Shown here piece after piece: positions 1 through 64,000 of a DNA stretch of 64,000 bases; position 1 is the first letter of the stretch; every line of letters begins with the position of its first letter. The notes beneath the pieces were generated by a model. That model was not told the origin of the DNA. It did no database searches and worked only from the letters and a program-made list of their open reading frames with translations. The stretch is taken from contig NZ_JABFTX010000001.1 of assembly GCF_021404305.1 (NCBI RefSeq), forward strand, positions 1,116,001 through 1,180,000, written 5' to 3'. The position numbers were made by a program, and so were the translations under genes. This stretch comes from Billgrantia ethanolica. GTDB lineage: Bacteria; Pseudomonadota; Gammaproteobacteria; Pseudomonadales; Halomonadaceae.

Positions 1-92
1 GAACCAGGCTCAGCCATATGCTCCAGCGCGGAAACCATCGTGGTAGCCGCATAGGGCGCGTAGCGTTCATCAGCACACAGAAGCAGCTCCAT
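1..92 (-). CDS. Glycosyltransferase family 8 protein, N-terminal fragment
   Basis: Only the first 30 codons lie inside the window; the gene runs off the left edge. The start ATG overlaps the TGA of the upstream GT9 gene (TGATG), so the two are translationally coupled. The encoded start MELLLCADERYAPYAATTM matches the first beta strand and the 'D-x-x-Y-x-P-Y' segment that opens GT8 retaining glycosyltransferases (LgtC/WaaO-like), which use a DxD motif lying beyond this fragment. Its position behind a heptosyltransferase-like gene suggests lipopolysaccharide core or oligosaccharide assembly. The family call rests on a short stretch, so the acceptor and donor sugars cannot be told. Confidence 0.65.
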   Translation of the reverse strand, partial: MELLLCADERYAPYAATTMVSALEHMAEPG

Positions 93-1201
93 CAGCCCTG
101 TCGCTCCATGCCGGCTACCGGTGCCAGGGCGGCATCCAAAAAGCGCTGCAGCTGGTTGTCAAGCGCCTCCCAGTCCAGACGGTTGACGTCGTCGACCTCT
201 CCCGGCAGCCCCATCAGGTTGATGGACCGAGAGTGCACGCTGTGCCATGCCGCCATTTCACCGGGGCTGTAGGGAAACAACACGAACGAAGGGATGCCCA
301 GCCCATCAGCGATGTGCACGGTGGCGGTGCTGGAAGAGAGCTGAGCAGCGGCCGCCGCCAGCAAGGCCACGTTGTCGTAGATGGAGTGGGTATCCGGATA
401 AAGAAAGCAGCGCTCAGGGTTCCAACCGGCAGTAATCGCCTGAATCGCTCTTTCACAGCCGGGCGTAGTCAGCAGGCAGATATCGAAGCCGCCAGCCATA
501 CGCTCGACACGCTCGATCAATGACAGCGTCGTTTCCACGCTGAAGGTCTTGGCTCCGCCCTTGCTGAAGGGGTTGATCGCCACAAAAGGACGGGGGCGAC
601 TGTGAAGAAATTCACCGACCCGCTGCTCCGAGCCGGCATCGCGGGGCACCGTATAGCGCTTCTCGGGTGCGGCGATACCGCAGCGCTTCAGCAGCTCAAC
701 GTAGCGCTGCTCCATGTGCAGCCCTCGCGTAGCCTGGCCCAGCTTGATGTCCACCAGGCCCACGGAGTCGTCCAGGCTGGCGACGTGGCGCGCCTTGACG
801 GACCCCAGCAGGCATATATCGCGCGCCTTGGCCAACTCACTGAAGTGCACCAGCAAGTCCACCTCACCAAGCGAAGCCGCCAACCGGCGGATCTTTCCAG
901 CAGAAGGCCGCTTGGGTATGACATGCACGCGATCGACTCCCAACTGCTCGGTGAACAGCGCTGCCATCTCGGGAGTGGCGATCACCTCGATCGACACGCC
1001 TTCACCGAGCTTGCGCAACTCGGGCACAACCAGGGAGAAAATGATGGAATCGCCCCACTTCGCATCCCAGCGCAGGAAAACGACACGCTTCAGGTCCGCC
1101 ACATGCTTAACCTCAGGCCTGCAACGATCGTAACGCCAATGAGCGAGCGCAATACGCCAATCGTCCCGTTTCGCCCTGAGAGCATGTAAATACTTTTTCA
1201 T
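92..1201 (-). CDS. Glycosyltransferase family 9 (heptosyltransferase-like)
   Basis: A 369-residue protein of the ADP-heptose:LPS heptosyltransferase type (GT-B fold). After a basic N terminus come RVVFLRWDAKWGDSIIF, the usual GT9 opening with a glycine-rich nucleotide-sugar loop, then in the C-terminal half INPFSKGGAKTF and SSSTATVHIADGLGIPSF, equivalent to the GT9 donor-binding segment (S-x-x-x-H-x-A-x-x-x-x-P). The reading frame is open to 1291, but the ATG at 1201 is preferred: it follows AGGAACGGGA, and a longer form would cover the upstream region of the divergent gene at 1295. It probably adds a heptose or other sugar to LPS core; the exact substrate is not deducible. Confidence 0.8.
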   Translation of the reverse strand: MKKYLHALRAKRDDWRIALAHWRYDRCRPEVKHVADLKRVVFLRWDAKWGDSIIFSLVVPELRKLGEGVSIEVIATPEMAALFTEQLGVDRVHVIPKRPSAGKIRRLAASLGEVDLLVHFSELAKARDICLLGSVKARHVASLDDSVGLVDIKLGQATRGLHMEQRYVELLKRCGIAAPEKRYTVPRDAGSEQRVGEFLHSRPRPFVAINPFSKGGAKTFSVETTLSLIERVERMAGGFDICLLTTPGCERAIQAITAGWNPERCFLYPDTHSIYDNVALLAAAAAQLSSSTATVHIADGLGIPSFVLFPYSPGEMAAWHSVHSRSINLMGLPGEVDDVNRLDWEALDNQLQRFLDAALAPVAGMERQG

Positions 1202-1294
1202 TCCCGTTCCTGTCACAAGCCGGCTGCACCGCTGGTATAGCAAGCGGCATTCCGCTAGGCTGGCCGAATTTCGAAGGATTGAGGGTAGCACACC

Positions 1295-1981
1295 ATGTCG
1301 TCACTTCCTCCCGTTATCGTCATCTCCCTGCCCGGCTCATCGCGTAGAGCGCGTGTTCAGGCCGCCTTCGACGAGATAGGGCTGCCCTTCGAATTTCACG
1401 ATGCCGTGAACGGGGCGGAATTGAGCGACGAAACCCTGGCCAGCGTAGACCAGAACTATGCAGAGAAAGAGTGGGGGCACGGCCTCAACAAGGGCGAGAT
1501 AGGCTGCGCTATCAGTCATATCCAACTGTACGAACGCATGGTGGAAAAGGGCCTGGAAGAAGCCATCATACTCGAGGACGACGCCCAACCCAGCGAAGGC
1601 TTCATACAAACCCTGCGGGAAATGCTCAGCGCTCTACCCCAGCGTGCGGAAATCGCTTTCCTGCACCATGGCAAGGCGAAGTCCTGGCCAATCAAGCGCA
1701 GCCTGCCCAACGGCCACAAGCTGGTGCGCTACCGCTACCCCAGCGCCAAGTCGCGTCGCTGCATCATCAGCGGCCGAGGCTATTGGCTCAGCCAAGCCGG
1801 CGCCCAAAAGCTGCTGGAATTGGCCTACCCCATCCGCATGCCGGCGGATTACCTGACAGGCTATATTCAGCGCAGCCACATTCATGCCTACGGCGTGGAG
1901 CCCAACCTCCTGCTCGAAACAGACACCCCCTCCGAGATCGATGCCGTGGAAAAGCGACAATATGGCGGGCATACCGGCTAA
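1295..1981 (+). CDS. Glycosyltransferase family 25 protein
   Basis: A 228-residue GT25 (LPS beta-1,4-galactosyltransferase / LgtB-like) protein. Family hallmarks are the opening VIVISLPGSSRRARVQAAF with the R-x-x-x-x-x-x-F pattern, LNKGEIGCAISHIQLYERM (the strongly conserved G-E-I-G-C-x-x-S-H motif) and AIILEDDAQPS, where ILEDD is the metal/nucleotide site. The ATG at 1295 follows a GAAGGATTGAGGG ribosome binding site. It is transcribed away from the GT9/GT8 pair and converges on the kinase-like gene ending at 1994. It probably decorates LPS core or the exported glycan; acceptor unknown. Confidence 0.85.
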   Translation: MSSLPPVIVISLPGSSRRARVQAAFDEIGLPFEFHDAVNGAELSDETLASVDQNYAEKEWGHGLNKGEIGCAISHIQLYERMVEKGLEEAIILEDDAQPSEGFIQTLREMLSALPQRAEIAFLHHGKAKSWPIKRSLPNGHKLVRYRYPSAKSRRCIISGRGYWLSQAGAQKLLELAYPIRMPADYLTGYIQRSHIHAYGVEPNLLLETDTPSEIDAVEKRQYGGHTG

Positions 1982-1993
1982 ACCCGGTTTTGA

Positions 1994-2833
1994 TCAGGCC
2001 GGCTCGATCATGGGGTTTTCCAGTGTTGCCTTGCGCAACTCATCAGTGAACCCGGCATAGCCTCCCTTGGCCAGGAAAGCCTCATAACGCCTCTGGATCT
2101 TCTCACTGAGAGGAAAACCATCCAGGCAGGCGATGTCGAAATCGATAAGGCAAAGCGTGCCGGCATCATCGACTGTAATGTTCTTACCCTCAGCGATGTC
2201 TAGATGCGCCACCGAAGCCTTTTCGAGCGTCATGGTAATGCTGGCAAGCTGCGCCTCGATATCAGGGACGGAAATGGTTCGCTGCAGTTTATCCAAAGGA
2301 GTTCCGTTGTGCGTCGTGGTGAATGTCCGCTCCGCCGTATCCATCGATAGCAGCTGCGGAAAGTGGCTCCTCCCGTCCAGGCTTACCTGACTTTCATCAA
2401 CACGTCTAAGACACTCCATTTCCAGATGGAAGGCCTGATCGTCACTCAAGCCATTCCACACGATACGTCCGCGGGCCTGCTTGGTTACCGAGTTACCCGC
2501 TCCTATCGGCAAAGAGTGCTTCGGTACGTCCTCTTGTTCGGGATAGACGAACAGTGCTCTGCAGGGCTCAACCAAGTTGCCTTCAATGGCCCTTTTCTCG
2601 AGCCGAAGGTAGCGCTCACGCAGATGCTCCAGCTCCTGAAGGGCCGCATCGCGCTCCCGAGCCAGCCATGACAAGGCTGCCTGAGTATCTCGCCCCGACC
2701 TCCAGTGCTTCCACTTTCTGCGAGCCTTGGATACCACCTTTGCACTCTTCAGGCTCTCTCGCAGGCCATCAAAAACCAACATCCCCATGCGTACAACCGT
2801 TTTTTTAGAATGTAACGATATGAAATTTGTCAT
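1994..2833 (-). CDS. LPS-core-kinase-like protein (eukaryote-type kinase fold)
   Basis: A 279-residue protein with a basic N-terminal region (about 1-90, including a probable coiled coil near residues 55-85) and a C-terminal kinase-like domain. Catalytic features are HLDIAEGKNITVDDAG, giving the catalytic Asp and the metal-binding Asn, and LIDFDIA, the DFG-equivalent. This resembles the RIO/WaaP/InaA class of small bacterial kinases that phosphorylate LPS core sugars, and the surrounding GT9, GT8 and GT25 genes support that role. A glycine-rich loop is not obvious in the N lobe. The gene lies beyond the terminator of the polysaccharide operon, so it probably has its own promoter; TAAGG precedes its ATG. 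Confidence 0.6.
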   Translation of the reverse strand: MTNFISLHSKKTVVRMGMLVFDGLRESLKSAKVVSKARRKWKHWRSGRDTQAALSWLARERDAALQELEHLRERYLRLEKRAIEGNLVEPCRALFVYPEQEDVPKHSLPIGAGNSVTKQARGRIVWNGLSDDQAFHLEMECLRRVDESQVSLDGRSHFPQLLSMDTAERTFTTTHNGTPLDKLQRTISVPDIEAQLASITMTLEKASVAHLDIAEGKNITVDDAGTLCLIDFDIACLDGFPLSEKIQRRYEAFLAKGGYAGFTDELRKATLENPMIEPA

Positions 2834-2868
2834 AAAACCTTAACATACGTGTGCCACTGGAAAGAACG

Positions 2869-2894
2869 AAAAAAGCGCCCGCAGGCGCTTTTTT
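2869..2894 (-). terminator. Rho-independent terminator of the polysaccharide operon
   Basis: A perfect 11-bp stem (AAAAAAGCGCC / GGCGCTTTTTT) with a CGCA loop lies 25 bp downstream of the sugar-transferase stop codon. On the minus strand the stem ends in six U residues. It separates the long leftward operon from the kinase-like gene starting at 2833. Because the stem itself contains the A and T runs it could act in both directions. Confidence 0.85.
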
Positions 2895-2918
2895 CACTCA
2901 CTTCCCGTAACACCCTTT

Positions 2919-4301
2919 CTAGTACGCGTTAGGGTTCAAGAAGCCTTTATAAATTGTCAGTGCAATGATTCTCAAGTCCAGCCAGATCGACCAGTTATCA
3001 ATGTACCAGAGGTCGTGCTCGACCCGACGCTCCATCTTCTCGACGGTATCGGTCTCGCCTCTCAAGCCGTTGACCTGAGCCCAGCCGGTAATGCCGGGCT
3101 TGACCTTATGCCGCTTCATGTACGACTCGACGATATCCTTGTAGTGCTCATTGTGAGCCAGCGCATGCGGGCGTGGCCCCACGATGGACATGCGCCCCTG
3201 CAGCACGTTGTAGAACTGCGGCAGCTCGTCCAATGAGGTGCGCCGCAGGAACGCCCCCAGCCGGGTAACCCGCGGGTCGCCCCGCCGGGCTTGAGTCACC
3301 TGCCCGCCCGGCTCCTCGTGAACCTCCATGGAGCGGAACTTGTATACCTTGAAGTGCTTGCCGTTGTCGCCCATACGGTATTGCTTGAACAGCACGGGCC
3401 CCGGCGAGGTGAGCTTGATAGCAATGGCGATAACCAGACACACCGGCAGCACCAGCAGGCTGAAAAAGCTGCCCAGTACCAGGTCTTCCAAGCGCTTCAC
3501 GATGCGGGTAACGCCGTTGAAGGGCGTGACACTGAGATCCACCGCCAAATGGCCGGCCACCTCGCTCATGCTGTGGTTCAACAGGTGCATGTCGCGGAAA
3601 TCCGGCAGAAAGCGTACTTCAGCCGTATGGTTGCGCAACGCATAGAAGATAGACCGCACCACGCCTCCCATGTCGAGCGGCACGCAGATCCACACCTCGC
3701 AGGCGTTCGACTCCACTACGCGGCGGCTCAGGCGCTCGATGGTTTCCTCATCCAGCCCTCCGGCAAGGCGCTCGACTCCGGCAATCGAGTACCCCTCGGC
3801 CGGATACTTACGCATGCCCTCGGCCACGCGGATGAGCTGCTCGCCCGGCCCAACCAGAAACACCGGCCGCCTGGCACGCCCCTGTCGCCGTGCCCGACGC
3901 AACAGCAGCTGCGCCAGCATACGTCCCCCGCCCGCCAGCAAGAAGGAGGATACGAGAGTGAACCCCACCCACAGGCGAGAGTAGCGCTCGGCGGCATGAG
4001 CGAAATAGATCAGCGACGTAGCAATGGCAGCCAGGATGAGCCAGGTCAGGGCAAGCCGGGCAATCATTGCCGGCAGCCGCTTGATGCGCCAGGAGCTGTA
4101 GCCACGCTGCATGGTGTTCAGCAACACCACCAGCAGCGACATGATGATCATGGCCAGCCAGAAGCGCTCGTGCAGCTGCAAGGTGCCGAAGCGCAGCCAA
4201 TAGGCAAACAGCCCACCGGCGAAAATGCAGAACACATCGAACACCGGCACGATGAGCTGCGCCGGGTAACGATCGGCAAAACTGATCGGGGCGACTTTCA
4301 T
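2919..4301 (-). CDS. Undecaprenyl-phosphate hexose-1-phosphate transferase (WcaJ/WbaP type)
   Basis: A 460-residue polyisoprenyl-phosphate sugar-1-phosphate transferase that starts repeat-unit assembly on undecaprenyl phosphate at the inner membrane. Order: about four N-terminal transmembrane helices (residues 15-125), a soluble Rossmann-like domain (about 140-255), a re-entrant membrane helix (about 270-300), and the catalytic domain with KLTSPGPVLFKQYRMG, KVYKFRSM, RTSLDELPQFYNVLQG and SIVGPRPHA, then KPGITGWAQVNGLRG. These are canonical for the bacterial sugar transferase family. The start ATG overlaps the stop of the O-antigen ligase/polymerase gene by 4 bp. It is the last gene before the terminator. 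The sugar (glucose, galactose or GalNAc-type) cannot be told from sequence. Confidence 0.92.
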   Translation of the reverse strand: MKVAPISFADRYPAQLIVPVFDVFCIFAGGLFAYWLRFGTLQLHERFWLAMIIMSLLVVLLNTMQRGYSSWRIKRLPAMIARLALTWLILAAIATSLIYFAHAAERYSRLWVGFTLVSSFLLAGGGRMLAQLLLRRARRQGRARRPVFLVGPGEQLIRVAEGMRKYPAEGYSIAGVERLAGGLDEETIERLSRRVVESNACEVWICVPLDMGGVVRSIFYALRNHTAEVRFLPDFRDMHLLNHSMSEVAGHLAVDLSVTPFNGVTRIVKRLEDLVLGSFFSLLVLPVCLVIAIAIKLTSPGPVLFKQYRMGDNGKHFKVYKFRSMEVHEEPGGQVTQARRGDPRVTRLGAFLRRTSLDELPQFYNVLQGRMSIVGPRPHALAHNEHYKDIVESYMKRHKVKPGITGWAQVNGLRGETDTVEKMERRVEHDLWYIDNWSIWLDLRIIALTIYKGFLNPNAY

Positions 4302-5539
4302 GCGCTATGCTCGCTATCCTTGCAGGCCAGCACGAAAAGCAGCGCCATGACGAAAGCGTAATAGGTCGCGATCATCTCGTGCTGCAGCGCCACCTCGGAA
4401 AGACAGAAAACGATGAACCCAAGGGAGAACACGAAGCCGGCGAACCAGTATGGGTTATCGGGCTCCCGATGGCTTCGCCGCAAGAAATACAAGGCCGGGA
4501 AAATCAGGTAGAAGAACAGCGCCACCACTCCGATGAGCCCACCCGTGGCCAACGTTTCGAAATACTGGCTATGGGCATGGCCACGGCTGATGGTGGCCAC
4601 CCACTCGTTGATGATCCCCGTACCCGCCAGCTCCAGGTTCAGGGCATCACGTTCGGAATAGGTCAGCCCTACCAGAGGTCGCTCCTTGAATGCCTCGATG
4701 GCAGCCGCCCATAAGCGTACGCGACCACCGGCGGAGTTATGGCGGAAATCCCCTTCCAGGATCCTTTCCACCTCACTCACGGTAAGATCAACCCGCTCCT
4801 CGACCTGCGGCAAAGTCAGGTAGCTTGCCAGCGCCAAGCCCGCCAACGCTAGCAGCCCGACGACCAGATACATCACCCCGATGCGCCGCCACTGCCACAC
4901 CAACAGCACGGTGAAAACGATGGGGATGGCAAACACCGCCCCGCGCGAGGTGCTCAGTAGCGTGGCCAGCAGCGCAAGCAACGCCCCAGCACCTACCAAA
5001 GCCCTTCGCTGAGTGCTGGGCAGCAGTGCCACCAACAGGAAGAACAGCGAGGCGCTGAGATAGCCGAAATTGATATGGAAAAGAAAACCATCCACCCGAG
5101 ACTGGCCGAGTAGATAAACCTCATAAACCGCAACGCCGGCGCCACCCAACGATCCGACGAAGCCACCATATTCCAGCGCAGCCCGGAAGCGCACCAGGCT
5201 AAGCTCTGCCAACGCGACCCGAAGCATCAAGTAAATGGGAATGATACCCATCATATGCAGGCCCGGCGCCAAATAACGCGTGCTGAAGCCACTCATGACG
5301 AAAACGGGAAGGTGGCTGAGCATGTACAGCGACAGCAGCAGCACAACCAGCCAATCCTGCCGGGTCATCGCCAGTTGGTGGCGATTGGAAATGAGAAAGC
5401 CTACGGAGTAAATCAGCAGCAGCGCAACGAAGGCGTGTATCCGGATAGGAGCCGAAACCAGCAGCGCGAATGCAAGGAAGGTGACCGCAAGGGTCAACTG
5501 AAGAGCTGTCTTGTGACTGAATAGCACCTGGCGCCTCAC
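4298..5539 (-). CDS. O-antigen ligase / polysaccharide polymerase (Wzy_C family)
   Basis: A 413-residue integral membrane protein with roughly ten to twelve hydrophobic helices and a periplasmic loop between about residues 260 and 330. The loop carries HNSAGGRVRLWAAAIEAF and later SRGHAHSQYFETLATGG, the pattern of the Wzy_C/O-antigen-ligase superfamily in which conserved Arg and His residues take part in transfer from undecaprenyl pyrophosphate. Proteins of this family are either WaaL ligases or Wzy polymerases and primary sequence rarely separates them. The neighbouring initiating transferase (4-bp overlap) is compatible with either. No Wzx flippase was recognised in the window. Confidence 0.8.
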   Translation of the reverse strand: MRRQVLFSHKTALQLTLAVTFLAFALLVSAPIRIHAFVALLLIYSVGFLISNRHQLAMTRQDWLVVLLLSLYMLSHLPVFVMSGFSTRYLAPGLHMMGIIPIYLMLRVALAELSLVRFRAALEYGGFVGSLGGAGVAVYEVYLLGQSRVDGFLFHINFGYLSASLFFLLVALLPSTQRRALVGAGALLALLATLLSTSRGAVFAIPIVFTVLLVWQWRRIGVMYLVVGLLALAGLALASYLTLPQVEERVDLTVSEVERILEGDFRHNSAGGRVRLWAAAIEAFKERPLVGLTYSERDALNLELAGTGIINEWVATISRGHAHSQYFETLATGGLIGVVALFFYLIFPALYFLRRSHREPDNPYWFAGFVFSLGFIVFCLSEVALQHEMIATYYAFVMALLFVLACKDSEHSA

Positions 5540-5581
5540 AGGATAATTTTCAATGAAGCCACGTGCTGGCCCGCGCGCAGA

Positions 5582-6103
5582 TCATAACGACTCGACCAAG
5601 GAATTCAACCGCTTTGCAAACGCTCTCCTCTCACGCTCGATGGCTTCTCGCAGCACCAAGGCAGGCGGTGCTTCCTTCGGCACACAAATGATCGCCTCCA
5701 CCAGCGGTTCTAGTTCAAAGAAAACGGGTACGCCGTAGCGCTCCGATATGGCCTCGGCGGTGTCGCGCTGGTGATCGTTGCGATGCTCCCGCAGGCTTGC
5801 CAGCCTGGGCAACATGAAAAAGGGCTTGGCCCGCTCCAGGCACAACAGCAGGTTGCCCATGCCCGCGTGGGTGACAACCAGCTCGGCCTGCTGAAACAGC
5901 GCCTCGAATTCTTCCTGTGGGAACATGGGCGCGACATTCAAATTGGCATGAGCGGTAGTGCAACCAGGTAGCGCGGAGTCCGATGCTCCAGGCCCCGCCT
6001 GAAACACCAAGCGCCACTCCGGGCAGCGCTCGGCCACTCGCTCCACGACTCGTGCCATCCGGGCGAACGGAAACTGGGTGCCTGCCGTAAATAGCACATT
6101 CAT
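5582..6103 (-). CDS. PssE/Alg13-like glycosyltransferase subunit (GT28 C-terminal half)
   Basis: A 173-residue protein that equals only the UDP-sugar-binding half of a GT-B enzyme. It begins MNVLFTAGTQFPFARM, like PssE/Alg13, and contains ELVVTHAGMGNLLLCLERAKPF, the GT28/MurG-type donor site. In the pair PssD/PssE the smaller protein supplies catalysis and PssD anchors and recruits it; together they transfer glucuronate in rhizobial exopolysaccharide synthesis. Here the ATG at 6103 overlaps the stop of the PssD-like gene, so the pair is co-translated. The open frame extends to 6193 but that part overlaps the upstream gene and is not PssE-like. ugd in the same locus would supply UDP-glucuronate. 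Confidence 0.8.
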   Translation of the reverse strand: MNVLFTAGTQFPFARMARVVERVAERCPEWRLVFQAGPGASDSALPGCTTAHANLNVAPMFPQEEFEALFQQAELVVTHAGMGNLLLCLERAKPFFMLPRLASLREHRNDHQRDTAEAISERYGVPVFFELEPLVEAIICVPKEAPPALVLREAIERERRAFAKRLNSLVESL

Positions 6104-6528
6104 AGCAAACGGCCCAGGTAGCGCACACGGCGGGTTTCCAGCTCCGGCCATTGGGTCAGCACCCGCGTAGCGAACAGGCAGGCTGCACGGCACGAAAGCG
6201 AGACATTGCGGCTATTGGCGATGCTATCCACCCAGATCGTCTTGCGGCCCAGCAGAAAGCCGGCGAACAGGATCAAAAGACCGGGCGCCGCCCCCGTACT
6301 CACGATCACATCCGGCCGGCTGCGGCGCACGATGCCAAGCGCACGGGGCAACTGAAGGATGCCCCGCCATATTTCACGAACGCTGAAATCATCGAGGTAA
6401 TAATCCGCCGAGGTATGCTGCGACTCGGCAGTGGAGACGAACTGACGCTCATCGCAGGCAAGCAGTTCGGATACCCGCTTCAGCTGTGCCCAGTGGCCGC
6501 CAAAGGAGGCGGCGAACAGAATCCTCAC
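6100..6528 (-). CDS. PssD/Alg14-like membrane subunit of a glycosyltransferase
   Basis: A 142-residue Alg14/PssD-family protein, partner of the PssE-like protein that follows. It opens VRILFAASFGGHWAQLKRV (the 'GGH-x-x-Q' motif of Alg14), has RPDVIVSTGAAPGLLILFAG, and IWVDSIANSRNVSLSCRAA, which matches the Alg14 'E/D-S-x-x-R' segment. GTG at 6528 is the preferred start because it overlaps the TGA of the upstream GT2 gene (GTGA), and the residues before it are not family-like. The Alg14 class holds its catalytic partner at the cytoplasmic face of the membrane. Likely glucuronosyl or related transfer, by analogy only. Confidence 0.8.
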   Translation of the reverse strand: MRILFAASFGGHWAQLKRVSELLACDERQFVSTAESQHTSADYYLDDFSVREIWRGILQLPRALGIVRRSRPDVIVSTGAAPGLLILFAGFLLGRKTIWVDSIANSRNVSLSCRAACLFATRVLTQWPELETRRVRYLGRLL

Positions 6529-7415
6529 CGCGGCAGCCCTCTCCGCTCGGCGCCGGGTACCATCAGGCGACACCGCTGTGCCACCTTCACCCCTTTGAGA
6601 TAAGCGAGTACCAGCAGCGCCCATGCGCGCTCGCGCCAGGTCATGTCTTGCCGGGTAAACAGCGTTGCCACGTCGCCCACCAAGTTGCCGAGCACACGCC
6701 GCAGGTTACCCAGCATGCCGCGGTCGCGGTACAGCGCCTGGCTGCCCGAGGTTACCCGCCGCGCCTTACCGGCCAGCGCCGAGAGAGAAGCACGCGCCGG
6801 ATGCCGAACCACGGCTTCGGCGCAGTAAAGCATGCGATGCCCCCGTGTGGTGGCACGCCGGGTCCATTCAAAATCACCACCGGACATCAGTTCAGCGTTG
6901 AACGGTCCGACTTCCTCGAACACCCTGCGGCGTACGAACAAATTGGCCGTTACCGCCACCCCATTGGCAACGTTCTGCCGCTGGCGAAACGCAAAGGCCT
7001 TCTCGAAGCACTCCGCCGGCGACAACCGCGGCGTGGCATAGGTCAGCTCGATGTTACCCGCCACCAAGTCCACATCGGGATGCGACTGCAAGCAATCAAT
7101 CCCGGCCTGCAGCCACCCAGGAGCAGGAACACAATCCGCATCGAGAAATACGAGCACCTCTCCTCGCGCCTCGGCAATGCCTCGGTTGCGGGCTGCGTAG
7201 GAGCCTGGCGCCGGCTCATGAAGTAGTCGAGTATTGCTGGGTAGCATCAAATCGTGCGGCTGGCTCTCGCCAGCATTCTCGATAATAAGGACTTCTAACT
7301 CATGCAGTGACAGGGTCTGGCCGGTCAGGGCAGCGAGGCAAGAGCACAGGGGATACCAATCTCGGTAAGTAGGCACGATAAGAGAAACAGCAGGCGTTGG
7401 CACATCGTCGCTCAT
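6525..7415 (-). CDS. Glycosyltransferase family 2 protein
   Basis: A 296-residue GT-A fold transferase. Visible motifs are VSLIVPTYRDWYPL at the N terminus, GSYAARNRGIAEARGEVLVFLDADCVP (DAD metal site, about residues 88-96) and MSGGDFEWTRRA (the G-G-x-D/E-x-E/D-W acceptor segment, about 178-190). The C-terminal 70 residues are basic and amphipathic, probably membrane-associated. It is coupled by 4-bp overlaps to the membrane protein upstream and to pssD-like downstream, so these genes are one translational unit. Donor and acceptor are unknown; a cytoplasmic role in repeat-unit assembly is likely. Confidence 0.88.
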   Translation of the reverse strand: MSDDVPTPAVSLIVPTYRDWYPLCSCLAALTGQTLSLHELEVLIIENAGESQPHDLMLPSNTRLLHEPAPGSYAARNRGIAEARGEVLVFLDADCVPAPGWLQAGIDCLQSHPDVDLVAGNIELTYATPRLSPAECFEKAFAFRQRQNVANGVAVTANLFVRRRVFEEVGPFNAELMSGGDFEWTRRATTRGHRMLYCAEAVVRHPARASLSALAGKARRVTSGSQALYRDRGMLGNLRRVLGNLVGDVATLFTRQDMTWRERAWALLVLAYLKGVKVAQRCRLMVPGAERRGLPR

Positions 7416-9214
7416 TCGTTGTCCTCACCTACACCTGCAGCTAAGAAAACCAAGCTATCTTTGCCAATATCAGATCCATTCTTAAGATGAGATAAGCACC
7501 TTAGCAGGTCAGGAAGTAATGCGATTGCATCAGCGTACCTTTGTCGTTGAAAAAATTTCTCAAAGACACCACAAAGCACGCAGAGATAAAAACGTTCTAA
7601 TGGCACTTCCGCCAGCACTTCTCTATCTTTTGCAGCTCTCAGGAGTGCTTTTCTTAAGCTTTTTCCAGCTCCTCTTGCTCTTGAAACCTCCGCCCCAACT
7701 GGCTCAATAGACCACTCTCCCCAATGAGCAGCACACAGAGCTCCAGCTTCAGAAAGCAACACAAGATCTTTGGGTGCTGAAACATTACATATCACCAATG
7801 GAAGAAGATTCAGCTCAGCTAAGACTTCATCAAAACAAAATCTGAGATTTTCGATATTACTTCTATCGACTTCTTTCACAGCAACAGTGTCCAATCGCTC
7901 CATCATCCATGAGCCCAATCTATGAGGCAAAAGAGGATGCGAGCGTAAATAACGGTTCAGCAAAGCTTTATCCGGTTCAACTTTCCAATATTCTGCCAGC
8001 CATTCATTTTTGACTCGTCTAACTAACCAGCTGCTTCTAACATAACCCTCAGACAAGCGGAGCAGATGCACATCGAAGCCTTCCATATCCCCAATATAAA
8101 CAAGCTCTGGAGCAGGCAGCAAATGACTGGAAACGGACGACAAGATATCCACCTCGCTCATCGCCGCTTTGCGATGTCGCTTGCCGAATATTTTTAGCAG
8201 GTACCGCTCAGCCTCTTCTTCCGCTGCCTTCACCTCGACATCAAAAGCCAACAGATCCGCCAAGCCGCTCTGCTTCCAACGACATTGCACTCGCACACCA
8301 TCGACCAGCGCATGACCTTTAACTTGAGCAAGGATACGCAGCAGCTGGTCACAATTTTCACACAAGCAGAGCAAGCTCCAGAACCTCCTGTTCCGCGTGT
8401 GCTCCGGCATCTTTTCCAGGCGATGCCCTGTAAAAAAGATGGCATTGATCTGGAGACGCTTGTCACTGAGCCAGATCGCATCCTTGAGCACACCGTCGAG
8501 CCGGTTCAAGAGTTGTCTTGATAATAACAAGCTGATGAGTGCCACCATGAAACTGACGCCTTCCCATAGCAGAAAATCCACCACCATGAAGGCGAACAGC
8601 ATCATGAAGCCAATACCAGAGATAAGCCCTATGAGGGATCCCGCCTTCTGTTGTAACTCGCCGCGCGCTTCGACGCGATGGCCCAGTAACGCCACGAAAG
8701 CTGAAGCGGCCAGCACATAACTGATAATGGCAAAGAGAAAGCCCGGGTAAACAAGGGCAAAGAGCAAAATAAGTACTGCCGCCAGTGTTCCGGTAGCTAA
8801 GCCAGCCGCCAGTTTCTGGTAAGCTTGGCTGGCGACTTCGTCCTGATTCGTGAACAGGACCAACTTGTGCGTGCCTGCCACCACACCCGCAGCCCCCCTC
8901 TCCGCCATGAAGCTCAAAAGTCTTTCCGATGAGAGTGAAGCGGCATAGAAAAATACGGTAGCAAGGCTAAGTGCAATGACCAGAGCATCTCGATCGAGCG
9001 CCGCCCATGAGTCAGGAAAATAGCGCGGCGTACCTGTCGAGCCGATCAAGATAATGACCTTCAGTGGCAAGAAAAAAGCCAGCATACGAGAAAACTGGCT
9101 CACCAGGGTCAGTACAACGAGGGTAAGCGTGGGCAGAGGTACAAGCTTGAAAAACTTCTTGAGCACCGCTGCCGACCAATACAGATGGCGTAGCGCAACG
9201 CGATAGAACCACAT
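7412..9214 (-). CDS. Polytopic membrane protein with C-terminal degenerate kinase-like domain
   Basis: A 600-residue protein I cannot assign to a named family. Residues 20-240 hold about six hydrophobic segments (24-56, 77-95, 135-160, 163-182, 198-222, 224-236), a layout recalling the membrane half of an exporter but with no ATPase domain. Residues 330-540 resemble an aminoglycoside-phosphotransferase/kinase fold: LLPAPELVYIGDMEGFDVHLLRL, then LPLVICNVSAPKDLVLLSEAGAL and HWGEWSIEPVGAEV. In an active kinase those spots read H-G-D-x-x-x-x-N and D-W/F; here the Asp is Asn and the metal Asp is His, so it looks like a pseudokinase. The start follows AGGTG; the stop overlaps the GT2 start. Confidence 0.5.
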   Translation of the reverse strand: MWFYRVALRHLYWSAAVLKKFFKLVPLPTLTLVVLTLVSQFSRMLAFFLPLKVIILIGSTGTPRYFPDSWAALDRDALVIALSLATVFFYAASLSSERLLSFMAERGAAGVVAGTHKLVLFTNQDEVASQAYQKLAAGLATGTLAAVLILLFALVYPGFLFAIISYVLAASAFVALLGHRVEARGELQQKAGSLIGLISGIGFMMLFAFMVVDFLLWEGVSFMVALISLLLSRQLLNRLDGVLKDAIWLSDKRLQINAIFFTGHRLEKMPEHTRNRRFWSLLCLCENCDQLLRILAQVKGHALVDGVRVQCRWKQSGLADLLAFDVEVKAAEEEAERYLLKIFGKRHRKAAMSEVDILSSVSSHLLPAPELVYIGDMEGFDVHLLRLSEGYVRSSWLVRRVKNEWLAEYWKVEPDKALLNRYLRSHPLLPHRLGSWMMERLDTVAVKEVDRSNIENLRFCFDEVLAELNLLPLVICNVSAPKDLVLLSEAGALCAAHWGEWSIEPVGAEVSRARGAGKSLRKALLRAAKDREVLAEVPLERFYLCVLCGVFEKFFQRQRYADAIALLPDLLRCLSHLKNGSDIGKDSLVFLAAGVGEDNE

Positions 9215-9249
9215 CAGGTATCACACCTAAAAAACATATGCCTTACCTT

Positions 9250-11490
9250 TCAACTCAGCTGCCAAAAGGGCCGAATGCCATCATGAGGGAAAAACAATGG
9301 CTTAACCTCTTCCTTGCTGGGAATTCCCAAATGCTCAAGCCCACTCACCTTCCCATAACGAGAAAGATAGGCGTAATAAATTGGGTAGTAACGCTCAGAA
9401 TCGAAGTTGTCTATCTGTTGAAAAGGCCAATCCTTTCCCATATACGAAAGCAACCACTCCATGGCCCTACGTATGCTCTGCCCCTCCGGCCCCTCGAAGC
9501 TCCACAGGTCTTCGCCGCATGACTCCGCCAATTGCGCCAAGTGGATCCACCCCTGCAGGTTAAAGCAACAATAGTGAGCAGTGGTGGTACGCTTCAGCTC
9601 CTCGGGCTGGCTACCGTCGGCAGCAAACTGATGCACAATACGGAAACGGCAGTCTCTCAGCGTATGCCGCAGTAACGTGTCCTCTCCGAGAAACGCAGCA
9701 ATGGTACCAACCTGTAAGTCGTAGTAGGTGCCATGATTGTTCTGCGCTGCGCGCTCCTTCACACCCTGCGGGCTGGTACGCAGCCAGTGCAGGTATTTGG
9801 ATAGCCACTCCCTGAATGCATCCGCCTCGCTTTCCGTCAGCCTATTGCACTGCTCCAGCAACCTAACGGCATCGAGAAAATAGTAGAAATCCTTCGCCTC
9901 GATAATGCCTGAACTGCTCCCCCGGTTACCGTTCCATCCCTTTCTCACCTGGGCATATTCAAGATGGGGGGCCATGGCTGTCTCGGGATCTAGGAACCAA
10001 GTACGAACAAGCTTGGAGGCATGATCATGATATCGTTCGTCTTGGCTCACGCTACCCGCTAGTGCCAGAACGAAAGTATCGTCAAACAAGCGCTGTAATC
10101 GTGTGCGGTCATAGTTATCGCTCATCGGCTCATATAGCCGAGTACCGGGGACGCGCTTGCCATCTCTGCGTATATAAGGCAGCCCTGGGATGGGGAGCGG
10201 AATGGGCCAGAAGTAAGGAGCAGGATGCCAGTAGTCGTGAAGATTGTTGCTCGGTGGAAGCGTTTTTTTATCTACGACTGAATAGGGCCCGCGAGACAGC
10301 GCTTCATCCGCTGCACTTACCAGGCTTTGCCTTAGCGTTTCGCTTGCACCGCCATGCGATGCCACATCGGCCACATAGCACAGACGATTCGAGTCGTACC
10401 GAGAATGGAATCCTACCCCATCGAGCCTGTCGAGCAGATTCGCAATGGCTTCGTTACGCGCCAAGCCACGGTCGACAAGCCCACTTTTTCCTTTTTCCAG
10501 GTGGCCTTGGCCCGAGAAAAGCCGAGCCACCCAGCCTGCCGTAGCGAATGCACCGGCATCCTCAGAATAGCCAGGACATGGGATGTCCCATGGTTCGACA
10601 TGCCAGTGGTCCCATTTGCCGGGTATCCCGAGCCGCCAGAAAAGTTCCACCTTGGGGCGGCGGCCATAGTAGCATGCTTCATCGAACACCTCGGTGCTAT
10701 CGCACCTAAAGATCATTTGCGGTTCTTCATCGGCGTGGGGACGATAACCTTTTTCCAGCAAGCTCTCATTGCTGGATATCCGTGCCATCGGGACGACAAA
10801 ATAGCGACACTCTGGCTGTTCTTCAATACCCGTTACAATTTCCTTCCAGGCCTCATCAGTAAGGAAGCAGTTACCATCCCAGGGTAATACCCATTTGGCT
10901 TGAGCCTTGCCTGCACTAAGCGCCGCGTTCCGTGCTCCGTTATTATTCATCACATAGTTGTTCTTATGCCGGTATAGCCGCATCCATATTCGACTCTGTT
11001 GGGCAGCAGTCAACTGAGTGAACAGTTTTCCAGTTGGCAAATATTCTCTTGGCACTCCCTCGACATCCAATGACAGAGTCTGGTATGCATCAAGGTGAAA
11101 CGGTATATGTATATATTCGACATTGGCAGCTTCCAGCATTCCAATTATCTGCTTTTCTTCATCTGGATCGACAATACGATTGACAATAAAGTGCTTTACG
11201 CAACCTTCTAACTTCGGCTCATTCTTGAGGATAAATTCCAAATTTTTCCGTGACTGCCCTTTCTCATGCCGAGGAACGAGATCGTTACCAATGATGCGAT
11301 AAAGAACAAATTTGCTTTCAAAATTATTTAGGGAAAATTGTCTTTCTTGAACCTCACCATGAGATATGGCTTTTTTCCTCTTTACCTGCCTTTCTGCCGG
11401 AGTAGTGACCTTAATGTTATGAAGGAGTCTAAATTGAAAATCTCGCTTAAATTTTTTCAAATAATTCAACACTGCCGACACCTGCCCCAA
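9250..11490 (-). CDS. Fusion of a GT-A-like glycosyltransferase domain and an alginate-lyase-type domain
   Basis: A protein of up to 746 residues with two halves. Residues about 55-360 look like a GT-A transferase: FVLYRIIGNDLVPRHE, then NNNGARNAALSAGKAQAKWVLPWDGNCFLT, matching the RN-x-A...DG-D/N core of GT2-like enzymes. Residues about 380-740 resemble the alginate_lyase (PL5-like) alpha/alpha-barrel, with DYWHPAPYFWPIP, EAKDFYYFLDAVRLL and the signature AQNNHGTYYDLQ, where Asn-His and Tyr are the catalytic positions in this family. No signal peptide is visible, so the lyase half would be cytoplasmic unless exported otherwise. Start codon is uncertain: TTG at 11490 or GTG at 11472, the latter better spaced from CAGGTG. 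Confidence 0.7.
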   Translation of the reverse strand: MGQVSAVLNYLKKFKRDFQFRLLHNIKVTTPAERQVKRKKAISHGEVQERQFSLNNFESKFVLYRIIGNDLVPRHEKGQSRKNLEFILKNEPKLEGCVKHFIVNRIVDPDEEKQIIGMLEAANVEYIHIPFHLDAYQTLSLDVEGVPREYLPTGKLFTQLTAAQQSRIWMRLYRHKNNYVMNNNGARNAALSAGKAQAKWVLPWDGNCFLTDEAWKEIVTGIEEQPECRYFVVPMARISSNESLLEKGYRPHADEEPQMIFRCDSTEVFDEACYYGRRPKVELFWRLGIPGKWDHWHVEPWDIPCPGYSEDAGAFATAGWVARLFSGQGHLEKGKSGLVDRGLARNEAIANLLDRLDGVGFHSRYDSNRLCYVADVASHGGASETLRQSLVSAADEALSRGPYSVVDKKTLPPSNNLHDYWHPAPYFWPIPLPIPGLPYIRRDGKRVPGTRLYEPMSDNYDRTRLQRLFDDTFVLALAGSVSQDERYHDHASKLVRTWFLDPETAMAPHLEYAQVRKGWNGNRGSSSGIIEAKDFYYFLDAVRLLEQCNRLTESEADAFREWLSKYLHWLRTSPQGVKERAAQNNHGTYYDLQVGTIAAFLGEDTLLRHTLRDCRFRIVHQFAADGSQPEELKRTTTAHYCCFNLQGWIHLAQLAESCGEDLWSFEGPEGQSIRRAMEWLLSYMGKDWPFQQIDNFDSERYYPIYYAYLSRYGKVSGLEHLGIPSKEEVKPLFFPHDGIRPFWQLS

Positions 11491-11500
11491 GTCAATAAAC

Positions 11501-12781
11501 TTATGATTCCATTAGCATCATCGAGACTTCATTTCTCAACCTGCCAAGATCTTTTTTCCAATGATCGTAAATACTCGGGTCATAAGTCTCAAATCTCTCA
11601 AGCCAATCATCATTGTAAAAATCGTTCTTCCAGAAGCCAGCCTTCAATTCAGAGATTGCGACTCTTGGCGCCACCGAGTTTTTCACAAAACCGTAGTAGT
11701 CTTCTCGGATATTGTCGAGTTCGAATAGTTGATAGACCTTCACTCCAGCATGAAGAAGGTCAATTACCACGGACGAATTTGGGACCAAAGCGATATGTTC
11801 ATACTCAGGCACTACATCATGCACAAGAAAATCACTATTTAGAAAAACAAAGTCACTCTCTTGCGAGCGAGGATGTTTTTTTATCGCGACACTTTCCACA
11901 TCAGGATTGGACTGGCATAAGTTGACAACCTCCTCCACTTTTTCCTTGTGAAAAGTGGAGCTCAGATAAATTACTACTTCTACCTTATCCGGCGGCGCAT
12001 CCATTATTTCTTCAAAAGAAGCGGCTTTCTCCTCTCTTGGAATGATGAACGCCGCTCCCTCGATTTCGCCTATCTCAGAATAAGTGTTTAATGATTTCTC
12101 ATTGCGTAATATGGAAATCTCGTAATCCAAACTAGGAAAATCCTTGGTCACTTCGGCATGCTGCACATATATCCTGGGGACGCCTTGCAGTTTCATTACC
12201 ATCGAGAGCGCTACGGATATATCAGTATGATCATTGGCAAAGATGGACACCTTCGGCTTCGCATCCGCTCTACTGAAGTATACTAGCAACCGGTAATACG
12301 CATTCACAAATCGAATGAGAAACCTAAGCGAGGTAGGGTTAACTTTTATGCGCCCGAGGTAAACGAGGCAGCAACAAAACAGGACGAATCTCACAAAAAC
12401 ATGATAGAGATCGTTCTTCCCTTTCCTTGTTGGGTAGAACGACACGTTTCTTTCTTTAGTGTATGCAAATAGATCAGCAACCTCAGTGCCAGCCATCAGC
12501 TTTTGCAAAAAAAAGAACTCTCTTTCATTATTTTTTGTGCTGCCACAGTACAAAGCCTCTGGAACAGGCCCAACATAACGCTTATGACGTGATAGAAAAA
12601 ACTCTCTGAACAAGTAAGTCGCCGCCACCAACCGAGGCAGGCGCGAGGTGTTGAGCCGCTTGTATTTTTCTTCCGCCTCGATTCGCACATGATACACTGG
12701 CACATCGCCGAACCGTATGATCTTGAAATTTCTTTCAAGGCCGAGAAAAAATAAACGTACTGAACAGTACAATTTATGCAT
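11501..12781 (-). CDS. Putative GT-B-like glycan biosynthesis protein
   Basis: A 426-residue protein of a family I cannot name with certainty. The second half shows features shared by capsule-synthesis GT-B or CDP-glycerol-transferase-like proteins: VPRIYVQHAEVTKDFP (the Q-H/G segment after an A/G-V-P strand), VAIKKHPR (K-x-H-P) and ALVPNSSVVIDLLHAGVKVYQL (the S-S-x-x-x-D/E-x-x-x-x-G donor-phosphate region). Hydrophobic segments near residues 125-150 suggest membrane association. ATG at 12781 is chosen, overlapping the upstream gene by 8 bp; an in-frame TTG lies at 12799. A+T-rich composition sets it apart from the flanking core genome. Confidence 0.45.
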   Translation of the reverse strand: MHKLYCSVRLFFLGLERNFKIIRFGDVPVYHVRIEAEEKYKRLNTSRLPRLVAATYLFREFFLSRHKRYVGPVPEALYCGSTKNNEREFFFLQKLMAGTEVADLFAYTKERNVSFYPTRKGKNDLYHVFVRFVLFCCCLVYLGRIKVNPTSLRFLIRFVNAYYRLLVYFSRADAKPKVSIFANDHTDISVALSMVMKLQGVPRIYVQHAEVTKDFPSLDYEISILRNEKSLNTYSEIGEIEGAAFIIPREEKAASFEEIMDAPPDKVEVVIYLSSTFHKEKVEEVVNLCQSNPDVESVAIKKHPRSQESDFVFLNSDFLVHDVVPEYEHIALVPNSSVVIDLLHAGVKVYQLFELDNIREDYYGFVKNSVAPRVAISELKAGFWKNDFYNDDWLERFETYDPSIYDHWKKDLGRLRNEVSMMLMES

Positions 12782-14318
12782 CAACGTGATTCGCCACAAT
12801 ATTAATTAATGTTTGCCCTACGTCCAAGGCAACACCGCCATTTTTTGCGACTTCTGCAGCGAAAATTTTTCCTATGAACCCAGCAGAAATAAAGAACACG
12901 ACGCCAGGACCCGCCAGCTCTCTAATTTGTTCAAGATAGTTTTCATAAACATAAGGCAGAGGCTGCATGGCTTCCGTATAACTAAATTTCTCGGTCTTCA
13001 GCAGGCGATGTGTTGGCAATTCTATATATGTAGCATGAGGAATGTCATCAAAGACCGGTTGCAGATACTCTCTCTTTGCACCCGAAATAAATATGACACG
13101 CTGAGCGAGCCTAGCGAGTTTAGCAATGTACTCCCTGTCAAACAGGTATAGGTTTATCTGGCCCTCTGTGATATAGGCACGGGCGTCATATGCTTTCAGA
13201 TACCCATGACAGATCGTAAAAAGCCTACAAAGTAGAGCATTGTTAAAAATGCTATAATCGCGATTGATGCTAAGCTCATTGATAAACCTGAATACACTAG
13301 GAATTCCGACCAAGGCATGCTCAAACAAGCTCCGTCTGAAATCTTCTTGAATTTTATTCCTTAATGCAGGAGGCAGCACTTCTCCCCACCAATGAAGCTC
13401 CTGTCGTTCCATATCGAAGGCACACGGTAAAGTATTGGGGAAACCATACCCTTCACCGTCATTAAGCCTAACGAAAGAAAAGCGGTCTCCATTCAGCACT
13501 GCTTTTTCAACTTGCTCTTTTATCTTCGCCAGCTTATTTTTTTTAATTTGGTAATCAAGCATATTTTTCTCTTCGGGAATAATCTCGAAGAGCGATAGCA
13601 AGTACTTTTTATATTCTCTGGAAAGAGTCTTATCCAGCAAGCAAAATTGCTTTACAATGGTTTGAAAGTTTACAACACTTTCGTCCTTTAACCTTCCCTC
13701 CCAATACAGCAACTTCACCGAAGCGGCAGGCGTTATTTGCTGGAAATATCTTTTTTTTAAATCATCAAATACTTCCCTCTCTCCTTCAACTGCAGCTTTG
13801 TGCAGAACCCTAAGCACCTGTTGGAAAGTGATTGAATCGATCAACTCCGCTTTATAAAAGGCGTCATAGGCTTCCTTGGCAGTCAACTTTTTAGTGATGA
13901 GAGCTATTAAAAGTCGCCTGAATTCACTTTCATTTTTTAATTTTTTCTTTTTATCTCGATAATATTTTATAAATTCTTCCAACTCTAAGAGCAAGATAGG
14001 TGACGGCGAAGAAAGTGACTCTCGGATTTTAACCAAGAATCTAATCTCCTCACTGCGAATATTAAACTTATTCTTTGTGATAGTATCATATGACGGACTT
14101 CGCTTATCATTCAGATAAGAAAGAGCTTCCCATATGATATTTTCTGGAATAAATTTTCTCTTCTGAAAAATACAAAAAGCCTTTACTGAATTAGGGCTTT
14201 TTTCAATTCGCTCGGCGATGGACACAGCTATTTTTAAATTTAATGATTTCTCAATTTTCCTAATAAAACGATATATTATTCTTGCTCTACTCTTTATAAA
14301 TCCAATCATATCTGGCAA
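12774..14318 (-). CDS. GT-D fold glycosyltransferase-like protein with long helical N terminus
   Basis: A 514-residue protein. The first 250 residues are charged, Lys/Glu-rich and probably helical, with no family I recognise. The C-terminal 250 residues carry the marks of the GT-D type glycosyltransferase domain (DUF1792-like): DRFSFVRLNDGEGYGFPN (the R-x-x-D-G-E metal site), VGIPSVFRF, AYITEGQINLYLFD, VIFISGAKREYL and GVVFFISAGFIGKIFAAEV followed by ALDVGQ. A TTG start at 14318 is supported by GGAG seven bases upstream; an in-frame ATG lies at 14309 without such a site. It is A+T-rich and sits in the acquired part of the glycan locus. Likely transfers a sugar to a surface glycan or glycoprotein. 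Confidence 0.65.
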   Translation of the reverse strand: MPDMIGFIKSRARIIYRFIRKIEKSLNLKIAVSIAERIEKSPNSVKAFCIFQKRKFIPENIIWEALSYLNDKRSPSYDTITKNKFNIRSEEIRFLVKIRESLSSPSPILLLELEEFIKYYRDKKKKLKNESEFRRLLIALITKKLTAKEAYDAFYKAELIDSITFQQVLRVLHKAAVEGEREVFDDLKKRYFQQITPAASVKLLYWEGRLKDESVVNFQTIVKQFCLLDKTLSREYKKYLLSLFEIIPEEKNMLDYQIKKNKLAKIKEQVEKAVLNGDRFSFVRLNDGEGYGFPNTLPCAFDMERQELHWWGEVLPPALRNKIQEDFRRSLFEHALVGIPSVFRFINELSINRDYSIFNNALLCRLFTICHGYLKAYDARAYITEGQINLYLFDREYIAKLARLAQRVIFISGAKREYLQPVFDDIPHATYIELPTHRLLKTEKFSYTEAMQPLPYVYENYLEQIRELAGPGVVFFISAGFIGKIFAAEVAKNGGVALDVGQTLINIVANHVDA

Positions 14319-14387
14319 AGAATTTCTCCATCACCTTCATCCTTGAGTGGTAAAATAATAGCCTGAGATTCACTTGGTGTCTTAAAG

Positions 14388-16778
14388 CTATTTCAAATAA
14401 CTATCCAACCTTCGAAGCACTTCTTCAAAGACTAAAGCACAACACTCATCACGTGAAGCTGAGAAATCAATCCATTCAGGAGCAACAACAGTAGAATTCA
14501 TTGTTAATTGATCTTTTTCGCAAGTACCGCTGGCGGTACGCAAATAATAATTCTCTGGCGAGAAGCCTAGCATCCAAACAGGAACCCCTAAGGCGGCACC
14601 CAGCTCAATTGGAGCTGAACTCACACCTATTAGCAAATCGAAGTTTACCAAGTAACTAGCTAATCCTTCAAAGTCATTAAACATGTCGATATCTTCAATT
14701 AGATTTATACTATTATTTTGACAAAATTCCTTTTCATCATCATTTATAGCATGTTGGATAGACCACAACTCCACCCCATTCAATTTAGTTAGAGGGGCAA
14801 AGTCTTCGGCCTTAAGGTACATAAATTTTCTCCAACGAATGAAGTAATGACTGCGCCAGAGAATTCCTACTCTCAATTTATCTTTACGAGGTAGTTGCCT
14901 ACGATAGGTGGGCTTTAAATATCCCTTATTAATTTCTGGTTTTAGTGAGCCAATGAATTTATTGAAAAAAAGGTTTTGCCCAAATGTGATGCACGTTGAA
15001 GACTCAATCTCAGCATGGCATTTTTCATCAAGGTAATCAGCCACCTTTTTGTCAAATCCAAACATTCTTTTTTCACGGTTATCTGTTTTTTCTCTCACAC
15101 CTTTTCTATATCTAGTAACAGGCATGAATTTTATTTTTTCGAAAGAGTGCGTAAAGAGATTTATCAGCCTCGGGTCACAACTAACTACAACTTTATCGCA
15201 CATGGTTGATAGTATGTTATAGAACTGCGCCGTACGCAATTCATCACCGACTCCTTCGTCGCCTATGACGAATATTTTTTTATCTTTTAGATCACTTGGC
15301 AGTGGTTGGTAATTTAAAAATTTCTCACTGTAGTGCTTCTTTAAAGCTACCCAGTGAGGCGCATTCCTTTTTGAATACAGTCCGTTTATATAGTCCCCAT
15401 TCATCAGTAGGCTAATCGTAAGATCGCCGCCAACATTTTGTAGCCCTGCTCTTCCTTTACTTTTCGAGCCATACCCTATAGCCTGCCGAATTTTGACAAG
15501 AGATAACATATGCTCCCCTGTCCTGGGTAAAGCGAAACGCAAGCCAGTGGTCGAAATTGCTTCCGTGGGGTTTTCTCGCAGTACTTTTAAAAAACAGTCT
15601 CGGGATGAGTTATAATCCCCCCTCTCCAGATAAAAGTACCCCCTTATCGCTTTCGGTGCCAATGCCATATCTGGAGTAACTACACTATCAATCAATCCAT
15701 ACGCTTTCTCTAATTCATCGACTTCAGTTAAAAGATAAAGCAACTGATCTTTTTTCAACCAGTCAGATTTATAATAAAAATCTATATGCATTCTGAGGCT
15801 TTCACGGTAGATCTCTTCGCATATTTTCCATTTATTGATTGCTGAAAACGAGTTCTTAAGTGCCACCTTCGTAGCTAAAAAATTAGTAGGCACATCATCA
15901 AGACTGACATCCAGGTTTTGCAACCACTCAACACGATAATTTAGGTTCAAAGCATAGGCCTCTACGCTAAAGAGACCATGCTTTTTAGTTACGTGGTCAA
16001 TAATATTCTCTGCAATGGCATTGTGCCCAAAGTCAAACAATGATGGAACATATTTTACTTTATTAGCTTTATTAGTATCGAAATAATCCCCCCCAAAGTA
16101 ATCTAGAGGATCGATTACTCTCGCGCTTGAAAGTATTGAAAATTGGCTCCAACTTAAAAGTTCATTTATTGCTTCCTTTTCGTCGTCAGGAATATCTGCC
16201 TGAGGATCTTCCAGAAGAAATTTCAATTTCTCTATAGCTTCTAGCTTCTCATTCTCACTCAAGCCTGAAATATCAATACATGCCAGAGTTTTATTAAAAT
16301 CACCTAACCTCGCTGGCTTTATCTGATCCTTCACCATTGACATCAAATAACTATCTGCTAATACGCCCTCATCGGAGCATAGTAAGGCTTTTACAACGAG
16401 ATTTTTCTTTGACAAAGATAGTTTCTCGAAATCAAAAAGCTTAGCAACTCGACAGGCTGACTTGTAGTTTCTAAATTTTATTAAGACATCTAGACATTGC
16501 ATCTTTAAACTTTCAGAATTGCTAGAAACGGCAATGTTTTCAATTTTTATGCTGGACAATAGATATAAATCTTGCTCTTTTTTGACTTTTTCCGCTCTAC
16601 CATCTTTGCTTCCCTTGCTGTAGTTGTTTTCCTGCTTGTTATAGGCCGCTCGAACCCTCTTTAATGTATTATAAAGAACGGGGCTTCTTTTAATTGAATT
16701 TTTAATTTTTTCTCGCATTGACATCGCCAAGCTGTCTATTTTATAAAGTTGATCGAAACGCTTCCACAATTCAGTCAA
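14388..16778 (-). CDS. Large TPR-containing glycosyltransferase-like protein
   Basis: A protein of up to 796 residues. The middle part (about 230-420) is helical with repeat-like units such as LAPKAIRGYFYLERGDYNSSRDCF that fit tetratricopeptide repeats. The C-terminal 300 residues look like a GT-B transferase of the GT9/GT41 kind: KKIFVIGDEGVGDELRTAQF at its start and LLIGVSSAPIELGAALGVPVWMLGF at the donor site, where conserved Ser/Glu/Gly contact the nucleotide. Such TPR-GT proteins often modify flagellin, pili or exported glycans. TTG at 16778 opens the frame; ATGs at 16724 and 16718 are alternatives and none has a clear ribosome binding site. A+T-rich, like its neighbours. Confidence 0.6.
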   Translation of the reverse strand: MTELWKRFDQLYKIDSLAMSMREKIKNSIKRSPVLYNTLKRVRAAYNKQENNYSKGSKDGRAEKVKKEQDLYLLSSIKIENIAVSSNSESLKMQCLDVLIKFRNYKSACRVAKLFDFEKLSLSKKNLVVKALLCSDEGVLADSYLMSMVKDQIKPARLGDFNKTLACIDISGLSENEKLEAIEKLKFLLEDPQADIPDDEKEAINELLSWSQFSILSSARVIDPLDYFGGDYFDTNKANKVKYVPSLFDFGHNAIAENIIDHVTKKHGLFSVEAYALNLNYRVEWLQNLDVSLDDVPTNFLATKVALKNSFSAINKWKICEEIYRESLRMHIDFYYKSDWLKKDQLLYLLTEVDELEKAYGLIDSVVTPDMALAPKAIRGYFYLERGDYNSSRDCFLKVLRENPTEAISTTGLRFALPRTGEHMLSLVKIRQAIGYGSKSKGRAGLQNVGGDLTISLLMNGDYINGLYSKRNAPHWVALKKHYSEKFLNYQPLPSDLKDKKIFVIGDEGVGDELRTAQFYNILSTMCDKVVVSCDPRLINLFTHSFEKIKFMPVTRYRKGVREKTDNREKRMFGFDKKVADYLDEKCHAEIESSTCITFGQNLFFNKFIGSLKPEINKGYLKPTYRRQLPRKDKLRVGILWRSHYFIRWRKFMYLKAEDFAPLTKLNGVELWSIQHAINDDEKEFCQNNSINLIEDIDMFNDFEGLASYLVNFDLLIGVSSAPIELGAALGVPVWMLGFSPENYYLRTASGTCEKDQLTMNSTVVAPEWIDFSASRDECCALVFEEVLRRLDSYLK

Positions 16779-16860
16779 TTAACGCGGAAGATAGAATATC
16801 ATAATATTGCCACTCAACTTTTCAGCAGCATTAAGGTCATACTAAGAACCTCAAATGTCA

Positions 16861-17808
16861 TTAACAATAATATTTTTTAATCAATTCAGGAGAGCATCCG
16901 GATTTAATGAGAGATGGAGCTAAAAAGTGATCAAACATAAGCGTACTGTCCTCTTTTAAGCAGAGCCTTAAACTTTCTCGATTGAACGAATTAAAAAAAC
17001 TTGCTTTCCCATACTTGTCACTTGAAAATTCTTTAAAGAGTATTCTGTTAATTTCCTTCTTTCGTACACCGCTTACTTTTGGAAGAATCTCTCTAGACAA
17101 CCTTACACCATATTCGGAAAAGCTAGCGTTAGCTTGTTTAATCACATTAAATCCATTGAGACTGCAGCGCTTCTTAGTTAATATATACAGGAACTTTTCT
17201 ATAAACACTTCTGTCCCCAGCTCTAATATTAGTTCAAAGGGAAGAGCTGTGAATTTACCAGGTAGTTTATTGTGGCAAGAACTTGCCACATCATGCCATG
17301 ATAGATTTTTAATATCTATTGCTTCAACAAATTCATCGAAAGAAAGTGATCGCTGCTCTTTTATTTGCTGAAGATAGCAGGACTCTATAAAAGCATCTTG
17401 CTTTCTCACAACCATGATGGCATTGACAAGTTCATCGCCAAATATTTCCTTTATAGATTCCGCCACCACTAAGTGATGAGTATAAATTCCCTTGTATATA
17501 TCTAGTGAGGAATGGCCTAGAATACCTTCCCAAGAGATAATGACATCGTTTTTTCCGCAGTTATTCAACACCCTCTTTAAGTCTTCTTTTGCATCTTTGA
17601 TAGATTTTGCAAAATCATGCTGGTTTAGTATTTCCTTATTAGCAATTGACCTAAAATGAGTCGCTACTGCAGTTCCTTTTAGCTCCTGCCCTCCTATAAA
17701 CGAAAAGCCATAACGCGTCTCAACCAATTCATTGTTTGCTCTTAAAGTTCTTTGGATTGTAGTCGATGCCGACTTATGGGCACCAATGTGTAAAAATATT
17801 CTTTTCAT
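16861..17808 (-). CDS. Sulfotransferase-like protein (first of two paralogues)
   Basis: A 315-residue protein that opens MKRIFLHIGAHKSASTTIQ, matching the 5'-phosphosulfate-binding loop of PAPS-dependent sulfotransferases (H-K-x-x-S/T-T). Further matching segments are NDVIISWEGILGHS, where the 3'-phosphate-binding Ser is expected, and MVVRKQDAFIESCYLQQIKE, the usual R-x-Q-D...S-x-x-x-Q stretch of the bacterial polysaccharide-type family. It shares the order of motifs and a C-terminal D-K-Y-G-K-A-S-F-F block with the next gene, so the two are divergent paralogues. Predicted to move sulfate from PAPS to a glycan in the cytoplasm. PAPS synthesis genes lie 7-10 kb upstream in the same locus. Confidence 0.7.
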   Translation of the reverse strand: MKRIFLHIGAHKSASTTIQRTLRANNELVETRYGFSFIGGQELKGTAVATHFRSIANKEILNQHDFAKSIKDAKEDLKRVLNNCGKNDVIISWEGILGHSSLDIYKGIYTHHLVVAESIKEIFGDELVNAIMVVRKQDAFIESCYLQQIKEQRSLSFDEFVEAIDIKNLSWHDVASSCHNKLPGKFTALPFELILELGTEVFIEKFLYILTKKRCSLNGFNVIKQANASFSEYGVRLSREILPKVSGVRKKEINRILFKEFSSDKYGKASFFNSFNRESLRLCLKEDSTLMFDHFLAPSLIKSGCSPELIKKYYC

Positions 17809-18074
17809 TTCATTTTCTTAACATTGAAATTAAATTTTAAGGGAGAACATATAAAAATGCTTAAAGATATATCATGGCCATCACATTCAAAACATTAGTG
17901 GCTTTCTCTTCCCATTGATTAATGCAAAGTACCACACAACAATCCAAATCTCCAATACCGCACACTGGACATCAATAACATTCTCAGTTCACGCCGGATG
18001 AGATTAAGCCAGCCTAACGGTATCTCACTCGGTTAAAACTATTTAAGAAAGTGTTAGACGGCAAAAGCCAGCTT

Positions 18075-18974
18075 TTAAGACGTATAGAATTCTTTATAAA
18101 TTTCGCAATCCATGTTATAGCGAGAAAATAATAGCTTATTGCTCTCTGATGAAGCTGAAATAATTTCTTTTCTTTCTTGATCGCTGAAGATAGTGAGCTT
18201 TCCATACTTGCTTGCTGGAAACTTTTGTTGCAAAAAGCGAATCAATTCTTTTCGACTCTTTACATCAGGTATGTACTTAAAGGCTTCTAAAGAAAACTCA
18301 TATGCTATTCCTGACATGCTCGGATTTTGAAACCCGGGCTCATATGATATAATCTTAAAGTCTTCGGCTATTATGCGAAAGAATTTTGTTATGAAACTCT
18401 CAGCGCTCTTCTTTATTTCTTCAAAAACCATCACGGAAAGCTTCGATCTTCCAACAATTTTTTCCAACCCGACCAAAACCTCAAGCCAGTTAATGCTACT
18501 TAAGCAAGGGGTGCTAGCTATGAATTTATCATATGGAACCAATCTACCACTTTGAACATTCTGCAATGCCATGCTTTCAATGAAGTTATCTTGTCTTTTT
18601 ATTACAAAAATTACGTGCAGATCATAACCCATTTCCGATGCTGCATCAGAGATGTTTTTTAATATAACATCTGAAAAAGGATAAATATTTTTTTCTTTCC
18701 CAATAGCTCCGGAAAATCCTTCATAAGAGACTAAAATATTACCAAACTCCTTTTTTGAAACAACCTCTTTTTCAAGAAAGTTAATAAAATCTCCCTTCAG
18801 GAGAGAAAATCCGTCTGCGATATATTTTTTTATATCCCAGTGCGGAAGCAGCCTTATGTTGTGGACGTAAAAAATTCCGTGACTCCTCATTATTTCTTTG
18901 TTGTTTTTTGCAAACTGCTGAAGCAGCGTACTGCCTGTTTTATGAGGCCCAACATGGAGATATATTTTTTTCAC
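18075..18974 (-). CDS. Sulfotransferase-like protein (second paralogue)
   Basis: A 299-residue relative of the previous gene. It begins with the PAPS-loop sequence IYLHVGPHKTGSTLLQQF, the commonest form of this motif in bacterial sulfotransferase-like proteins, followed by NILVSYEGFSGAIG and VIFVIKRQDNFIESMALQ. The C terminus ASKYGKLTIFSDQERKEI parallels SDKYGKASFFNSFNRESL of the neighbour. The start is a GTG at 18974 preceded by GGAAAGG. A 266-bp A+T-rich gap without a recognisable gene separates the two paralogues. Expected to sulfate a sugar hydroxyl or amino group using PAPS; acceptor unknown, and a non-sulfotransferase P-loop role is not excluded. Confidence 0.7.
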   Translation of the reverse strand: MKKIYLHVGPHKTGSTLLQQFAKNNKEIMRSHGIFYVHNIRLLPHWDIKKYIADGFSLLKGDFINFLEKEVVSKKEFGNILVSYEGFSGAIGKEKNIYPFSDVILKNISDAASEMGYDLHVIFVIKRQDNFIESMALQNVQSGRLVPYDKFIASTPCLSSINWLEVLVGLEKIVGRSKLSVMVFEEIKKSAESFITKFFRIIAEDFKIISYEPGFQNPSMSGIAYEFSLEAFKYIPDVKSRKELIRFLQQKFPASKYGKLTIFSDQERKEIISASSESNKLLFSRYNMDCEIYKEFYTS

Positions 18975-19017
18975 TTGCCTTTCCGCACTAATAAATTAAA
19001 GTCACATCTTGATTGAT

Positions 19018-20070
19018 CTATTCAACCATGGAATAAATAACTGGCGTGTTTGCCTTAACATCCTTTTTGACTTTTTTTCCAACCAAGCTGGATAATTTTT
19101 TTGGCGCGACGCCGAAGCCTGGACGCACGCTTCTAATAGAAGTTTCAGTTATAACATCTCCAGCCTTCAAGTCTTCTACAAAATATAAAGATCGCCGAAA
19201 TTGTGCGTTTCCCTGTTCGCTCGATTTCCTGCCGTAATCCACCTTACCCATCGCACTCCATGCCGTCTTGCTATCGCGGCATAACTCGGCAAGTTCCTTA
19301 GGCTCCAGAGAAAAGCTGTCATCAGGGCCGCCGCCGTTGCGATCTAGGGTGAAGTGCTTTTCAATTAGGCTCGCGCCTAAGGCAACACTAGTAATGGCGG
19401 TAGTATTGTCCAAAGTATGATCGGATAATCCTGTTACCAGGCCAAAGCGTTCGATCATGTCTGGTATCGTACGCAGGTTGTAATCTTCTGCAGGTGCCGG
19501 GTAGCCACTCACGCAATGGAGAATAGCTAGCTGTTTGCAACCCGCACCACGAGCAGCATCAATAGCTTCTTGAATCTCTTCTGCGTCAGCCATGCCTGTC
19601 GAGATGATCATCGGCTTGCCGGTCTTGGCAACGTATTCGATCAGCGGGAGATCCACGGCTTCGAACGAAGCTATCTTGTAAGCAGGAGCCCCTAAGCCTT
19701 CGAGCAAGTCGACAGCCGTGGTATCGAAGGGAGAACTGAAGATAGTTATACCAAGCTCAAGTGCACGAGCAAAGAGTGGCTCATGCCACTCCCATGGCAT
19801 ATGAGCTTCCTCATAGAGTTCGTAAAGTGTGCGGCCATCCCATAGTCCACCTTTGATCTTGAAGTCGTCGCTGTCACAATCAAGGGTAATCGTATCGGGA
19901 CGGTAGGTCTGAAGTTTTATCGCATCTGCACCTGCCTTCTTGGCTTCTTCAATAATTCGCAGTGCGGTTTCTAACTTACCGTTATGGTTAGCAGAAAGCT
20001 CAGCGATAATATACGGGGGCTGATCCTCAGCAATCCGGCGACCGTCAATTTCAATGTACGGCAATGTCAT
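19018..20070 (-). CDS. pseI: Pseudaminic acid synthase
   Basis: A 350-residue NeuB-family enzyme condensing 2,4-diacetamido-2,4,6-trideoxy-L-altrose with phosphoenolpyruvate to pseudaminic acid. The TIM-barrel part (about 1-265) shows AELSANHNGKLETAL, GADAIKLQTYRPDTITLD, FSSPFDTTAVDLLE, YKIASFE, ISTGMA and LIEKHFTLDRNGGGPDDSFSLEP; the GGGPDDSFSL ending is typical of PseI rather than NeuB. An SAF (antifreeze-like) domain occupies about 285-350. The ATG overlaps the pseH stop by 4 bp. It is the last gene of the pse set in transcription order, followed by the sulfotransferase-like genes. Confidence 0.93.
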   Translation of the reverse strand: MTLPYIEIDGRRIAEDQPPYIIAELSANHNGKLETALRIIEEAKKAGADAIKLQTYRPDTITLDCDSDDFKIKGGLWDGRTLYELYEEAHMPWEWHEPLFARALELGITIFSSPFDTTAVDLLEGLGAPAYKIASFEAVDLPLIEYVAKTGKPMIISTGMADAEEIQEAIDAARGAGCKQLAILHCVSGYPAPAEDYNLRTIPDMIERFGLVTGLSDHTLDNTTAITSVALGASLIEKHFTLDRNGGGPDDSFSLEPKELAELCRDSKTAWSAMGKVDYGRKSSEQGNAQFRRSLYFVEDLKAGDVITETSIRSVRPGFGVAPKKLSSLVGKKVKKDVKANTPVIYSMVE

Positions 20071-20597
20071 GATACTTTAGCTCCTTCTCTTGCTGCTCTA
20101 TCACTGGCGAGCAGCCCGAATCCGACGACATCGTGAAAACTTTGGCCGTCAAAGTGGTGATCGCGTAAAGTGGCTTCTCGTGTAAAACCAAGGCGCTCAT
20201 GGAACCGAATGGAGCGTGTATTGAATGCTAGTGCTTCACCGCATAATTTGTGCAAGCCCAGCGTCTTGAAGACATATTCTAACGTTGCAAAGCCTAGGCG
20301 ATGACCGCTACCACGTGGAGCATCAGGCGAAAGGTAAAAGCCCCACTCGGCTCGTTTCGCAGCCAAGTTGACAACTGAAATATTGACAAAACCCATCGGT
20401 TCATCACGGTGAAGGTAGAGCAACAAGTGACGGTTCGGATCTTGCTGAGCTCTTTCAAACCAAGCTCGATGCTCCTCCGCGCCAATCTCGTGCTGTGTGT
20501 ACATGAAGCGACGAACTTCCGGATGGTTTCGCCATTCACGCACGATGTCGAGTTCTGCCGCCTGAAGTGGGCGAAGCTGACCGCTATCTTCAGCCAT
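20067..20597 (-). CDS. pseH: UDP-4-amino-4,6-dideoxy-N-acetyl-beta-L-altrosamine N-acetyltransferase
   Basis: A 176-residue GNAT acetyltransferase that acetylates the 4-amino group in the third step of pseudaminate synthesis. Features include VREWRNHPEVRRFMYTQHEI (the W-R-N-x-x-x-V-R-x-x-M opening of PseH), EWGFYLSPDAPRGSGHRLGF with the acetyl-CoA loop, and NTRSIRFHERLGFTREA. ATG at 20597 is preferred over the one at 20615 because AAGGGA lies eight bases upstream; this overlaps pseG by 8 bp. It sits between pseG and pseI, in a complete pse operon. Confidence 0.9.
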   Translation of the reverse strand: MAEDSGQLRPLQAAELDIVREWRNHPEVRRFMYTQHEIGAEEHRAWFERAQQDPNRHLLLYLHRDEPMGFVNISVVNLAAKRAEWGFYLSPDAPRGSGHRLGFATLEYVFKTLGLHKLCGEALAFNTRSIRFHERLGFTREATLRDHHFDGQSFHDVVGFGLLASDRAAREGAKVS

Positions 20598-21765
20598 TGC
20601 GTATTTCCCTTGCATGACTGTGTATCGTCATCGCCTCGACAAGCCGGGCCACCCCTCTACCATCAACAAGATGAGAGGCAATGTGACTCATCTGGGCCAA
20701 AGGAGCAGGGCGAATAATCTCTGACCAGATGTCGCGCAAGCGATTCAGTGAGTCAGCCTCTCCCACGTTGTAAGCAGCACCAGCCTGATGCAAGGCCTGA
20801 GCAATCCCCTTCTGATTTTCTGCCAGCACTACCATCAAGGTCGGGACCCCAAGGCAGCATCGTTCCCATGAGGTACTTCCCGCCGCGCCAATGGCCAGAT
20901 CTGCCCAGACCATTCTCTCGGCCATGTCCGTAACGTTGACTACAACGTCACAATGCCAAGGCAACTCGCAAGCTTTGGTCCTGACCGCCTCCAGCCAAGG
21001 TGCCGAAGCCCCCATGATGACGGTTATCTGGCTGCCGGCAGGCAAACTGCAGGATTTGAGCGCCTCCAGCACCCCGCCTGTCGCATTATCCTTATCGACG
21101 CCCCCTAGACTGATCAACAGCCGTTTAGGCTCGTACGGCTCTCGTCGACGGTCCAGACTTGCTTCACGTAGCTCGGCGAATTCAGGGCGCAGTAGCGAAT
21201 AATGCGGACCAACCAAGCAGCGACAGCTCGCGGGAATCAGGCTTTCATAGTCTTCTGCACGTCGCCCTAAGTTCTGATCGAGAAGAATATCCGCGATATG
21301 GGGTCTATCAGCGAGGTCGTCGATGACTAGCAGACGAGCCCCCTGAGGGAGAACCGCCTTTTCCCAGCAGGCGTCCAGGGCATAGTGGTCGACTATCAGC
21401 CAGTCAGGGGCAAGGTCTTCAAAAATGGCTCGGCATGCCTCGGCATCGGTTTGCCAAGAGGCTCCAAGCCACTGGGAATGTTCCGTTATGCCATTCAGCC
21501 TATCAGGCTGGGCACCGGATGAAGCTCCGTTCGCATCGTCCTGTGCCTCCTTCGGTAATTGATGCACGAAGAACCCTTCGCTCTGAATCATCTCACACAG
21601 GTTGCCCCGATGCTCACGGCAAAGAAAGTGACACTCAGCCCCCAGCTCTCGCAGTGCGCGGGCCAATGTCAGGCAACGCATTATGTGACCTGTGCCTATC
21701 TCGAGCGAGGCATCCGCTCGAATAGCGATGACCTTTCCTCGACTTGCATCAGACCGGAAACTCAC
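20590..21765 (-). CDS. pseG: UDP-2,4-diacetamido-2,4,6-trideoxy-beta-L-altropyranose hydrolase
   Basis: A 391-residue GT-B-like hydrolase that removes UDP from the PseH product. The N-terminal half has IAIRADASLEIGTGHIMRCLTLARAL, where G-x-G-H-x-x-R is the catalytic/phosphate segment, and DWLIVDHYALD; the C-terminal half has LLISLGGVDKDNATGGVLEAL and AIGAAGSTSWERCCLGVPTLMVVLAENQ, the UDP site. The start is a GTG at 21765 overlapping the pseF TGA (GTGA), with AAGGAAAG upstream; the frame is open to 21825 but those residues are not family-like. Somewhat longer than the usual 280-360 residues. Confidence 0.9.
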   Translation of the reverse strand: MSFRSDASRGKVIAIRADASLEIGTGHIMRCLTLARALRELGAECHFLCREHRGNLCEMIQSEGFFVHQLPKEAQDDANGASSGAQPDRLNGITEHSQWLGASWQTDAEACRAIFEDLAPDWLIVDHYALDACWEKAVLPQGARLLVIDDLADRPHIADILLDQNLGRRAEDYESLIPASCRCLVGPHYSLLRPEFAELREASLDRRREPYEPKRLLISLGGVDKDNATGGVLEALKSCSLPAGSQITVIMGASAPWLEAVRTKACELPWHCDVVVNVTDMAERMVWADLAIGAAGSTSWERCCLGVPTLMVVLAENQKGIAQALHQAGAAYNVGEADSLNRLRDIWSEIIRPAPLAQMSHIASHLVDGRGVARLVEAMTIHSHAREIRNG

Positions 21766-22493
21766 AGGGCTTTCTTTCCTTGCTCCGCCTGCCAGGCTTT
21801 GAACAGCCATTCGGCACGCTGCCAATCCTCAGGAGTATCGATATCCTGCACTCGGTGGCGCGGCAAGAATACCGGCACGGCACGCTCAGAGAAAACCGGC
21901 CGACCGTCGAGCCACGCGTCGCTTAGTCCCCAGTAAAACTGGCCAGCGTCATGCCAGGCTTCTTCCAGGTCTTGAGAGCGGGTATGGAAATTCTCGGGCT
22001 GAAACATGGCCACTCGCCCTTGCGGAGTCAGACGCAGCGCCCGCTGTATGGGAAAGGCATAGCTCGTTACCGAAAAGGCGTAGTCAACCTCTTCACCTTT
22101 CTGAAGGCTCTCATACCCCCGCCTCAGATCCTCCTGCTGCACAAAAGGCGCCGTGGCATAGAGACAGCAGACGGCAGTTGGGGCTTCGCCCTGTTCGCGG
22201 AGCCACTCAATGGCATGGGCAATGACGGGAATGGTGCCGGTATGGTCATCGGATAGTTCGGCCGGGCGCCGAAATGGCACCTCGGCCCCCCATTCGCTGG
22301 CTACTGTGGCGATTTCTTCGTCATCTGTCGAGACGAGCACACGATCGAAGCAGCCGCTGGCCAGGGCAGCCTCGATCGACCAGGCGATCATTGGCTTGCC
22401 GGCAAATGGTTTTATATTCTTGCGGGGAATCCGTTTGCTGCCTCCGCGGGCGGGAATTACCACCACGCTGCCCGAAGGAGCGTTATCGCTCAT
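21762..22493 (-). CDS. pseF: Pseudaminic acid cytidylyltransferase
   Basis: A 243-residue nucleotidyltransferase that activates pseudaminic acid as CMP-pseudaminate. It opens VVVIPARGGSKRIPRKNIKPFAGKPMI, the CTP-binding signature of CMP-sialate synthetases, and carries VLVSTDDEEIA, ELSDDHTGTIPV and QFYWGLSDAWL; the 'G-Q-F-Y-W' segment is typical of PseF. Both ends overlap neighbours by 4 bp (pseC upstream, pseG downstream), so translation is coupled. Product is the donor used by a pseudaminyl transferase, which could be one of the unassigned glycosyltransferases further along the locus. Confidence 0.93.
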   Translation of the reverse strand: MSDNAPSGSVVVIPARGGSKRIPRKNIKPFAGKPMIAWSIEAALASGCFDRVLVSTDDEEIATVASEWGAEVPFRRPAELSDDHTGTIPVIAHAIEWLREQGEAPTAVCCLYATAPFVQQEDLRRGYESLQKGEEVDYAFSVTSYAFPIQRALRLTPQGRVAMFQPENFHTRSQDLEEAWHDAGQFYWGLSDAWLDGRPVFSERAVPVFLPRHRVQDIDTPEDWQRAEWLFKAWQAEQGKKAL

Positions 22494-23653
22494 GCAACCT
22501 CCAAAGCCTGCTGCAGGGCACTTACGACTTCGTCTTGCTGGGCGGTGCTCATGGTGGGGTAAAGCGGTAGGCTGATGGCCTCGGCGTAGTAGCGCTGGGC
22601 CTCAGGGAAATCATCCGGCTGGAACCCCATCGCCTGGTAGTAGGGCTGAGTGTGCACCGGTATATAGTGCAGGTTTACGCCTATGCCCTGCTCACGCAGT
22701 GACTCGAAAGCCTGGCGATGGCTGACGCCAACGATATCCAGTTTGAGGCGAATCACGTAGAGATGACGTCCGGAGTAACTGTCGGGGTGTTGCCAGGGAG
22801 TGGTCACCGGCAGTTCGGCCAACAGGTTGTCATAGCGCTCAGCCAGGGCATTGCGTTGTGCGACGTAGTCATCAAGTCGCTCCAGTTGGGAGACACCCAG
22901 CGCAGCCTGTAGCTCGGTCATGCGGTAATTGAAGCCAAGGTCGACCTGTTGGTAATACCAAGGGCCGTCCGCTTCATGCGTCATCAGCTCAGGATCTCTG
23001 GTCACGCCATGGCTTCGCAGCAAATTCATCCGCTGAGCCAACTGGTCGTCATTGGTCAGCGCCATCCCACCTTCCGCCGTGGTGATGATCTTCACCGGAT
23101 GAAAGCTGAAGATCGTGATATCGCTGTAACGACAGTTCCCGATGTACTCGTCCTGATACTTGCCACCAATCGCGTGAGAAGCATCTTCAATGACCCTGAA
23201 GCCATAACGCTGGGCTAGTGCATGAATGGCCTGCATGTCGCAAGGCTGCCCGCACAGGTGTACCGCTACCACGACCTTGGGCAAACGCCCTTCCTGCTTG
23301 GCCTGTTCCAGCTTCGACTCAAGAGCTTCAGGGCAGAGATTGTACGTTCTGGGGTCGATATCGACGAAATCGACCTTTGCCCCGCAGTAGAGACCGCAGT
23401 TCGCAGAGGCAACGAAGGTCACGGGCGAGGTCCACAGCCTATCGCCTTCACCTAGCCCCAGCGCCAAGCAGGCAATATGCAGCGCTGAAGTGGCACTGTT
23501 CACTGCCAGGGCATGGGTCGCGCCGGTTTTCTCGGCTACGGCCTGCTCGAAACGTGGTACGACTGGCCCTTGGGTGAGAAAGTCGGAGCGCAGAACCTCC
23601 AATACCGCCTCGATGTCTTGCTGCTGTATATCCTGACGGCCATATGGAATCAT
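22490..23653 (-). CDS. pseC: UDP-4-amino-4,6-dideoxy-N-acetyl-beta-L-altrosamine transaminase
   Basis: A 387-residue PLP-dependent DegT/DnrJ/EryC1 aminotransferase for step two of pseudaminate synthesis. Features are MIPYGRQDIQQQDIEAVLEVL, GATHALAVNSATSALHIACLALGL, EDASHAIGG and DITIFSFHPVKIITTAEGGMAL with the PLP-binding Lys, then NYRMTELQAALGVSQL. The start ATG at 23653 overlaps the pseB stop (TGATG) and gives the usual family N terminus; the open frame to 23719 is discounted for that reason. Orientation and order pseB-pseC-pseF-pseG-pseH-pseI are intact. Confidence 0.94.
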   Translation of the reverse strand: MIPYGRQDIQQQDIEAVLEVLRSDFLTQGPVVPRFEQAVAEKTGATHALAVNSATSALHIACLALGLGEGDRLWTSPVTFVASANCGLYCGAKVDFVDIDPRTYNLCPEALESKLEQAKQEGRLPKVVVAVHLCGQPCDMQAIHALAQRYGFRVIEDASHAIGGKYQDEYIGNCRYSDITIFSFHPVKIITTAEGGMALTNDDQLAQRMNLLRSHGVTRDPELMTHEADGPWYYQQVDLGFNYRMTELQAALGVSQLERLDDYVAQRNALAERYDNLLAELPVTTPWQHPDSYSGRHLYVIRLKLDIVGVSHRQAFESLREQGIGVNLHYIPVHTQPYYQAMGFQPDDFPEAQRYYAEAISLPLYPTMSTAQQDEVVSALQQALEVA

Positions 23654-24654
23654 CAAATGCTCCCGATTTTTTCCCAATTGGCGTCGATCCAGGATTTGAG
23701 CTCTTCGTCGCTCATCCACTCCGCATTGTTATCGCTAGCATATACGAAGCCTTCGGGAACTTTTTTGCCATCCTTGATACGGTTGGCATCTTGGTCCCAG
23801 CTGTTGATTGCCGGAAGAATCTTGAAATGCTCAGGGTACTCGTAGGTGTAGTAGGCGTCCTCGGCACCGATCATCTGTTCATGCAGTTTTTCGCCAGGAC
23901 GAATGCCAACGACTTCTTGCTTGGCCTCTGGAGCCACCACCCGAGCGAGATCCGTTACCTTCATCGACGGGATCTTCTTGACATAGATTTCGCCGCCTTC
24001 CATATCTTCGAAGGCGTGCCAAACCAGTTCAACGCCCTGCTCCAGGCTGATCATGAAGCGGGTCATGCGCTCATCGGTGATCGGCAGCACACCCTTGTCC
24101 CTGATGGACATGAAGAACGGGATGACCGAACCACGCGAGCCCATCACATTGCCATAGCGAACGACGGCAAAGCGGGTGTTGTGTCCGCCGGCATAGGAAT
24201 TACCCGCCACAAACAGCTTGTCAGAGGTGAGCTTTGTTGCACCATAAAGGTTGATTGGGCTGCTGGCCTTATCGGTGGAGAGTGCCACCACCTTCTTCAC
24301 GCCTTTGTCGATACAGGCGTCGATAAGGTTCATGGCCCCCATCACATTGGTTTTAACGCATTCGAAGGGGTTGTATTCGGCTGTGGGCACGATTTTGGTG
24401 GCGGCTGCATGAACTACGTAATCGACCCCATCCAGCGCACGGTAGACACGTTCACGATCACGTACATCACCGATGAAGAAGCGCACACGGGGGTCGTTGT
24501 GAAACTTCTTGGCCATTTCCCATTGCTTCATTTCATCACGCGAGAAGATAATGACCCTCTTGGGGTTATATTTCTCCAGCAGCATGGGTATGAAAGTATG
24601 GCCAAACGAGCCGGTTCCACCTGTAACCAACACGGAAGAGTCGTTAAACATCAT
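23653..24654 (-). CDS. pseB: UDP-N-acetylglucosamine 4,6-dehydratase (inverting)
   Basis: A 333-residue short-chain dehydrogenase-type enzyme, first step of pseudaminic acid synthesis (UDP-GlcNAc to the 4-keto-L-arabino-hexulose). It has the NADP loop VLVTGGTGSFGHTF, GDVRDRERVYRAL, HAAATKIVPTAEYNP, the catalytic STDKASSPINLYGATKL (Y-x-x-x-K) and RYGNVMGSRGSVIPFF. Two adjacent ATGs (24654, 24651) follow GAAGGAATA; either may be used. The 114 bp upstream are A+T-rich with several TATA-like hexamers and probably hold a promoter for the pse genes, separating them from cysNC. Confidence 0.95.
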   Translation of the reverse strand: MMFNDSSVLVTGGTGSFGHTFIPMLLEKYNPKRVIIFSRDEMKQWEMAKKFHNDPRVRFFIGDVRDRERVYRALDGVDYVVHAAATKIVPTAEYNPFECVKTNVMGAMNLIDACIDKGVKKVVALSTDKASSPINLYGATKLTSDKLFVAGNSYAGGHNTRFAVVRYGNVMGSRGSVIPFFMSIRDKGVLPITDERMTRFMISLEQGVELVWHAFEDMEGGEIYVKKIPSMKVTDLARVVAPEAKQEVVGIRPGEKLHEQMIGAEDAYYTYEYPEHFKILPAINSWDQDANRIKDGKKVPEGFVYASDNNAEWMSDEELKSWIDANWEKIGSI

Positions 24655-24769
24655 TATTCCTTCAGCTTAAAAACAATTCATTGCCAATATACATTGACTG
24701 CTAATTTTATTCTCAGAAAATGTATTCTCACGTAATTTTTCAAACAGTAATCACACAGGCTTAGTTCTA

Positions 24770-26683
24770 CTAGAGTTGCTTGAGAAGCAGTCCAATGATT
24801 TCCTGCTGGCTCAGCTCTGCGGTATTGACCGTCAGTTCTGCTGATTTGGGCACTTCATAGGGGCTGCTGATACCCGTGAAGTCCTTGATTTTGCCTTCAC
24901 GCGCTTTCTGGTAAAGCCCCTTTGGGTCGCGCTGTTCGCAGATATCCAGAGGAGTGTCGACGTACACCTCGATGAAATCGCCGTTCTGGAACAGGGCCCG
25001 AGCGGCGTCGCGGTCGCTACGGAACGGTGAGATGAAGGCGGTAATGACGATGATACCGGCCTCGGCGAACAGCCTTGCCAATTCACCTACGCGACGGATG
25101 TTCTCGGTGCGGTCTTCCTCGCTCATGCCGAGGTCTTTGCACAGGCCGTGGCGTACGTTGTCGCCATCCAGCAGCATGGTATGATAGCCGCGGCGGTTCA
25201 GTTCCACTTCCAGAGCATTGGCCAGGGTCGATTTACCTGAACCTGACAGGCCAGTAAACCAAACGCACTTGCCTTGATGACCATTGAGCTGCTCCCGCAT
25301 GGCCTGGGTAACGCTGGTGCGGTTCCACACGACGTTGGCCTTGCTATCGTGCTCGCGGAACTCGTAGGGCAGTTCGCTATCCAGTGGCTGATGGATCATC
25401 CCCGCCCCAACCGTTACGTTGCTGAGGCGATCGATGAGGATGAAGCAGCCAGTACCGGGGCTGGTGCGGTAATCGTCGATGGGCACCGGCGCCGTCAGTT
25501 CGATATGGCAACGCGCGATGGCGTTGAGATCGAGATTCTCGGCGTGGCGGTGCTCGAGCGTGTTGACGTCGACCTGGTAGTCGATGGCCGTGACCTTGCC
25601 AGCCACGGCCCGGGTGGCAAGCTTTAGGTCGTACAGCTTGCCGGGCTCCAACGGGGCCTCGTGCATCCACACGATATCTGCTTCGAAGCCATTGGCAAGC
25701 GGCACTTTGGCTTCTTCGGCCACGATCCAGTCGCCACGGGAGATATCGATTTCGTCTTCCAGGGTGAGGGTGATCGCTTGCCCCGGGTAGGCAGTCTCTA
25801 GATCGCCATCGAAGGTCACGATTCGTGCCACCTTGGAAACCTTACCGGAAGGCAGAGCCCTTATGATCTGACCACGATGAACGATACCAGCTGCCAGGGT
25901 ACCGGCGTAGCCACGGAAGTCGAGGTTGGGGCGGTTGACGTACTGCACCGGGAAACGCAGGTCGCGCAGGTTTTTATCGTGGCTGATCTCTACGCTTTCC
26001 AGCAGCTCCAGCAGGGTCGTCTTATCGTACCAACCCATTGTCTCGCTCTTGTTGACGACGTTGTCACCCTTGAGGGCGGACATTGGCACGAAGCGAATGT
26101 CGCGCGCGTGGAGCTTCTCGGCAACGGCCTGATACTCCTCGACGATCTCGTCAAAGCGTGCCTGGGAATATTCGACCAGATCCATCTTGTTCACGGCTAC
26201 GATCAGGTGCTGGATGCCCAGCAGATCGGCGATGAAGCTGTGGCGCCGGGTCTGGGTCTGCACGCCGTAACGGGCGTCGATCAGGATGATCGCCAGGTTG
26301 GCGGTGGAGGCACCTGTGGCCATGTTGCGGGTGTACTGCTCGTGCCCCGGGGTGTCGGCGATGATGAACTTGCGCTTGTCGGTGGAGAAGAAGCGGTAGG
26401 CCACGTCGATGGTGATGCCCTGCTCGCGCTCCGACTGCAGACCGTCGACCAGCAGCGCCAGGTCCACGGCGTCGCCGGTGGTGCCGCTCTTCTTGGAGTC
26501 GCGGGTCAGCGCCGCCAGGTGATCGTCGAAGATCATCTTGGAATCGTGCAGCAGCCGGCCGATCAGGGTCGACTTGCCATCATCCACGCTGCCGCAGGTG
26601 ATGAAGCGCAGCAGGTCCTTGTTCTCGTGCTCGTGCAGGTACTGCTCGATATTATCGGCGATCAGTGTCGATTGATGTGCCAT
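24770..26683 (-). CDS. cysNC: Bifunctional sulfate adenylyltransferase subunit 1 / adenylyl-sulfate kinase
   Basis: A 637-residue fusion. Residues 1-430 are the GTPase subunit of ATP sulfurylase: [16 protein letters not shown] (P loop, about 30-45), [12 protein letters not shown] and NKMD. Residues about 455-637 are APS kinase: [15 protein letters not shown] (about 478-492), [17 protein letters not shown], and [13 protein letters not shown]. With CysD it makes APS, then phosphorylates it to PAPS, the donor for sulfotransferases. The start overlaps the cysD stop (TGATG). The kinase fusion, two sulfotransferase-like genes downstream and no cysH/cysIJ in view point to PAPS supply for sulfation. 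Confidence 0.96.
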
Positions 26684-27600
26684 CAGAAATAGCCCTCGCG
26701 CTTCTTCTTCTCCATCGAGCCCGCCTGGTCATGGTCGATGGCCCGGCCGCTGCGCTCGCTGGTGCGGGTCAGCAGCATCTCCTGGATGATCTCGGGCAGG
26801 GTGTCGGCCTTCGACTCCACCGCGCCGGTCAGCGGGTAGCAGCCCAGGGTGCGGAAACGCACCCAGCGCTCCTCCGGCACCTCGCCGGGGGCCAGCGGCA
26901 GGCGCTCGTCGTCGACCATCACCAGCATGCCGTCGCGTTCCACCACCGGGCGCGGCGCGGCGTAGTAGAGCGGCACGATGGGTATCTGCTCGAGGTAGAT
27001 GTACTGCCAGATGTCCAGCTCGGTCCAGTTGGAGAGCGGGAAGGCGCGGATCGACTCGCCCTTGTTGACCCGGGCGTTGTAGAGATTCCACAGCTCCGGG
27101 CGCTGGCTCTTGGGGTCCCAGCGGTGGAACTTGTCGCGGAACGAGAACACCCGCTCCTTGGCGCGGCTCGCCTCTTCGTCGCGGCGGGCACCGCCGAAGG
27201 CGGCATCGAAGCCGTACTTGTCCAGCGCCTGCTTGAGCGCCTGGGTCTTCATCACGTCGGTGTAACCGCTGGAGCCGTGATCGAAGGGGTTGATGCCGGC
27301 GGCACGCCCCTCTTCGTTGATGTGCTCGATCAGCTCCATGCCCACCTCACCGGCCATGCGGTCGCGGAAGGCGATCATCTCGCGGAACTTCCAGGTGGTG
27401 TTGATGTGCATCAGCGGGAACGGCGGCGGCCCGGGGAAGAAGGCCTTGCGCGCCAGATGCAGCATCACCGAGGAGTCCTTGCCGATGGAATAGAGCATCA
27501 CCGGGTTGCGGAACTCGGCGGCCACCTCGCGGATGATGTGGATCGACTCGGCTTCGAGTTGCTTGAGGTGGGTCTGGCGTTCGGGAGAAAGTTGCGACAT
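26683..27600 (-). CDS. cysD: Sulfate adenylyltransferase subunit 2
   Basis: A 305-residue PP-loop ATP pyrophosphatase-type subunit of ATP sulfurylase that catalyses sulfate adenylation while CysN hydrolyses GTP. The PP-loop motif appears as [18 protein letters not shown] (about 46-63); further family segments are [50 protein letters not shown] and [11 protein letters not shown]. Length matches E. coli CysD (302). It is coupled to cysNC by a TGATG overlap and follows cysQ by 27 bp, so it is part of a sulfate-activation operon. Confidence 0.97.
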
Positions 27601-27627
27601 CGGAAAACCTAGGTAAGCAATCGAAGA

Positions 27628-28452
<825 letters not shown>

Positions 28453-28483
28453 AAGTATCTCCTTCGGACTTACTGGCTCGTGC

Positions 28484-30250
28484 CTAGAAAGACCAGATCA
28501 GTGGTATCAGCGTCACTGCTGTGATACCTACGATCAGGCTCAACGGCGCACCCAGCCGCAAATAATCGGTAAAGCGATATCCACCGGGGCCGAGGACCAT
28601 GAGGTTGGTCTGGTAACCCAGAGGTGTCATGAAGCTGGCCGAGGCAGCAAACATGATGGCGATGATGAAGGGCATGAAACTTACACCGAGTTGCTCGGCA
28701 ACAGCCACGGCGATGGGAAACATCAGTACGGCCGCCGCATTGTTGGTGATCAGCTCGGTGAACAACACCGTCATGAGGTAAACGAGCGTCAGCGCGGCCC
28801 AGGGCGCTAGATCATCTATCAATAGCAGCCACTGCGCGACCTGCGCTGCGGCGCCTGTCTTCGTCATGGCAGCCCCCAGTGCAAAGGAGGAAGCGATGAC
28901 CACCAGCACAGAGAGATCCACGTAGCGTCTTGCTTTGCTCGCCGGCACGCAGCGGGTAACCAGCATGGCACCACCGGCCAGCAGTGCCGCCTCGAGAATG
29001 CTCAACAGGCCCGTGGCGCTTGCAGCCACCATGGCTGCGAGAATTCCCATAGCCACGGGAGCCCTGCGAAAATCGGGCGGGGTGGAGTCGTTCAATGCAC
29101 TAACGAGGAGGAAGTCCTTGCGGTAGCGATACTGATCGACAAAATCTTGTGCGGTTTCGATCAGCAGCGTATCGCCAACCTGCAAGCTAATATCGCCAAG
29201 CTTGCCCGGCAACCGCCTACCATAGCGGGAAATCGACAGAATCACGGCCTGGTAGCGCGAGCGAAAGCGCGATTCACGTACCGTTTGATTGAGTCCACCG
29301 AAGTCCGGCCCGATCACGGCTTCCACCAGGCAGCGCTGGTGGTGGGCAATGTCCAGCTTGTGAACGTCGCCGCTTGCCGGTTTCAGCCCATGGATGCGGC
29401 GCAATTCACGAGCACACTCTGGCGCACCGATGAATATAAGAATGTCGCCTGCCTGCAACTCGGTACTTGGCGGCACAGCGGTGAGTAGGCGTCCGTGCCG
29501 TTCAATATCAGCCAGGTAGCCAAAGCTGAGGTGGCGCAGCCCGGCATCGGCGATGGTCTTGCCCACCAATGGGCCTTTCTCGTTGACCACTACCTCGACT
29601 GAGTATTCGCGTGCCTGCTCCAGTTGCTCCAGCACACCCTGCCGGTTCGGTAACAGGCGGTCGGCGAAAAGGTAGAGAAAGGTGCCGCCTATCAGTACGA
29701 CAGGGACGCCGACCCAGGCGAGCGAAAACATGGCGAGCCCAATTCCTTTCTCGCTCTGCAGCAGGCCATCCACGACCAGGTTGGTGCTGGTGCCGATCAA
29801 CGTGCAAGTGCCGCCGATGATGGCGGCATAGCTGAGCGGCAGCAGCAACTTGGAAGGCGGCAGCTTGAGGCGCCCCGCCCACTCCTGAATGGCGGGGATG
29901 AACATGGCCACCACGGTAGTGTTGTTCATGAAGGCACTCAAACCCGATGCCGGTAGCAAGACGCGCAGTTGAGCCTGTCGCAGCCGCTGTGGCTGACCGA
30001 GCAAGCGATGGGCCAGCCATTGGATGGCACCGGTTTCCTTCAGTCCGGCAGCGACGACATACAACACCGCAATGGTCATGACCCCGGGGTTACCGAACCC
30101 GGCTAGCGCTTCACCTGGCGTAAGGATGCCAGAAACCATTAAAGTCGCCAGCGACGCCATGAGAATGACATCGGCAGCGATTCTTGTAAGGGCCAGCAAT
30201 ACCAGAACTATTCCAATCACACCCAGCGTAGCTATAGCTTCAATCAGCAT
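28484..30250 (-). CDS. SLC13/DASS-type permease with two RCK_C domains (probable sulfate transporter)
   Basis: A 588-residue transporter of the divalent-anion:Na+ symporter superfamily. Hydrophobic helices fill residues 1-190 and about 395-588; two soluble regulatory TrkA_C/RCK_C domains sit between (about 205-290 and 295-375), recognisable by EVVVNEKGPLVGKTIADAGLR and FGGLNQTVRESRFRSRY. The conserved S-N-T/T-N-L type segments are ALSAFMNNTTVVAMFIP with IGTSTNLVVDG, and ELITNNAAAVLMFP with TPLGYQTNLMVLGP. Proteins of this build commonly import sulfate; its place next to cysQ-cysD-cysNC supports that. Only 62 bp separate it from ugd upstream. Confidence 0.88.
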   Translation of the reverse strand: MLIEAIATLGVIGIVLVLLALTRIAADVILMASLATLMVSGILTPGEALAGFGNPGVMTIAVLYVVAAGLKETGAIQWLAHRLLGQPQRLRQAQLRVLLPASGLSAFMNNTTVVAMFIPAIQEWAGRLKLPPSKLLLPLSYAAIIGGTCTLIGTSTNLVVDGLLQSEKGIGLAMFSLAWVGVPVVLIGGTFLYLFADRLLPNRQGVLEQLEQAREYSVEVVVNEKGPLVGKTIADAGLRHLSFGYLADIERHGRLLTAVPPSTELQAGDILIFIGAPECARELRRIHGLKPASGDVHKLDIAHHQRCLVEAVIGPDFGGLNQTVRESRFRSRYQAVILSISRYGRRLPGKLGDISLQVGDTLLIETAQDFVDQYRYRKDFLLVSALNDSTPPDFRRAPVAMGILAAMVAASATGLLSILEAALLAGGAMLVTRCVPASKARRYVDLSVLVVIASSFALGAAMTKTGAAAQVAQWLLLIDDLAPWAALTLVYLMTVLFTELITNNAAAVLMFPIAVAVAEQLGVSFMPFIIAIMFAASASFMTPLGYQTNLMVLGPGGYRFTDYLRLGAPLSLIVGITAVTLIPLIWSF

Positions 30251-30312
30251 CTATTATCTTCTGGGCTATTGGATTGTTGTGGTACGGTTTTGGTCTAGAC
30301 GAAAGAAAAGGG

Positions 30313-31647
30313 TCATTGCAGCGAGTCCCCTCGCCCCACTCCAAAGTAAAGCAAACCTGCTTGCTTTACTCGTGCGGGGTCGAAGAGATTCCGCCCATCC
30401 ACTACCACAGGCGTGGCCAGCTGCTGTTTCAGCCAGTCGAGATCCACGGCGCGGAAGTCTTTCCACTCCGTGCAGATGGCCAGGGCATCGGCGCCTTTCA
30501 CTGCCTGGATGCGGTCGGCCACCAGTATCAGGTCGTCACGGTCGCCATAGATGCGCCGGCACTCACGCATGGCTTGCGGGTCGTAGGCCTGCACTTTGGC
30601 ACCGGCTTCCCACAGGGCTTCCATGAGCATACGGCTGGGGGCGTCGCGCATGTCGTCGGTGTCGGGTTTGAAGGCCAGCCCCCACAGGGCAATGGTCTTC
30701 CCTTGCAGGTCGCCATCGAAGGCCTGCATCAGCTTGTTGAACAGGGTCTGTTTCTGGCGCCGGTTCACCGCTTCTACCGCGTTGAGCAGTTCGGGGTGGT
30801 ATTCTACCTGTGTGGCTGTTCTAGCGAGGGCTTGTACGTCCTTGGGGAAGCAGGAGCCGCCGTAGCCGCAGCCGGGATAAATGAAGTGGTAGCCAATCCG
30901 CGGGTCTGAGCCGATACCGTGACGCACCTGTTCCACGTCGGCGCCCAGCCTCTCGGCCAAGTTGGCTATTTCGTTCATGAAGCTGATCTTTGTCGCCAGC
31001 ATGGCGTTGGCGGCGTATTTGGTCAGCTCGGCGGCGCGAATGTCCATGAACATCAGTTTGTCGCGCAGTCGGTTGTAGGGGGCGTAGCATTCGCGCATCA
31101 GCGCCTTGACCCGCTCCGAGCCGGTACCCACTACAATGCGCGCACCATGGGAGAAATCTTCTATGGCGGCGCCTTCTTTCAGAAACTCGGGGTTGGAGCA
31201 AACGTCGAACTCGGTTTGCTGGCCACGGGCTTCCAGGGCGCTATTGATCGCAGAACGCACCTTGTCCGCCGTACCCACCGGCACGGTGGATTTGTTGATG
31301 ACCACCTTGTAGTCGCTCATGTGCTCGCCAATGGTCTTGGCCACGGCGAGTACGTATTGCAGGTCGGCGCTGCCATCTTCATCCGGCGGCGTACCAACGG
31401 CAATGAACTGAAGTTTACCGAACCCTACTGCCTTGGCCGCATCAGTGGTGAAATGCAGCCGGCCGGCGGCCACGTTCTGCTTCACCATGGCTTCCAGCCC
31501 CGGCTCGTAGATGGGGATCTCCCCGCGTTCCAGCCCTGCTATCTTGTCGGCATCGATGTCCATGCACATCACGTCGTGGCCGACATCGGCAAGGCAAGCG
31601 CCGGTCACCAGGCCTACATAGCCGGTTCCAAATACGGTAACGTTCAT
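30313..31647 (-). CDS. ugd: UDP-glucose 6-dehydrogenase
   Basis: A 444-residue NAD-dependent enzyme oxidising UDP-glucose to UDP-glucuronate in the cytoplasm. It begins [24 protein letters not shown] (Rossmann loop), has [30 protein letters not shown], the hinge helix [20 protein letters not shown], and [18 protein letters not shown] with the catalytic Cys, then [29 protein letters not shown] precedes the ATG. It is the most upstream gene of the leftward locus and would supply glucuronate for the exported polymer, consistent with the PssD/PssE pair and the alginate-lyase-like domain. Confidence 0.96.
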
Positions 31648-31729
31648 TGCCGTTCCTTAAAGTCCTGCACGTTCAAGTAGGTAGAACTGATGTTAGGCGT
31701 GCCAGGTTTACGCTGCAGCATGGTTATCG

Positions 31730-33187
31730 TCATGCCAAGGCCTGGGCGCCAGCCTGTGTGTTCATGTTCTCGGCGAGATAGTCGCCACCCAGCGTCACTC
31801 TCATCTCATGCCCTGCCCCTTCGGCCCATTCCAGCAGCTTGGCCTTGAGCGCCGCCTGGGCGTGGGCGTCGCCGTGTACCAGGCGCACTTCCCTTGGCGG
31901 GTGGCGCATGCGGCGTACGAAGTTGAGCAGGTCGTGTTGGTCGGCGTGGGCGGAGTAGCCGTTCACGGTTTCTACACGGGCGCGTATCTCGATGCGCTGG
32001 CCTTCCAGTTCCACCCAGCCGCCGCTGGGTCCGTAGCGCTGTATGTCGCGCCCCGGGGTGCCGTGGGCCTGGTAGCCGGTGAAGAGCACGCAGTGGCGCT
32101 CGTCGGGCAGCATGCGCTTGAGGTAGTTGACCACCCTGCCGCCGCTGACCATGCCGCTGGCGGCGATCACCACCGCGGGCCTGCCGCTCTCTGCCAGGTA
32201 GGCTACGGTGCGCTCGTGGGCTGCGTGGTCGTCTACGGTATAGAGGTTCTCGAAGCTGAGCGGGTGGCGGCCGCTGCGCAGGCGGCGGTGGGCTTCGGCG
32301 TCCCACCAGGGCTTGAGCTCGCGGTAAACTTCAGTGAAACGCGCGGCCAGGGGAGAGTCGACGATGATTTCGAGCTCGCGCCAGCGTTCGCTGCGTGCGT
32401 TGTGTATCAGCCCTTCCAGCTCGTAGAGCAGCTCCTGGGTGCGGCCTACGCTGAAGGCGGGTATCACCACGGTGCCGCCGTTTTCCAGCGCTCTGTCGAT
32501 GGCGGCCTCGAGCCGCTGGCGGCGGTGCACTCTGTCTTCGTGCAGGCGGTCGCCGTAGGTGGCTTCCAGCACCAGCACGTCGGCCCGGTACGGCGGCTTG
32601 GGCGCCGGCAGCAGCGGTGCGTAGGGTGCGCCCAGATCACCGGAGAAAACGGTACGCTGGGCCTTTCCCTGGTGCTGGCCGCTTGATTTCTCCAGCGTAT
32701 CCACTTCCACGTAGGCGGAGCCGAGGATGTGGCCGGCACGCTGCAGCTTGACGCGAATGCGGTGGCGTTGGTCGTCGAGTACGGTGTGCCACTGCTGGTA
32801 CTCCAGCGCTACCAGGCGCCCTTCCACTTCGGCCAGAAAGCGTTCGATCAGGACGCGGTCACGGGTGAAGCCGACCCGCAGCGCATCTTCTATGACCAAC
32901 GGCAGTAGCCGCTGCGAAGGCACCGAGCAGAGAATCGGCCCCTTGTAGCCCGCCGCCAGCAGGTACGGCAGCCGGCCGATGTGGTCGATATGCACGTGGG
33001 TGACCACCAGCGCCAGCACGTCTTCCACCGGGAAGCGCACGGTGTGCTGCTCCAGGCTGTCGACGCGCTCGGCATCCTGGCCTTGGAACAGGCCGCAATC
33101 CACCAGCAGGGCGCGACCCTCGGCAACTTGCAGCCGGTGGCAGCTGCCGGTCACACCTGCGCCACCACCGTGATGAAGTATATTCAT
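31730..33187 (-). CDS. Metallo-beta-lactamase/beta-CASP RNA-processing nuclease
   Basis: A 485-residue protein of the CPSF73-like exonuclease family. The metallo-beta-lactamase core has VVTHVHIDHIGRLPYL (H-x-H-x-D-H), an HILGSAYVEV strand and FSGDLGAP; the inserted beta-CASP domain (about 210-390) has VLEATYGDR, IPAFSVGRTQELLYEL and VVIAASGMVSGGRV; the C terminus has VETVNGYSAHADQHDLLNFV and VHGDAHAQ, the RNA-specificity (RMMBL) domain. It probably acts as an RNA endo/5'-exonuclease. It ends 82 bp upstream of ugd; a functional tie to the polysaccharide genes is not evident. Confidence 0.88.
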   Translation of the reverse strand: MNILHHGGGAGVTGSCHRLQVAEGRALLVDCGLFQGQDAERVDSLEQHTVRFPVEDVLALVVTHVHIDHIGRLPYLLAAGYKGPILCSVPSQRLLPLVIEDALRVGFTRDRVLIERFLAEVEGRLVALEYQQWHTVLDDQRHRIRVKLQRAGHILGSAYVEVDTLEKSSGQHQGKAQRTVFSGDLGAPYAPLLPAPKPPYRADVLVLEATYGDRLHEDRVHRRQRLEAAIDRALENGGTVVIPAFSVGRTQELLYELEGLIHNARSERWRELEIIVDSPLAARFTEVYRELKPWWDAEAHRRLRSGRHPLSFENLYTVDDHAAHERTVAYLAESGRPAVVIAASGMVSGGRVVNYLKRMLPDERHCVLFTGYQAHGTPGRDIQRYGPSGGWVELEGQRIEIRARVETVNGYSAHADQHDLLNFVRRMRHPPREVRLVHGDAHAQAALKAKLLEWAEGAGHEMRVTLGGDYLAENMNTQAGAQALA

Positions 33188-33686
33188 GCAGCGTGCTTAT
33201 GCATAATTAGATAAGAATTAACAGCACTAGGGTGGCCACACGTTGCTTGAGCGTAGCGACTAGACTGTGATCTACCCAGCTTCAGTGGCACCGCTCAGGC
33301 ACGCTACCGCCCAGGGATTGATCCGGGCATTTCCCTGGCCCTGATGCTTGGCGATACCATGTGCAGGGACGGGGCGTTGCATAAACGCGAACGAGAAAGC
33401 CTCAGGGCACAGCTAGCCCTGGGCAGTTGCTTTCACGGTCCCTCGTCGAGCCAGGTGCTCGACTTACCAGGCTGCGCCTCGCATTGCTTTCTCTGCGATG
33501 CGTGCGGTGCGGCCTTACCCTGCCGGGTATCGTTATTGGAATAGCAGAATTCTACGGCACTCATGGCAGATGCTCTACTACCATGTGTGAGTAAATAGCC
33601 TTGACATCTCAAGCATTTGCTCAATTGCTACTGTTTGATGAAACGTCTCAGCCTTTTCTCTGCCGAATTGGCTCATCGACGCTGGA
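33188..33686. other. Intergenic region, no confident gene
   Basis: About 500 bp between the beta-CASP gene and the small membrane-protein gene, whose stop is at its right edge. One 66-codon plus-strand frame (33344-33544) ends with a C-x-x-C-x-x-C-x(5)-C cluster that resembles a zinc knuckle, but no ribosome binding site or family match is visible, so I do not call it. No terminator hairpin or tRNA was seen. Confidence 0.5.
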
Positions 33687-34175
33687 TCAACGACAGCGCC
33701 ACACTGCCAACCGGTGCAGCAGCGCGAGAAGTATCAAACCGGCGGAGAGCCAGCCGAGACCGAGCAGCAAGGTGCCGAACCCGCCGGGCAGGGTGTGTGG
33801 TGGGCGATAGCTCATGCCGTGCTCGGCAAGGCGTGCCACGAGGTAGGTGAATGCTGCGACCAGCGCCAGCGCGGTGCTGGAGCGCCTTTCGGCCAGGTAC
33901 CGTGTGATTCGCCAGGGCTCGCCGGCTGGCTTGGCCTTGGCGGTGGCTCCGGCCTTGGCACCGGCTTTCGCGCTGGCCTTGCTCTTCGGCTTGGGCTTAG
34001 CGGTTTTCGCGGCGGCTCGGCCGCTGCGGCCTGGCGAGCGCCGGGCCTTGGTACCACCCTTGCCGGCACCGAACGAGAAGCCGGAAGCCACCCAGCGCAG
34101 CAGGCGGGAAAGCGCCCACCCCAGCGTGAAGAGGACGGATAACGCTAGGCTACCCATCACCAGGAAATAGGTCAT
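33687..34175 (-). CDS. Hypothetical membrane protein with Ala/Lys-rich linker
   Basis: A 162-residue protein with one N-terminal transmembrane helix (about 2-25), a low-complexity basic Ala/Lys/Pro/Gly stretch (about 35-95) with AKAGAKAGATAKAK-type repeats resembling a histone-H1-like tail, and two C-terminal helices (about 108-125 and 138-158). The low-complexity stretch would face the cytoplasm under the positive-inside rule. ATG at 34175 is chosen over a TTG at 34205, although neither has a good ribosome binding site. It follows the 98-residue gene by 13 bp, probably in one operon. Function unknown. Confidence 0.6.
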   Translation of the reverse strand: MTYFLVMGSLALSVLFTLGWALSRLLRWVASGFSFGAGKGGTKARRSPGRSGRAAAKTAKPKPKSKASAKAGAKAGATAKAKPAGEPWRITRYLAERRSSTALALVAAFTYLVARLAEHGMSYRPPHTLPGGFGTLLLGLGWLSAGLILLALLHRLAVWRCR

Positions 34176-34188
34176 AGAGGAGTGCAGT

Positions 34189-34485
34189 TCAGGCAATGCG
34201 CCCAAGGGTCTGCAAGGTGCGCAGCAGGACTGCCACGCTCTCCCTGGGCTGTGCGTATTCGTTCATCAGCGACTTTAGCCGCTGCTCGAAGACCTGCTGA
34301 CGCTGCTGCTGCTCTTCCGCTTCAAGCTCTGCCAGGCTACGCACCGGCGGCCCCGTGGGGATATCGAGCTTCGGGTTGGGCTTTTCCAGCTCACGCAGCG
34401 CTTCGGCGAAGGCGTCGTCCAGCTCTCGAAACTTGCGCAGTTTCTCGCGCTCATCCATGGAACGGTTGGGTTTTTGGTTTCTCAT
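34189..34485 (-). CDS. Hypothetical 98-residue charged protein
   Basis: A small soluble protein, rich in Glu/Arg/Gln and predicted almost wholly helical, with LRKFRELDDAFAEALRELE, a short Pro-rich turn (KPNPKLDIPTGPPV) and EAEEQQQRQQVFEQRLKSL. No family is recognised. GGAT lies shortly before the ATG. It is followed after 13 bp by the membrane protein with the basic linker, so the acidic-helical and basic proteins may interact; that is inference from charge and adjacency only. Confidence 0.6.
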   Translation of the reverse strand: MRNQKPNRSMDEREKLRKFRELDDAFAEALRELEKPNPKLDIPTGPPVRSLAELEAEEQQQRQQVFEQRLKSLMNEYAQPRESVAVLLRTLQTLGRIA

Positions 34486-34845
34486 GTCTATCCGTTTTTA
34501 CTCAAGTACCTGATGGCTTACCCAGCGGCACCTGCTATCGAAGAGCCCCAGTATACCGCCAAACCCCTGTCTAGCGAAGAAACGACCTTGCGCTACGCTA
34601 AAAGTACAGACGGCCGGACGCAAAGGAGCTGCGTATCATTCTCAGTACGTATTATGCACAAACGGTCAAACTCGTTAACCAAACTTGCCTTTGGCTGCCA
34701 CCCCAGCGCATAAAGAGATGCATAAAAGCCATAAAAAAAGCGGGCGTTATGCCTGCCGGGCTCTGCCCAGGCGCCAGTGAGGGCACCAATGTTTTGGCAG
34801 ACGCAGCAAACGAGACGTTGCTGCTGAATCGAGCAAGGGACAGTT
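34486..34845. other. Divergent intergenic region upstream of the AraC-type gene
   Basis: About 360 bp without a convincing gene, between divergently read genes, so it should hold promoters for both. Seen directly: an A-run (AAAAAAAGCGGGC) near 34734 and an interrupted inverted repeat GCAGCAA (34803-34809) / TTGCTGC (34818-34824), 22 bp before the AraC-type start codon, which could be a 5'-UTR hairpin or an operator. Confidence 0.45.
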
Positions 34846-35670
34846 ATGTTTAACGAGATGATGCGGGCGGAGATCTGGCTGCAAGACCATCTGGATAGCC
34901 AGCAGGGAATAGAAGACCTCGCCAGCCGACTCGGTTACTCAACCTCCCAGGTGCGGCGCAGGTTCAAGCAGTGCTTCGGTCTGTCTCCAAGTGCATACCG
35001 TGACAGTTTACGCCTGGACAAGGCAGCTCGCTTGCTGACCTTGACTCCACTTTCTATACGAACCATTGCCAGCCAGTGCGGCTACCAGAACCATTCCGCG
35101 TTCAGTCGCGCTTTCCAACGATACCACAATCAGACACCGCGCCAATACCGTCAGGCGTTACGTTTGAAACTTCGCCACAATCCTTATTGCAACGAGGGAG
35201 ACCGTAAACCACCGACGTTTGAAATACGTCATTCGGATATGCGCCATGCCCTGGTGACCCGACTATATCGCCAGCCGCACAACCCCGCCTTGAGCATGCT
35301 CAAGGCTTGGCGGCAGCACGCCAAGGGTACGGAAAGCTTATCCGAGCGCCTGAAGCGCGGCCGTATCATCGCCTTGATGCACAACACGCCGCTACCCAGC
35401 GCAACGGACCGAATCGATGTCGGGCCGGTAGTCAGCCAGAGCGAGGCGCAGGGCATTCCCATTCCACCCTCGTTCCGCCTGCTGAAGGTGCCCTCTCAGC
35501 AGCAGGCCTGCGTAACGGTAGAGTCGCTGGAAGAGATACCGGATGTGGTGCAGTACTTGATTTGCGAAGGATTACCCGCAGAGCACTACCACGCCACGGG
35601 AGAGGCGCTGCAGGTAGAGTGGACGCCGGAAGAGATCATGATGCGGCTACCGGTAAAAAAGAACCGCTGA
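34846..35670 (+). CDS. AraC-family regulator with C-terminal GyrI-like domain
   Basis: A 274-residue transcription regulator. The DNA-binding AraC/XylS domain is N-terminal (about 5-105): two helix-turn-helix units, IEDLASRLGYSTSQVRRRFKQCFG and IRTIASQCGYQNHSAFSRAFQRYHNQTPRQYR. The rest (about 120-274) resembles the GyrI-like/effector-binding fold found in Rob- and SoxS-type relatives, with a drug-binding role in several members. AAGGGACAG precedes the ATG. It converges with the mvaT-like gene; a 12-bp hairpin separates them. Target genes and ligand cannot be inferred. Confidence 0.88.
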   Translation: MFNEMMRAEIWLQDHLDSQQGIEDLASRLGYSTSQVRRRFKQCFGLSPSAYRDSLRLDKAARLLTLTPLSIRTIASQCGYQNHSAFSRAFQRYHNQTPRQYRQALRLKLRHNPYCNEGDRKPPTFEIRHSDMRHALVTRLYRQPHNPALSMLKAWRQHAKGTESLSERLKRGRIIALMHNTPLPSATDRIDVGPVVSQSEAQGIPIPPSFRLLKVPSQQQACVTVESLEEIPDVVQYLICEGLPAEHYHATGEALQVEWTPEEIMMRLPVKKNR

Positions 35671-35722
35671 GCCTTGCGCTTTGGCCGAGAACGGGTTTTC
35701 GAACAAGGACCAGCAAACCGAA

Positions 35723-35749
35723 CGAAGCCGGGCCAATGGCCCGGCTTCG
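35723..35749. terminator. Bidirectional hairpin between convergent genes
   Basis: A perfect 12-bp stem CGAAGCCGGGCC / GGCCCGGCTTCG with an AAT loop lies between the AraC-type stop (35670) and the mvaT-like stop (35757). There is no strong U run on either side, so it may be an intrinsic terminator of the weaker kind or a 3'-end stabiliser for both messages. Confidence 0.7.
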
Positions 35750-35756
35750 CACGTAA

Positions 35757-36137
35757 TCAAGACTCGACGCGAACCAGCCAGCCTTCCACGGTGTCGGAAC
35801 CGTGCTCGTCTTTCCAGGCTTTCAGCGTCTTGTGGTTGCCGCCGCGTGTTTCTACCACTTCGCCCGTATTGGGGTTCTTGTAGATTTTCAGCTTACGCTT
35901 ACGACGACCGCCGGCACTGGCTGCAGCCGACTTGGCCGGCGCCGATTTGCCACCCTGCGGCTCCAGCAGGCCGATGACATCGGCGGAACTCTTGTTGAAC
36001 TCGCGCATCAGCGCTTCGAGCTTGTCCTTGAACTCGAGCTCGGCCTTCAGGCGCTCGTCGTTTTGCAGCCGCTCCATTTCAGCCTGAAGCTGCTTGAGCT
36101 GCTGCTCTTTCTGCATGAATTCGCTAAGAAGGGACAT
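35757..36137 (-). CDS. MvaT-family H-NS-like nucleoid protein
   Basis: A 126-residue xenogeneic silencer. The N-terminal half is a coiled-coil dimerisation/oligomerisation region (MSLLSEFMQKEQQLKQLQAE and on to about residue 60); a flexible basic linker follows, then the DNA-binding domain YKNPNTGEVVETRGGNHKTL, nearly identical in layout to Pseudomonas MvaT/MvaU, where the R/K-G-G-N loop contacts A+T-rich minor grooves. ATG at 36137 fits the family N terminus and has AGGA upstream; the TTG at 36143 is rejected. It could silence the A+T-rich glycan genes of this same window. Confidence 0.9.
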   Translation of the reverse strand: MSLLSEFMQKEQQLKQLQAEMERLQNDERLKAELEFKDKLEALMREFNKSSADVIGLLEPQGGKSAPAKSAAASAGGRRKRKLKIYKNPNTGEVVETRGGNHKTLKAWKDEHGSDTVEGWLVRVES

Positions 36138-36434
36138 TGGCAATCCTGTAATTCATTTGGGAGTTTTGCGGGATGCGGCTTATAAATACAACAACCCGAC
36201 CAAAATGACAACACTCAAGCTTATTTTTATCGACTTCATCGGTAACGTCAAATAGATGTGCCAAACGAAATTCGAAAAATCGAAACCGGTGCGACACGAG
36301 AAGAATCCACTGGCTTGTATGACGTTATCCGAGCACCCACAGCATCGTCAAAAGCTAATTTAACGGCTTGTTACCATTTGGCCGTTTGCTACACTGGGTA
36401 CAGGAAACACGCATCAAAGCAAACTAAGGATGGC

Positions 36435-37139
36435 ATGTGTTTGTTCCATAACCTCAAGACACGCTTGGATTTATGTGACGAGGACAAGCGCATTTTCGAT
36501 AGCTACACGGGCCCTGCCCAGGAAGTGAAGAAAGGCTGCCACCTGGCCCGTGAAGGTGAGGTACTGGAGTGCCTGCATCTTATCGAGAAGGGCTGGGCCT
36601 GTCGTTACAAGATGCTACGCAACGGCAGGGAGCCGATCACTTCCCTGCTGCTGCCGGGCGATATCAGCGATAACGGCCAAGGCCTGTACAACCGGCTCGA
36701 CTATTCCATCAAGGCGATCACGCCGCTGCGCTTTACCACCATCGACTCGGAAAGCGCCGAGAGGCTATTCGAGCGGCCACGCATCCTGCGCCTGTTCAAG
36801 GCCTCGGGCCATATCAGCCACAGCGTGGCCATGAACTGGATCGTCAACATCTCGGCACGCAATGCCGAGGGGCGTATTGCCAATTTGCTGTGCGAGTGCT
36901 TTGCCCGCTCCCACGCGGCCGGCATGACCTACCAGGGGCGTTATTTCTTTCCCCTCACCCAGTCGGAAATCTCGGATGTGGTGGGTCTTTCCAGCGTTCA
37001 CGTAAGCCGCTCGCTGAACAAGATCAAGCGTAAGGGGTTGATCGAGAACTGCGACCACAGGCAGATCCGCATCAACAACTGGCATGGCTTGGCAGCGCTG
37101 GGGGATTTCCGAGCGGATAACCTCTCGCTTCCCGCTTAG
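36435..37139 (+). CDS. Crp/Fnr-family transcriptional regulator
   Basis: A 234-residue regulator. An N-terminal cyclic-nucleotide-binding-like beta barrel (about 20-130) has AREGEVLECLHLIEKGWACRYK and LLLPGDISDNG; a dimer helix follows; the C-terminal winged helix-turn-helix (about 165-225) reads FPLTQSEISDVVGLSSVHVS then RSLNKIKRKGLI. ATG at 36435 is preferred because AAGGA lies just upstream; the frame opens 59 codons earlier but that part is not family-like. No Fnr-type N-terminal Cys cluster is seen, so the signal may be other than oxygen. The roughly 300 bp upstream hold no other gene and likely the promoters for this and the mvaT-like gene. Confidence 0.88.
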   Translation: MCLFHNLKTRLDLCDEDKRIFDSYTGPAQEVKKGCHLAREGEVLECLHLIEKGWACRYKMLRNGREPITSLLLPGDISDNGQGLYNRLDYSIKAITPLRFTTIDSESAERLFERPRILRLFKASGHISHSVAMNWIVNISARNAEGRIANLLCECFARSHAAGMTYQGRYFFPLTQSEISDVVGLSSVHVSRSLNKIKRKGLIENCDHRQIRINNWHGLAALGDFRADNLSLPA

Positions 37140-37210
37140 AAGCCGCATTGAAACGCTACCCGCCTGATCGAGCGAGCTAACGTTCAGCCCTACGCGCGAT
37201 CTCGACAAGC

Positions 37211-37813
37211 TCAATAAAAGATATCGCGCAGTATCTCGTAGATGATGGCATTGGCGGCATCCACCAGGATGACGTCGGGGCCGACGCGGCGCCATTCGTA
37301 GCCGTCGTAGCGTGGCAGGTCGCGTAGGATTCGATCATCCAACTGCTTGGCGATTCCTGGCGGCAGCGGCTTGCCTCGCTCCAGGTTCATGCGAATACCC
37401 GGCGGCAGGCTTTCACGGCTGCGGTCGATCTCGATCCAGTCGCGCCGCTCGAGCAGCAGACGGCGAATCTCACGCTCGTCGATACGCGGGCCATAGCCGG
37501 CATCCCGCCCTGTGCGAGCCTCGCTTTGCCATCCTTCACCGCCTCGAGAAGCACGCTCGCTGGGCTGAGCTCTACCCTGCCCCTGAGCCCGCCCCTGCTG
37601 CCCCGGCGCCGCTTCCTGAGCCTGCCCCCGGCCCTGGCCCTGCTGCCCCTGACCTTGATACTGGCTTTGACCTTGATGCTGGCCCTGGCCTTGGCCTTGG
37701 CCTTGGCCTTGGCCCTGACCATGATTATCGGCAGGCTGGGCATGAGCAAAGGTCGCACCGGCCAGCAGCAGTGCCGCCGCACCGTGGAGTACCACTCGTT
37801 GGGAAATACGCAT
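37211..37813 (-). CDS. Secreted RcnB/CigR-like protein with Gly-Gln repeat
   Basis: A 200-residue exported protein. Residues 1-25 are a Sec signal peptide ending AHA-Q. Residues about 31-65 are a Gly/Gln low-complexity tract made of GQ dipeptides, encoded by hexamer repeats. The C terminus, LPRYDGYEWRRVGPDVILVDAANAIIYEILRDIF, matches the RcnB/CigR domain (Y-x-G-Y-x-W-x-x-x-G-x-D-x-x-L-x-x-x-x-x-G/A-x-I). Members are periplasmic and linked to metal homeostasis (RcnB) or to virulence-gene control (CigR); which applies here is unknown. The tract length could vary between strains by replication slippage. Confidence 0.75.
   Translation of the reverse strand: MRISQRVVLHGAAALLLAGATFAHAQPADNHGQGQGQGQGQGQGQHQGQSQYQGQGQQGQGRGQAQEAAPGQQGRAQGQGRAQPSERASRGGEGWQSEARTGRDAGYGPRIDEREIRRLLLERRDWIEIDRSRESLPPGIRMNLERGKPLPPGIAKQLDDRILRDLPRYDGYEWRRVGPDVILVDAANAIIYEILRDIFY
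37681..37720. repeat. Hexanucleotide tandem repeat in the RcnB/CigR-like gene
   Basis: Six to seven consecutive copies of GGCCTT/GGCCCT inside the coding sequence encode alternating Gly and Gln on the minus strand. The six-base unit keeps the frame, so copy-number change would lengthen or shorten the low-complexity tract without frameshift. Confidence 0.8.
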
Positions 37814-37996
37814 GAGCCGCTCCTTACCGCTGTGTTTTCCTCAGCCTAGGCAAGGAATGCGCAGGGAGTGTGGAACCTGTGATGTAAGAGATTGACGACA
37901 CACTTTGTAAGCCATGGCCGAATCCGCAAGCAGCCTACTGGAGCCCATGTGAGCAGACCGATATTCTTAGATGCTTCATTCTACAAGGAAGTCATC

Positions 37997-39235
37997 ATGT
38001 ACGAGGGAAACGAGGAAGAACTCGACGCTTGGGAGCGTCATCGGCGCTGGAACAGTCTTCGCACCGCCTACCCTGCTGCCCGCAGCGCCTCGGGCTGGCA
38101 AGCAGCACCGGAGCCAGTGCACATTCCCGAACCCCCGGTACCGCTCCAGCCGGTGATCGAGCCCGGTTTTCATATCGTGCGCCGGCCCGCCAGTAGAGAA
38201 GCGATCAAGCGTCAGCTATTCCCCTACAGCCTGACAGCTGCCACCGATGCGATGTTCGAACGGTTAAATCCTCACTTGGGCAGTTTCATTCTGCCGGGGG
38301 AAATGGTGGTACTGGCCGATCCTCAAGAAACACTATGTACTGCTGAAGAGCAGTTTCTGATGGAGGAAGCCAGCAAGATCAGCACGTCCCTTCAGCCTAT
38401 GTTGCCGGAGCAGCGCCAGTTCATGGTCGATTACTGGCACCCGCTACAGGATATTGCGGTCATCGGAGAGCACTCCACCAGCGGCATGCTCTCAGAAAGC
38501 TCGACGGTACTCGGCGCGCTTTCCGCCGCAGGCAGCCGAGTGGTGACAGAAACGACCAGCGCATTACAGCGGATCGAGCAGCTTTATCGTCAGACGCTCG
38601 ACCCCACCAATCCCATGACACGTGAGCGCTTCCATGCTGAGCGCGCACGGTTGTTCCAGCGCCTCTCCCTTGCCATGAATAACTGGATCAACCAGCCGCT
38701 CCGACTGCCACGGTATTCCGAGCTGAAAGCAAAAATTCAAATCGAGGCCCGTCAGCAGGTGCACGAATATCGCACAGCCCGCAACGGCGGCCCGTTTGGT
38801 ATTCCAACAATTTCCGAGACCGTAGCCAAAGTCACTGTGGTAGATAGACTGATGAGCCTCGGTGCTGCCGTCGGAGTCGGCCTGGATATCGCCGCTACGC
38901 AAACCAAAATCAACCAGGCCTGCCGAGACGGACGCGAGACGGAGTGTCGACGCACTCAGTTTGTGGAATATGGGGGATTGGGAGGCCGGCTTGCAGGAAG
39001 CGCTGCTGGAGCTGCAACAGGTGCCGCCATGACTATGCCTGAGTCGAGAATCTGCTTGGCCGTCTCCGCAGCTCCGCATGGTAGAGTAGCTTGCGGAGTT
39101 GTAGGGGCCGCTGGTGGAGCTGTTGCTGGCGAACAAACCGGTGGTGTACTCGGCGAGCGATTTGGCGAAGGCCTCTATTCGCGCATATACGGCTGGGCGG
39201 CTACAGAGACGGATACGAATGATGCATCACCTTGA
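37997..39235 (+). CDS. Putative effector-like protein with glycine-zipper C terminus
   Basis: A 412-residue protein of no family I can name. After a Pro-rich segment (about 30-60) comes QLFPYSLTAATDAMFERLNPHLG and SFILPGEMVVLADP, then CTAEEQFLMEEAS. The middle is helical; the C-terminal 100 residues are Gly/Ala-rich with G-x-x-x-G patterns (GGLGGRLAGSAAGAATGAA, GVVGAAGGAVAGEQTGGV), a glycine zipper able to insert in membranes. This build and the overlapping small membrane-protein gene recall secreted toxin/immunity pairs. ATG at 37997 has AAGGAAG upstream; the longer frame from 37892 has none. No signal peptide is seen. Confidence 0.5.
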   Translation: MYEGNEEELDAWERHRRWNSLRTAYPAARSASGWQAAPEPVHIPEPPVPLQPVIEPGFHIVRRPASREAIKRQLFPYSLTAATDAMFERLNPHLGSFILPGEMVVLADPQETLCTAEEQFLMEEASKISTSLQPMLPEQRQFMVDYWHPLQDIAVIGEHSTSGMLSESSTVLGALSAAGSRVVTETTSALQRIEQLYRQTLDPTNPMTRERFHAERARLFQRLSLAMNNWINQPLRLPRYSELKAKIQIEARQQVHEYRTARNGGPFGIPTISETVAKVTVVDRLMSLGAAVGVGLDIAATQTKINQACRDGRETECRRTQFVEYGGLGGRLAGSAAGAATGAAMTMPESRICLAVSAAPHGRVACGVVGAAGGAVAGEQTGGVLGERFGEGLYSRIYGWAATETDTNDASP

Positions 39236-39605
39236 AACGATTCTTATTTTTTCGGGTGCATTTTGCCTGTTTCTCGGCGTAGCGCTATTGATCCCAGCGG
39301 CGATCATTTCTTTGTTCAAAATCGTTGAAGCGGATCGCTACTTTGGTGTCGGCCGGTTCGGTGGCGAGCGGCGGAGACTAAAAGGGCTACCGTTTTCGCT
39401 GGGGAGAATGTCTGAGTACGGATTGCTATTGCTTTTTTCCAAAACCAGGTTTATCAAGCGCCGCTACGCGCAGGAACTCGAGCAAATCGCCTCCAACGCC
39501 CCGCCCCGCAAGCTGGTGAACCTGCTGGTATGGCTATATAGCTCCTGGATTCTGCTAGTGATTGCTTTTATGCTGCTCGGGGCCGCTCTCTATTTATTTT
39601 ATTAG
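39219..39605 (+). CDS. Small two-helix membrane protein, possible immunity partner
   Basis: A 128-residue protein with two transmembrane helices, one N-terminal (about 5-30, LIFSGAFCLFLGVALLIPAAIIS) and one C-terminal (about 103-127), separated by a basic soluble loop containing FGGERRRLKGLPFSLGRMSEYGLLL. The start overlaps the 3' end of the effector-like gene by 17 bp, so the two are co-translated. No family recognised; the role of neutralising the partner is an inference from layout. ATG at 39219 or 39222 are both possible. Confidence 0.6.
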   Translation: MMHHLETILIFSGAFCLFLGVALLIPAAIISLFKIVEADRYFGVGRFGGERRRLKGLPFSLGRMSEYGLLLLFSKTRFIKRRYAQELEQIASNAPPRKLVNLLVWLYSSWILLVIAFMLLGAALYLFY

Positions 39606-39652
39606 CTTTTCCCGCAGCCCGGGTAGAGCGTTGATTCGATCCTTTCTGGCGT

Positions 39653-39694
39653 GCAAAGGCCGCACCGGCCAGCAGCGCGCAGGGAGTGTGGAAC
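39653..39694. repeat. Relic copy of the RcnB/CigR-like 5' region
   Basis: Positions 39653-39675 match 37746-37768 (signal-peptide codons of the RcnB/CigR-like gene) with one mismatch, and 39677-39694 match 37859-37876 (upstream of that gene) exactly. In the original the two blocks are about 90 bp apart; here they are fused. The copy lies just beyond the effector/immunity-like pair, so that module is flanked by direct partial repeats. Confidence 0.75.
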
Positions 39695-39702
39695 ACGAAG
39701 CG

Positions 39703-41481
39703 CTAGCCGACCCAAATTCCCTGTAGCCGAGGCAACACTAGACCGCCACCCCCACCAATACCGCCCTCGGTATCCCCAAACGCCTCATCGTAGTGAAAAC
39801 CGCCGGCCCCTCTGACTTCGACGGTACGTCCCATGACTTCACCATAGAATTGGCCGCTGCCACCGATATCCACATGAGAATGAGGTGCTATGACCTGGCC
39901 GTAAAAATTCGATGCCCCGCCGATGAATACCCCGGCACGGTTGTGCGATGCGTCGTCGAAAACAGAGATGACGGAAAGTATGGGGCTAACGCTGCCGTCA
40001 TTGGCAACTCGGGTGGGCTTGCCATCCCCAACTTGGATGCCGCTGGCCAGACGGAATTCACCGGCCGTGACGATGGTGAGGCTACTTCCTTCTGCAATGC
40101 GAAACGTACCACCACCCCCGATATCGATATCCCCAGTCACGACCATGACCATGTCGACGGGATTGCCAACGCTACCGATGCGGAAGTTGACGCTTCCGCC
40201 CAGCCGAAGGGAGTCGAAACGCACGATGGACTTGCCTTGGAACTGTACGGGCGTATCTATATTCGGCACAGCATTGTTAGGGTCATGCAAGCCCGTCGCA
40301 TCCAGAACGATGTTACGTGAACCGCCCTGCATGTTCAGCGCACCGGCAGAGGTGCCGACTTGAGCCAAGTATTGGGAGTACCGGGCCGTTTGCACGGGGA
40401 TCTCACAATCGGCTGCCGTGGGAACGGAGAATACCGGTGTGAGTCCTTGCGGCCCGCCACTGTCGGCATTGAGCTCGCCATCGACCTGGTCGGCGGGGTT
40501 GCGAACGGAATTGACGGCGGATGCCAGCACATTGCCACCAATCCACGAACTCCAGTTTCCCAGAGTAAGCGTGCCGGCAGCCTGAACGTCGCCATGAACT
40601 CTTCCACTACTCGTGATGCCTACATCGCCCAACCCGACCACATCGCCGTAGACATTGGCACCGCCACCGCTAATCGTCACCGTATCGTTGGCCTTGATGT
40701 TCCCATGCACCGCAGCCGAGCCCGTGGCAGAAAACTTGCCGCTGGCTGCTACGTCGCCATAGATCGGCGAGGCGCCGGTCACTCTGATCTCCGCCCCTTC
40801 GGTTTGGGTACCCACCACGACGTTGCTGCGCTGAGCGTTGCTACCACCATAAGCCCCTTCACGCGAGTCGTAGCTATCGATGATGCCGCTGCCGGTGACC
40901 TGCACCCCATCGCAACTCAACAAACCACGCGAGCCCGGCGGCGGCAGCTCCGGCAAGGCGACGAGCCCCACGACAGTCCGCACGGCTTCATCGCCAGTGG
41001 CACCAAAATAGCCTTCGCTCTCGATTCTCACCCCGATTTGGCCACCCAGCAGCGCATCGTCTTCTGGTAAGGCCGGAGCAAGCCGCCATCTGTGGCGTCC
41101 GTTATCCGAGATATTGCCCTGCGGCGACCAGGAGCCCGTCAGCGCCCCCTGCAAGGCATCTGCCGATTGTTCGCTCCGCGCTTTCGCAGCAGCACTACGT
41201 AGCGCACCAACAAAGCCATTCCCCTGGCCGGCAAATACAGGCGGTATAGGCGTTTCGGCGTTATTGATCGCCTCGATGGCAGCGCGAAGCTCATCATTGA
41301 AGGCATAGAGCCCCGCCTCGGCTTCGTTTTGCGCCATCACTGAAGCACGATAATTCCCGGCCAGCCTCTCGTTCACCAGGCTGCCACCCATGGCGGAAAT
41401 ACCCAGCATGAGCGCCATGCTCAGCAGGGACAGCACCACCACCAGCGCCGCGCCCTGCTGCTTATGTCGTGTATCTGGCAT
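39703..41481 (-). CDS. PilX-like pilus assembly protein with polymer-forming beta-repeat domain
   Basis: A 592-residue protein. The N terminus HKQQGAALVVVLSLLSMALMLGI followed by NERLAGNYRASVMAQNEAEAG is the PilX_N class-III-signal-like membrane anchor of type IV minor-pilin-like proteins. Residues about 200-330 hold a series of short repeats of the kind V-x-G-D-V-x-A-x-G-x-x-x-x-x-G, as in bactofilin-like or DUF7305 right-handed beta-helices. A C-terminal part repeats the Gly-rich pattern (VRGAGGFHYDEAFGD). ATG at 41481 has a strong GGAGGG site; the frame is open to 41517. It is far larger than PilX (about 200 residues). Other minor-pilin genes (fimT, pilV, pilW, pilY1) are not seen beside it. 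Confidence 0.75.
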   Translation of the reverse strand: MPDTRHKQQGAALVVVLSLLSMALMLGISAMGGSLVNERLAGNYRASVMAQNEAEAGLYAFNDELRAAIEAINNAETPIPPVFAGQGNGFVGALRSAAAKARSEQSADALQGALTGSWSPQGNISDNGRHRWRLAPALPEDDALLGGQIGVRIESEGYFGATGDEAVRTVVGLVALPELPPPGSRGLLSCDGVQVTGSGIIDSYDSREGAYGGSNAQRSNVVVGTQTEGAEIRVTGASPIYGDVAASGKFSATGSAAVHGNIKANDTVTISGGGANVYGDVVGLGDVGITSSGRVHGDVQAAGTLTLGNWSSWIGGNVLASAVNSVRNPADQVDGELNADSGGPQGLTPVFSVPTAADCEIPVQTARYSQYLAQVGTSAGALNMQGGSRNIVLDATGLHDPNNAVPNIDTPVQFQGKSIVRFDSLRLGGSVNFRIGSVGNPVDMVMVVTGDIDIGGGGTFRIAEGSSLTIVTAGEFRLASGIQVGDGKPTRVANDGSVSPILSVISVFDDASHNRAGVFIGGASNFYGQVIAPHSHVDIGGSGQFYGEVMGRTVEVRGAGGFHYDEAFGDTEGGIGGGGGLVLPRLQGIWVG

Positions 41482-41684
41482 TAGCCCTCCAGACGAGCTG
41501 GAACCACTCAGATACACAATTTTACATTAAGAGCAAGACGAGGTCACGCTTGAGTATCAGGAGACTTAGCATTACATCAGGGCTCACACCGCTGAGCTTC
41601 CTTCAGCCTTAGTGAGGAATGGGCTTGGAGTTTGAAAACAACGAGATTGTACACTTTGGCCTGGCCAAGCACGCCACGTAATAA

Positions 41685-41710
41685 TAAAGGCCAGCTCACG
41701 CTGGCCTTTA
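41685..41710 (-). terminator. Terminator downstream of pilA
   Basis: An 11-bp perfect stem TAAAGGCCAGC / GCTGGCCTTTA with a TCAC loop begins 17 bp past the pilA stop. On the minus strand the stem ends in UUUA followed by an A/U-rich stretch, consistent with an intrinsic terminator limiting read-through into the PilX-like gene. Confidence 0.75.
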
Positions 41711-41726
41711 TATTTATCCATACAAA

Positions 41727-42155
41727 TCATTGTGGCTCGGGATCGCCACCGCCACCGCCGTCTCCACAGTTCTGAAGATCTGTTGTGAAGTCATTGGAGC
41801 ATGACCATACCCCTTCAGCGGTGCGGCTAAACGTTACCGCCCCACCAGTTTTAGTAGAGACGATATTTCCCGCACCACTTGCATCTACTGTAATCTCGAC
41901 ACTATCAGGAACGTTCACGGTATCTGAAGGATTTTCACCATCAAGAAGAGCTGCTTCAACAGGTGTCCTGAAACTTGAAGCCTCTTGGAACGCCGCATTG
42001 GCGTTCGAACGATCCACATATCCTTGATACTGCGGTATCGCTATCGCCGCCAGAATCCCGATGATGGCCACCACGATCAGCAGTTCGATCAGGGTGAAAC
42101 CGCTCTGGCCTCGCTTGGCCGTTGCTCTCTGTCGCATCAGTTCTTTCATGCTCAT
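41727..42155 (-). CDS. pilA: Type IV major pilin
   Basis: A 142-residue type IV-a prepilin. The leader of 19 residues ends in Gly19, followed by mature Phe20 and [20 protein letters not shown], with Glu at mature position 5, all required for cleavage and methylation by PilD and for assembly. Two Cys (C119 and C130) in the C-terminal part can form the D-region disulfide. After the second Cys there is an unusual Gly-rich, acidic tail ([12 protein letters not shown]). GGGGA precedes the ATG. It is divergent from pilB, as in Pseudomonas. The pilin is short, so the globular domain is small. Confidence 0.93.
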
Positions 42156-42564
42156 CGCCGTTGTCCCCTGCTCTCTGGTACCCGTACGGCCCTCTTGCCT
42201 GCCGCTTGGGAGGTTACACCTACGGCGTTACGCCGCCTGCTCTCGCGGAACGGATCCGCACCTTGCTCTTGCCCCTTCCCTGCACACCCCTTTCCGTCTT
42301 TTCTCGGGCCTCAGGCCTCGCGCTGCAAGTGCTTGAGCCCGCTCAACACAGGGGGCTGGCCCCATTGCACTACATTAATTTACACATGCTTTGCCCACAA
42401 GCGCTACCTACGTAGGCACTACCATATTTTCATCATAATCGATGATAGCGTTAATGCCAGTTGGTACCAGAAACGTCATCGCGGTGGGATGTCGCATACC
42501 GAAGGGCTAGAATGCCGGTAGCACGTTATGCTCACGCCCGTGCGGGCCCAACCCCTGAGGCGCC
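42156..42564. other. Divergent pilA-pilB intergenic region
   Basis: About 410 bp holding the promoters of pilA (leftward) and pilB (rightward). In pseudomonads pilA is driven by sigma-54; I looked for the GG-N10-GC element on the minus strand and found only an off-by-one candidate near 42330-42350, so none is called. No gene or hairpin terminator is convincing. The segment 42360-42440 is A+T-richer than its surroundings. Confidence 0.5.
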
Positions 42565-44376
42565 ATGAACGACTATCGATCCACCCACAACGCCCAATTC
42601 ACCCCCAACGCCAGCCATGCGCCCAGCGACACCTCGGCGCCTGCTGCCCCCAACGCCAACCTCGAGGGGTTGCGCGGTTTCGCCCGGCGCCTGGTGGAAT
42701 ACGGGTTGCTTTCCCGTCCGGCGGCGGAGCGAGCGGAGTACGAGGCGCGCGAGGCGGAGATCAGCCTGTTGCAGCATGTGATCGAGTCGAGCCTGGCCAC
42801 CGCCCGCGAGGCTACGCTGTGTGCGGCCTGGGAGTACGGCCTGCCGGTGATCGATCTGGATGCGCTGCGCCTGGCCAGCCTGCCCGTCGCCAACGAGTAC
42901 CCCGAGAAGCTGCTGCGCAAGCTGTGCGTGGTGCCGCTTACCCGCCGCGGCCATCGGTTGACGGTGGCGGTGCCCTACCCCTCTACACTGGCGAAACTCG
43001 ATGAGCTGCAGTTCGCCACCGGGCTGAGCATCGAGGCGGTGCTATGCCCGGTGGATCAGCTCATGCCGGTGCTGGAGGCGTACCTGGCCCAACACGACAG
43101 CAGCATGATGGATGCCCTCGATGGGGTGGACGATGCCGTCAGCGAACTGGAGTTCGAAGATGGCCTGGATATCAGCGAAGAGGCCGCCACCGATACGGCT
43201 TCCAGTGGCGCCGACGACGCGCCGATCGTCAAGTTCGTCAACAAGATTCTGCTCGACGCCATTCGCCGCAACGCATCGGACATCCACTTCGAGCCCTACG
43301 AGACCAGCTACCGGGTTCGCATGCGGGTGGATGGCATGCTGATGGAGGCCGCGCGGCCGCCGTTTGCCATGCGTGCGCGCATTGCCGCGCGCTTGAAGGT
43401 GATGGCACGGCTGGACATTTCCGAGCGCCGCTTGCCGCAGGATGGCGCCATCAAGCTCAAGGTCTCCAAGACCCGCTCGATCGATTTTCGTGTGAACTCG
43501 CTGCCTACGGTGTACGGCGAGAAGATCGTGCTGCGTATTCTCGACCCCACTTCGGCTCAGATCGGCATCGATGCGCTGGGCTTCACGCCGGAGCAGCGCG
43601 CGCTCTACGAAGGCGTGCTGGACCACCCCCAAGGCATGATTCTGGTCACCGGCCCTACCGGCAGCGGCAAGACGGTAACGCTCTATACGGGGCTGAATAT
43701 CCTGAACGAGGTGGAACGCAATATCTGCACCGCCGAGGATCCGGTAGAGATCAAGGTGCCGGGGGTGAATCAGGTCAACGTGCTGCCGAAGATCGGGCTG
43801 GACTTCGCCAGCGCCCTGCGCGCCTTCCTGCGCCAGGACCCGGACGTGGTGATGGTGGGTGAGATCCGCGATCTGGAAACCGCCGAGATTGCGGTGAAGG
43901 CGTCGCAGACGGGCCACCTGGTGCTTTCCACGGTGCATACCAACTCGGCCGCGGAAACCTTGACCCGCCTGGCCAACATGGGCGTGCCGCCGTTCAACAT
44001 CGCCAGCTCGGTGAGTCTGATCATCGCTCAGCGCCTGGCACGCAGGCTGTGCAAGCACTGCAAGCAGCCGGCGGAAATACCACGCGAGGCGTTGCTGCAC
44101 GAGGGCTTTACTGCCCAAGAGTTGGATAGTGCCACCGTGTACGAGGCGGTAGGCTGCAAGCACTGTACCCATGGCTACAAGGGGCGTGTGGGTATCTACG
44201 AGGTGGTGCCAGTCGACAACGAGATGAGCCAGTTGATCATGCGCAACGGCAACTCGATGGATTTCGACCAGCTGGCACGCCAACAAGGCTACCCGGACCT
44301 ACGCCGTAGCGGGCTGGTGAAGGTGATGCAGGGGATTACCAGCCTCACCGAGGTCAACCGAGTTACCAAAGACTGA
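42565..44376 (+). CDS. pilB: Type IV pilus assembly ATPase PilB
   Basis: A 603-residue hexameric motor that powers pilus extension at the inner membrane. An N-terminal T2SSE_N-like domain (about 40-200) is followed by the catalytic domain: GPTGSGKT at 363-370 (Walker A), CTAEDPVEIKVPGVNQV (Asp box), MVGEIRDLETAEIAVKASQTGH (Walker B) and LVLSTVHTNSAAETLTRL (His box). A tetracysteine zinc site is formed by C496/C499 and C531/C534. Length is slightly above P. aeruginosa PilB (566). pilC follows after about 100 bp with a good ribosome binding site. Confidence 0.96.
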   Translation: MNDYRSTHNAQFTPNASHAPSDTSAPAAPNANLEGLRGFARRLVEYGLLSRPAAERAEYEAREAEISLLQHVIESSLATAREATLCAAWEYGLPVIDLDALRLASLPVANEYPEKLLRKLCVVPLTRRGHRLTVAVPYPSTLAKLDELQFATGLSIEAVLCPVDQLMPVLEAYLAQHDSSMMDALDGVDDAVSELEFEDGLDISEEAATDTASSGADDAPIVKFVNKILLDAIRRNASDIHFEPYETSYRVRMRVDGMLMEAARPPFAMRARIAARLKVMARLDISERRLPQDGAIKLKVSKTRSIDFRVNSLPTVYGEKIVLRILDPTSAQIGIDALGFTPEQRALYEGVLDHPQGMILVTGPTGSGKTVTLYTGLNILNEVERNICTAEDPVEIKVPGVNQVNVLPKIGLDFASALRAFLRQDPDVVMVGEIRDLETAEIAVKASQTGHLVLSTVHTNSAAETLTRLANMGVPPFNIASSVSLIIAQRLARRLCKHCKQPAEIPREALLHEGFTAQELDSATVYEAVGCKHCTHGYKGRVGIYEVVPVDNEMSQLIMRNGNSMDFDQLARQQGYPDLRRSGLVKVMQGITSLTEVNRVTKD

Positions 44377-44475
44377 CAAAATTTTGCTTCATCTCGCAGT
44401 GTAAATTGATGAAGCTCAAGCGGAGCGTTATCACGCCGAAGATAATAGAACTATCCAAAACGCAGCAGGGAACCT

Positions 44476-45708
44476 ATGGCAACCAGAACGGCAAGAGCGC
44501 CGCGGAAGCTGAAACTGTACCGCTGGCGCTGGACGGGCAAGGGCCCCGGCGGCAGGCTGGTGAGCGGCGAAGTGGTAGCCGCCGAGAAGTTCGAGGTGGA
44601 GCGCGAGCTGGCGAGCCAGAACATCATCGTCAAGCGGGTGCGCCGCAAGGGTGGGCTAGGCAGCGGCATGGGCACTATCAAGCCTCGCGACGTGATGCTG
44701 TTCGCCCGTCAGATGGCCACCATGATTCGCGCCGGCGTGCCGGTGCTGCAGGCCTTTCAGGTGGTGGCCGAGAGCATTCGCAAGCCGGCCATGAGCGCCG
44801 TGGTGCAGCAGATGATGAACGAGGTGGCGGCCGGCTCGAGTTTTTCCCAGGCGCTGCGCAACCATCCCGAGTGCTTCGATAGCCTGTTCTGCAACCTGGT
44901 GGAGGCCGGTGAGAGTTCCGGCTCGCTCGACCGCATGCTCGATAGAATCGCCACCTACAAGGAGAAGGTGGAGTCGCTCAAGGGGCGGGTGAAGAAGGCG
45001 CTGTGGTATCCCATCGCTGTGATTCTGGTGGGGATTGGCGTGACCGCGCTGCTGCTGATCAAGGTGGTGCCGCAGTTCGAGAGCCTGTTCCACGGTTTCG
45101 GCGCCGAGCTGCCGGCGATGACCCGCATGACCATCGCCCTCTCCGAGTTCGCTCAGCAATATTGGCTGTGGGGGCTGGGCGGGATGATCGCCTTCGTTTA
45201 CCTGCTGCGCCAGGGCATCAAGCGTTCGCCCTCGTTTGCCTATCGCGTGCATGCCTTTCTGCTCAAGATCCCGGTGCTTGGCGACATTTTCGACAAGTCC
45301 GCCGTGGCGCGCTATTCGCGCACGCTGGCCACCACCTACGGTGCCGGCGTGCCGATGGTGGAAGCGCTGGACATCGCCGCCGGGGCCACCGGCAACCTGG
45401 TTTACGAGCGTGCCACGCGACAGATCCGCGAGGACGTTTCCACCGGCCAGCAGCTGCACTTTGCCATGCGCCTGACCGAACGCTTCCCGGCGCTGGCGGT
45501 GCAGATGGTGGGCATCGGTGAGGAGTCCGGCGCGCTGGACGCCATGCTCAACCGGGTGGCGGACTACTATGAGGAGGAGGTCGACAACAAGGTCGATGCC
45601 CTCACCTCGCTGCTGGAACCGTTGATCATCGTGGTGCTCGGTGTTCTGGTCGGCGGCCTGGTAGTCTCGATGTATCTGCCGATTTTCGAGTTGGGAACGG
45701 TGTTGTAA
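44476..45708 (+). CDS. pilC: Type IV pilus inner-membrane platform protein PilC
   Basis: A 410-residue polytopic protein with two T2SSF repeats. The first (about 75-200) shows RDVMLFARQMATMIRAGVPV and GSSFSQALRNHPECFDSLF; the second (about 275-400) shows AVARYSRTLATTYGAGVPMV and FPALAVQMVGIGEESGALD. Transmembrane helices lie near 175-198, 225-247 and 382-405. It anchors PilB and feeds pilins into the growing fibre. CAGCAGGGAACCT precedes the ATG. Its stop codon lies inside a 17-bp tandem duplication, immediately before the inserted toxin-antitoxin genes. Confidence 0.96.
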   Translation: MATRTARAPRKLKLYRWRWTGKGPGGRLVSGEVVAAEKFEVERELASQNIIVKRVRRKGGLGSGMGTIKPRDVMLFARQMATMIRAGVPVLQAFQVVAESIRKPAMSAVVQQMMNEVAAGSSFSQALRNHPECFDSLFCNLVEAGESSGSLDRMLDRIATYKEKVESLKGRVKKALWYPIAVILVGIGVTALLLIKVVPQFESLFHGFGAELPAMTRMTIALSEFAQQYWLWGLGGMIAFVYLLRQGIKRSPSFAYRVHAFLLKIPVLGDIFDKSAVARYSRTLATTYGAGVPMVEALDIAAGATGNLVYERATRQIREDVSTGQQLHFAMRLTERFPALAVQMVGIGEESGALDAMLNRVADYYEEEVDNKVDALTSLLEPLIIVVLGVLVGGLVVSMYLPIFELGTVL

Positions 45709-45730
45709 CTATGACGGTGTTGTAACTATG
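45697..45730 (+). repeat. Perfect 17-bp tandem duplication carrying two Ter-like cores
   Basis: ACGGTGTTGTAACTATG occurs twice head to tail (45697-45713, 45714-45730). The first copy contains the last codons and stop of pilC, the second ends in the ATG of the nucleotidyltransferase gene. Each copy holds TGTTGTAACTA, identical over 11 bp to the core of the E. coli Ter consensus (AGNATGTTGTAACTAA). A Tus-like gene lies 3.2 kb downstream. An insertion scar of the toxin-antitoxin module is the competing explanation. Confidence 0.8.
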
Positions 45731-46120
45731 ATGCCTGATCTTATGGAGCGCTTGGTCGCGCTGGCCAAGGCACGAGAGGACATAGCCGCCCTGTGGCTAT
45801 ATGGTTCCCGCGCTCGTGGCGACCACGCAGAGGACAGCGACTACGACCTTGCCGTCGCCTTTACAGATTGGCTCAACTCACCGCTGGAGCGAAGACTCAG
45901 GCCAGAGCTTCTTGCTCTCGACTGGCAGCGCGAGCTTGCGCTACCTGAAGACAAACTCAGTGTGGTGGATATCGCTATTTGTCCAATTCCACTGGGCTGG
46001 AGCATCCTAGAACAAGGCCGGCTCCTGCTTGACCAGCACCCCCAACTGCGGATGACCCAAGAAGCCCGTATCATGTCCCGCTGGGAACACGACTACTCTG
46101 GTATGAGGCGCTATGGCTGA
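45728..46120 (+). CDS. mntA: MntA-type minimal nucleotidyltransferase antitoxin
   Basis: A 130-residue MNT-domain protein. The catalytic motif G26-S27-x10-D38-Y-D40 (GSRARGDHAEDSDYD) exactly fits the GSX10DXD motif of MntA antitoxins, which silence HepT by transferring AMP residues from ATP to a Tyr. The C-terminal half has SVVDIAICPIPLGWSIL, the third-carboxylate strand. Start ATG at 45728 or 45731, inside the second copy of the 17-bp repeat. It overlaps the HEPN gene by 8 bp. The pair sits between pilC and pilD, which are usually adjacent, so it is an insertion. Confidence 0.88.
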   Translation: MMPDLMERLVALAKAREDIAALWLYGSRARGDHAEDSDYDLAVAFTDWLNSPLERRLRPELLALDWQRELALPEDKLSVVDIAICPIPLGWSILEQGRLLLDQHPQLRMTQEARIMSRWEHDYSGMRRYG

Positions 46121-46538
46121 TTCGAGCCCAGGCATCGCTTATTTGGTCGCTCTTCGACAGCATGTCGCAGAATGCGAGACAGATATCGCCACACTTGAAC
46201 GGATCGTAAAGGAGCGCCCTTGGTCGCGTCTGGAACGACATGCCGCAGAGCGTACGTTGCAGGTTTTGATTGAAGGCTGCATTGGCGTTGCCAAGCATTG
46301 GGCGAAGCGAGAGACCGGCACAGTGAGCCAGAATGCTCTCGGCGCTTTCGAGGCGCTTATCGAGCAAGGCTTGATCAGCCATGAAGTCCCGTGGCGCAAA
46401 GTGGTTGGTCTGCGCAATGCCTTGGTGCATGACTATTTGGAGGTTGATGACCGAATCGTGGCCGAAGTCATTGAAGCCGGTCATTACCTCCCCTTAATTG
46501 CCTTTGCGAGGCAGGCAATCCAAGCACTCGAATCTTGA
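46113..46538 (+). CDS. hepT: HepT-type HEPN toxin
   Basis: A 141-residue helical HEPN-domain protein of the HepT (DUF86) family. The ribonuclease motif is R101-N-A-L-V-H106-D-Y108, i.e. RX4H with the following Tyr (RX4HXY) that is the AMPylation target of MntA in the Shewanella system. Family members cleave RNA (tRNA or mRNA) when free of the antitoxin. It overlaps the antitoxin gene by 8 bp and ends 18 bp before pilD, so it is part of the pil transcript. The antitoxin-first order is less common in this family. Confidence 0.88.
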   Translation: MADSSPGIAYLVALRQHVAECETDIATLERIVKERPWSRLERHAAERTLQVLIEGCIGVAKHWAKRETGTVSQNALGAFEALIEQGLISHEVPWRKVVGLRNALVHDYLEVDDRIVAEVIEAGHYLPLIAFARQAIQALES

Positions 46539-46556
46539 CGAGACAAGGACTCCTTC

Positions 46557-47405
46557 TTGCTTGACGTTTCCCCCACCATTCTATTGCCGCTGGCAGCCCT
46601 TCTGGGCCTGTGCCTGGGCAGCTTTCTCAACGTGGTGATCGTGCGCTTGCCGGTGATGCTGATGCTGGGCTGGCGGGCCGAGGCTCGTGAGGCGCTGGAG
46701 CTGCCCGAAGAGGAGTCGCCCCGCTTCAATTTGCTGGTGCCGCGCTCGATCTGCCCTCAGTGCGAGACACCTATCGCTTGGCACGACAACCTGCCGGTGC
46801 TCGGCTGGATCAAGCGGCGCGGCCGCTGTGCCGCCTGCGAGGCGCGTATCAGCCCGCAGTACCCACTGGTGGAGCTGGCCGGCGCCGGCCTGGCGCTGGC
46901 GGTGGTGGCGCTGTACGGCGCCAGCTGGCAGGGTCTGTTCGTGTACGGCGCCTGCCTGGCACTACTGGCGCTGGCCGTGATCGACCTGCGCACCCAACTG
47001 CTGCCCGATGCCATGACCTTGCCGCTGCTGTGGGCTGGTCTGCTCTATCAGCTGCTGTTTCAGCCGCTGATGCTGCCTAGCGCGGTAATCGGCGCCATGG
47101 CGGGCTATCTTGCCCTGTGGAGCGTGTACTGGCTATTCAAGCTGGTAACGGGCAAGGAGGGCATGGGCTACGGCGACTTCAAGCTGCTGGCGGCTCTGGG
47201 CGCCTGGCTGGGCTGGCAGTATCTGCCCATGGTGTTGATCCTTTCCGCCGGTGTGGGCGCCATCGTGGGCATTGCGCTCCAGCTGGCTCTGCCCCGCCTG
47301 CGCGGCGCACCGATGCCCTTCGGCCCCTACCTGGCCAGCGCCGGCATGATCGCGCTGTTGGTCGGCGAGCCGCTGATGGCCGCTTATATCGGCCTTACGT
47401 TCTAA
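46557..47405 (+). CDS. pilD: Prepilin peptidase / N-methyltransferase PilD
   Basis: A 282-residue inner-membrane aspartic protease that cleaves prepilin leaders after Gly and methylates the new N-terminal Phe. The cytoplasmic zinc-binding loop has C66-P-Q-C69 and C91-A-A-C94; catalytic Asp residues are in LAVIDLRTQLLPDAM and GMGYGDFKLLAALGAWLG (the G-x-G-D motif). Eight hydrophobic segments fill the rest. The start is a TTG preceded by AAGGA. Substrates in this window are PilA and the PilX-like protein. Confidence 0.95.
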   Translation: MLDVSPTILLPLAALLGLCLGSFLNVVIVRLPVMLMLGWRAEAREALELPEEESPRFNLLVPRSICPQCETPIAWHDNLPVLGWIKRRGRCAACEARISPQYPLVELAGAGLALAVVALYGASWQGLFVYGACLALLALAVIDLRTQLLPDAMTLPLLWAGLLYQLLFQPLMLPSAVIGAMAGYLALWSVYWLFKLVTGKEGMGYGDFKLLAALGAWLGWQYLPMVLILSAGVGAIVGIALQLALPRLRGAPMPFGPYLASAGMIALLVGEPLMAAYIGLTF

Positions 47406-47417
47406 TCTATTGGGAGA

Positions 47418-48026
47418 GTGGTTTTGATCGTTGGCGTAACGGGCGGTATCGCTTCCGGCAAGAGCACGGTGGCGCGGGCCTTCGCGGCGCTGGGCGTGCC
47501 GTGGGTGGATGCCGACGACGTGGCTCGCGAGGTGGTGGAGCCCGGCGAGCCGGCACTGACCGAGATTGCCGGGCGCTACGGTGAGCGGGTGTTGCAGGCC
47601 GACGGGAGCTTGAACCGCCGTGCCCTGCGCGAGATCGTGTTTGCCGATGAAGGCGAGCGCCGCTGGCTGGAGTCGGTGACCCACCCGCGCATCCGGCAGC
47701 GTATCGTCGCGCACCTGGAGCGGCTACAGGCCGAGGGCGCACCCTACGTGCTGCTGGTCTCTCCACTGCTGTTCGAGTCGAGCCAGAGCGAGATGGCCGA
47801 CCGCTGCCTGGTGATCGACGTGCCGGAAAGCCTGCAGATCGCCCGCACCGCTTCCCGCGATGACGTCGACGACGCCCAGGCCCGTGCCATCGTGGCGGCC
47901 CAGATGCCGCGTAGCGAACGCCTGGCCCGCGCCGACGATGTGATCGACAATACCGGTAGCGAAGCAGACCTTGCCGCCCAGGTGGCCGAACTGGACCGAC
48001 GCTATCGGGAGCTAGCGACCTCTTGA
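47418..48026 (+). CDS. coaE: Dephospho-CoA kinase
   Basis: A 202-residue P-loop kinase for the last step of coenzyme A synthesis. It starts IVGVTGGIASGKSTVARAF (Walker A), followed by VDADDVAREVVEPG, HPRIRQRI, VLLVSPLLFESSQSEMAD and VIDVPESLQIARTASRD. GTG at 47418 opens the frame; a TTG at 47424 has better spacing from GGGAGA and may be the real start. It follows pilD by 12 bp, an arrangement (pilBCD-coaE-yacG) widespread in gammaproteobacteria. Confidence 0.96.
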   Translation: MVLIVGVTGGIASGKSTVARAFAALGVPWVDADDVAREVVEPGEPALTEIAGRYGERVLQADGSLNRRALREIVFADEGERRWLESVTHPRIRQRIVAHLERLQAEGAPYVLLVSPLLFESSQSEMADRCLVIDVPESLQIARTASRDDVDDAQARAIVAAQMPRSERLARADDVIDNTGSEADLAAQVAELDRRYRELATS

Positions 48027-48037
48027 AAGCCCTATTA

Positions 48038-48059
48038 AAAGACCTTTAAAATGGTCTTT
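48038..48059. promoter_or_regulatory. Inverted repeat upstream of the yefM/relE pair
   Basis: AAAGACC (48038-48044) and GGTCTTT (48053-48059) form an inverted repeat with an 8-bp A/T spacer (TTTAAAAT), 21 bp before the antitoxin ATG. The position and symmetry fit an autoregulatory operator of a Phd/YefM antitoxin; a coaE 3' hairpin is the alternative. Confidence 0.6.
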
Positions 48060-48080
48060 ATAGCGAATCAGGAGGCCATC

Positions 48081-48329
48081 ATGCCCCATACCATTCTTGC
48101 CAACACCACAGCCAGCATCTCCGAACTTAAAAAGAACCCGATGGCTACCGTTGCCGCAGGTGAGGGCTTTCCTGTCGCCGTTCTGAACCGGAACGAGCCC
48201 GCCTTCTACTGCATCCCGGCGGCCGCATATGAAGAATTGCTGGAGAAGTTGGAAGATGCCGAGCTGAACCGGATCGCCGATGAACGAAGCTCCCAGGCTG
48301 AGATCACGGTGACCTTGGATGAGCTTTGA
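48081..48329 (+). CDS. Phd/YefM-family antitoxin
   Basis: An 82-residue antitoxin. The N-terminal DNA-binding part reads TASISELKKNPMATVAAGEGFPVAVLNRNEPAFYCIPAAAYEEL, the Phd/YefM fold (S-x-x-x-x-x-P...G-x-P-V-x-V-x-x-x-x...Y-x-x-x); the C-terminal acidic tail (ELNRIADERSSQAEITVTLDEL) is the toxin-wrapping helix. ATG at 48081 has a strong AGGAGG site; the frame from 48051 is not family-like. It overlaps the toxin gene by 11 bp. Expected to repress its own promoter through the inverted repeat just upstream. Confidence 0.9.
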   Translation: MPHTILANTTASISELKKNPMATVAAGEGFPVAVLNRNEPAFYCIPAAAYEELLEKLEDAELNRIADERSSQAEITVTLDEL

Positions 48330-48603
48330 GCTTCGCTTTCGGGAAGAGGCTCTGAAGGAGTGGCGCAAGCTCGATGATAGCGTGCGCTCTCAGTTCAAGA
48401 AGAAGTTGGCAGCCATTCTGAATGACCCTATCCGACCGGCTGCCCAACTCTCCGGCAGTAAGAATCGCCACAAGATCAAGCTCCGTAGCGCAGGCTTTCG
48501 CCTTGTCTATGAGGTGCGAGGCGATGAGCTGGTCGTAATTGTCATTGCAGTGGGTAAACGAGAGCGTAACGACGTTTATCTCAAGGCCAAGCGACGCCAC
48601 TGA
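48319..48603 (+). CDS. relE: RelE/ParE-superfamily toxin
   Basis: A 94-residue RelE-type toxin. LRFREEALKEWRKLDDSVRSQFKKKLAAIL, KIKLRSAGFRLVYEV and VIVIAVGKRERNDVYLKA reproduce the helix-hairpin and the beta strands of RelE, including the basic R-x-x-x-G-x-R-L-x-Y segment that contacts mRNA and the C-terminal R-x-x-x-Y. RelE members cut mRNA in the ribosomal A site. It pairs with the overlapping YefM-like antitoxin and sits between coaE and yacG, genes normally adjacent. Confidence 0.9.
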   Translation: MSFELRFREEALKEWRKLDDSVRSQFKKKLAAILNDPIRPAAQLSGSKNRHKIKLRSAGFRLVYEVRGDELVVIVIAVGKRERNDVYLKAKRRH

Positions 48604-48676
48604 TCAACAAGCCTGCTGGCCTTTACCTCTCACCGATGGCTAGACTATGCGCAAAGCCAGCAACCGTTTTGGATTC

Positions 48677-48904
48677 ATGAGCCAACACAACCAACGCCCC
48701 TTGACCGTCGCCTGCCCGCAATGCCGAAAAAAGGTGGAATGGAGCGAGAGCAACCCCTACCGCCCCTTCTGCAGCGAGCGCTGCAAGCTGATCGACCTGG
48801 GTGCCTGGGCCGATGAGTCGCACCGTATTGCCGGCGAGCCGGCGCTCGACGAGAGCAATATCGACGAGTGGCTGGCCCGCGCCGAGCGAGGCGACGAGCG
48901 GTGA
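48677..48904 (+). CDS. yacG: DNA gyrase inhibitor YacG
   Basis: A 75-residue zinc protein. C13-P-Q-C16 and C32-S-E-R-C36 bind zinc; [23 protein letters not shown] is the family signature. YacG binds the GyrB domain and inhibits gyrase. ATG at 48677 matches the family length (E. coli 65) better than the ATG at 48647. Its TGA overlaps the GTG start of the Tus-like gene (GTGA), coupling a gyrase inhibitor with a replication-fork-arrest protein. No zapD (yacF) gene is seen next to it. Confidence 0.93.
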
Positions 48905-49770
48905 CGCTCGCCCCGGCGCCGACCTATCGGCTGCTGGCCGAACTGGAGCTCGCCTTTGACAAGCTGATCGAGTGCAGCGAGGCATTAGTAGCGACCTATG
49001 CGGCCTCACCTGCCGAGGCCTGGGCCTTTCAGGCCGAGGCCAGCACCGAGTGGTTGCGTCGCGCCCTGCTCGACTTCTGGTACGCCGATGGTCAGGACGG
49101 CCGCGCCACACGCAGCCATGTGGGGCTGGTGGCCGCCGACGATGCCCTGATGGCCGCAGCGGCCGAGGTCAACGCCGCCAAGGCCGATTTTGCCGCCCGG
49201 CTTGCGCATATTCGCGACCATCACCCACCCCTGCTGGCCGAGGCCAAGGCGGTGCTGCCGTTCCGCCACCCCGAGCTGCACGACCACCTGCGCGGCAGCG
49301 GCCTGGCCCGGCTGCACTTGAAGCAGTGCTGGCGGGCAATACCCATCGCCGAAGCGCCGGTGGCCCGGGTGCGCCTGGCGTGGTACTCGAGCGGTCGCTC
49401 GATCAAGCGGCTGACGGTGCGCGAGGTGGAGAAGAAACTGCTGGCACTGGATACCGATGCCCCCCACGTGCGCATTCAGCTGCGCAAACTGGCCGCCCTG
49501 CCCTCGGCCGAGCCGTTGGCGCAGGTGCAGAGCCAGGCACCGCTGATGCGCGCCAACCTGTTCTACTGCGAGCCGTTGGAAGACGGCCGCACCCGCCGTG
49601 CCATGAACGTGGCGCTGCCGCTGTTCCTGCCTGCCCCGCGCGGCCGGCTGCCCGACCACAACCTGCCGCCGGCCGCGCCGCCCCAGAGCCGTACCCGGGC
49701 CCGGCGCAGCGACGAGAAACTGGAAGATACGCCCTACCTGCCCAGCCTCAGGATCTACCGTTACCGCTGA
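48901..49770 (+). CDS. Tus-like DNA replication terminus site-binding protein
   Basis: A 289-residue protein whose whole length parallels E. coli Tus (309). By eye: [15 protein letters not shown] against Tus [35 protein letters not shown] against ATLRFGWANKHIIKNLHR, followed by EVEKKLLAL against EVLAQLEKSL; ALP...[20 protein letters not shown] and ALPLFL against ALP...PIARVWYKGDQKQVQH and PLIAL; and LPSLRIYRY near the C terminus against IIPRLHLYV. Tus binds Ter and blocks forks coming from one side. The GTG start overlaps the yacG stop. Alignment is my own reading; individual Tus DNA-contact residues were not mapped. Tandem Ter-like cores lie at 45697-45730. Confidence 0.7.
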
Positions 49771-49788
49771 TACGCGCTCAGACGTGCC

Positions 49789-50532
49789 CTAACCTGCCAG
49801 CTTGGCTTGATGCTCCAGTTCTGCGACCAGCTCGGGCTGAAGCCTCAGCGCAGCGGCCAGCTCGTCGAGCCAGGCGCGCTCCATGGGGTTCTGTTCGTCG
49901 ACCACCGCTACGCTGATGAGGTACATCTCGCGCGCGGCCTGAGGAGAGTCGGCCTGGCGCGCCAGCGCCTCGGCATCCAGCGGAGCAGTGAGCTGACTCT
50001 CGACCCAGCGATGCAGCTCGTCGTCGGCACCTAGCGCATCGATCTGCTGGGCAAGGAGCTCGCGCTCCTGAGCGTCGATATGGCCGTCGGCGCGCGCGGC
50101 CATGATCATGGCCTGAAGCAGCTCGAGGCTGCGACGCTCCTGGTACTCGCCTTCAAGCGCTTCGACTGGCTTGCCCTCGGCACTGCTGCCAACCGACTGG
50201 CCAGCCGCTCCCTTGGCCCCTTGCGAGTTCTGCCAGGCTTTCCAAGCCAGCATCCCCACCGCGGCAACGGCGCCGTATTTCAGTGCCTTGCCGCCGAGCT
50301 TGCGCCCACGTTTGGAGCCGACCAGCAGCCCCAGGGCCCCGCCACTGAGCAGGCTCTTCATATCCAGATTCAGGCCGCTCTCAGCGGTGGAACCCTGGCC
50401 CGATGAACCGCCTCCCAACTGACGAGACAGACCTTCGAGCATACCTTTGACATCCACACCACCACTGCTTTTGTTACCGCTCTGGCCACCGGCTTGCTGC
50501 ATGAGTTGCTGCAAGATCTTACTGGCGTTCAT
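49789..50532 (-). CDS. DUF533 / TerB-like inner-membrane-associated protein
   Basis: A 247-residue protein of the DUF533 (YebE-like) family. Residues 1-60 are Gly/Ser/Gln-rich; about 62-100 is a hydrophobic stretch, SLLSGGALGLLVGSKRGRKLGGKALKYGAVAAVGMLAWKAW, typical of the family; the C-terminal half (about 135-247) is a helical TerB-like domain with LLQAMIMAARADGHIDAQERE and AVVDEQNPMERAWLDELAAAL, where the D-G-x-I-x-x-x-E pattern suggests metal binding. Function is not established. TTAGGG lies before the ATG. It converges with the Tus-like gene, 18 bp apart, with no clear hairpin. Confidence 0.82.
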   Translation of the reverse strand: MNASKILQQLMQQAGGQSGNKSSGGVDVKGMLEGLSRQLGGGSSGQGSTAESGLNLDMKSLLSGGALGLLVGSKRGRKLGGKALKYGAVAAVGMLAWKAWQNSQGAKGAAGQSVGSSAEGKPVEALEGEYQERRSLELLQAMIMAARADGHIDAQERELLAQQIDALGADDELHRWVESQLTAPLDAEALARQADSPQAAREMYLISVAVVDEQNPMERAWLDELAAALRLQPELVAELEHQAKLAG

Positions 50533-50597
50533 GGCTTAATCCCTAAGGGGATCCACACTGCCGTGCTACGGCAATGTGGATCGATTGGACAATGGGT

Positions 50598-51203
50598 TTA
50601 CTCTTCTTCATCCATGCGCGCTTCGTACCAGTCGAGCGCCTGCTCCATACGGTCGTAGCCCCAGAAGGGCTCGTCGCCGGCCATGAAGAACGGTGCGCCG
50701 AAGATACCCTGCTCCTGGGCTCGCTCGGTGGCCTTGCGCAGCGACTCCTTGACCTCGGGCCGCTGGCTCTGCTTCAGCAACACCTCGGCGTCGAGGTTGA
50801 CCTCGGCCAGGCAGTTGGCGATGACCGCGGGGTCGGAAATGTCCTGGTCGTGCTCGAAGTTGGCGCGGTACACGCTGCGCACGAAGGCCGGCACCCAGGG
50901 TTCCTGGGCGTGCCAGTTGACGATGCGTGCCGACAGCAGGCCGCTGCGCGGAAACTGCGAGGGCCGGTGGAAGCGGATGCCGTCGCGCTCGCATAGCCGC
51001 TCGATGTCGCGCCACATGTAGCGCCCCTTGGCCGGGAACAGCTTGAAGGGGGTATCGTTCCAGCCCTGGGCCTGGAAGATCGGCCCCAGCAGGAACGGCT
51101 GCCAGTGCACCTCGATATCGCGCTCGGCCGCCAGATGCTCGAGCTTCATCGCAGCCGGATAGGAGTAGGTGCTGGCAAATTCGAACCAGAAGGTGAACGT
51201 CAT
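50598..51203 (-). CDS. DsbA-family oxidoreductase, 2-hydroxychromene-2-carboxylate isomerase-like
   Basis: A 201-residue thioredoxin-fold protein of the kappa-class GST/HCCA isomerase type. It opens FTFWFEFASTYSYPAAMKLE, with Ser replacing the first active-site Cys as in HCCA isomerase, has VHWQPFLLGPIFQAQGWNDTPF, and ends with QGIFGAPFFMAGDEPFWGYDRM, the cis-Pro loop. Glutathione is the usual cofactor. GAGGAG precedes the ATG. The natural substrate is unknown here, as no naphthalene-type pathway genes are nearby. Confidence 0.88.
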   Translation of the reverse strand: MTFTFWFEFASTYSYPAAMKLEHLAAERDIEVHWQPFLLGPIFQAQGWNDTPFKLFPAKGRYMWRDIERLCERDGIRFHRPSQFPRSGLLSARIVNWHAQEPWVPAFVRSVYRANFEHDQDISDPAVIANCLAEVNLDAEVLLKQSQRPEVKESLRKATERAQEQGIFGAPFFMAGDEPFWGYDRMEQALDWYEARMDEEE

Positions 51204-51361
51204 GGCGGCTCCTCATGTTTCGTTACAGCCTCGGCTGACTGGCGCCTGAGTGCAAGCTTGTTTCGGCTCATTCCTCCTCGCTCAGTCAGTACTTGACCCG
51301 CATCATGCACTTTCCGTTCAGCTCCTCCATACTGATATGTATTAGAAAAGGAGAAAATCCG

Positions 51362-53842
51362 GTGCCCCACCCTCTGAACGTCGCGCAGATCTATCGCGCC
51401 TGCCCGGAAGACGTCTTCGATTTCGAGGTGACCAGCGAGCTGGAGTCGCTGGACATGCTGAGCGGCCACGACCGCGCCCGCGACGCACTGGATTTCGGCA
51501 CCTCCATGCGCAGCGAAGGGTTCAACCTCTATGTGCTGGGCGATCCGGGCCACGGCAAGCATCAGCTGGTGGGGCGCTTTCTCGCCGAGCGCTCCCACGA
51601 CGAGCCTACGCCGCCGGATATCGCCTACCGCTACAATTTCGAGGAGCCTTCCCAGCCGCTGCATCTGCTGCTGCCGACCGGCATGGGCCGCGTGCTGCGC
51701 GCGGACATCGAGCAGTTGGCCGAGGAGCTGCGCACCGCCATTCCCGCGGTGTTCGAGGGCGACGAGTATCAGAACCGCCTGCACGAGCTGAAACAGGCCA
51801 TGGGCGAGCGCCAGCGGGATGCCGTGGAGGGTGTGCGCCGTGAGGCACGTGAGCACGACATCCTGCTGCTCTCCACGCCCAACGGCTTCACCTTCGCCCC
51901 AGCCGCCGCCAACGAAAAGATGATGTCGCCCGAAGCGTTCGAGCAACTTCCGCGCGACGAACGCGAGCGCATCGAAGGCACGGTTCAAGTGCTGCAGAAG
52001 AAGCTTTCCCAGGCCATTCGCCAGATGCCGCGCCTGGCCAAGCAGCTGCGCGAGCAGATCACTGCACTCAACCAGGAGATGCTGCAAACCGCCATCGACG
52101 CCCCGCTGGCCGAACTGGAAGAGCGCTATGCCGACCACGATGGCATCCTGAACCATCTCATGGCGCTGCGCGATGCGATGGTGCTGCACGTGGATGCGTT
52201 CGTTGCCGAGGATCCGGACATTCCACCGGAGGCGATCTTCAGTCGCTTTCATATCAATCTGATCGTCGATAACACCAATTGCGACGGTGCTCCCGTGGTG
52301 TATCTCGACCTGCCTACGCATCAGCATCTGGTGGGGCGCATCGAGCATCACGTACACAACGGCACGCTGGTCACGGATTATTCACTGATCCGTGCCGGTG
52401 GCCTGCATCGGGCCAACGGCGGCTATCTGGTGGTCGACGTACGCGCGTTGCTGATGCATGCCGGCGCCTGGGAAACCCTGAAGCGCGTGCTGCGCGCCGG
52501 CGAGATACGCACGGAGTCGCTGGAGCAGGCCTACGGCCTGATCAGCACCACGACGCTCGAACCCGAACCGGTGCCCCTGGATCTCAAGGTGGTGCTGCTC
52601 GGCGAGCGCCTGTTCTATTACCTGCTGTGCGAGCATGACCCCGACTTTCTGGAGCTGTTCAAGGTGCAGGCGGACCTGGAAGACGAGCTGGACCGCAACC
52701 ATGGCAACCAACCGCTCTATGCCCGCATGGTGGCCACCCTGGCTCGGGAATCGGCCCTGCGCCCACTGGATCGCAGCGGTGTGGCGGCAGTGATCGAACG
52801 CGCCAGCCGCCTGGCCGACGACCAGGCCAAGCTGACTGCACGCCATCGCGCCCTGAGCGATCTGCTGGAGGAGGCCGACCACTGGGCAGAACGTGACGGC
52901 GCTCAGACGATTTCCCGCGCCCATGTCGACAAGGCGGTGGAGCAGCAGCTGTGGCGGGCCAGCCGCATTCACGAGCGCAGCCACGAGGCGATTGCCCGCG
53001 GCACGGTGGCGATCCAGCTCGAGGGCTCGGTGGTCGGCCAGGTCAACGGGCTTTCGGTGATGAGCCTGGGCGACTACGCCTTCGGCCAGCCCACGCGGAT
53101 CACGGCTACGGCACGCCCCGGGCCCGGCCATGTGGTGGACATCGAGCGCGAGGCGCGTCTCGGTGGGCGCATTCACTCCAAGGCGGTGATGATACTGTCG
53201 CGCTGCCTGGCCAGTCGCTATGCGCCGGATGCGCCGCTGTCACTATCGGCCAGCCTGGCCTTCGAGCAATCCTATGGCGGCATCGAGGGCGACAGCGCCT
53301 CGGTGGCCGAGGCATGCGTGTTGATCTCGGCCATCGCCCGAGTGGGAATCGAACAGCGCTTTGCCGTCACCGGCTCCATCGATCAGCATGGGCGGGTACA
53401 GGCCGTGGGCGGGGTCAACGAGAAGATCGAAGGGTTTTTCGATATCTGCCAGGCGCGTGGCGGCGTAAAAGGCCATGGCGTGCTGCTGCCCGCCACCAAC
53501 GTGGAGCAATTGATGCTCAAGCAGGCGGTGCGCGATGCCGTCGCTGCCGGCGACTTCCATATCTACGCCATCGAGACCCTTGATGAGGCACTGGAACTGC
53601 TCACCGGCATGGACCCGGGGGAGCGTGACGCTGACGGCAACTATCCTGCCGAGAGCCTGAACGGCAAGGTGGTCGAACGGCTCGAAGCCTTCCATCGTGC
53701 AGTCAAGAAACGCGCTGCCAGCGACGAAAATTCCGCAGACGAAAATACCACTGACAAGGCCAAGAACGGCAGCAAGAACGGGGATGAGAACGAAGACAAG
53801 GAAGGCGACCCAGACAGTGAGGTACCCGGCGATGACGACTGA
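51362..53842 (+). CDS. Lon-like ATP-dependent protease (LonB/AAA_32 type)
   Basis: An 826-residue AAA+ protease. The P loop is G60-D-P-G-H-G-K66-H67; His stands where Ser/Thr is usual. A helical insert (about 150-250) and a sensor region follow. The C-terminal S16 peptidase domain has GGIEGDSASVAEACVLISAIA with catalytic Ser645 and GGVNEKIEGFFDIC with Lys688; the 43-residue spacing equals that of E. coli Lon (S679/K722). The last 40 residues are a highly charged Asp/Glu/Lys tail. GTG at 51362 is chosen because AAGGAG lies eight bases upstream. It overlaps the universal stress gene. Confidence 0.85.
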   Translation: MPHPLNVAQIYRACPEDVFDFEVTSELESLDMLSGHDRARDALDFGTSMRSEGFNLYVLGDPGHGKHQLVGRFLAERSHDEPTPPDIAYRYNFEEPSQPLHLLLPTGMGRVLRADIEQLAEELRTAIPAVFEGDEYQNRLHELKQAMGERQRDAVEGVRREAREHDILLLSTPNGFTFAPAAANEKMMSPEAFEQLPRDERERIEGTVQVLQKKLSQAIRQMPRLAKQLREQITALNQEMLQTAIDAPLAELEERYADHDGILNHLMALRDAMVLHVDAFVAEDPDIPPEAIFSRFHINLIVDNTNCDGAPVVYLDLPTHQHLVGRIEHHVHNGTLVTDYSLIRAGGLHRANGGYLVVDVRALLMHAGAWETLKRVLRAGEIRTESLEQAYGLISTTTLEPEPVPLDLKVVLLGERLFYYLLCEHDPDFLELFKVQADLEDELDRNHGNQPLYARMVATLARESALRPLDRSGVAAVIERASRLADDQAKLTARHRALSDLLEEADHWAERDGAQTISRAHVDKAVEQQLWRASRIHERSHEAIARGTVAIQLEGSVVGQVNGLSVMSLGDYAFGQPTRITATARPGPGHVVDIEREARLGGRIHSKAVMILSRCLASRYAPDAPLSLSASLAFEQSYGGIEGDSASVAEACVLISAIARVGIEQRFAVTGSIDQHGRVQAVGGVNEKIEGFFDICQARGGVKGHGVLLPATNVEQLMLKQAVRDAVAAGDFHIYAIETLDEALELLTGMDPGERDADGNYPAESLNGKVVERLEAFHRAVKKRAASDENSADENTTDKAKNGSKNGDENEDKEGDPDSEVPGDDD

Positions 53843-54620
53843 GGATACGCTTCCCCACGGCGGGCAGGTAAGCGAGAACGGAACCGCTCTGGAGGCGGCC
53901 CGGGTACTGGCCCTGCTCGATGCCTCGCGCCACAGCCTGGCGGCACTTTCCGCCGCGGTGGATCTGGCCAGCCTGCGGCATGCCGAACTGGTGGCGCTCT
54001 ACGTGGAAGACATGGATCTGCTGAGCTGCGCGGCCTTCCCCTTCTCCTGCGAGATCGGCGCCCAGTCGGGCTTGTCGCGCCCGCTCACCCACGATTCGCT
54101 GGAAGCGAGCATTGCCCGCCAACTGCAGCGCGTGCATCAGGCCCTCGCCGGCGCCGTGGCCGGACGCAGCCTGCGTCATCGCCTGGAGGTCACTCGCGGG
54201 CAGGTGGCCGCTGCCGCTCTGACCATGGCGGCACCTGAAGACGTACTGGTGCTGGGCAAGGCCGGCACGACGGAGCGCTGGGGTACCCGGCTGGGCTCCA
54301 CCAGCCGCCGCTTGATTCTGGAAGCGCCATGCACGGTACTGCTGTGGGACGAACGCCACCCCTTCAAACGCGGGCCGCTGCGCTGGCTGAAACCGGCAGC
54401 CGGGGAGAACGAAGCACCACCGGCGATGGCGGAGTGGCTGGCGGCGCTGTTCGAGGGCGGCGCCCCGCTGCCCATCAGCCATGCCCGCGAGCTGGAGCGG
54501 AACCTGGCTCATGCCAGTGCCGGCGGCCTGCTGCTCCGCCGCGGCGAGCTGCAGAGGCTGCTCAATGAGGACCCGGAGTTGATTGCGCGGGTGCCGCTGC
54601 CGCTGATCGTAACGCCCTAA
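53832..54620 (+). CDS. Universal stress protein (UspA family)
   Basis: A 262-residue protein with one UspA-type alpha/beta domain in the first 165 residues: ARVLALLDASRHSLAALSAAVDLA, AELVALYVEDMDLL, and VLVLGKAGTTERWGTRLGSTSR then APCTVLLWDE, which contain the G-x-x-G-x(9)-G-S/T nucleotide site. A C-terminal extension of about 90 residues has no clear family. Start ATG lies within the 3' end of the Lon-like gene (11-bp overlap), so both are made from one message and may act together in stress; that link is inferred. Confidence 0.8.
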   Translation: MTTEDTLPHGGQVSENGTALEAARVLALLDASRHSLAALSAAVDLASLRHAELVALYVEDMDLLSCAAFPFSCEIGAQSGLSRPLTHDSLEASIARQLQRVHQALAGAVAGRSLRHRLEVTRGQVAAAALTMAAPEDVLVLGKAGTTERWGTRLGSTSRRLILEAPCTVLLWDERHPFKRGPLRWLKPAAGENEAPPAMAEWLAALFEGGAPLPISHARELERNLAHASAGGLLLRRGELQRLLNEDPELIARVPLPLIVTP

Positions 54621-54646
54621 TTTTCCCCTGGATATCCTAGCCCCGC

Positions 54647-55321
54647 CTATATCTCCTTGTTCTCCTCTACCCGCCTCCTCATCCAGGCACCGATGAGCAG
54701 CAGCAACGCCAGGGCGATGAGAGGCAGGATCAGATCGAGGGTAATGAAGTCGTCGCCCCGGGAGACGGCCTGCAGGCCGCTGTGAATGGCGCTGGCATAG
54801 ACCGCCCACTTGATGCCCAACCCCAGGGCAGCGGCCATGACGAAGGTGGAGAGCGGCAAACGGCAGAGCCCGGCGGCGTAGTTGATCACTGAATGCGGGA
54901 ACCCGGGCAGCACTCGCAGAGCGCACTGGGTGAGCAGGTCGCCGCGCTTGCTGAGCATTTCCATGATCTTGCGGGTCAAGCCTTCCGGGTTCCAGCGTTT
55001 GCCGACCCGAGCCGCCAGGTAGTAGGCCCCCAGCGCTCCGCTGACGCTACCGAGGATGAGCATCGGGGTGGCAATGTGTGGAGGATAGAAAGGCGCGATG
55101 AGCCACAACCCGATGCTGCCCGGCAACCCGACGGCCAGCGTCACGGCCATGGTCAGCATGACGCCGATGACCACCAGCGGATGATGTGAGGTCTGTTCGA
55201 CCCAGTGTCGTACGGCAGTGAGATCCGGCGAGTGCCAGAACCAGACATAGGCAGCCATGGTGGCACTGGCCCCCACGGCAACCCAGCGCCAGCGGCGGCG
55301 AAGTGACGAGTCGTTCGGCAT
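54647..55321 (-). CDS. VTT-domain (DedA/TVP38-like) membrane protein
   Basis: A 224-residue polytopic protein of the SNARE-associated/VTT family. Helices lie near 12-30, 46-72, 78-105, 145-170 and 195-215. Family features are AVGLPGSIGLWLIAPFYPPHIA, GSVSGALGAYYLAARVG and ALRVLPGFPHSVINYAAGLCRLPLSTF, with the conserved P-x-x-x-x-N-Y-x-x-G segment. Such proteins take part in lipid scrambling or undecaprenyl phosphate recycling. It converges on the universal stress gene. Substrate unknown. Confidence 0.85.
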   Translation of the reverse strand: MPNDSSLRRRWRWVAVGASATMAAYVWFWHSPDLTAVRHWVEQTSHHPLVVIGVMLTMAVTLAVGLPGSIGLWLIAPFYPPHIATPMLILGSVSGALGAYYLAARVGKRWNPEGLTRKIMEMLSKRGDLLTQCALRVLPGFPHSVINYAAGLCRLPLSTFVMAAALGLGIKWAVYASAIHSGLQAVSRGDDFITLDLILPLIALALLLLIGAWMRRRVEENKEI

Positions 55322-55443
55322 CGGCTAGCTTCCATTCGGTTTGCGCCAATGGTGCCATGCCCGTGCTTAGAGGTCACTTCCGAGTGCCTTGCCGGCGCCC
55401 CAGGCGTCCGGGCCAGGGTGGAAAGTGGGTCAAGCCATGTGAC

Positions 55444-55629
55444 CTAGGCGTCGAGCTCGCCCTTCGTCTCCGGCGTCTCCAACTGAGGCGCTACCGAGCC
55501 CTCGGCAGGCTCCAGCGGCGGCTCTTGCAGCCGCTGCATGGTGGCAACCCGCAGGTCGATATAGCGCAGCAGCCCGAGTTGGGCGAACAGCACCGCCAGG
55601 CACCACATAAACCCCTTGATAACGCTCAC
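55444..55629 (-). CDS. Hypothetical single-pass membrane microprotein
   Basis: A 61-residue protein with one transmembrane helix near the N terminus (IKGFMWCLAVLFAQLGLLRYI) and an acidic, Pro-rich cytoplasmic or periplasmic tail. GTG at 55629 is chosen because GAGGAAACC is positioned seven bases upstream; the frame is open to 55665. It stands alone between two leftward genes. No family recognised. Confidence 0.55.
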   Translation of the reverse strand: MSVIKGFMWCLAVLFAQLGLLRYIDLRVATMQRLQEPPLEPAEGSVAPQLETPETKGELDA

Positions 55630-55748
55630 GCTGGTTTCCTCGCTGAGGCCGACGGGCCTCGTCAAGACGAGTGTAGTCCTACTCCGAGAAAAGAAAAAGA
55701 TAGCTGACTAACTTTTTACGCCAACTTTTTCACGCAACGCACGAGCGC

Positions 55749-56159
55749 CTACAGCCGCTCCTCCACTCGCTCGAGGATCTGCCGGCTGACCTTGCTGACG
55801 AGCGGCTTGGCGGCCTTGGTCACGGCCTTCTCGACCAGCCGATTGCGCAGTGTATAGCTGAGCGTGAAGGAGACCTCGGTGCCCGCTTCCACCGGGCTGA
55901 GGCGATAGCAGCCTTCATTGTGCACCCCTTCCACCGATTCCCACGCCAGCACCTCGGGCGGCCGATTCTCGGTGATGGCCACGTCGAAGGTCCAGTCCAT
56001 GCCGACGGCATGCACATGCCAGCGGTAGCGCTGGCCGCCGAGGGGTTCGATCTGCTTGATCAGATCGGAGTAGTCGACGAAATCCTCGACCCGCTCGAGC
56101 AGGGCAAAGACCCGCTCCGGTGGCGCCGGGAGAATTGCACTGTGTTCGATGGTGGCCAT
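55749..56159 (-). CDS. SRPBCC-family protein (RatA/COQ10-like fold)
   Basis: A 136-residue START-like helix-grip protein: ATIEHSAILPAPPERVFALLERVEDFVDYSDLI is the usual opening, and VLAWESVEGVHNEGCYRLSPVEAGTEVSFTLSY covers the sheet. Relatives bind hydrophobic ligands such as ubiquinone precursors or act as RatA-type ribosome inhibitors. No smpB or ratB neighbour is seen, so RatA is not favoured. AGGGAACCGC precedes the ATG. It is divergent from rimO; the 206-bp gap carries TTAGCTA (56233-56239) / TAGCTAA (56247-56253), a possible operator. Confidence 0.8.
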   Translation of the reverse strand: MATIEHSAILPAPPERVFALLERVEDFVDYSDLIKQIEPLGGQRYRWHVHAVGMDWTFDVAITENRPPEVLAWESVEGVHNEGCYRLSPVEAGTEVSFTLSYTLRNRLVEKAVTKAAKPLVSKVSRQILERVEERL

Positions 56160-56365
56160 GCGGTTCCCTATACTGCTCTACGACGCTAAAATGCTTCACC
56201 TTCACGTTGCAGGTTACCCGTCCTGCCGCATGTTAGCTAACTAAGATAGCTAATCTTCGGTTATGCAGGCATCGGTTCGGATGCGCTCAGCGATTCGTCA
56301 ATATCTGAACACAGCGATTCAGCTCGCGCAGGCATTTGCCTTTCATTTTTCCACTGAGGTAGTAC

Positions 56366-57727
56366 ATGTCCACACCCAAGGTCGGTTTCGTCTCACTGGG
56401 CTGCCCCAAGGCGCTGGTGGATTCCGAGCGCATCCTGACCCAGCTTCGCACCGACGGCTACGAGATCGTACCCAGCTATGACGACGCCGACGTGGTGGTG
56501 GTCAATACCTGCGGCTTCATCGACAGCGCCAAGGCCGAATCGCTGGATGCCATCGGCGAGGCGATCGCCGAGAACGGCAAGGTGATCGTCACCGGCTGCA
56601 TGGGCGTGGATGAAGGGGCGATTCGCGACGTTCACCCCAGCGTGTTGGCCGTGACCGGCCCACAGCAGTACGAGCGCGTGGTGGGCGCCGTGCACGAGGC
56701 GGCCCCGCACCAGCATCAGCACGACCCGCATATCGATCTGGTGCCGGCCCAGGGCGTGAAGCTCACCCCGCGCCACTACGCTTACCTGAAGATCTCCGAA
56801 GGCTGCAACCACAGCTGCAGCTTCTGCATCATCCCTTCCATGCGTGGCAAGCTGGTAAGCCGCCCGGTGGGCGACGTGCTGCGCGAGGCCGAGGGCCTGG
56901 CCAAGGCCGGCGTGAAGGAGTTGCTGGTGATCTCCCAGGACACCAGCGCCTACGGCCTGGACCTGCGCTATGCACCGAGCGAGTGGCGTGGCCGGGAGGT
57001 CAAGACGCGCCTCACCGAGCTGTGCGAGGCGCTCTCGGAGCTGGGCATTCGTGTGCGGCTGCACTACGTGTACCCCTACCCCCATGTGGACGAGCTGATT
57101 CCGCTGATGGCCGAGGGCAAGATCCTGCCCTACCTGGACATCCCCTTCCAGCACGCCAGCCCCAAGGTGCTCAAGGCGATGAAGCGCCCCGCCTTCGAGG
57201 ACAAGACCCTGGCCCGCATCAAGCGCTGGCGTGAGATCTGCCCCGAGTTGACCATCCGCTCCACCTTCATCGTCGGCTTCCCCGGCGAGACGGAAGAGGA
57301 CTTCCAGTACCTGCTCGACTGGCTGAGCGAAGCGCAGCTAGATCGCGTGGGCTGCTTCCAGTACTCCCCGGTGGATGGCGCACCGGCCAACGAGCTGGGC
57401 CTGGAGCCGGTGCCGGACGAGGTGAAGCAGGAGCGCTGGGAGCGCTTCATGGCGCACCAGCAGCTGATTTCCGCCGCTCGCCTGGAGCGCAAGATCGGCC
57501 GCGAGATCGAGGTGCTGGTGGATGAGGTCGACGAGGACGGCCCCATTGGCCGCAGCGAAGCGGATGCCCCCGAGATCGACGGCATGGTGTTCCTGGAATC
57601 CAAACGCACCCTGCGCCCCGGCGACGTGGTGTGCGCTCGCGTCACCAACGCCGACGAGTACGATCTTTGGGCCGAGGTGATCGAGGAAGCTCAGCCCGTG
57701 AAGTTCATGGACTTCTATAGCGCTTGA
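56366..57727 (+). CDS. rimO: Ribosomal protein S12 methylthiotransferase RimO
   Basis: A 453-residue radical-SAM methylthiotransferase modifying an Asp of ribosomal protein S12. The N-terminal UPF0004 domain has [18 protein letters not shown] (C13), [12 protein letters not shown] and VTGCMG, ligands of the second Fe-S cluster; the radical SAM motif is C147-x3-C151-x2-C154 ([18 protein letters not shown]); a TRAM domain occupies about 380-447. The short HSCSFCIIP form and 'DSAKAES' segment favour RimO over MiaB. TGAGG precedes the ATG. Confidence 0.96.
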
Positions 57728-57790
57728 AGAGTGCGCGACACTCTACCGAGATCTGAGGGAACAACGGGACCTAAAGTATCGGGCGGGAAT

Positions 57791-58078
57791 TCAAGCTGCA
57801 TGCGGCTTGATTCCCGCGTACTCGTGCCCCCGCTTCGCCTCTTCCAGATCGTATGCGTTCTGCAGCCGCAGCCAGTAGCCTTCGCTGGTGCCGAAGAAAC
57901 GGGATAGGCGAAGATCGGTATCAGCCGTGACGGAACGCGCACCTCGGGTGATTTCTCCAATGCGTGTCGCAGGCACCCCAAGGGCGGTAGCCAAGGCATT
58001 TTTGGTCAGTCCCATCGGCTCGATGAAATCCTCCAATAGAATTTCTCCCGGATGGATATTGGGTAGACGTTCGGTCAT
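57791..58078 (-). CDS. higA: HigA-family antitoxin
   Basis: A 95-residue XRE-type antitoxin. IHPGEILLEDFIEPMGLTKNALATALGV is the HigA/VapI signature (H-P-G-E-x-L-x-E-x-x-x-P-x-G), followed by the helix-turn-helix ATRIGEITRGARSVTADTDLRLSRFFGTSEGYWLRLQ. It binds its own operator and neutralises HigB. ATG at 58078 fits the family; the longer frame does not. It follows higB by 11 bp, the reversed (toxin first) order that is typical for hig modules. Confidence 0.93.
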   Translation of the reverse strand: MTERLPNIHPGEILLEDFIEPMGLTKNALATALGVPATRIGEITRGARSVTADTDLRLSRFFGTSEGYWLRLQNAYDLEEAKRGHEYAGIKPHAA

Positions 58079-58089
58079 GGTCCACCTCC

Positions 58090-58371
58090 TCAGTGGTAAT
58101 CGACGATTTCGACATCGTAGGCATTGCCGGCTTCGAATCGAAAGCAGATGCGCCACTGGTCGTTGATGCGAATGCTGTATTGACCTTCTCGGTCACCGCG
58201 TAGCGGCTCAAGCCGGTTACCCGGTGGGATACGAAGATCATCAAGTGCGCCAGCGGCATCAAGCTGACGGAGCTTCTTCAAGGCATTACGCTGCATATCC
58301 TGCGGCAGCTTGCGAGCCACCTTGCCATCTGCAATCGTGGCGGCAGCCTTGTCCTTGAAGCTCTTGATCAT
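58090..58371 (-). CDS. higB: HigB-family toxin (RelE superfamily)
   Basis: A 93-residue RelE-fold mRNA interferase of the graft-type HigB group: MIKSFKDKAAATIADG, then KLRQLDAAGALDDLRIPPGNRLEPLRGDREGQYSIRINDQWRICFRF, where N-R-L-x-x-L-x-G-x-R-x-x-x-x-S-I-R-I-N is the family hallmark, and DVEIVDYH at the end. GAGG lies upstream of the ATG. Its promoter region carries a perfect 38-bp palindrome. The module separates rimO from rpsA. Confidence 0.94.
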   Translation of the reverse strand: MIKSFKDKAAATIADGKVARKLPQDMQRNALKKLRQLDAAGALDDLRIPPGNRLEPLRGDREGQYSIRINDQWRICFRFEAGNAYDVEIVDYH

Positions 58372-58394
58372 TAGGCATCCTCTCTTGCACGGAA

Positions 58395-58432
58395 GTATAA
58401 CGCCTTGCGTTATATAACGCAAGGCGTTATAC
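58395..58432. promoter_or_regulatory. Perfect 38-bp palindrome, probable hig operator
   Basis: GTATAACGCCTTGCGTTAT is followed directly by its exact reverse complement, giving 19-bp arms with no spacer. It lies 24 bp upstream of the higB start, contains TATAAC-type -10-like hexamers, and would present a symmetric site for HigA dimers. Its length exceeds a single HTH-dimer site. Confidence 0.85.
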
Positions 58433-58474
58433 ATTACCATCTGTGAGCCACAAATCTCTATCGCAGACGCAAAA

Positions 58475-58494
58475 ACGCCACCCTAGGGTGGCGT
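58475..58494 (-). terminator. Terminator downstream of rpsA
   Basis: A 20-bp perfect palindrome ACGCCACCCTAGGGTGGCGT gives a strong stem (about 8 bp with a 4-base loop) followed on the minus strand by UUUUUGC. It is 55 bp past the rpsA stop and would end the leftward message before higBA. Confidence 0.75.
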
Positions 58495-58518
58495 CTTTGC
58501 TAGCTACGAGAGCCAGGT

Positions 58519-58542
58519 TCGGGCTCCGCGAGCGGAGCCCGA
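58519..58542 (-). terminator. Second hairpin just after rpsA
   Basis: TCGGGCTCCGC (58519-58529) and GCGGAGCCCGA (58532-58542) form an 11-bp stem with a minimal loop, 7 bp beyond the rpsA stop codon. It lacks a U run; it may protect the 3' end or act with the next terminator. Confidence 0.6.
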
Positions 58543-58549
58543 GGGACGA

Positions 58550-60226
58550 TCAGTCCTGACCCATCTGCTGCTTGATCAGGTCGCCGATGGTGGTCGGGCC
58601 ACCGCTCTCGACTTCCTGCTCGCGCAGTTTCTTCAGGTTCTGACGAGTGTCGTCCTGGTCCTTGGCCTTGATCGACAGGTTGATCGCGCGGTTCTTGCGA
58701 TCGACGTTGACGATGCGGGCTTCGACGGTGTCGCCTTCGCTCAGCACGTTGCGCGCGTCTTCCACGCGGTCGGCGCTGATCTCGGAAGCCTTGAGCACGG
58801 CGACGACGTCAGTGGCCAGCTCGACGTGAGCTTCCTTGGCGTCGACTTCGATCACGCGACCGGAGACGATGGAGCCCTTGTCGTTGACGGACAGGTACTC
58901 GGCCACCGGGTCGGAATCGAGCTGCTTGATGCCAAGCGAAATGCGCTCACGCTCCGGGTCGATGGAGAGAATGACGGCTTCGGCTTCGTCGCCCTTCTTG
59001 AAGCGGCGCACGGCTTCTTCGCCAGTCTCGGACCAGGAAAGGTCGGAGAGGTGAACCAGACCGTCGATACCGCCTTCCAGACCGATGAAGATACCGAAGT
59101 CGGTGATCGACTTGATGGTACCGGCAACGCGGTCGCCCTTGTTGTACTGGGCGTTGAAGGTTTCCCACGGGTTCGCGGTGCACTGCTTGATACCCAGGGA
59201 GATACGACGACGCTCTTCGTCGATGTCGAGGATCATGACATCCACTTCGTCGCCGATGTTGACGACTTTGGACGGGTGGATGTTCTTGTTGGTCCAGTCC
59301 ATCTCGGAGACGTGAACCAGACCTTCGACACCCTCTTCCAGCTCGGCGAAGCAGCCGTAGTCGGTGAGGTTGGTAACGCGGGCCTGAACGACGGTACCCT
59401 CGGGGTAACGCTCGGTGATGCTGACCCACGGATCTTCGCCCAGCTGCTTCAGACCCAGGGAGACGCGGTTGCGCTCGCGGTCGAACTTCAGCACCTTGAC
59501 GTTGATCTCGTCGCCCACGGCAACGATTTCGCTCGGATGCTTGATGCGCTTCCAAGCCATGTCGGTGATGTGCAGCAGGCCATCGACGCCGCCCAGGTCG
59601 ACGAAGGCGCCGTAGTCGGTGAGGTTCTTGACGATACCGACGATCTGCTGGCCTTCCTGCAGGGTGGCGAGCAGAGCTTCACGCTCGGCGCTGTTCTCGG
59701 CTTCGAGTACGGCGCGGCGGGAAACGACCACGTTGTTGCGCTTCGGGTCGAGCTTGATGACCTTGAAGTCGAGTTCTTTGTGCTCGAGGTGCGTGGTGTC
59801 GCGCACCGGGCGCACGTCGACCAGAGAACCCGGGAGGAAGGCACGGATGGAGTCGATGTCGACGGTGAAGCCGCCCTTGACCTTGCCGTTGATCACGCCC
59901 TTGACGATTTCTTCTTTCTCGAAGGCCGCTTCCAGAATCTTCCACGCCTCGGCGCGCTTGGCCTTCTCGCGAGACAGACGGGTCTCGCCGAAACCGTCTT
60001 CGACGGCTTCCAGGGCAACGCTGACTTCGTCGCCGACGGCGATGGTGAGCTCGCCGTTATCGTCGCGGAACTGCGCCGCGGGAATCTGTCCTTCAGACTT
60101 CAGGCCGGCATTGACGGTGACCCAGTCACCTTCGATGTCGACGACGGTAGCCGTGACGATGGCGCCCGGCTCCATGTTGATGTCCTGCAGTGACTGTTCA
60201 AACAGTTCAGCAAAGCTTTCGCTCAT
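58550..60226 (-). CDS. rpsA: 30S ribosomal protein S1
   Basis: A 558-residue RNA-binding protein with six S1 repeats (about 20-90, 105-170, 190-262, 277-348, 364-435, 451-521), the first two binding the ribosome and the rest mRNA. Repeats show the usual pattern, for example [23 protein letters not shown] and [21 protein letters not shown]. Length equals E. coli S1 (557). AGGAAAATC precedes the ATG. It lies downstream of cmk with a 178-bp gap, the conserved gammaproteobacterial order. Confidence 0.98.
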
Positions 60227-60404
60227 GATTTTCCTACGTGATCAACGGTGTTGAGGCGTTGCCGCCTTCTCCGCACCACCAGCGAGTGCGGGCCTTATTT
60301 ACCAAACCCCCGAGGATGTTAGCGCTGGTTGGACCTGGCCGGGCTTGCAAGAATTTAGTGCCCGACCATGCCATGACATCCGTTCGAGGGCGCCGCAAGG
60401 GAGA

Positions 60405-61094
60405 TCAAGTCTCGGGGACGAGGCCACGCTGGGCCAGCCACTCCGTCAACCGTTCCACCACTTCCGGTATACTCAGGCTCGTGGTATCAAGCGTTATGGC
60501 GTCATCGGCCGGCTTGAGTGGAGCCACGCTGCGCTGCATGTCGCGTGCATCGCGTGCCTGAATTTCCTTCAAAAGACTCGATAGACTAGCACTGACCCCC
60601 GCCTCCTGCAACTGAAGGTGGCGCCTGCGCGCCCGCTCCTCGGGGCTCGCGGTGAGGAAAACCTTCAGCTCGGCATCGGGGAAAACCACGGTGCCCATGT
60701 CACGGCCGTCGGCCACCAGGCCGGGGGCCTGACGGAAGTCGCGCTGACGCTGCAGCAACGCCTGGCGCACGCCATTCAATGCCGCCACCTGAGAGGCGGC
60801 GTCGCCCACCTGCTCGGTGCGGATCTCGCGGCTGACGTCGTCGCCTTCAAGCAGCACGCGGGTGCTCTCCGCCTCGGCGACGAACACCACGTCAAGGCTG
60901 GCAGCCACCCGCTCCAGCTCGGCTTCGTCATCCAGTGCCACGCCGTGGCGCTGGGCCGCCAGCGCGGTCAGCCGATACAGCGCACCGCTGTCTAGCAGAT
61001 GCCAGCCCAGGCGCTCGGCGACCAGACGGCTGATGGTGCCCTTGCCGGCACCACCGGGGCCATCGAGGGTCAGCACCTTGGCCGTTTCGCTCAT
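60405..61094 (-). CDS. cmk: Cytidylate kinase
   Basis: A 229-residue CMP/dCMP kinase. [35 protein letters not shown] contains the P loop and the NMP-binding start; [32 protein letters not shown] and [25 protein letters not shown] follow. Length matches E. coli Cmk (227). Its ATG overlaps the aroA stop by 4 bp, so it is translated with the aromatic biosynthesis genes. Confidence 0.97.
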
Positions 61095-63454
61095 GCTTTT
61101 TCCTCTGTAGTTCCGGCGTCCTCTTCTTCGACGTGCAGGCCGACCGTTCGCGCCAGCTCGGTGAAGCCGGGGAACGAGGTTGCCACGTTGGCACAGTCGT
61201 CGATGACGATCTCCTCGCCGGCCCGCAGCGAGGCCACCACGAATGACATGGCGATGCGGTGGTCACCCAGGCTGTCGATGCGCCCGCCGCCGTAGGCGAC
61301 TTCACGGTCGCCGGCGCCGACGATGTCGATGCCATCTTCGAGCACGGTGTGTTCGACACCCAGTGTCGCCAGACCGTCGGCCATGGCCTGGATGCGGTCG
61401 GACTCCTTGACCCGCAGCTCCTCGGCCCCACGCAGCCGCGTGGTGCCGGTGGCGCAGGCGGCGGCGACGAACAGCGCCGGGAACTCGTCGATGGCCAGCG
61501 GCACCTGATCGAGGGGAATGTCGATACCCTTGAGCGGCGCGTAGCGGATGTGCAGATCGGCCACCGGCTCGCCGCCCACCTCACGCTCGTTGGTGAGGTG
61601 CAGGTCGGCCCCCATCAGCTTGAGGATGTTGATCACGCCGATGCGCGTGGGGTTGATGCCCACGTGCTCGAGTATCAGGTTGGAGCCCGGGGTGATCGCC
61701 GCCGCCACCAGGAAAAAGGTAGCCGAGGAGATGTCGGAGGGCACGTCGATGGGGGCGGCGGTGAGCTTGCCGCCGCCGGTGAGCCAGCAGGTGTCGCCTT
61801 CGCGATGCACTTCATAGCCGAAACCGGCGAGCATACGCTCGGTGTGGTCGCGGGTGGGTGCCGGTTCGCGCACGCGGGTCTCGCCCTCGGCATAGAGCCC
61901 GGCGAGCAGCAGGCACGATTTCACCTGGGCGCTGGCCATGGGCATGTCATAGTTGATGCCTTTGAGCTTCTGGCCACCGTGGATCTTCAGCGGCGGACGG
62001 CCGCCCTCGGCGGTGTCGATCTTCGCGCCCATGACACGCAGCGGGTCGGCCACGCGACCCATGGGGCGTTTGGTCAGCGAGGCGTCGCCGATCAGCTCGG
62101 TGTCGAAGGCCTGGCCCGCCAGCAGCCCGGCGAACAGGCGCATGGCGGTACCGGCGTTACCCACGTAGAGCGGCCCGGCCGGGGCCTTGAGCCCGTGCAT
62201 GCCAACGCCGTGCACGGTAACGCGCCCCTGGTGCGGCCCTTCGATGGCCACGCCCATCTCGCGGAACGCCTGCAGGGTGGCGAGGCTGTCCTCCCCTTCC
62301 AGAAAGCCCTTCACTTCGGTCACGCCTTCTGCCAGGGCGCCCAGCATGATCGAACGATGGGAGATCGACTTGTCGCCCGGTACGCGGATGCGCCCGGCCA
62401 CGCGGCCACCGGGCGCGGCCCGGAAGGTGAGCTTGCCTTGTTGTTGCATCTGGTATTCCACCTGATAACTGGTCTGGTTCAGGAGAGAGTCGAAGTAATG
62501 TCGTGCATGGCTGGCACGGTCGAAGATGGAGAGCATAGCATCACCGTCGCCCGCTTCAACGGCCTGGCGCAGCCGGCCCAGACCGGCCTCGAAGTCGTCG
62601 AGGGAGGCCAGCACGGCGTCGCGGTTGGCGGTGAAGATGTCGCGCCACATGACCGGATCGCTGCCGGCGATGCGGGTGAAGTCGCGAAAGCCGCCGGCGG
62701 CGTAGCGGAAGATCTCCAACCGTTCGTCCTGGCGCGCCAGGGTATCCACCAGCGAGAAGGCGAGCAGGTGCGGCAGGTGACTGGTGCGCGCCAATACCTG
62801 GTCGTGGCGCTCCACGTCCATCTCCAGCACTTCGGCACCGCAGGCACGCCACAGCGTCTGCACCCGGGCCACGGCGGCCGGGGCGGTCTCGCGGGTCGGG
62901 GTGAGGATCACCTTGTGCCTGACGTAGAGCTGCGGGTTCGAGGCCGCTACCCCGCTCTTCTCCGAGCCGGCAATGGGGTGCCCCAACACCAGCCCCGCAG
63001 GCAGCTCGCCGAAGGCCGCCAGCGCGCAGTCACGCACCGCCGCCTTGGTGCTGCCGACGTCGGTGATCACCACCCGCGGCGCCGCACCGCTCAACGCCTC
63101 TCGCGGCAGCAGCTCGGCGAGCTCCTGCATCACGCTGCGCATGGCCAGTACCGGCACCGCCAGTACGATTAGGGTAGCGCCTTGCACCAGCGACGCGAGC
63201 CGGGTATCGCCGTGGTCGATAAGGCCCATCTCGATGCCGCGGGCGATTTCGTTGGCATCCGGATCACACGCGGCTATTTCAACCGGCCCGAAGCCGCCGG
63301 TGGGTGCTCCCGCAAAGCCGGAGGCGCCCTCTTTAGTCGCCCCGAAGCCGGCGGAACGAAGCGCGGCGGCCAGCGAGCCGCCGATCAGCCCCAGGCCGAC
63401 GATCAGGATTCGCGCTTCGTTCGGCACTACGCTCGAGTTGCTACGTTCCACCAC
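61091..63454 (-). CDS. tyrA-aroA: Bifunctional prephenate dehydrogenase / EPSP synthase
   Basis: A 787-residue fusion. Residues about 10-300 are Tyr[21 protein letters not shown] (NAD loop), [19 protein letters not shown], and [19 protein letters not shown]. Residues about 335-775 are Aro[59 protein letters not shown] and [17 protein letters not shown]. They make 4-hydroxyphenylpyruvate and 5-enolpyruvylshikimate-3-phosphate. GTG at 63454 (or 63451) is chosen because it follows the pheA stop by 2 bp; earlier frame residues overlap pheA. The fusion is known in pseudomonads and halomonads. Confidence 0.93.
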
Positions 63455-63456
63455 GC

Positions 63457-64000
63457 TTACAGCACGCCTACAGGGTAGGAGCCGAGCACCTTGAGCTCGG
63501 AGGCGCGCAGGCGCACCTCCTCGAGCACCGCGGCGACACGCGGTTCGTCCACGTGACCCTTGAAATCGATGAAGAACACGTAGTTCCACACGCCGGTGCG
63601 CGAGGGGCGTGTCTCCAGACGGGTGAGGTCGATGGAGTGGCGATGGAAGGGTTCGAGCAGGTCATGCAGGGCGCCGGGCTGATTGCGCATGGCCACCACG
63701 ATGGAGGTCTTGTCCTCCCCCGACATCGGCACGTGCTGGCTGCCGATGATGAGGAAGCGCGTGGAATTATCGGGGCGGTCCTCGATCTTCTCGGCGACCT
63801 TCTCCAGACCGTAGAGCTTGGCTGCCATGTCGCCGGCAATCGCCGCGCTGTGCCACTCGCCCTTGATCATCTTGGCCGCTTCGGCGTTGGACGACACCGG
63901 CACCCGCTCGGCCCGAGGATAGTGAGCGTCGAGCCACTTGCGGCACTGCGCCAGCGACTGCGGGTGGGAGTAGACCCGCGAGACCTTGTCGCGCAGGGTG
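63457..64000 (-). CDS. pheA: Chorismate mutase / prephenate dehydratase, C-terminal part
   Basis: The 3' 180 codons of pheA; the 5' end is outside the window. The reading frame continues to the edge with VYSHPQSLAQCRKWLDAHYP, the prephenate dehydratase segment, then PVSSNAEAAKM, DNSTRFLIIG (the T-R-F catalytic motif) and an ACT domain with GALHDLLEPFHRHSIDLTRLETRPSR...WNYVFFIDFKGH, the Phe-binding regulatory site (LETRPSR in place of LESRPS). It is followed by tyrA-aroA two bases after its TAA, so the aromatic genes form an operon. Confidence 0.95.
   Translation of the reverse strand, partial: TLRDKVSRVYSHPQSLAQCRKWLDAHYPRAERVPVSSNAEAAKMIKGEWHSAAIAGDMAAKLYGLEKVAEKIEDRPDNSTRFLIIGSQHVPMSGEDKTSIVVAMRNQPGALHDLLEPFHRHSIDLTRLETRPSRTGVWNYVFFIDFKGHVDEPRVAAVLEEVRLRASELKVLGSYPVGVL

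Follow-up and report, generated by a model that had tools for sequence, protein, structure and literature searches.

Why should a single protein, encoded among surface-polysaccharide genes, join a glycosyltransferase-like domain to a domain of the alginate-lyase type? A polysaccharide lyase is commonly taken for a degrading enzyme, and the automatic name 'alginate lyase' would misdirect readers of such loci. The window analysed here (the whole stretch of Billgrantia ethanolica DNA, 64,000 nucleotides) contains one of them, and its first-pass annotation had proposed a GT-A-like domain and a PL5-like lyase domain on one chain. The gene and its parts, all on the minus strand, are placed as follows.

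9250..11490, minus strand: GT-A/PL38-type fusion gene, 746 aa (open reading frame and relatives)
10366..11316, minus strand: GT-A domain and following linker, residues 59-375, conserved core 59-346 (model, Foldseek, VIA, alignment)
10870..10878, minus strand: D205-G206-N207, candidate DxD-type site (conservation; strand end in the model)
9253..10389, minus strand: PL38-type lyase domain, residues 368-746 (Pfam, PDB sequence search, fold)
9733..9738, minus strand: N585-H586, aligned with BoPL38 N242-H243 (alignment, conservation)
9571..9591, minus strand: R634 to Y640 (RTTTAHY), aligned with BoPL38 R292 to Y298 (alignment, conservation)

In the list of open reading frames, 746 codons run without interruption from 11490 to 9250. 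The start codon is uncertain, being either TTG at 11490 or an in-frame GTG at most 18 bases further. The gene at 11501-12799 precedes it across a short gap, within a long run of minus-strand genes. An AlphaFold model of the full-length protein (33 sequences) reached a mean pLDDT of 87.7 and a pTM of 0.86, with mostly low confidence in residues 1-58, a basic helix included.

Relatives show that the two domains belong together. We scanned named genomes with either of two seven-residue patterns, one per half (loci holding neither are missed), and recovered 32 loci. Split forms exist among them: L031 encodes a lyase alone, L032 the GT half alone and L033 a lyase behind GT2 and GT4 domains. These give what substance there is to the idea that the fusion is a sequencing or assembly artefact, yet both domains occupy one open frame in 29 of the 32 independent loci, including L034 with its damaged or misread lyase half, and we reject an artefact as next to negligible. 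The same count, together with the structure models, bears out the original proposal of one two-domain protein. According to record titles, the named hosts comprise Halomonas, Billgrantia, Salinicola, Microbulbifer, Thioalkalivibrio, several Alphaproteobacteria, Bacillus and Mesobacillus, and the metagenome-assembled hosts, whose placement can be wrong, Desulfobacterales, Trueperaceae and Atribacteria; the fusion thus spans Pseudomonadota, Bacillota and, as metagenome-assembled genomes, three further phyla. It is nevertheless rare and patchy, since the fusion protein occurs in 4 of 97 relative genomes and the GT half in 2 of 369 genomes of the class, the host's own genome counted each time. Across the phylum, a profile of the lyase half matched 23 of 398 genomes at 25 places; the six best lie in frames of 750-1692 aa, every one with the GT half, and the other 19 in frames of 330-523 aa. 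Of 72,556 plasmid records 17 matched, with no match extending beyond 80% of the query; among the matches listed, the places begin no earlier than query residue 366 and cover the lyase half only.

A tree of 55 lyase domains (midpoint root) groups the 36 fused rows with L031 and L033 (support 100/100), and the 17 other rows fall apart from this clade. The tree and the site counts below leave out eleven loci (L001-L004, L037-L040, L043-L045) taken as duplicates from their source or from identical frame length and score, together with rows that scored less than 150 bits against the PL profile (L061 and the degenerate second copy in L014). Because L031 and L033 are nested in the fused clade, they look like later losses and the fusion like no artefact; the plainest reading of the tree would be one fusion followed by two losses of the GT half. 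With L031-L034 set aside, the two halves are equally conserved (mean identity 0.557 and 0.554 over 406 pairs from 29 sequences) and co-vary (r 0.865; none of 2000 permutations as high).

The AlphaFold model, Foldseek and VIA agree that the N-terminal half adopts a GT-A fold. Modelled alone it attains a mean pLDDT of 91.0, and all 50 VIA matches listed for it are glycosyltransferases or complexes containing one, with K4CP the best (Z 13.1, rmsd 2.7 over 179 residues), and CHSY3-CHPF (Z 12.7), PmHS2 (11.8) and LARGE1 (11.6) further on. Foldseek ranks AvpGT, TarS, SpsA and K4CP first (best E 2.6e-05), and a few nucleotidyltransferases, such as IspD and GMPP, appear in its lower rows. The WDGN motif singled out in the first-pass annotation is present at residues 204-207, where it closes the modelled strand E200-205, presumably the position at which GT-A enzymes carry their DxD. 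D205-G206-N207 is identical in all 31 aligned rows holding the domain, and R187, N188, R237, E256, Q258, R277, R278, K280, W301 and D302 are equally invariant.

By sequence this half belongs to no family in the libraries searched; neither Pfam nor NCBIfam gives a match that passes its cut-off. Below the threshold, Pfam comes closest with GT49 (11.8 bits against a cut-off of 27, E 0.15) and GT2 (11.8 bits against 23.3, E 0.23; half scanned alone in both cases), and both were rejected as assignments. An hhalign comparison with ten GT2 proteins of the relative loci returned a probability of 0.1%, and its sole short stretch, at that probability, puts DGN on the DAD of those proteins. A profile of the domain found no match among PDB sequences at E up to 10. 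We conclude that residues 59-346 form, in the model, a GT-A fold unrecognised by Pfam, with predicted transferase activity.

For the C-terminal half the lyase fold proposed at the outset stands and the PL5 label does not. Pfam Alginate_lyase (PF05426) matches residues 404-685 with E 5.4e-76, and the nearest solved relatives are 3nfv/3nnb and BoPL38: a phmmer search of the PDB returned 3nfv at E 6.2e-62 and BoPL38 (8bdq) at E 1.3e-50 over residues 393-707. VIA places residues 368-746 on 3nnb with Z 42.2, and model residues 366-746 superpose on 8bdq_B with Z 37.7 and an rmsd of 3.0 over 362 residues. The PL5 enzyme A1-III follows at Z 23.4-24.4, and human dermatan sulfate epimerase 1 (DS-epi1, 6hzn) at Z 19.4, with an rmsd of 3.6 over 299 residues. 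Membership of PL5 was rejected: phmmer found no PL5 chain in the PDB at E up to 1, the NCBIfam PL5-type model scored 18.4 bits against 366, and A1-III is matched by fold only. As judged from alignment and model, the half is a complete domain of PL38 type; it stands closer to PL38 than to PL5, a label that fits it only broadly.

Its active site appears complete. BoPL38 Y91, D108, Q173 and N242 align with Y426, D443, Q514 and N585, and H243, R292, H297 and Y298 with H586, R634, H639 and Y640, so that all eight mapped site residues are present; we take R292 to be a site residue from its place in the PL5 site. The NNHG signature noted earlier is confirmed at residues 584-587, aligned with BoPL38 241-244. 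Of 36 fused copies, 35 retain all eight residues; L034 is the exception. This intact site makes it very unlikely that the lyase fold merely binds the acceptor for the transferase, as had been suggested, although site loss does occur in fusion loci, given that PL38-like proteins without a GT half in four of them lack two site residues. With L034 also left out, 24 positions are fixed in both the fused clade and all 13 other PL38-like rows, including seven of the eight site residues (Y426, D443, Q514, N585, H586, R634 and Y640); on account of these shared positions the active site itself marks no change from lyase to epimerase. A further 21 positions are fixed in the fused clade and rare in the 13 other rows, from which we infer that the substrate may differ from that of other PL38-like proteins.

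The proteins without a GT half form a second PL38-like group in the fusion loci (L012:1-2406, L014:4837-6942, L015:2662-4743 and a 562-aa frame in L019). BoPL38 Y298 is kept in this group, and in all four members H243 is replaced by I or V and H297 by D; by its residues, the group would be a one-base relative of the two-base fused clade. L014 also has two fusion copies, one intact and the other degenerate in its lyase half.

The protein has no visible signal peptide, as originally remarked, the best 12-residue hydropathy in its first 60 residues being 0.68. Scoring as a leader any 12-residue hydropathy window of at least 1.8, a measure distinct from a signal-peptide predictor, we found one in 1 of 31 clade proteins and in 12 of 13 other PL38-like proteins; in the clade the scan covered 60 residues counted from the first start codon (the contig-cut L009 left out, L032 and L034 counted), and in the other rows a different stretch, up to 75 residues in front of the domain. 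The exceptions are L008 in the clade (1.87) and L048 among the others (1.45). From these counts, the fusion, the co-varying halves and the transferase-type domains added in some relatives, we conclude that this is a putatively cytoplasmic, biosynthetic PL38 clade of surface-polysaccharide loci. An ordinary catabolic lyase, beside synthesis genes by chance, would agree with Pfam and the record annotation, which both say alginate lyase; the absence of a leader, the fused GT-A domain, the synthesis-gene neighbours and the separation of the clade from other PL38-like rows leave it hardly credible.

Other genes placed in the window are these.

2919..4301, minus strand: WcaJ-type undecaprenyl-phosphate sugar phosphotransferase (TIGR03023, 495.8 bits, cut-off 410.75)
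4298..5539, minus strand: Wzy_C/O-antigen ligase family protein (PF04932, 72.7 bits, cut-off 31.7)
5582-6193, minus strand: PssE/WelK-like, candidate glucuronosyltransferase subunit (below cut-off: PssE 58.6 of 120 bits, WelK 57.9 of 400)
6100-6624, minus strand: PssD/Alg14-like, partner of the PssE/WelK-like gene (by eye)
6525..7415, minus strand: GT2 glycosyltransferase (PF00535, E 4.5e-16)
7412..9214, minus strand: partner gene of the fusion, encoding 600 aa without annotation, hydrophobic in the N-terminal part
30313..31647, minus strand: nucleotide-sugar dehydrogenase, most likely of UDP-glucose type (TIGR03026, 460.9 bits, cut-off 189.8)

A homologue of the 7412-9214 protein occurs in 14 of 35 relative loci, duplicates among them, and often adjoins the fusion. 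It has no Pfam or NCBIfam match, its PDB hits are at chance level, and its role as a partner may be flippase-like or kinase-like. For the dehydrogenase at 30313-31647, the best named NCBIfam equivalog is TuaD, under its cut-off; pseudaminate-type sugar genes and sulfate activation genes also lie further along the window. Two related-looking minus-strand genes, 16861-17808 and 18075-18974, have P-loop-like N-termini by eye and no Pfam, NCBIfam, PHROGs or PDB match (PHROGs matched none of four proteins); we suspect that they encode sulfotransferases, near the sulfate activation genes at 24770-27600. The minus-strand gene at 12774-14318 gives a weak GT-D-like fold match (E 0.004; its L005 homologue 6.9e-05, both below cut-off) and is possibly a further unusual transferase of the locus. 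The segment 12000-20000 has a G+C content well below that of the rest of the first 34 kb, as if acquired (0.36-0.42 at 12-20 kb versus 0.57-0.60 in the first 8 kb and 0.55-0.64 on the right).

The relatives sit in similar company. A simple script that takes the longest open reading frame was used to call the genes near them, and for 109 such frames the first 25 of 87 families include GT2 (15), GT group 1 (7), Glyco_tran_28_C (7), ABC_tran (4), Sulfotransfer_3 (3), ABC2_membrane (3) and UDP-glucose dehydrogenase families (2). Elsewhere in the host genome, two places match Wza-type proteins (C40:232746 and C10:999785) and one a Wzx-type protein (C10:991294). Those on C10 lie about 116-125 kb from the window, and the locus may feed LPS, a capsule or an exopolysaccharide. 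By alignment and modelling, then, the GT-A/PL38-type fusion is a conserved, leaderless protein of surface-polysaccharide loci with a predicted intact lyase-type site.

What would such a protein do? In our best explanation, which we hold to be plausible while short of probable, the GT-A half would add a sugar to a lipid-linked oligosaccharide containing a uronate (probably GlcA), probably on its O4, and the PL38 half would bind the same, newly 4-O-substituted uronate and take its C5 proton. The proton would most likely be returned from the other face, for a net C5-epimerisation (e.g. GlcA to L-IdoA) with no cleavage. Y640 and H586 would serve as two bases on opposite faces, as C5-epimerisation needs; their BoPL38 equivalents, Y298 and H243, remove H5 during syn and anti eliminations (PMC13169297). 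The fused and leaderless form, the site kept in 35 of 36 copies, the equally conserved, co-varying halves, the PL38 fold with DS-epi1 in the same VIA list and the 21 clade-fixed positions all argue for epimerisation, as do an operon with a WcaJ-type start and a PssE/WelK-like gene, repeated copies per locus and sulfotransferase partners. On the other side, the site is that of a lyase, with seven of its eight residues common to all 13 other PL38-like rows; the PssE/WelK matches are under cut-off; DGN would be a non-standard DxD; in L032 the GT half stands by itself; and the model has no counterpart of the DS-epi1 beta-sheet domain.

We favour epimerisation over a cytoplasmic editing or terminating lyase, and the data of this analysis fit both. 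In the latter, which we consider a possible but doubtful reading, the PL38 half would cleave misbuilt, overlong or stalled intermediates that contain uronate and come from the GT half, and recycle the lipid carrier. Periplasmic AlgL is a precedent for a lyase in a synthesis locus, and the host's own genome carries a second PF05426 protein, at C18:816503, that is AlgL-like with a hydrophobic N-terminus. The full lyase site is kept, and the known PL38 members are lyases according to PMC11381880. Against this, such an enzyme would cut the very bond presumed to be made by the transferase it is fused to, and the architecture of the relatives fits clearing less well. Two fusions occur in each of four loci (L010, L012, L015 and L027), and the GT-A/PL38 module shares a chain with a rhamnosyltransferase-like domain in L015 and L028, with methyltransferases in L010 and L027, and with GT2 in L016 and L020. 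In Hyphomonas johnsonii a 2775-aa chain (L025:3824-12148) strings together sulfotransferase, GT2, GT4, GT-A and PL38 domains. These extra linked domains and paired fusions fit unit-by-unit building better than a single clearing enzyme. A third outcome, in which the elimination product is kept and its 4,5-unsaturated uronate end caps the chain or is further modified, would also be served by an intact lyase site in synthesis loci; we know of no precedent for it, no gene seen at the locus would use such an end, and we think it improbable.

Taken one step beyond C5-epimerisation at the lipid-linked stage, the fusions may be two-headed synthases, in which the GT-A domain adds a sugar to a lipid-linked uronate and the PL38 fold inverts this uronate at C5, in the cytoplasm and unit by unit, to yield polymers that contain iduronate or guluronate and are sulfated in some strains. 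This is a tentative proposal; if true, it would be a bacterial, lyase-fold parallel to the animal route of epimerase and sulfotransferase. The recurrence of the fusion in distant bacteria suggests that here the lyase fold builds or reshapes a chain and does not degrade it. We found no description of a transferase-lyase fusion in the open-licence literature; the component domains are familiar, and what appears to be new is their union in a biosynthetic clade. With a conserved fusion in hand, the use of a lyase fold in synthesis and the epimerisation of uronates before polymerisation become directly testable, and the fusion could supply both an enzyme for iduronate-type glycans and a GT-A family absent from the Pfam version used.

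The known systems each share a part of this design. BoPL38 (8bdq) and 3nfv/3nnb resemble the lyase half in sequence and fold, and BoPL38 also in eight of eight site residues, whereas 3nfv has G at the position of BoPL38 H297 in the alignment; these B. ovatus alginate lyases are single-domain and come from a polysaccharide-degrading gut bacterium, and the window protein adds a GT-A domain and lacks a leader. The chondroitin polymerase K4CP, CHSY3-CHPF, the heparosan synthase PmHS2 and LARGE1 have the GT-A fold in common with the GT half (Z 11.6-13.1), at 7-14% identity over the aligned part, and several make uronate-containing chains according to their PDB titles, but they have no lyase domain and carry DxD where the window protein has DGN. 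AlgL-type PL5 lyases share the wider fold of the lyase half (Z about 20-24 for AlgL and A1-III); they are periplasmic with a leader (PDB title) and unfused, and give no sequence match to the window protein at E up to 1. DS-epi1 acts on a glycosaminoglycan chain in the Golgi and, to our knowledge, is not fused to a glycosyltransferase. It works in the synthesis of a sulfated uronate polymer and shares the helical toroid of the lyase half at 11% identity, but its toroid is joined to an antiparallel beta-sheet domain, whereas the window model ends at residue 746 without one. According to PMC11848413, Y261 is the proposed base of DS-epi1, and the lyases of this superfamily and the mammalian glycosaminoglycan epimerases have a common fold and catalytic apparatus.
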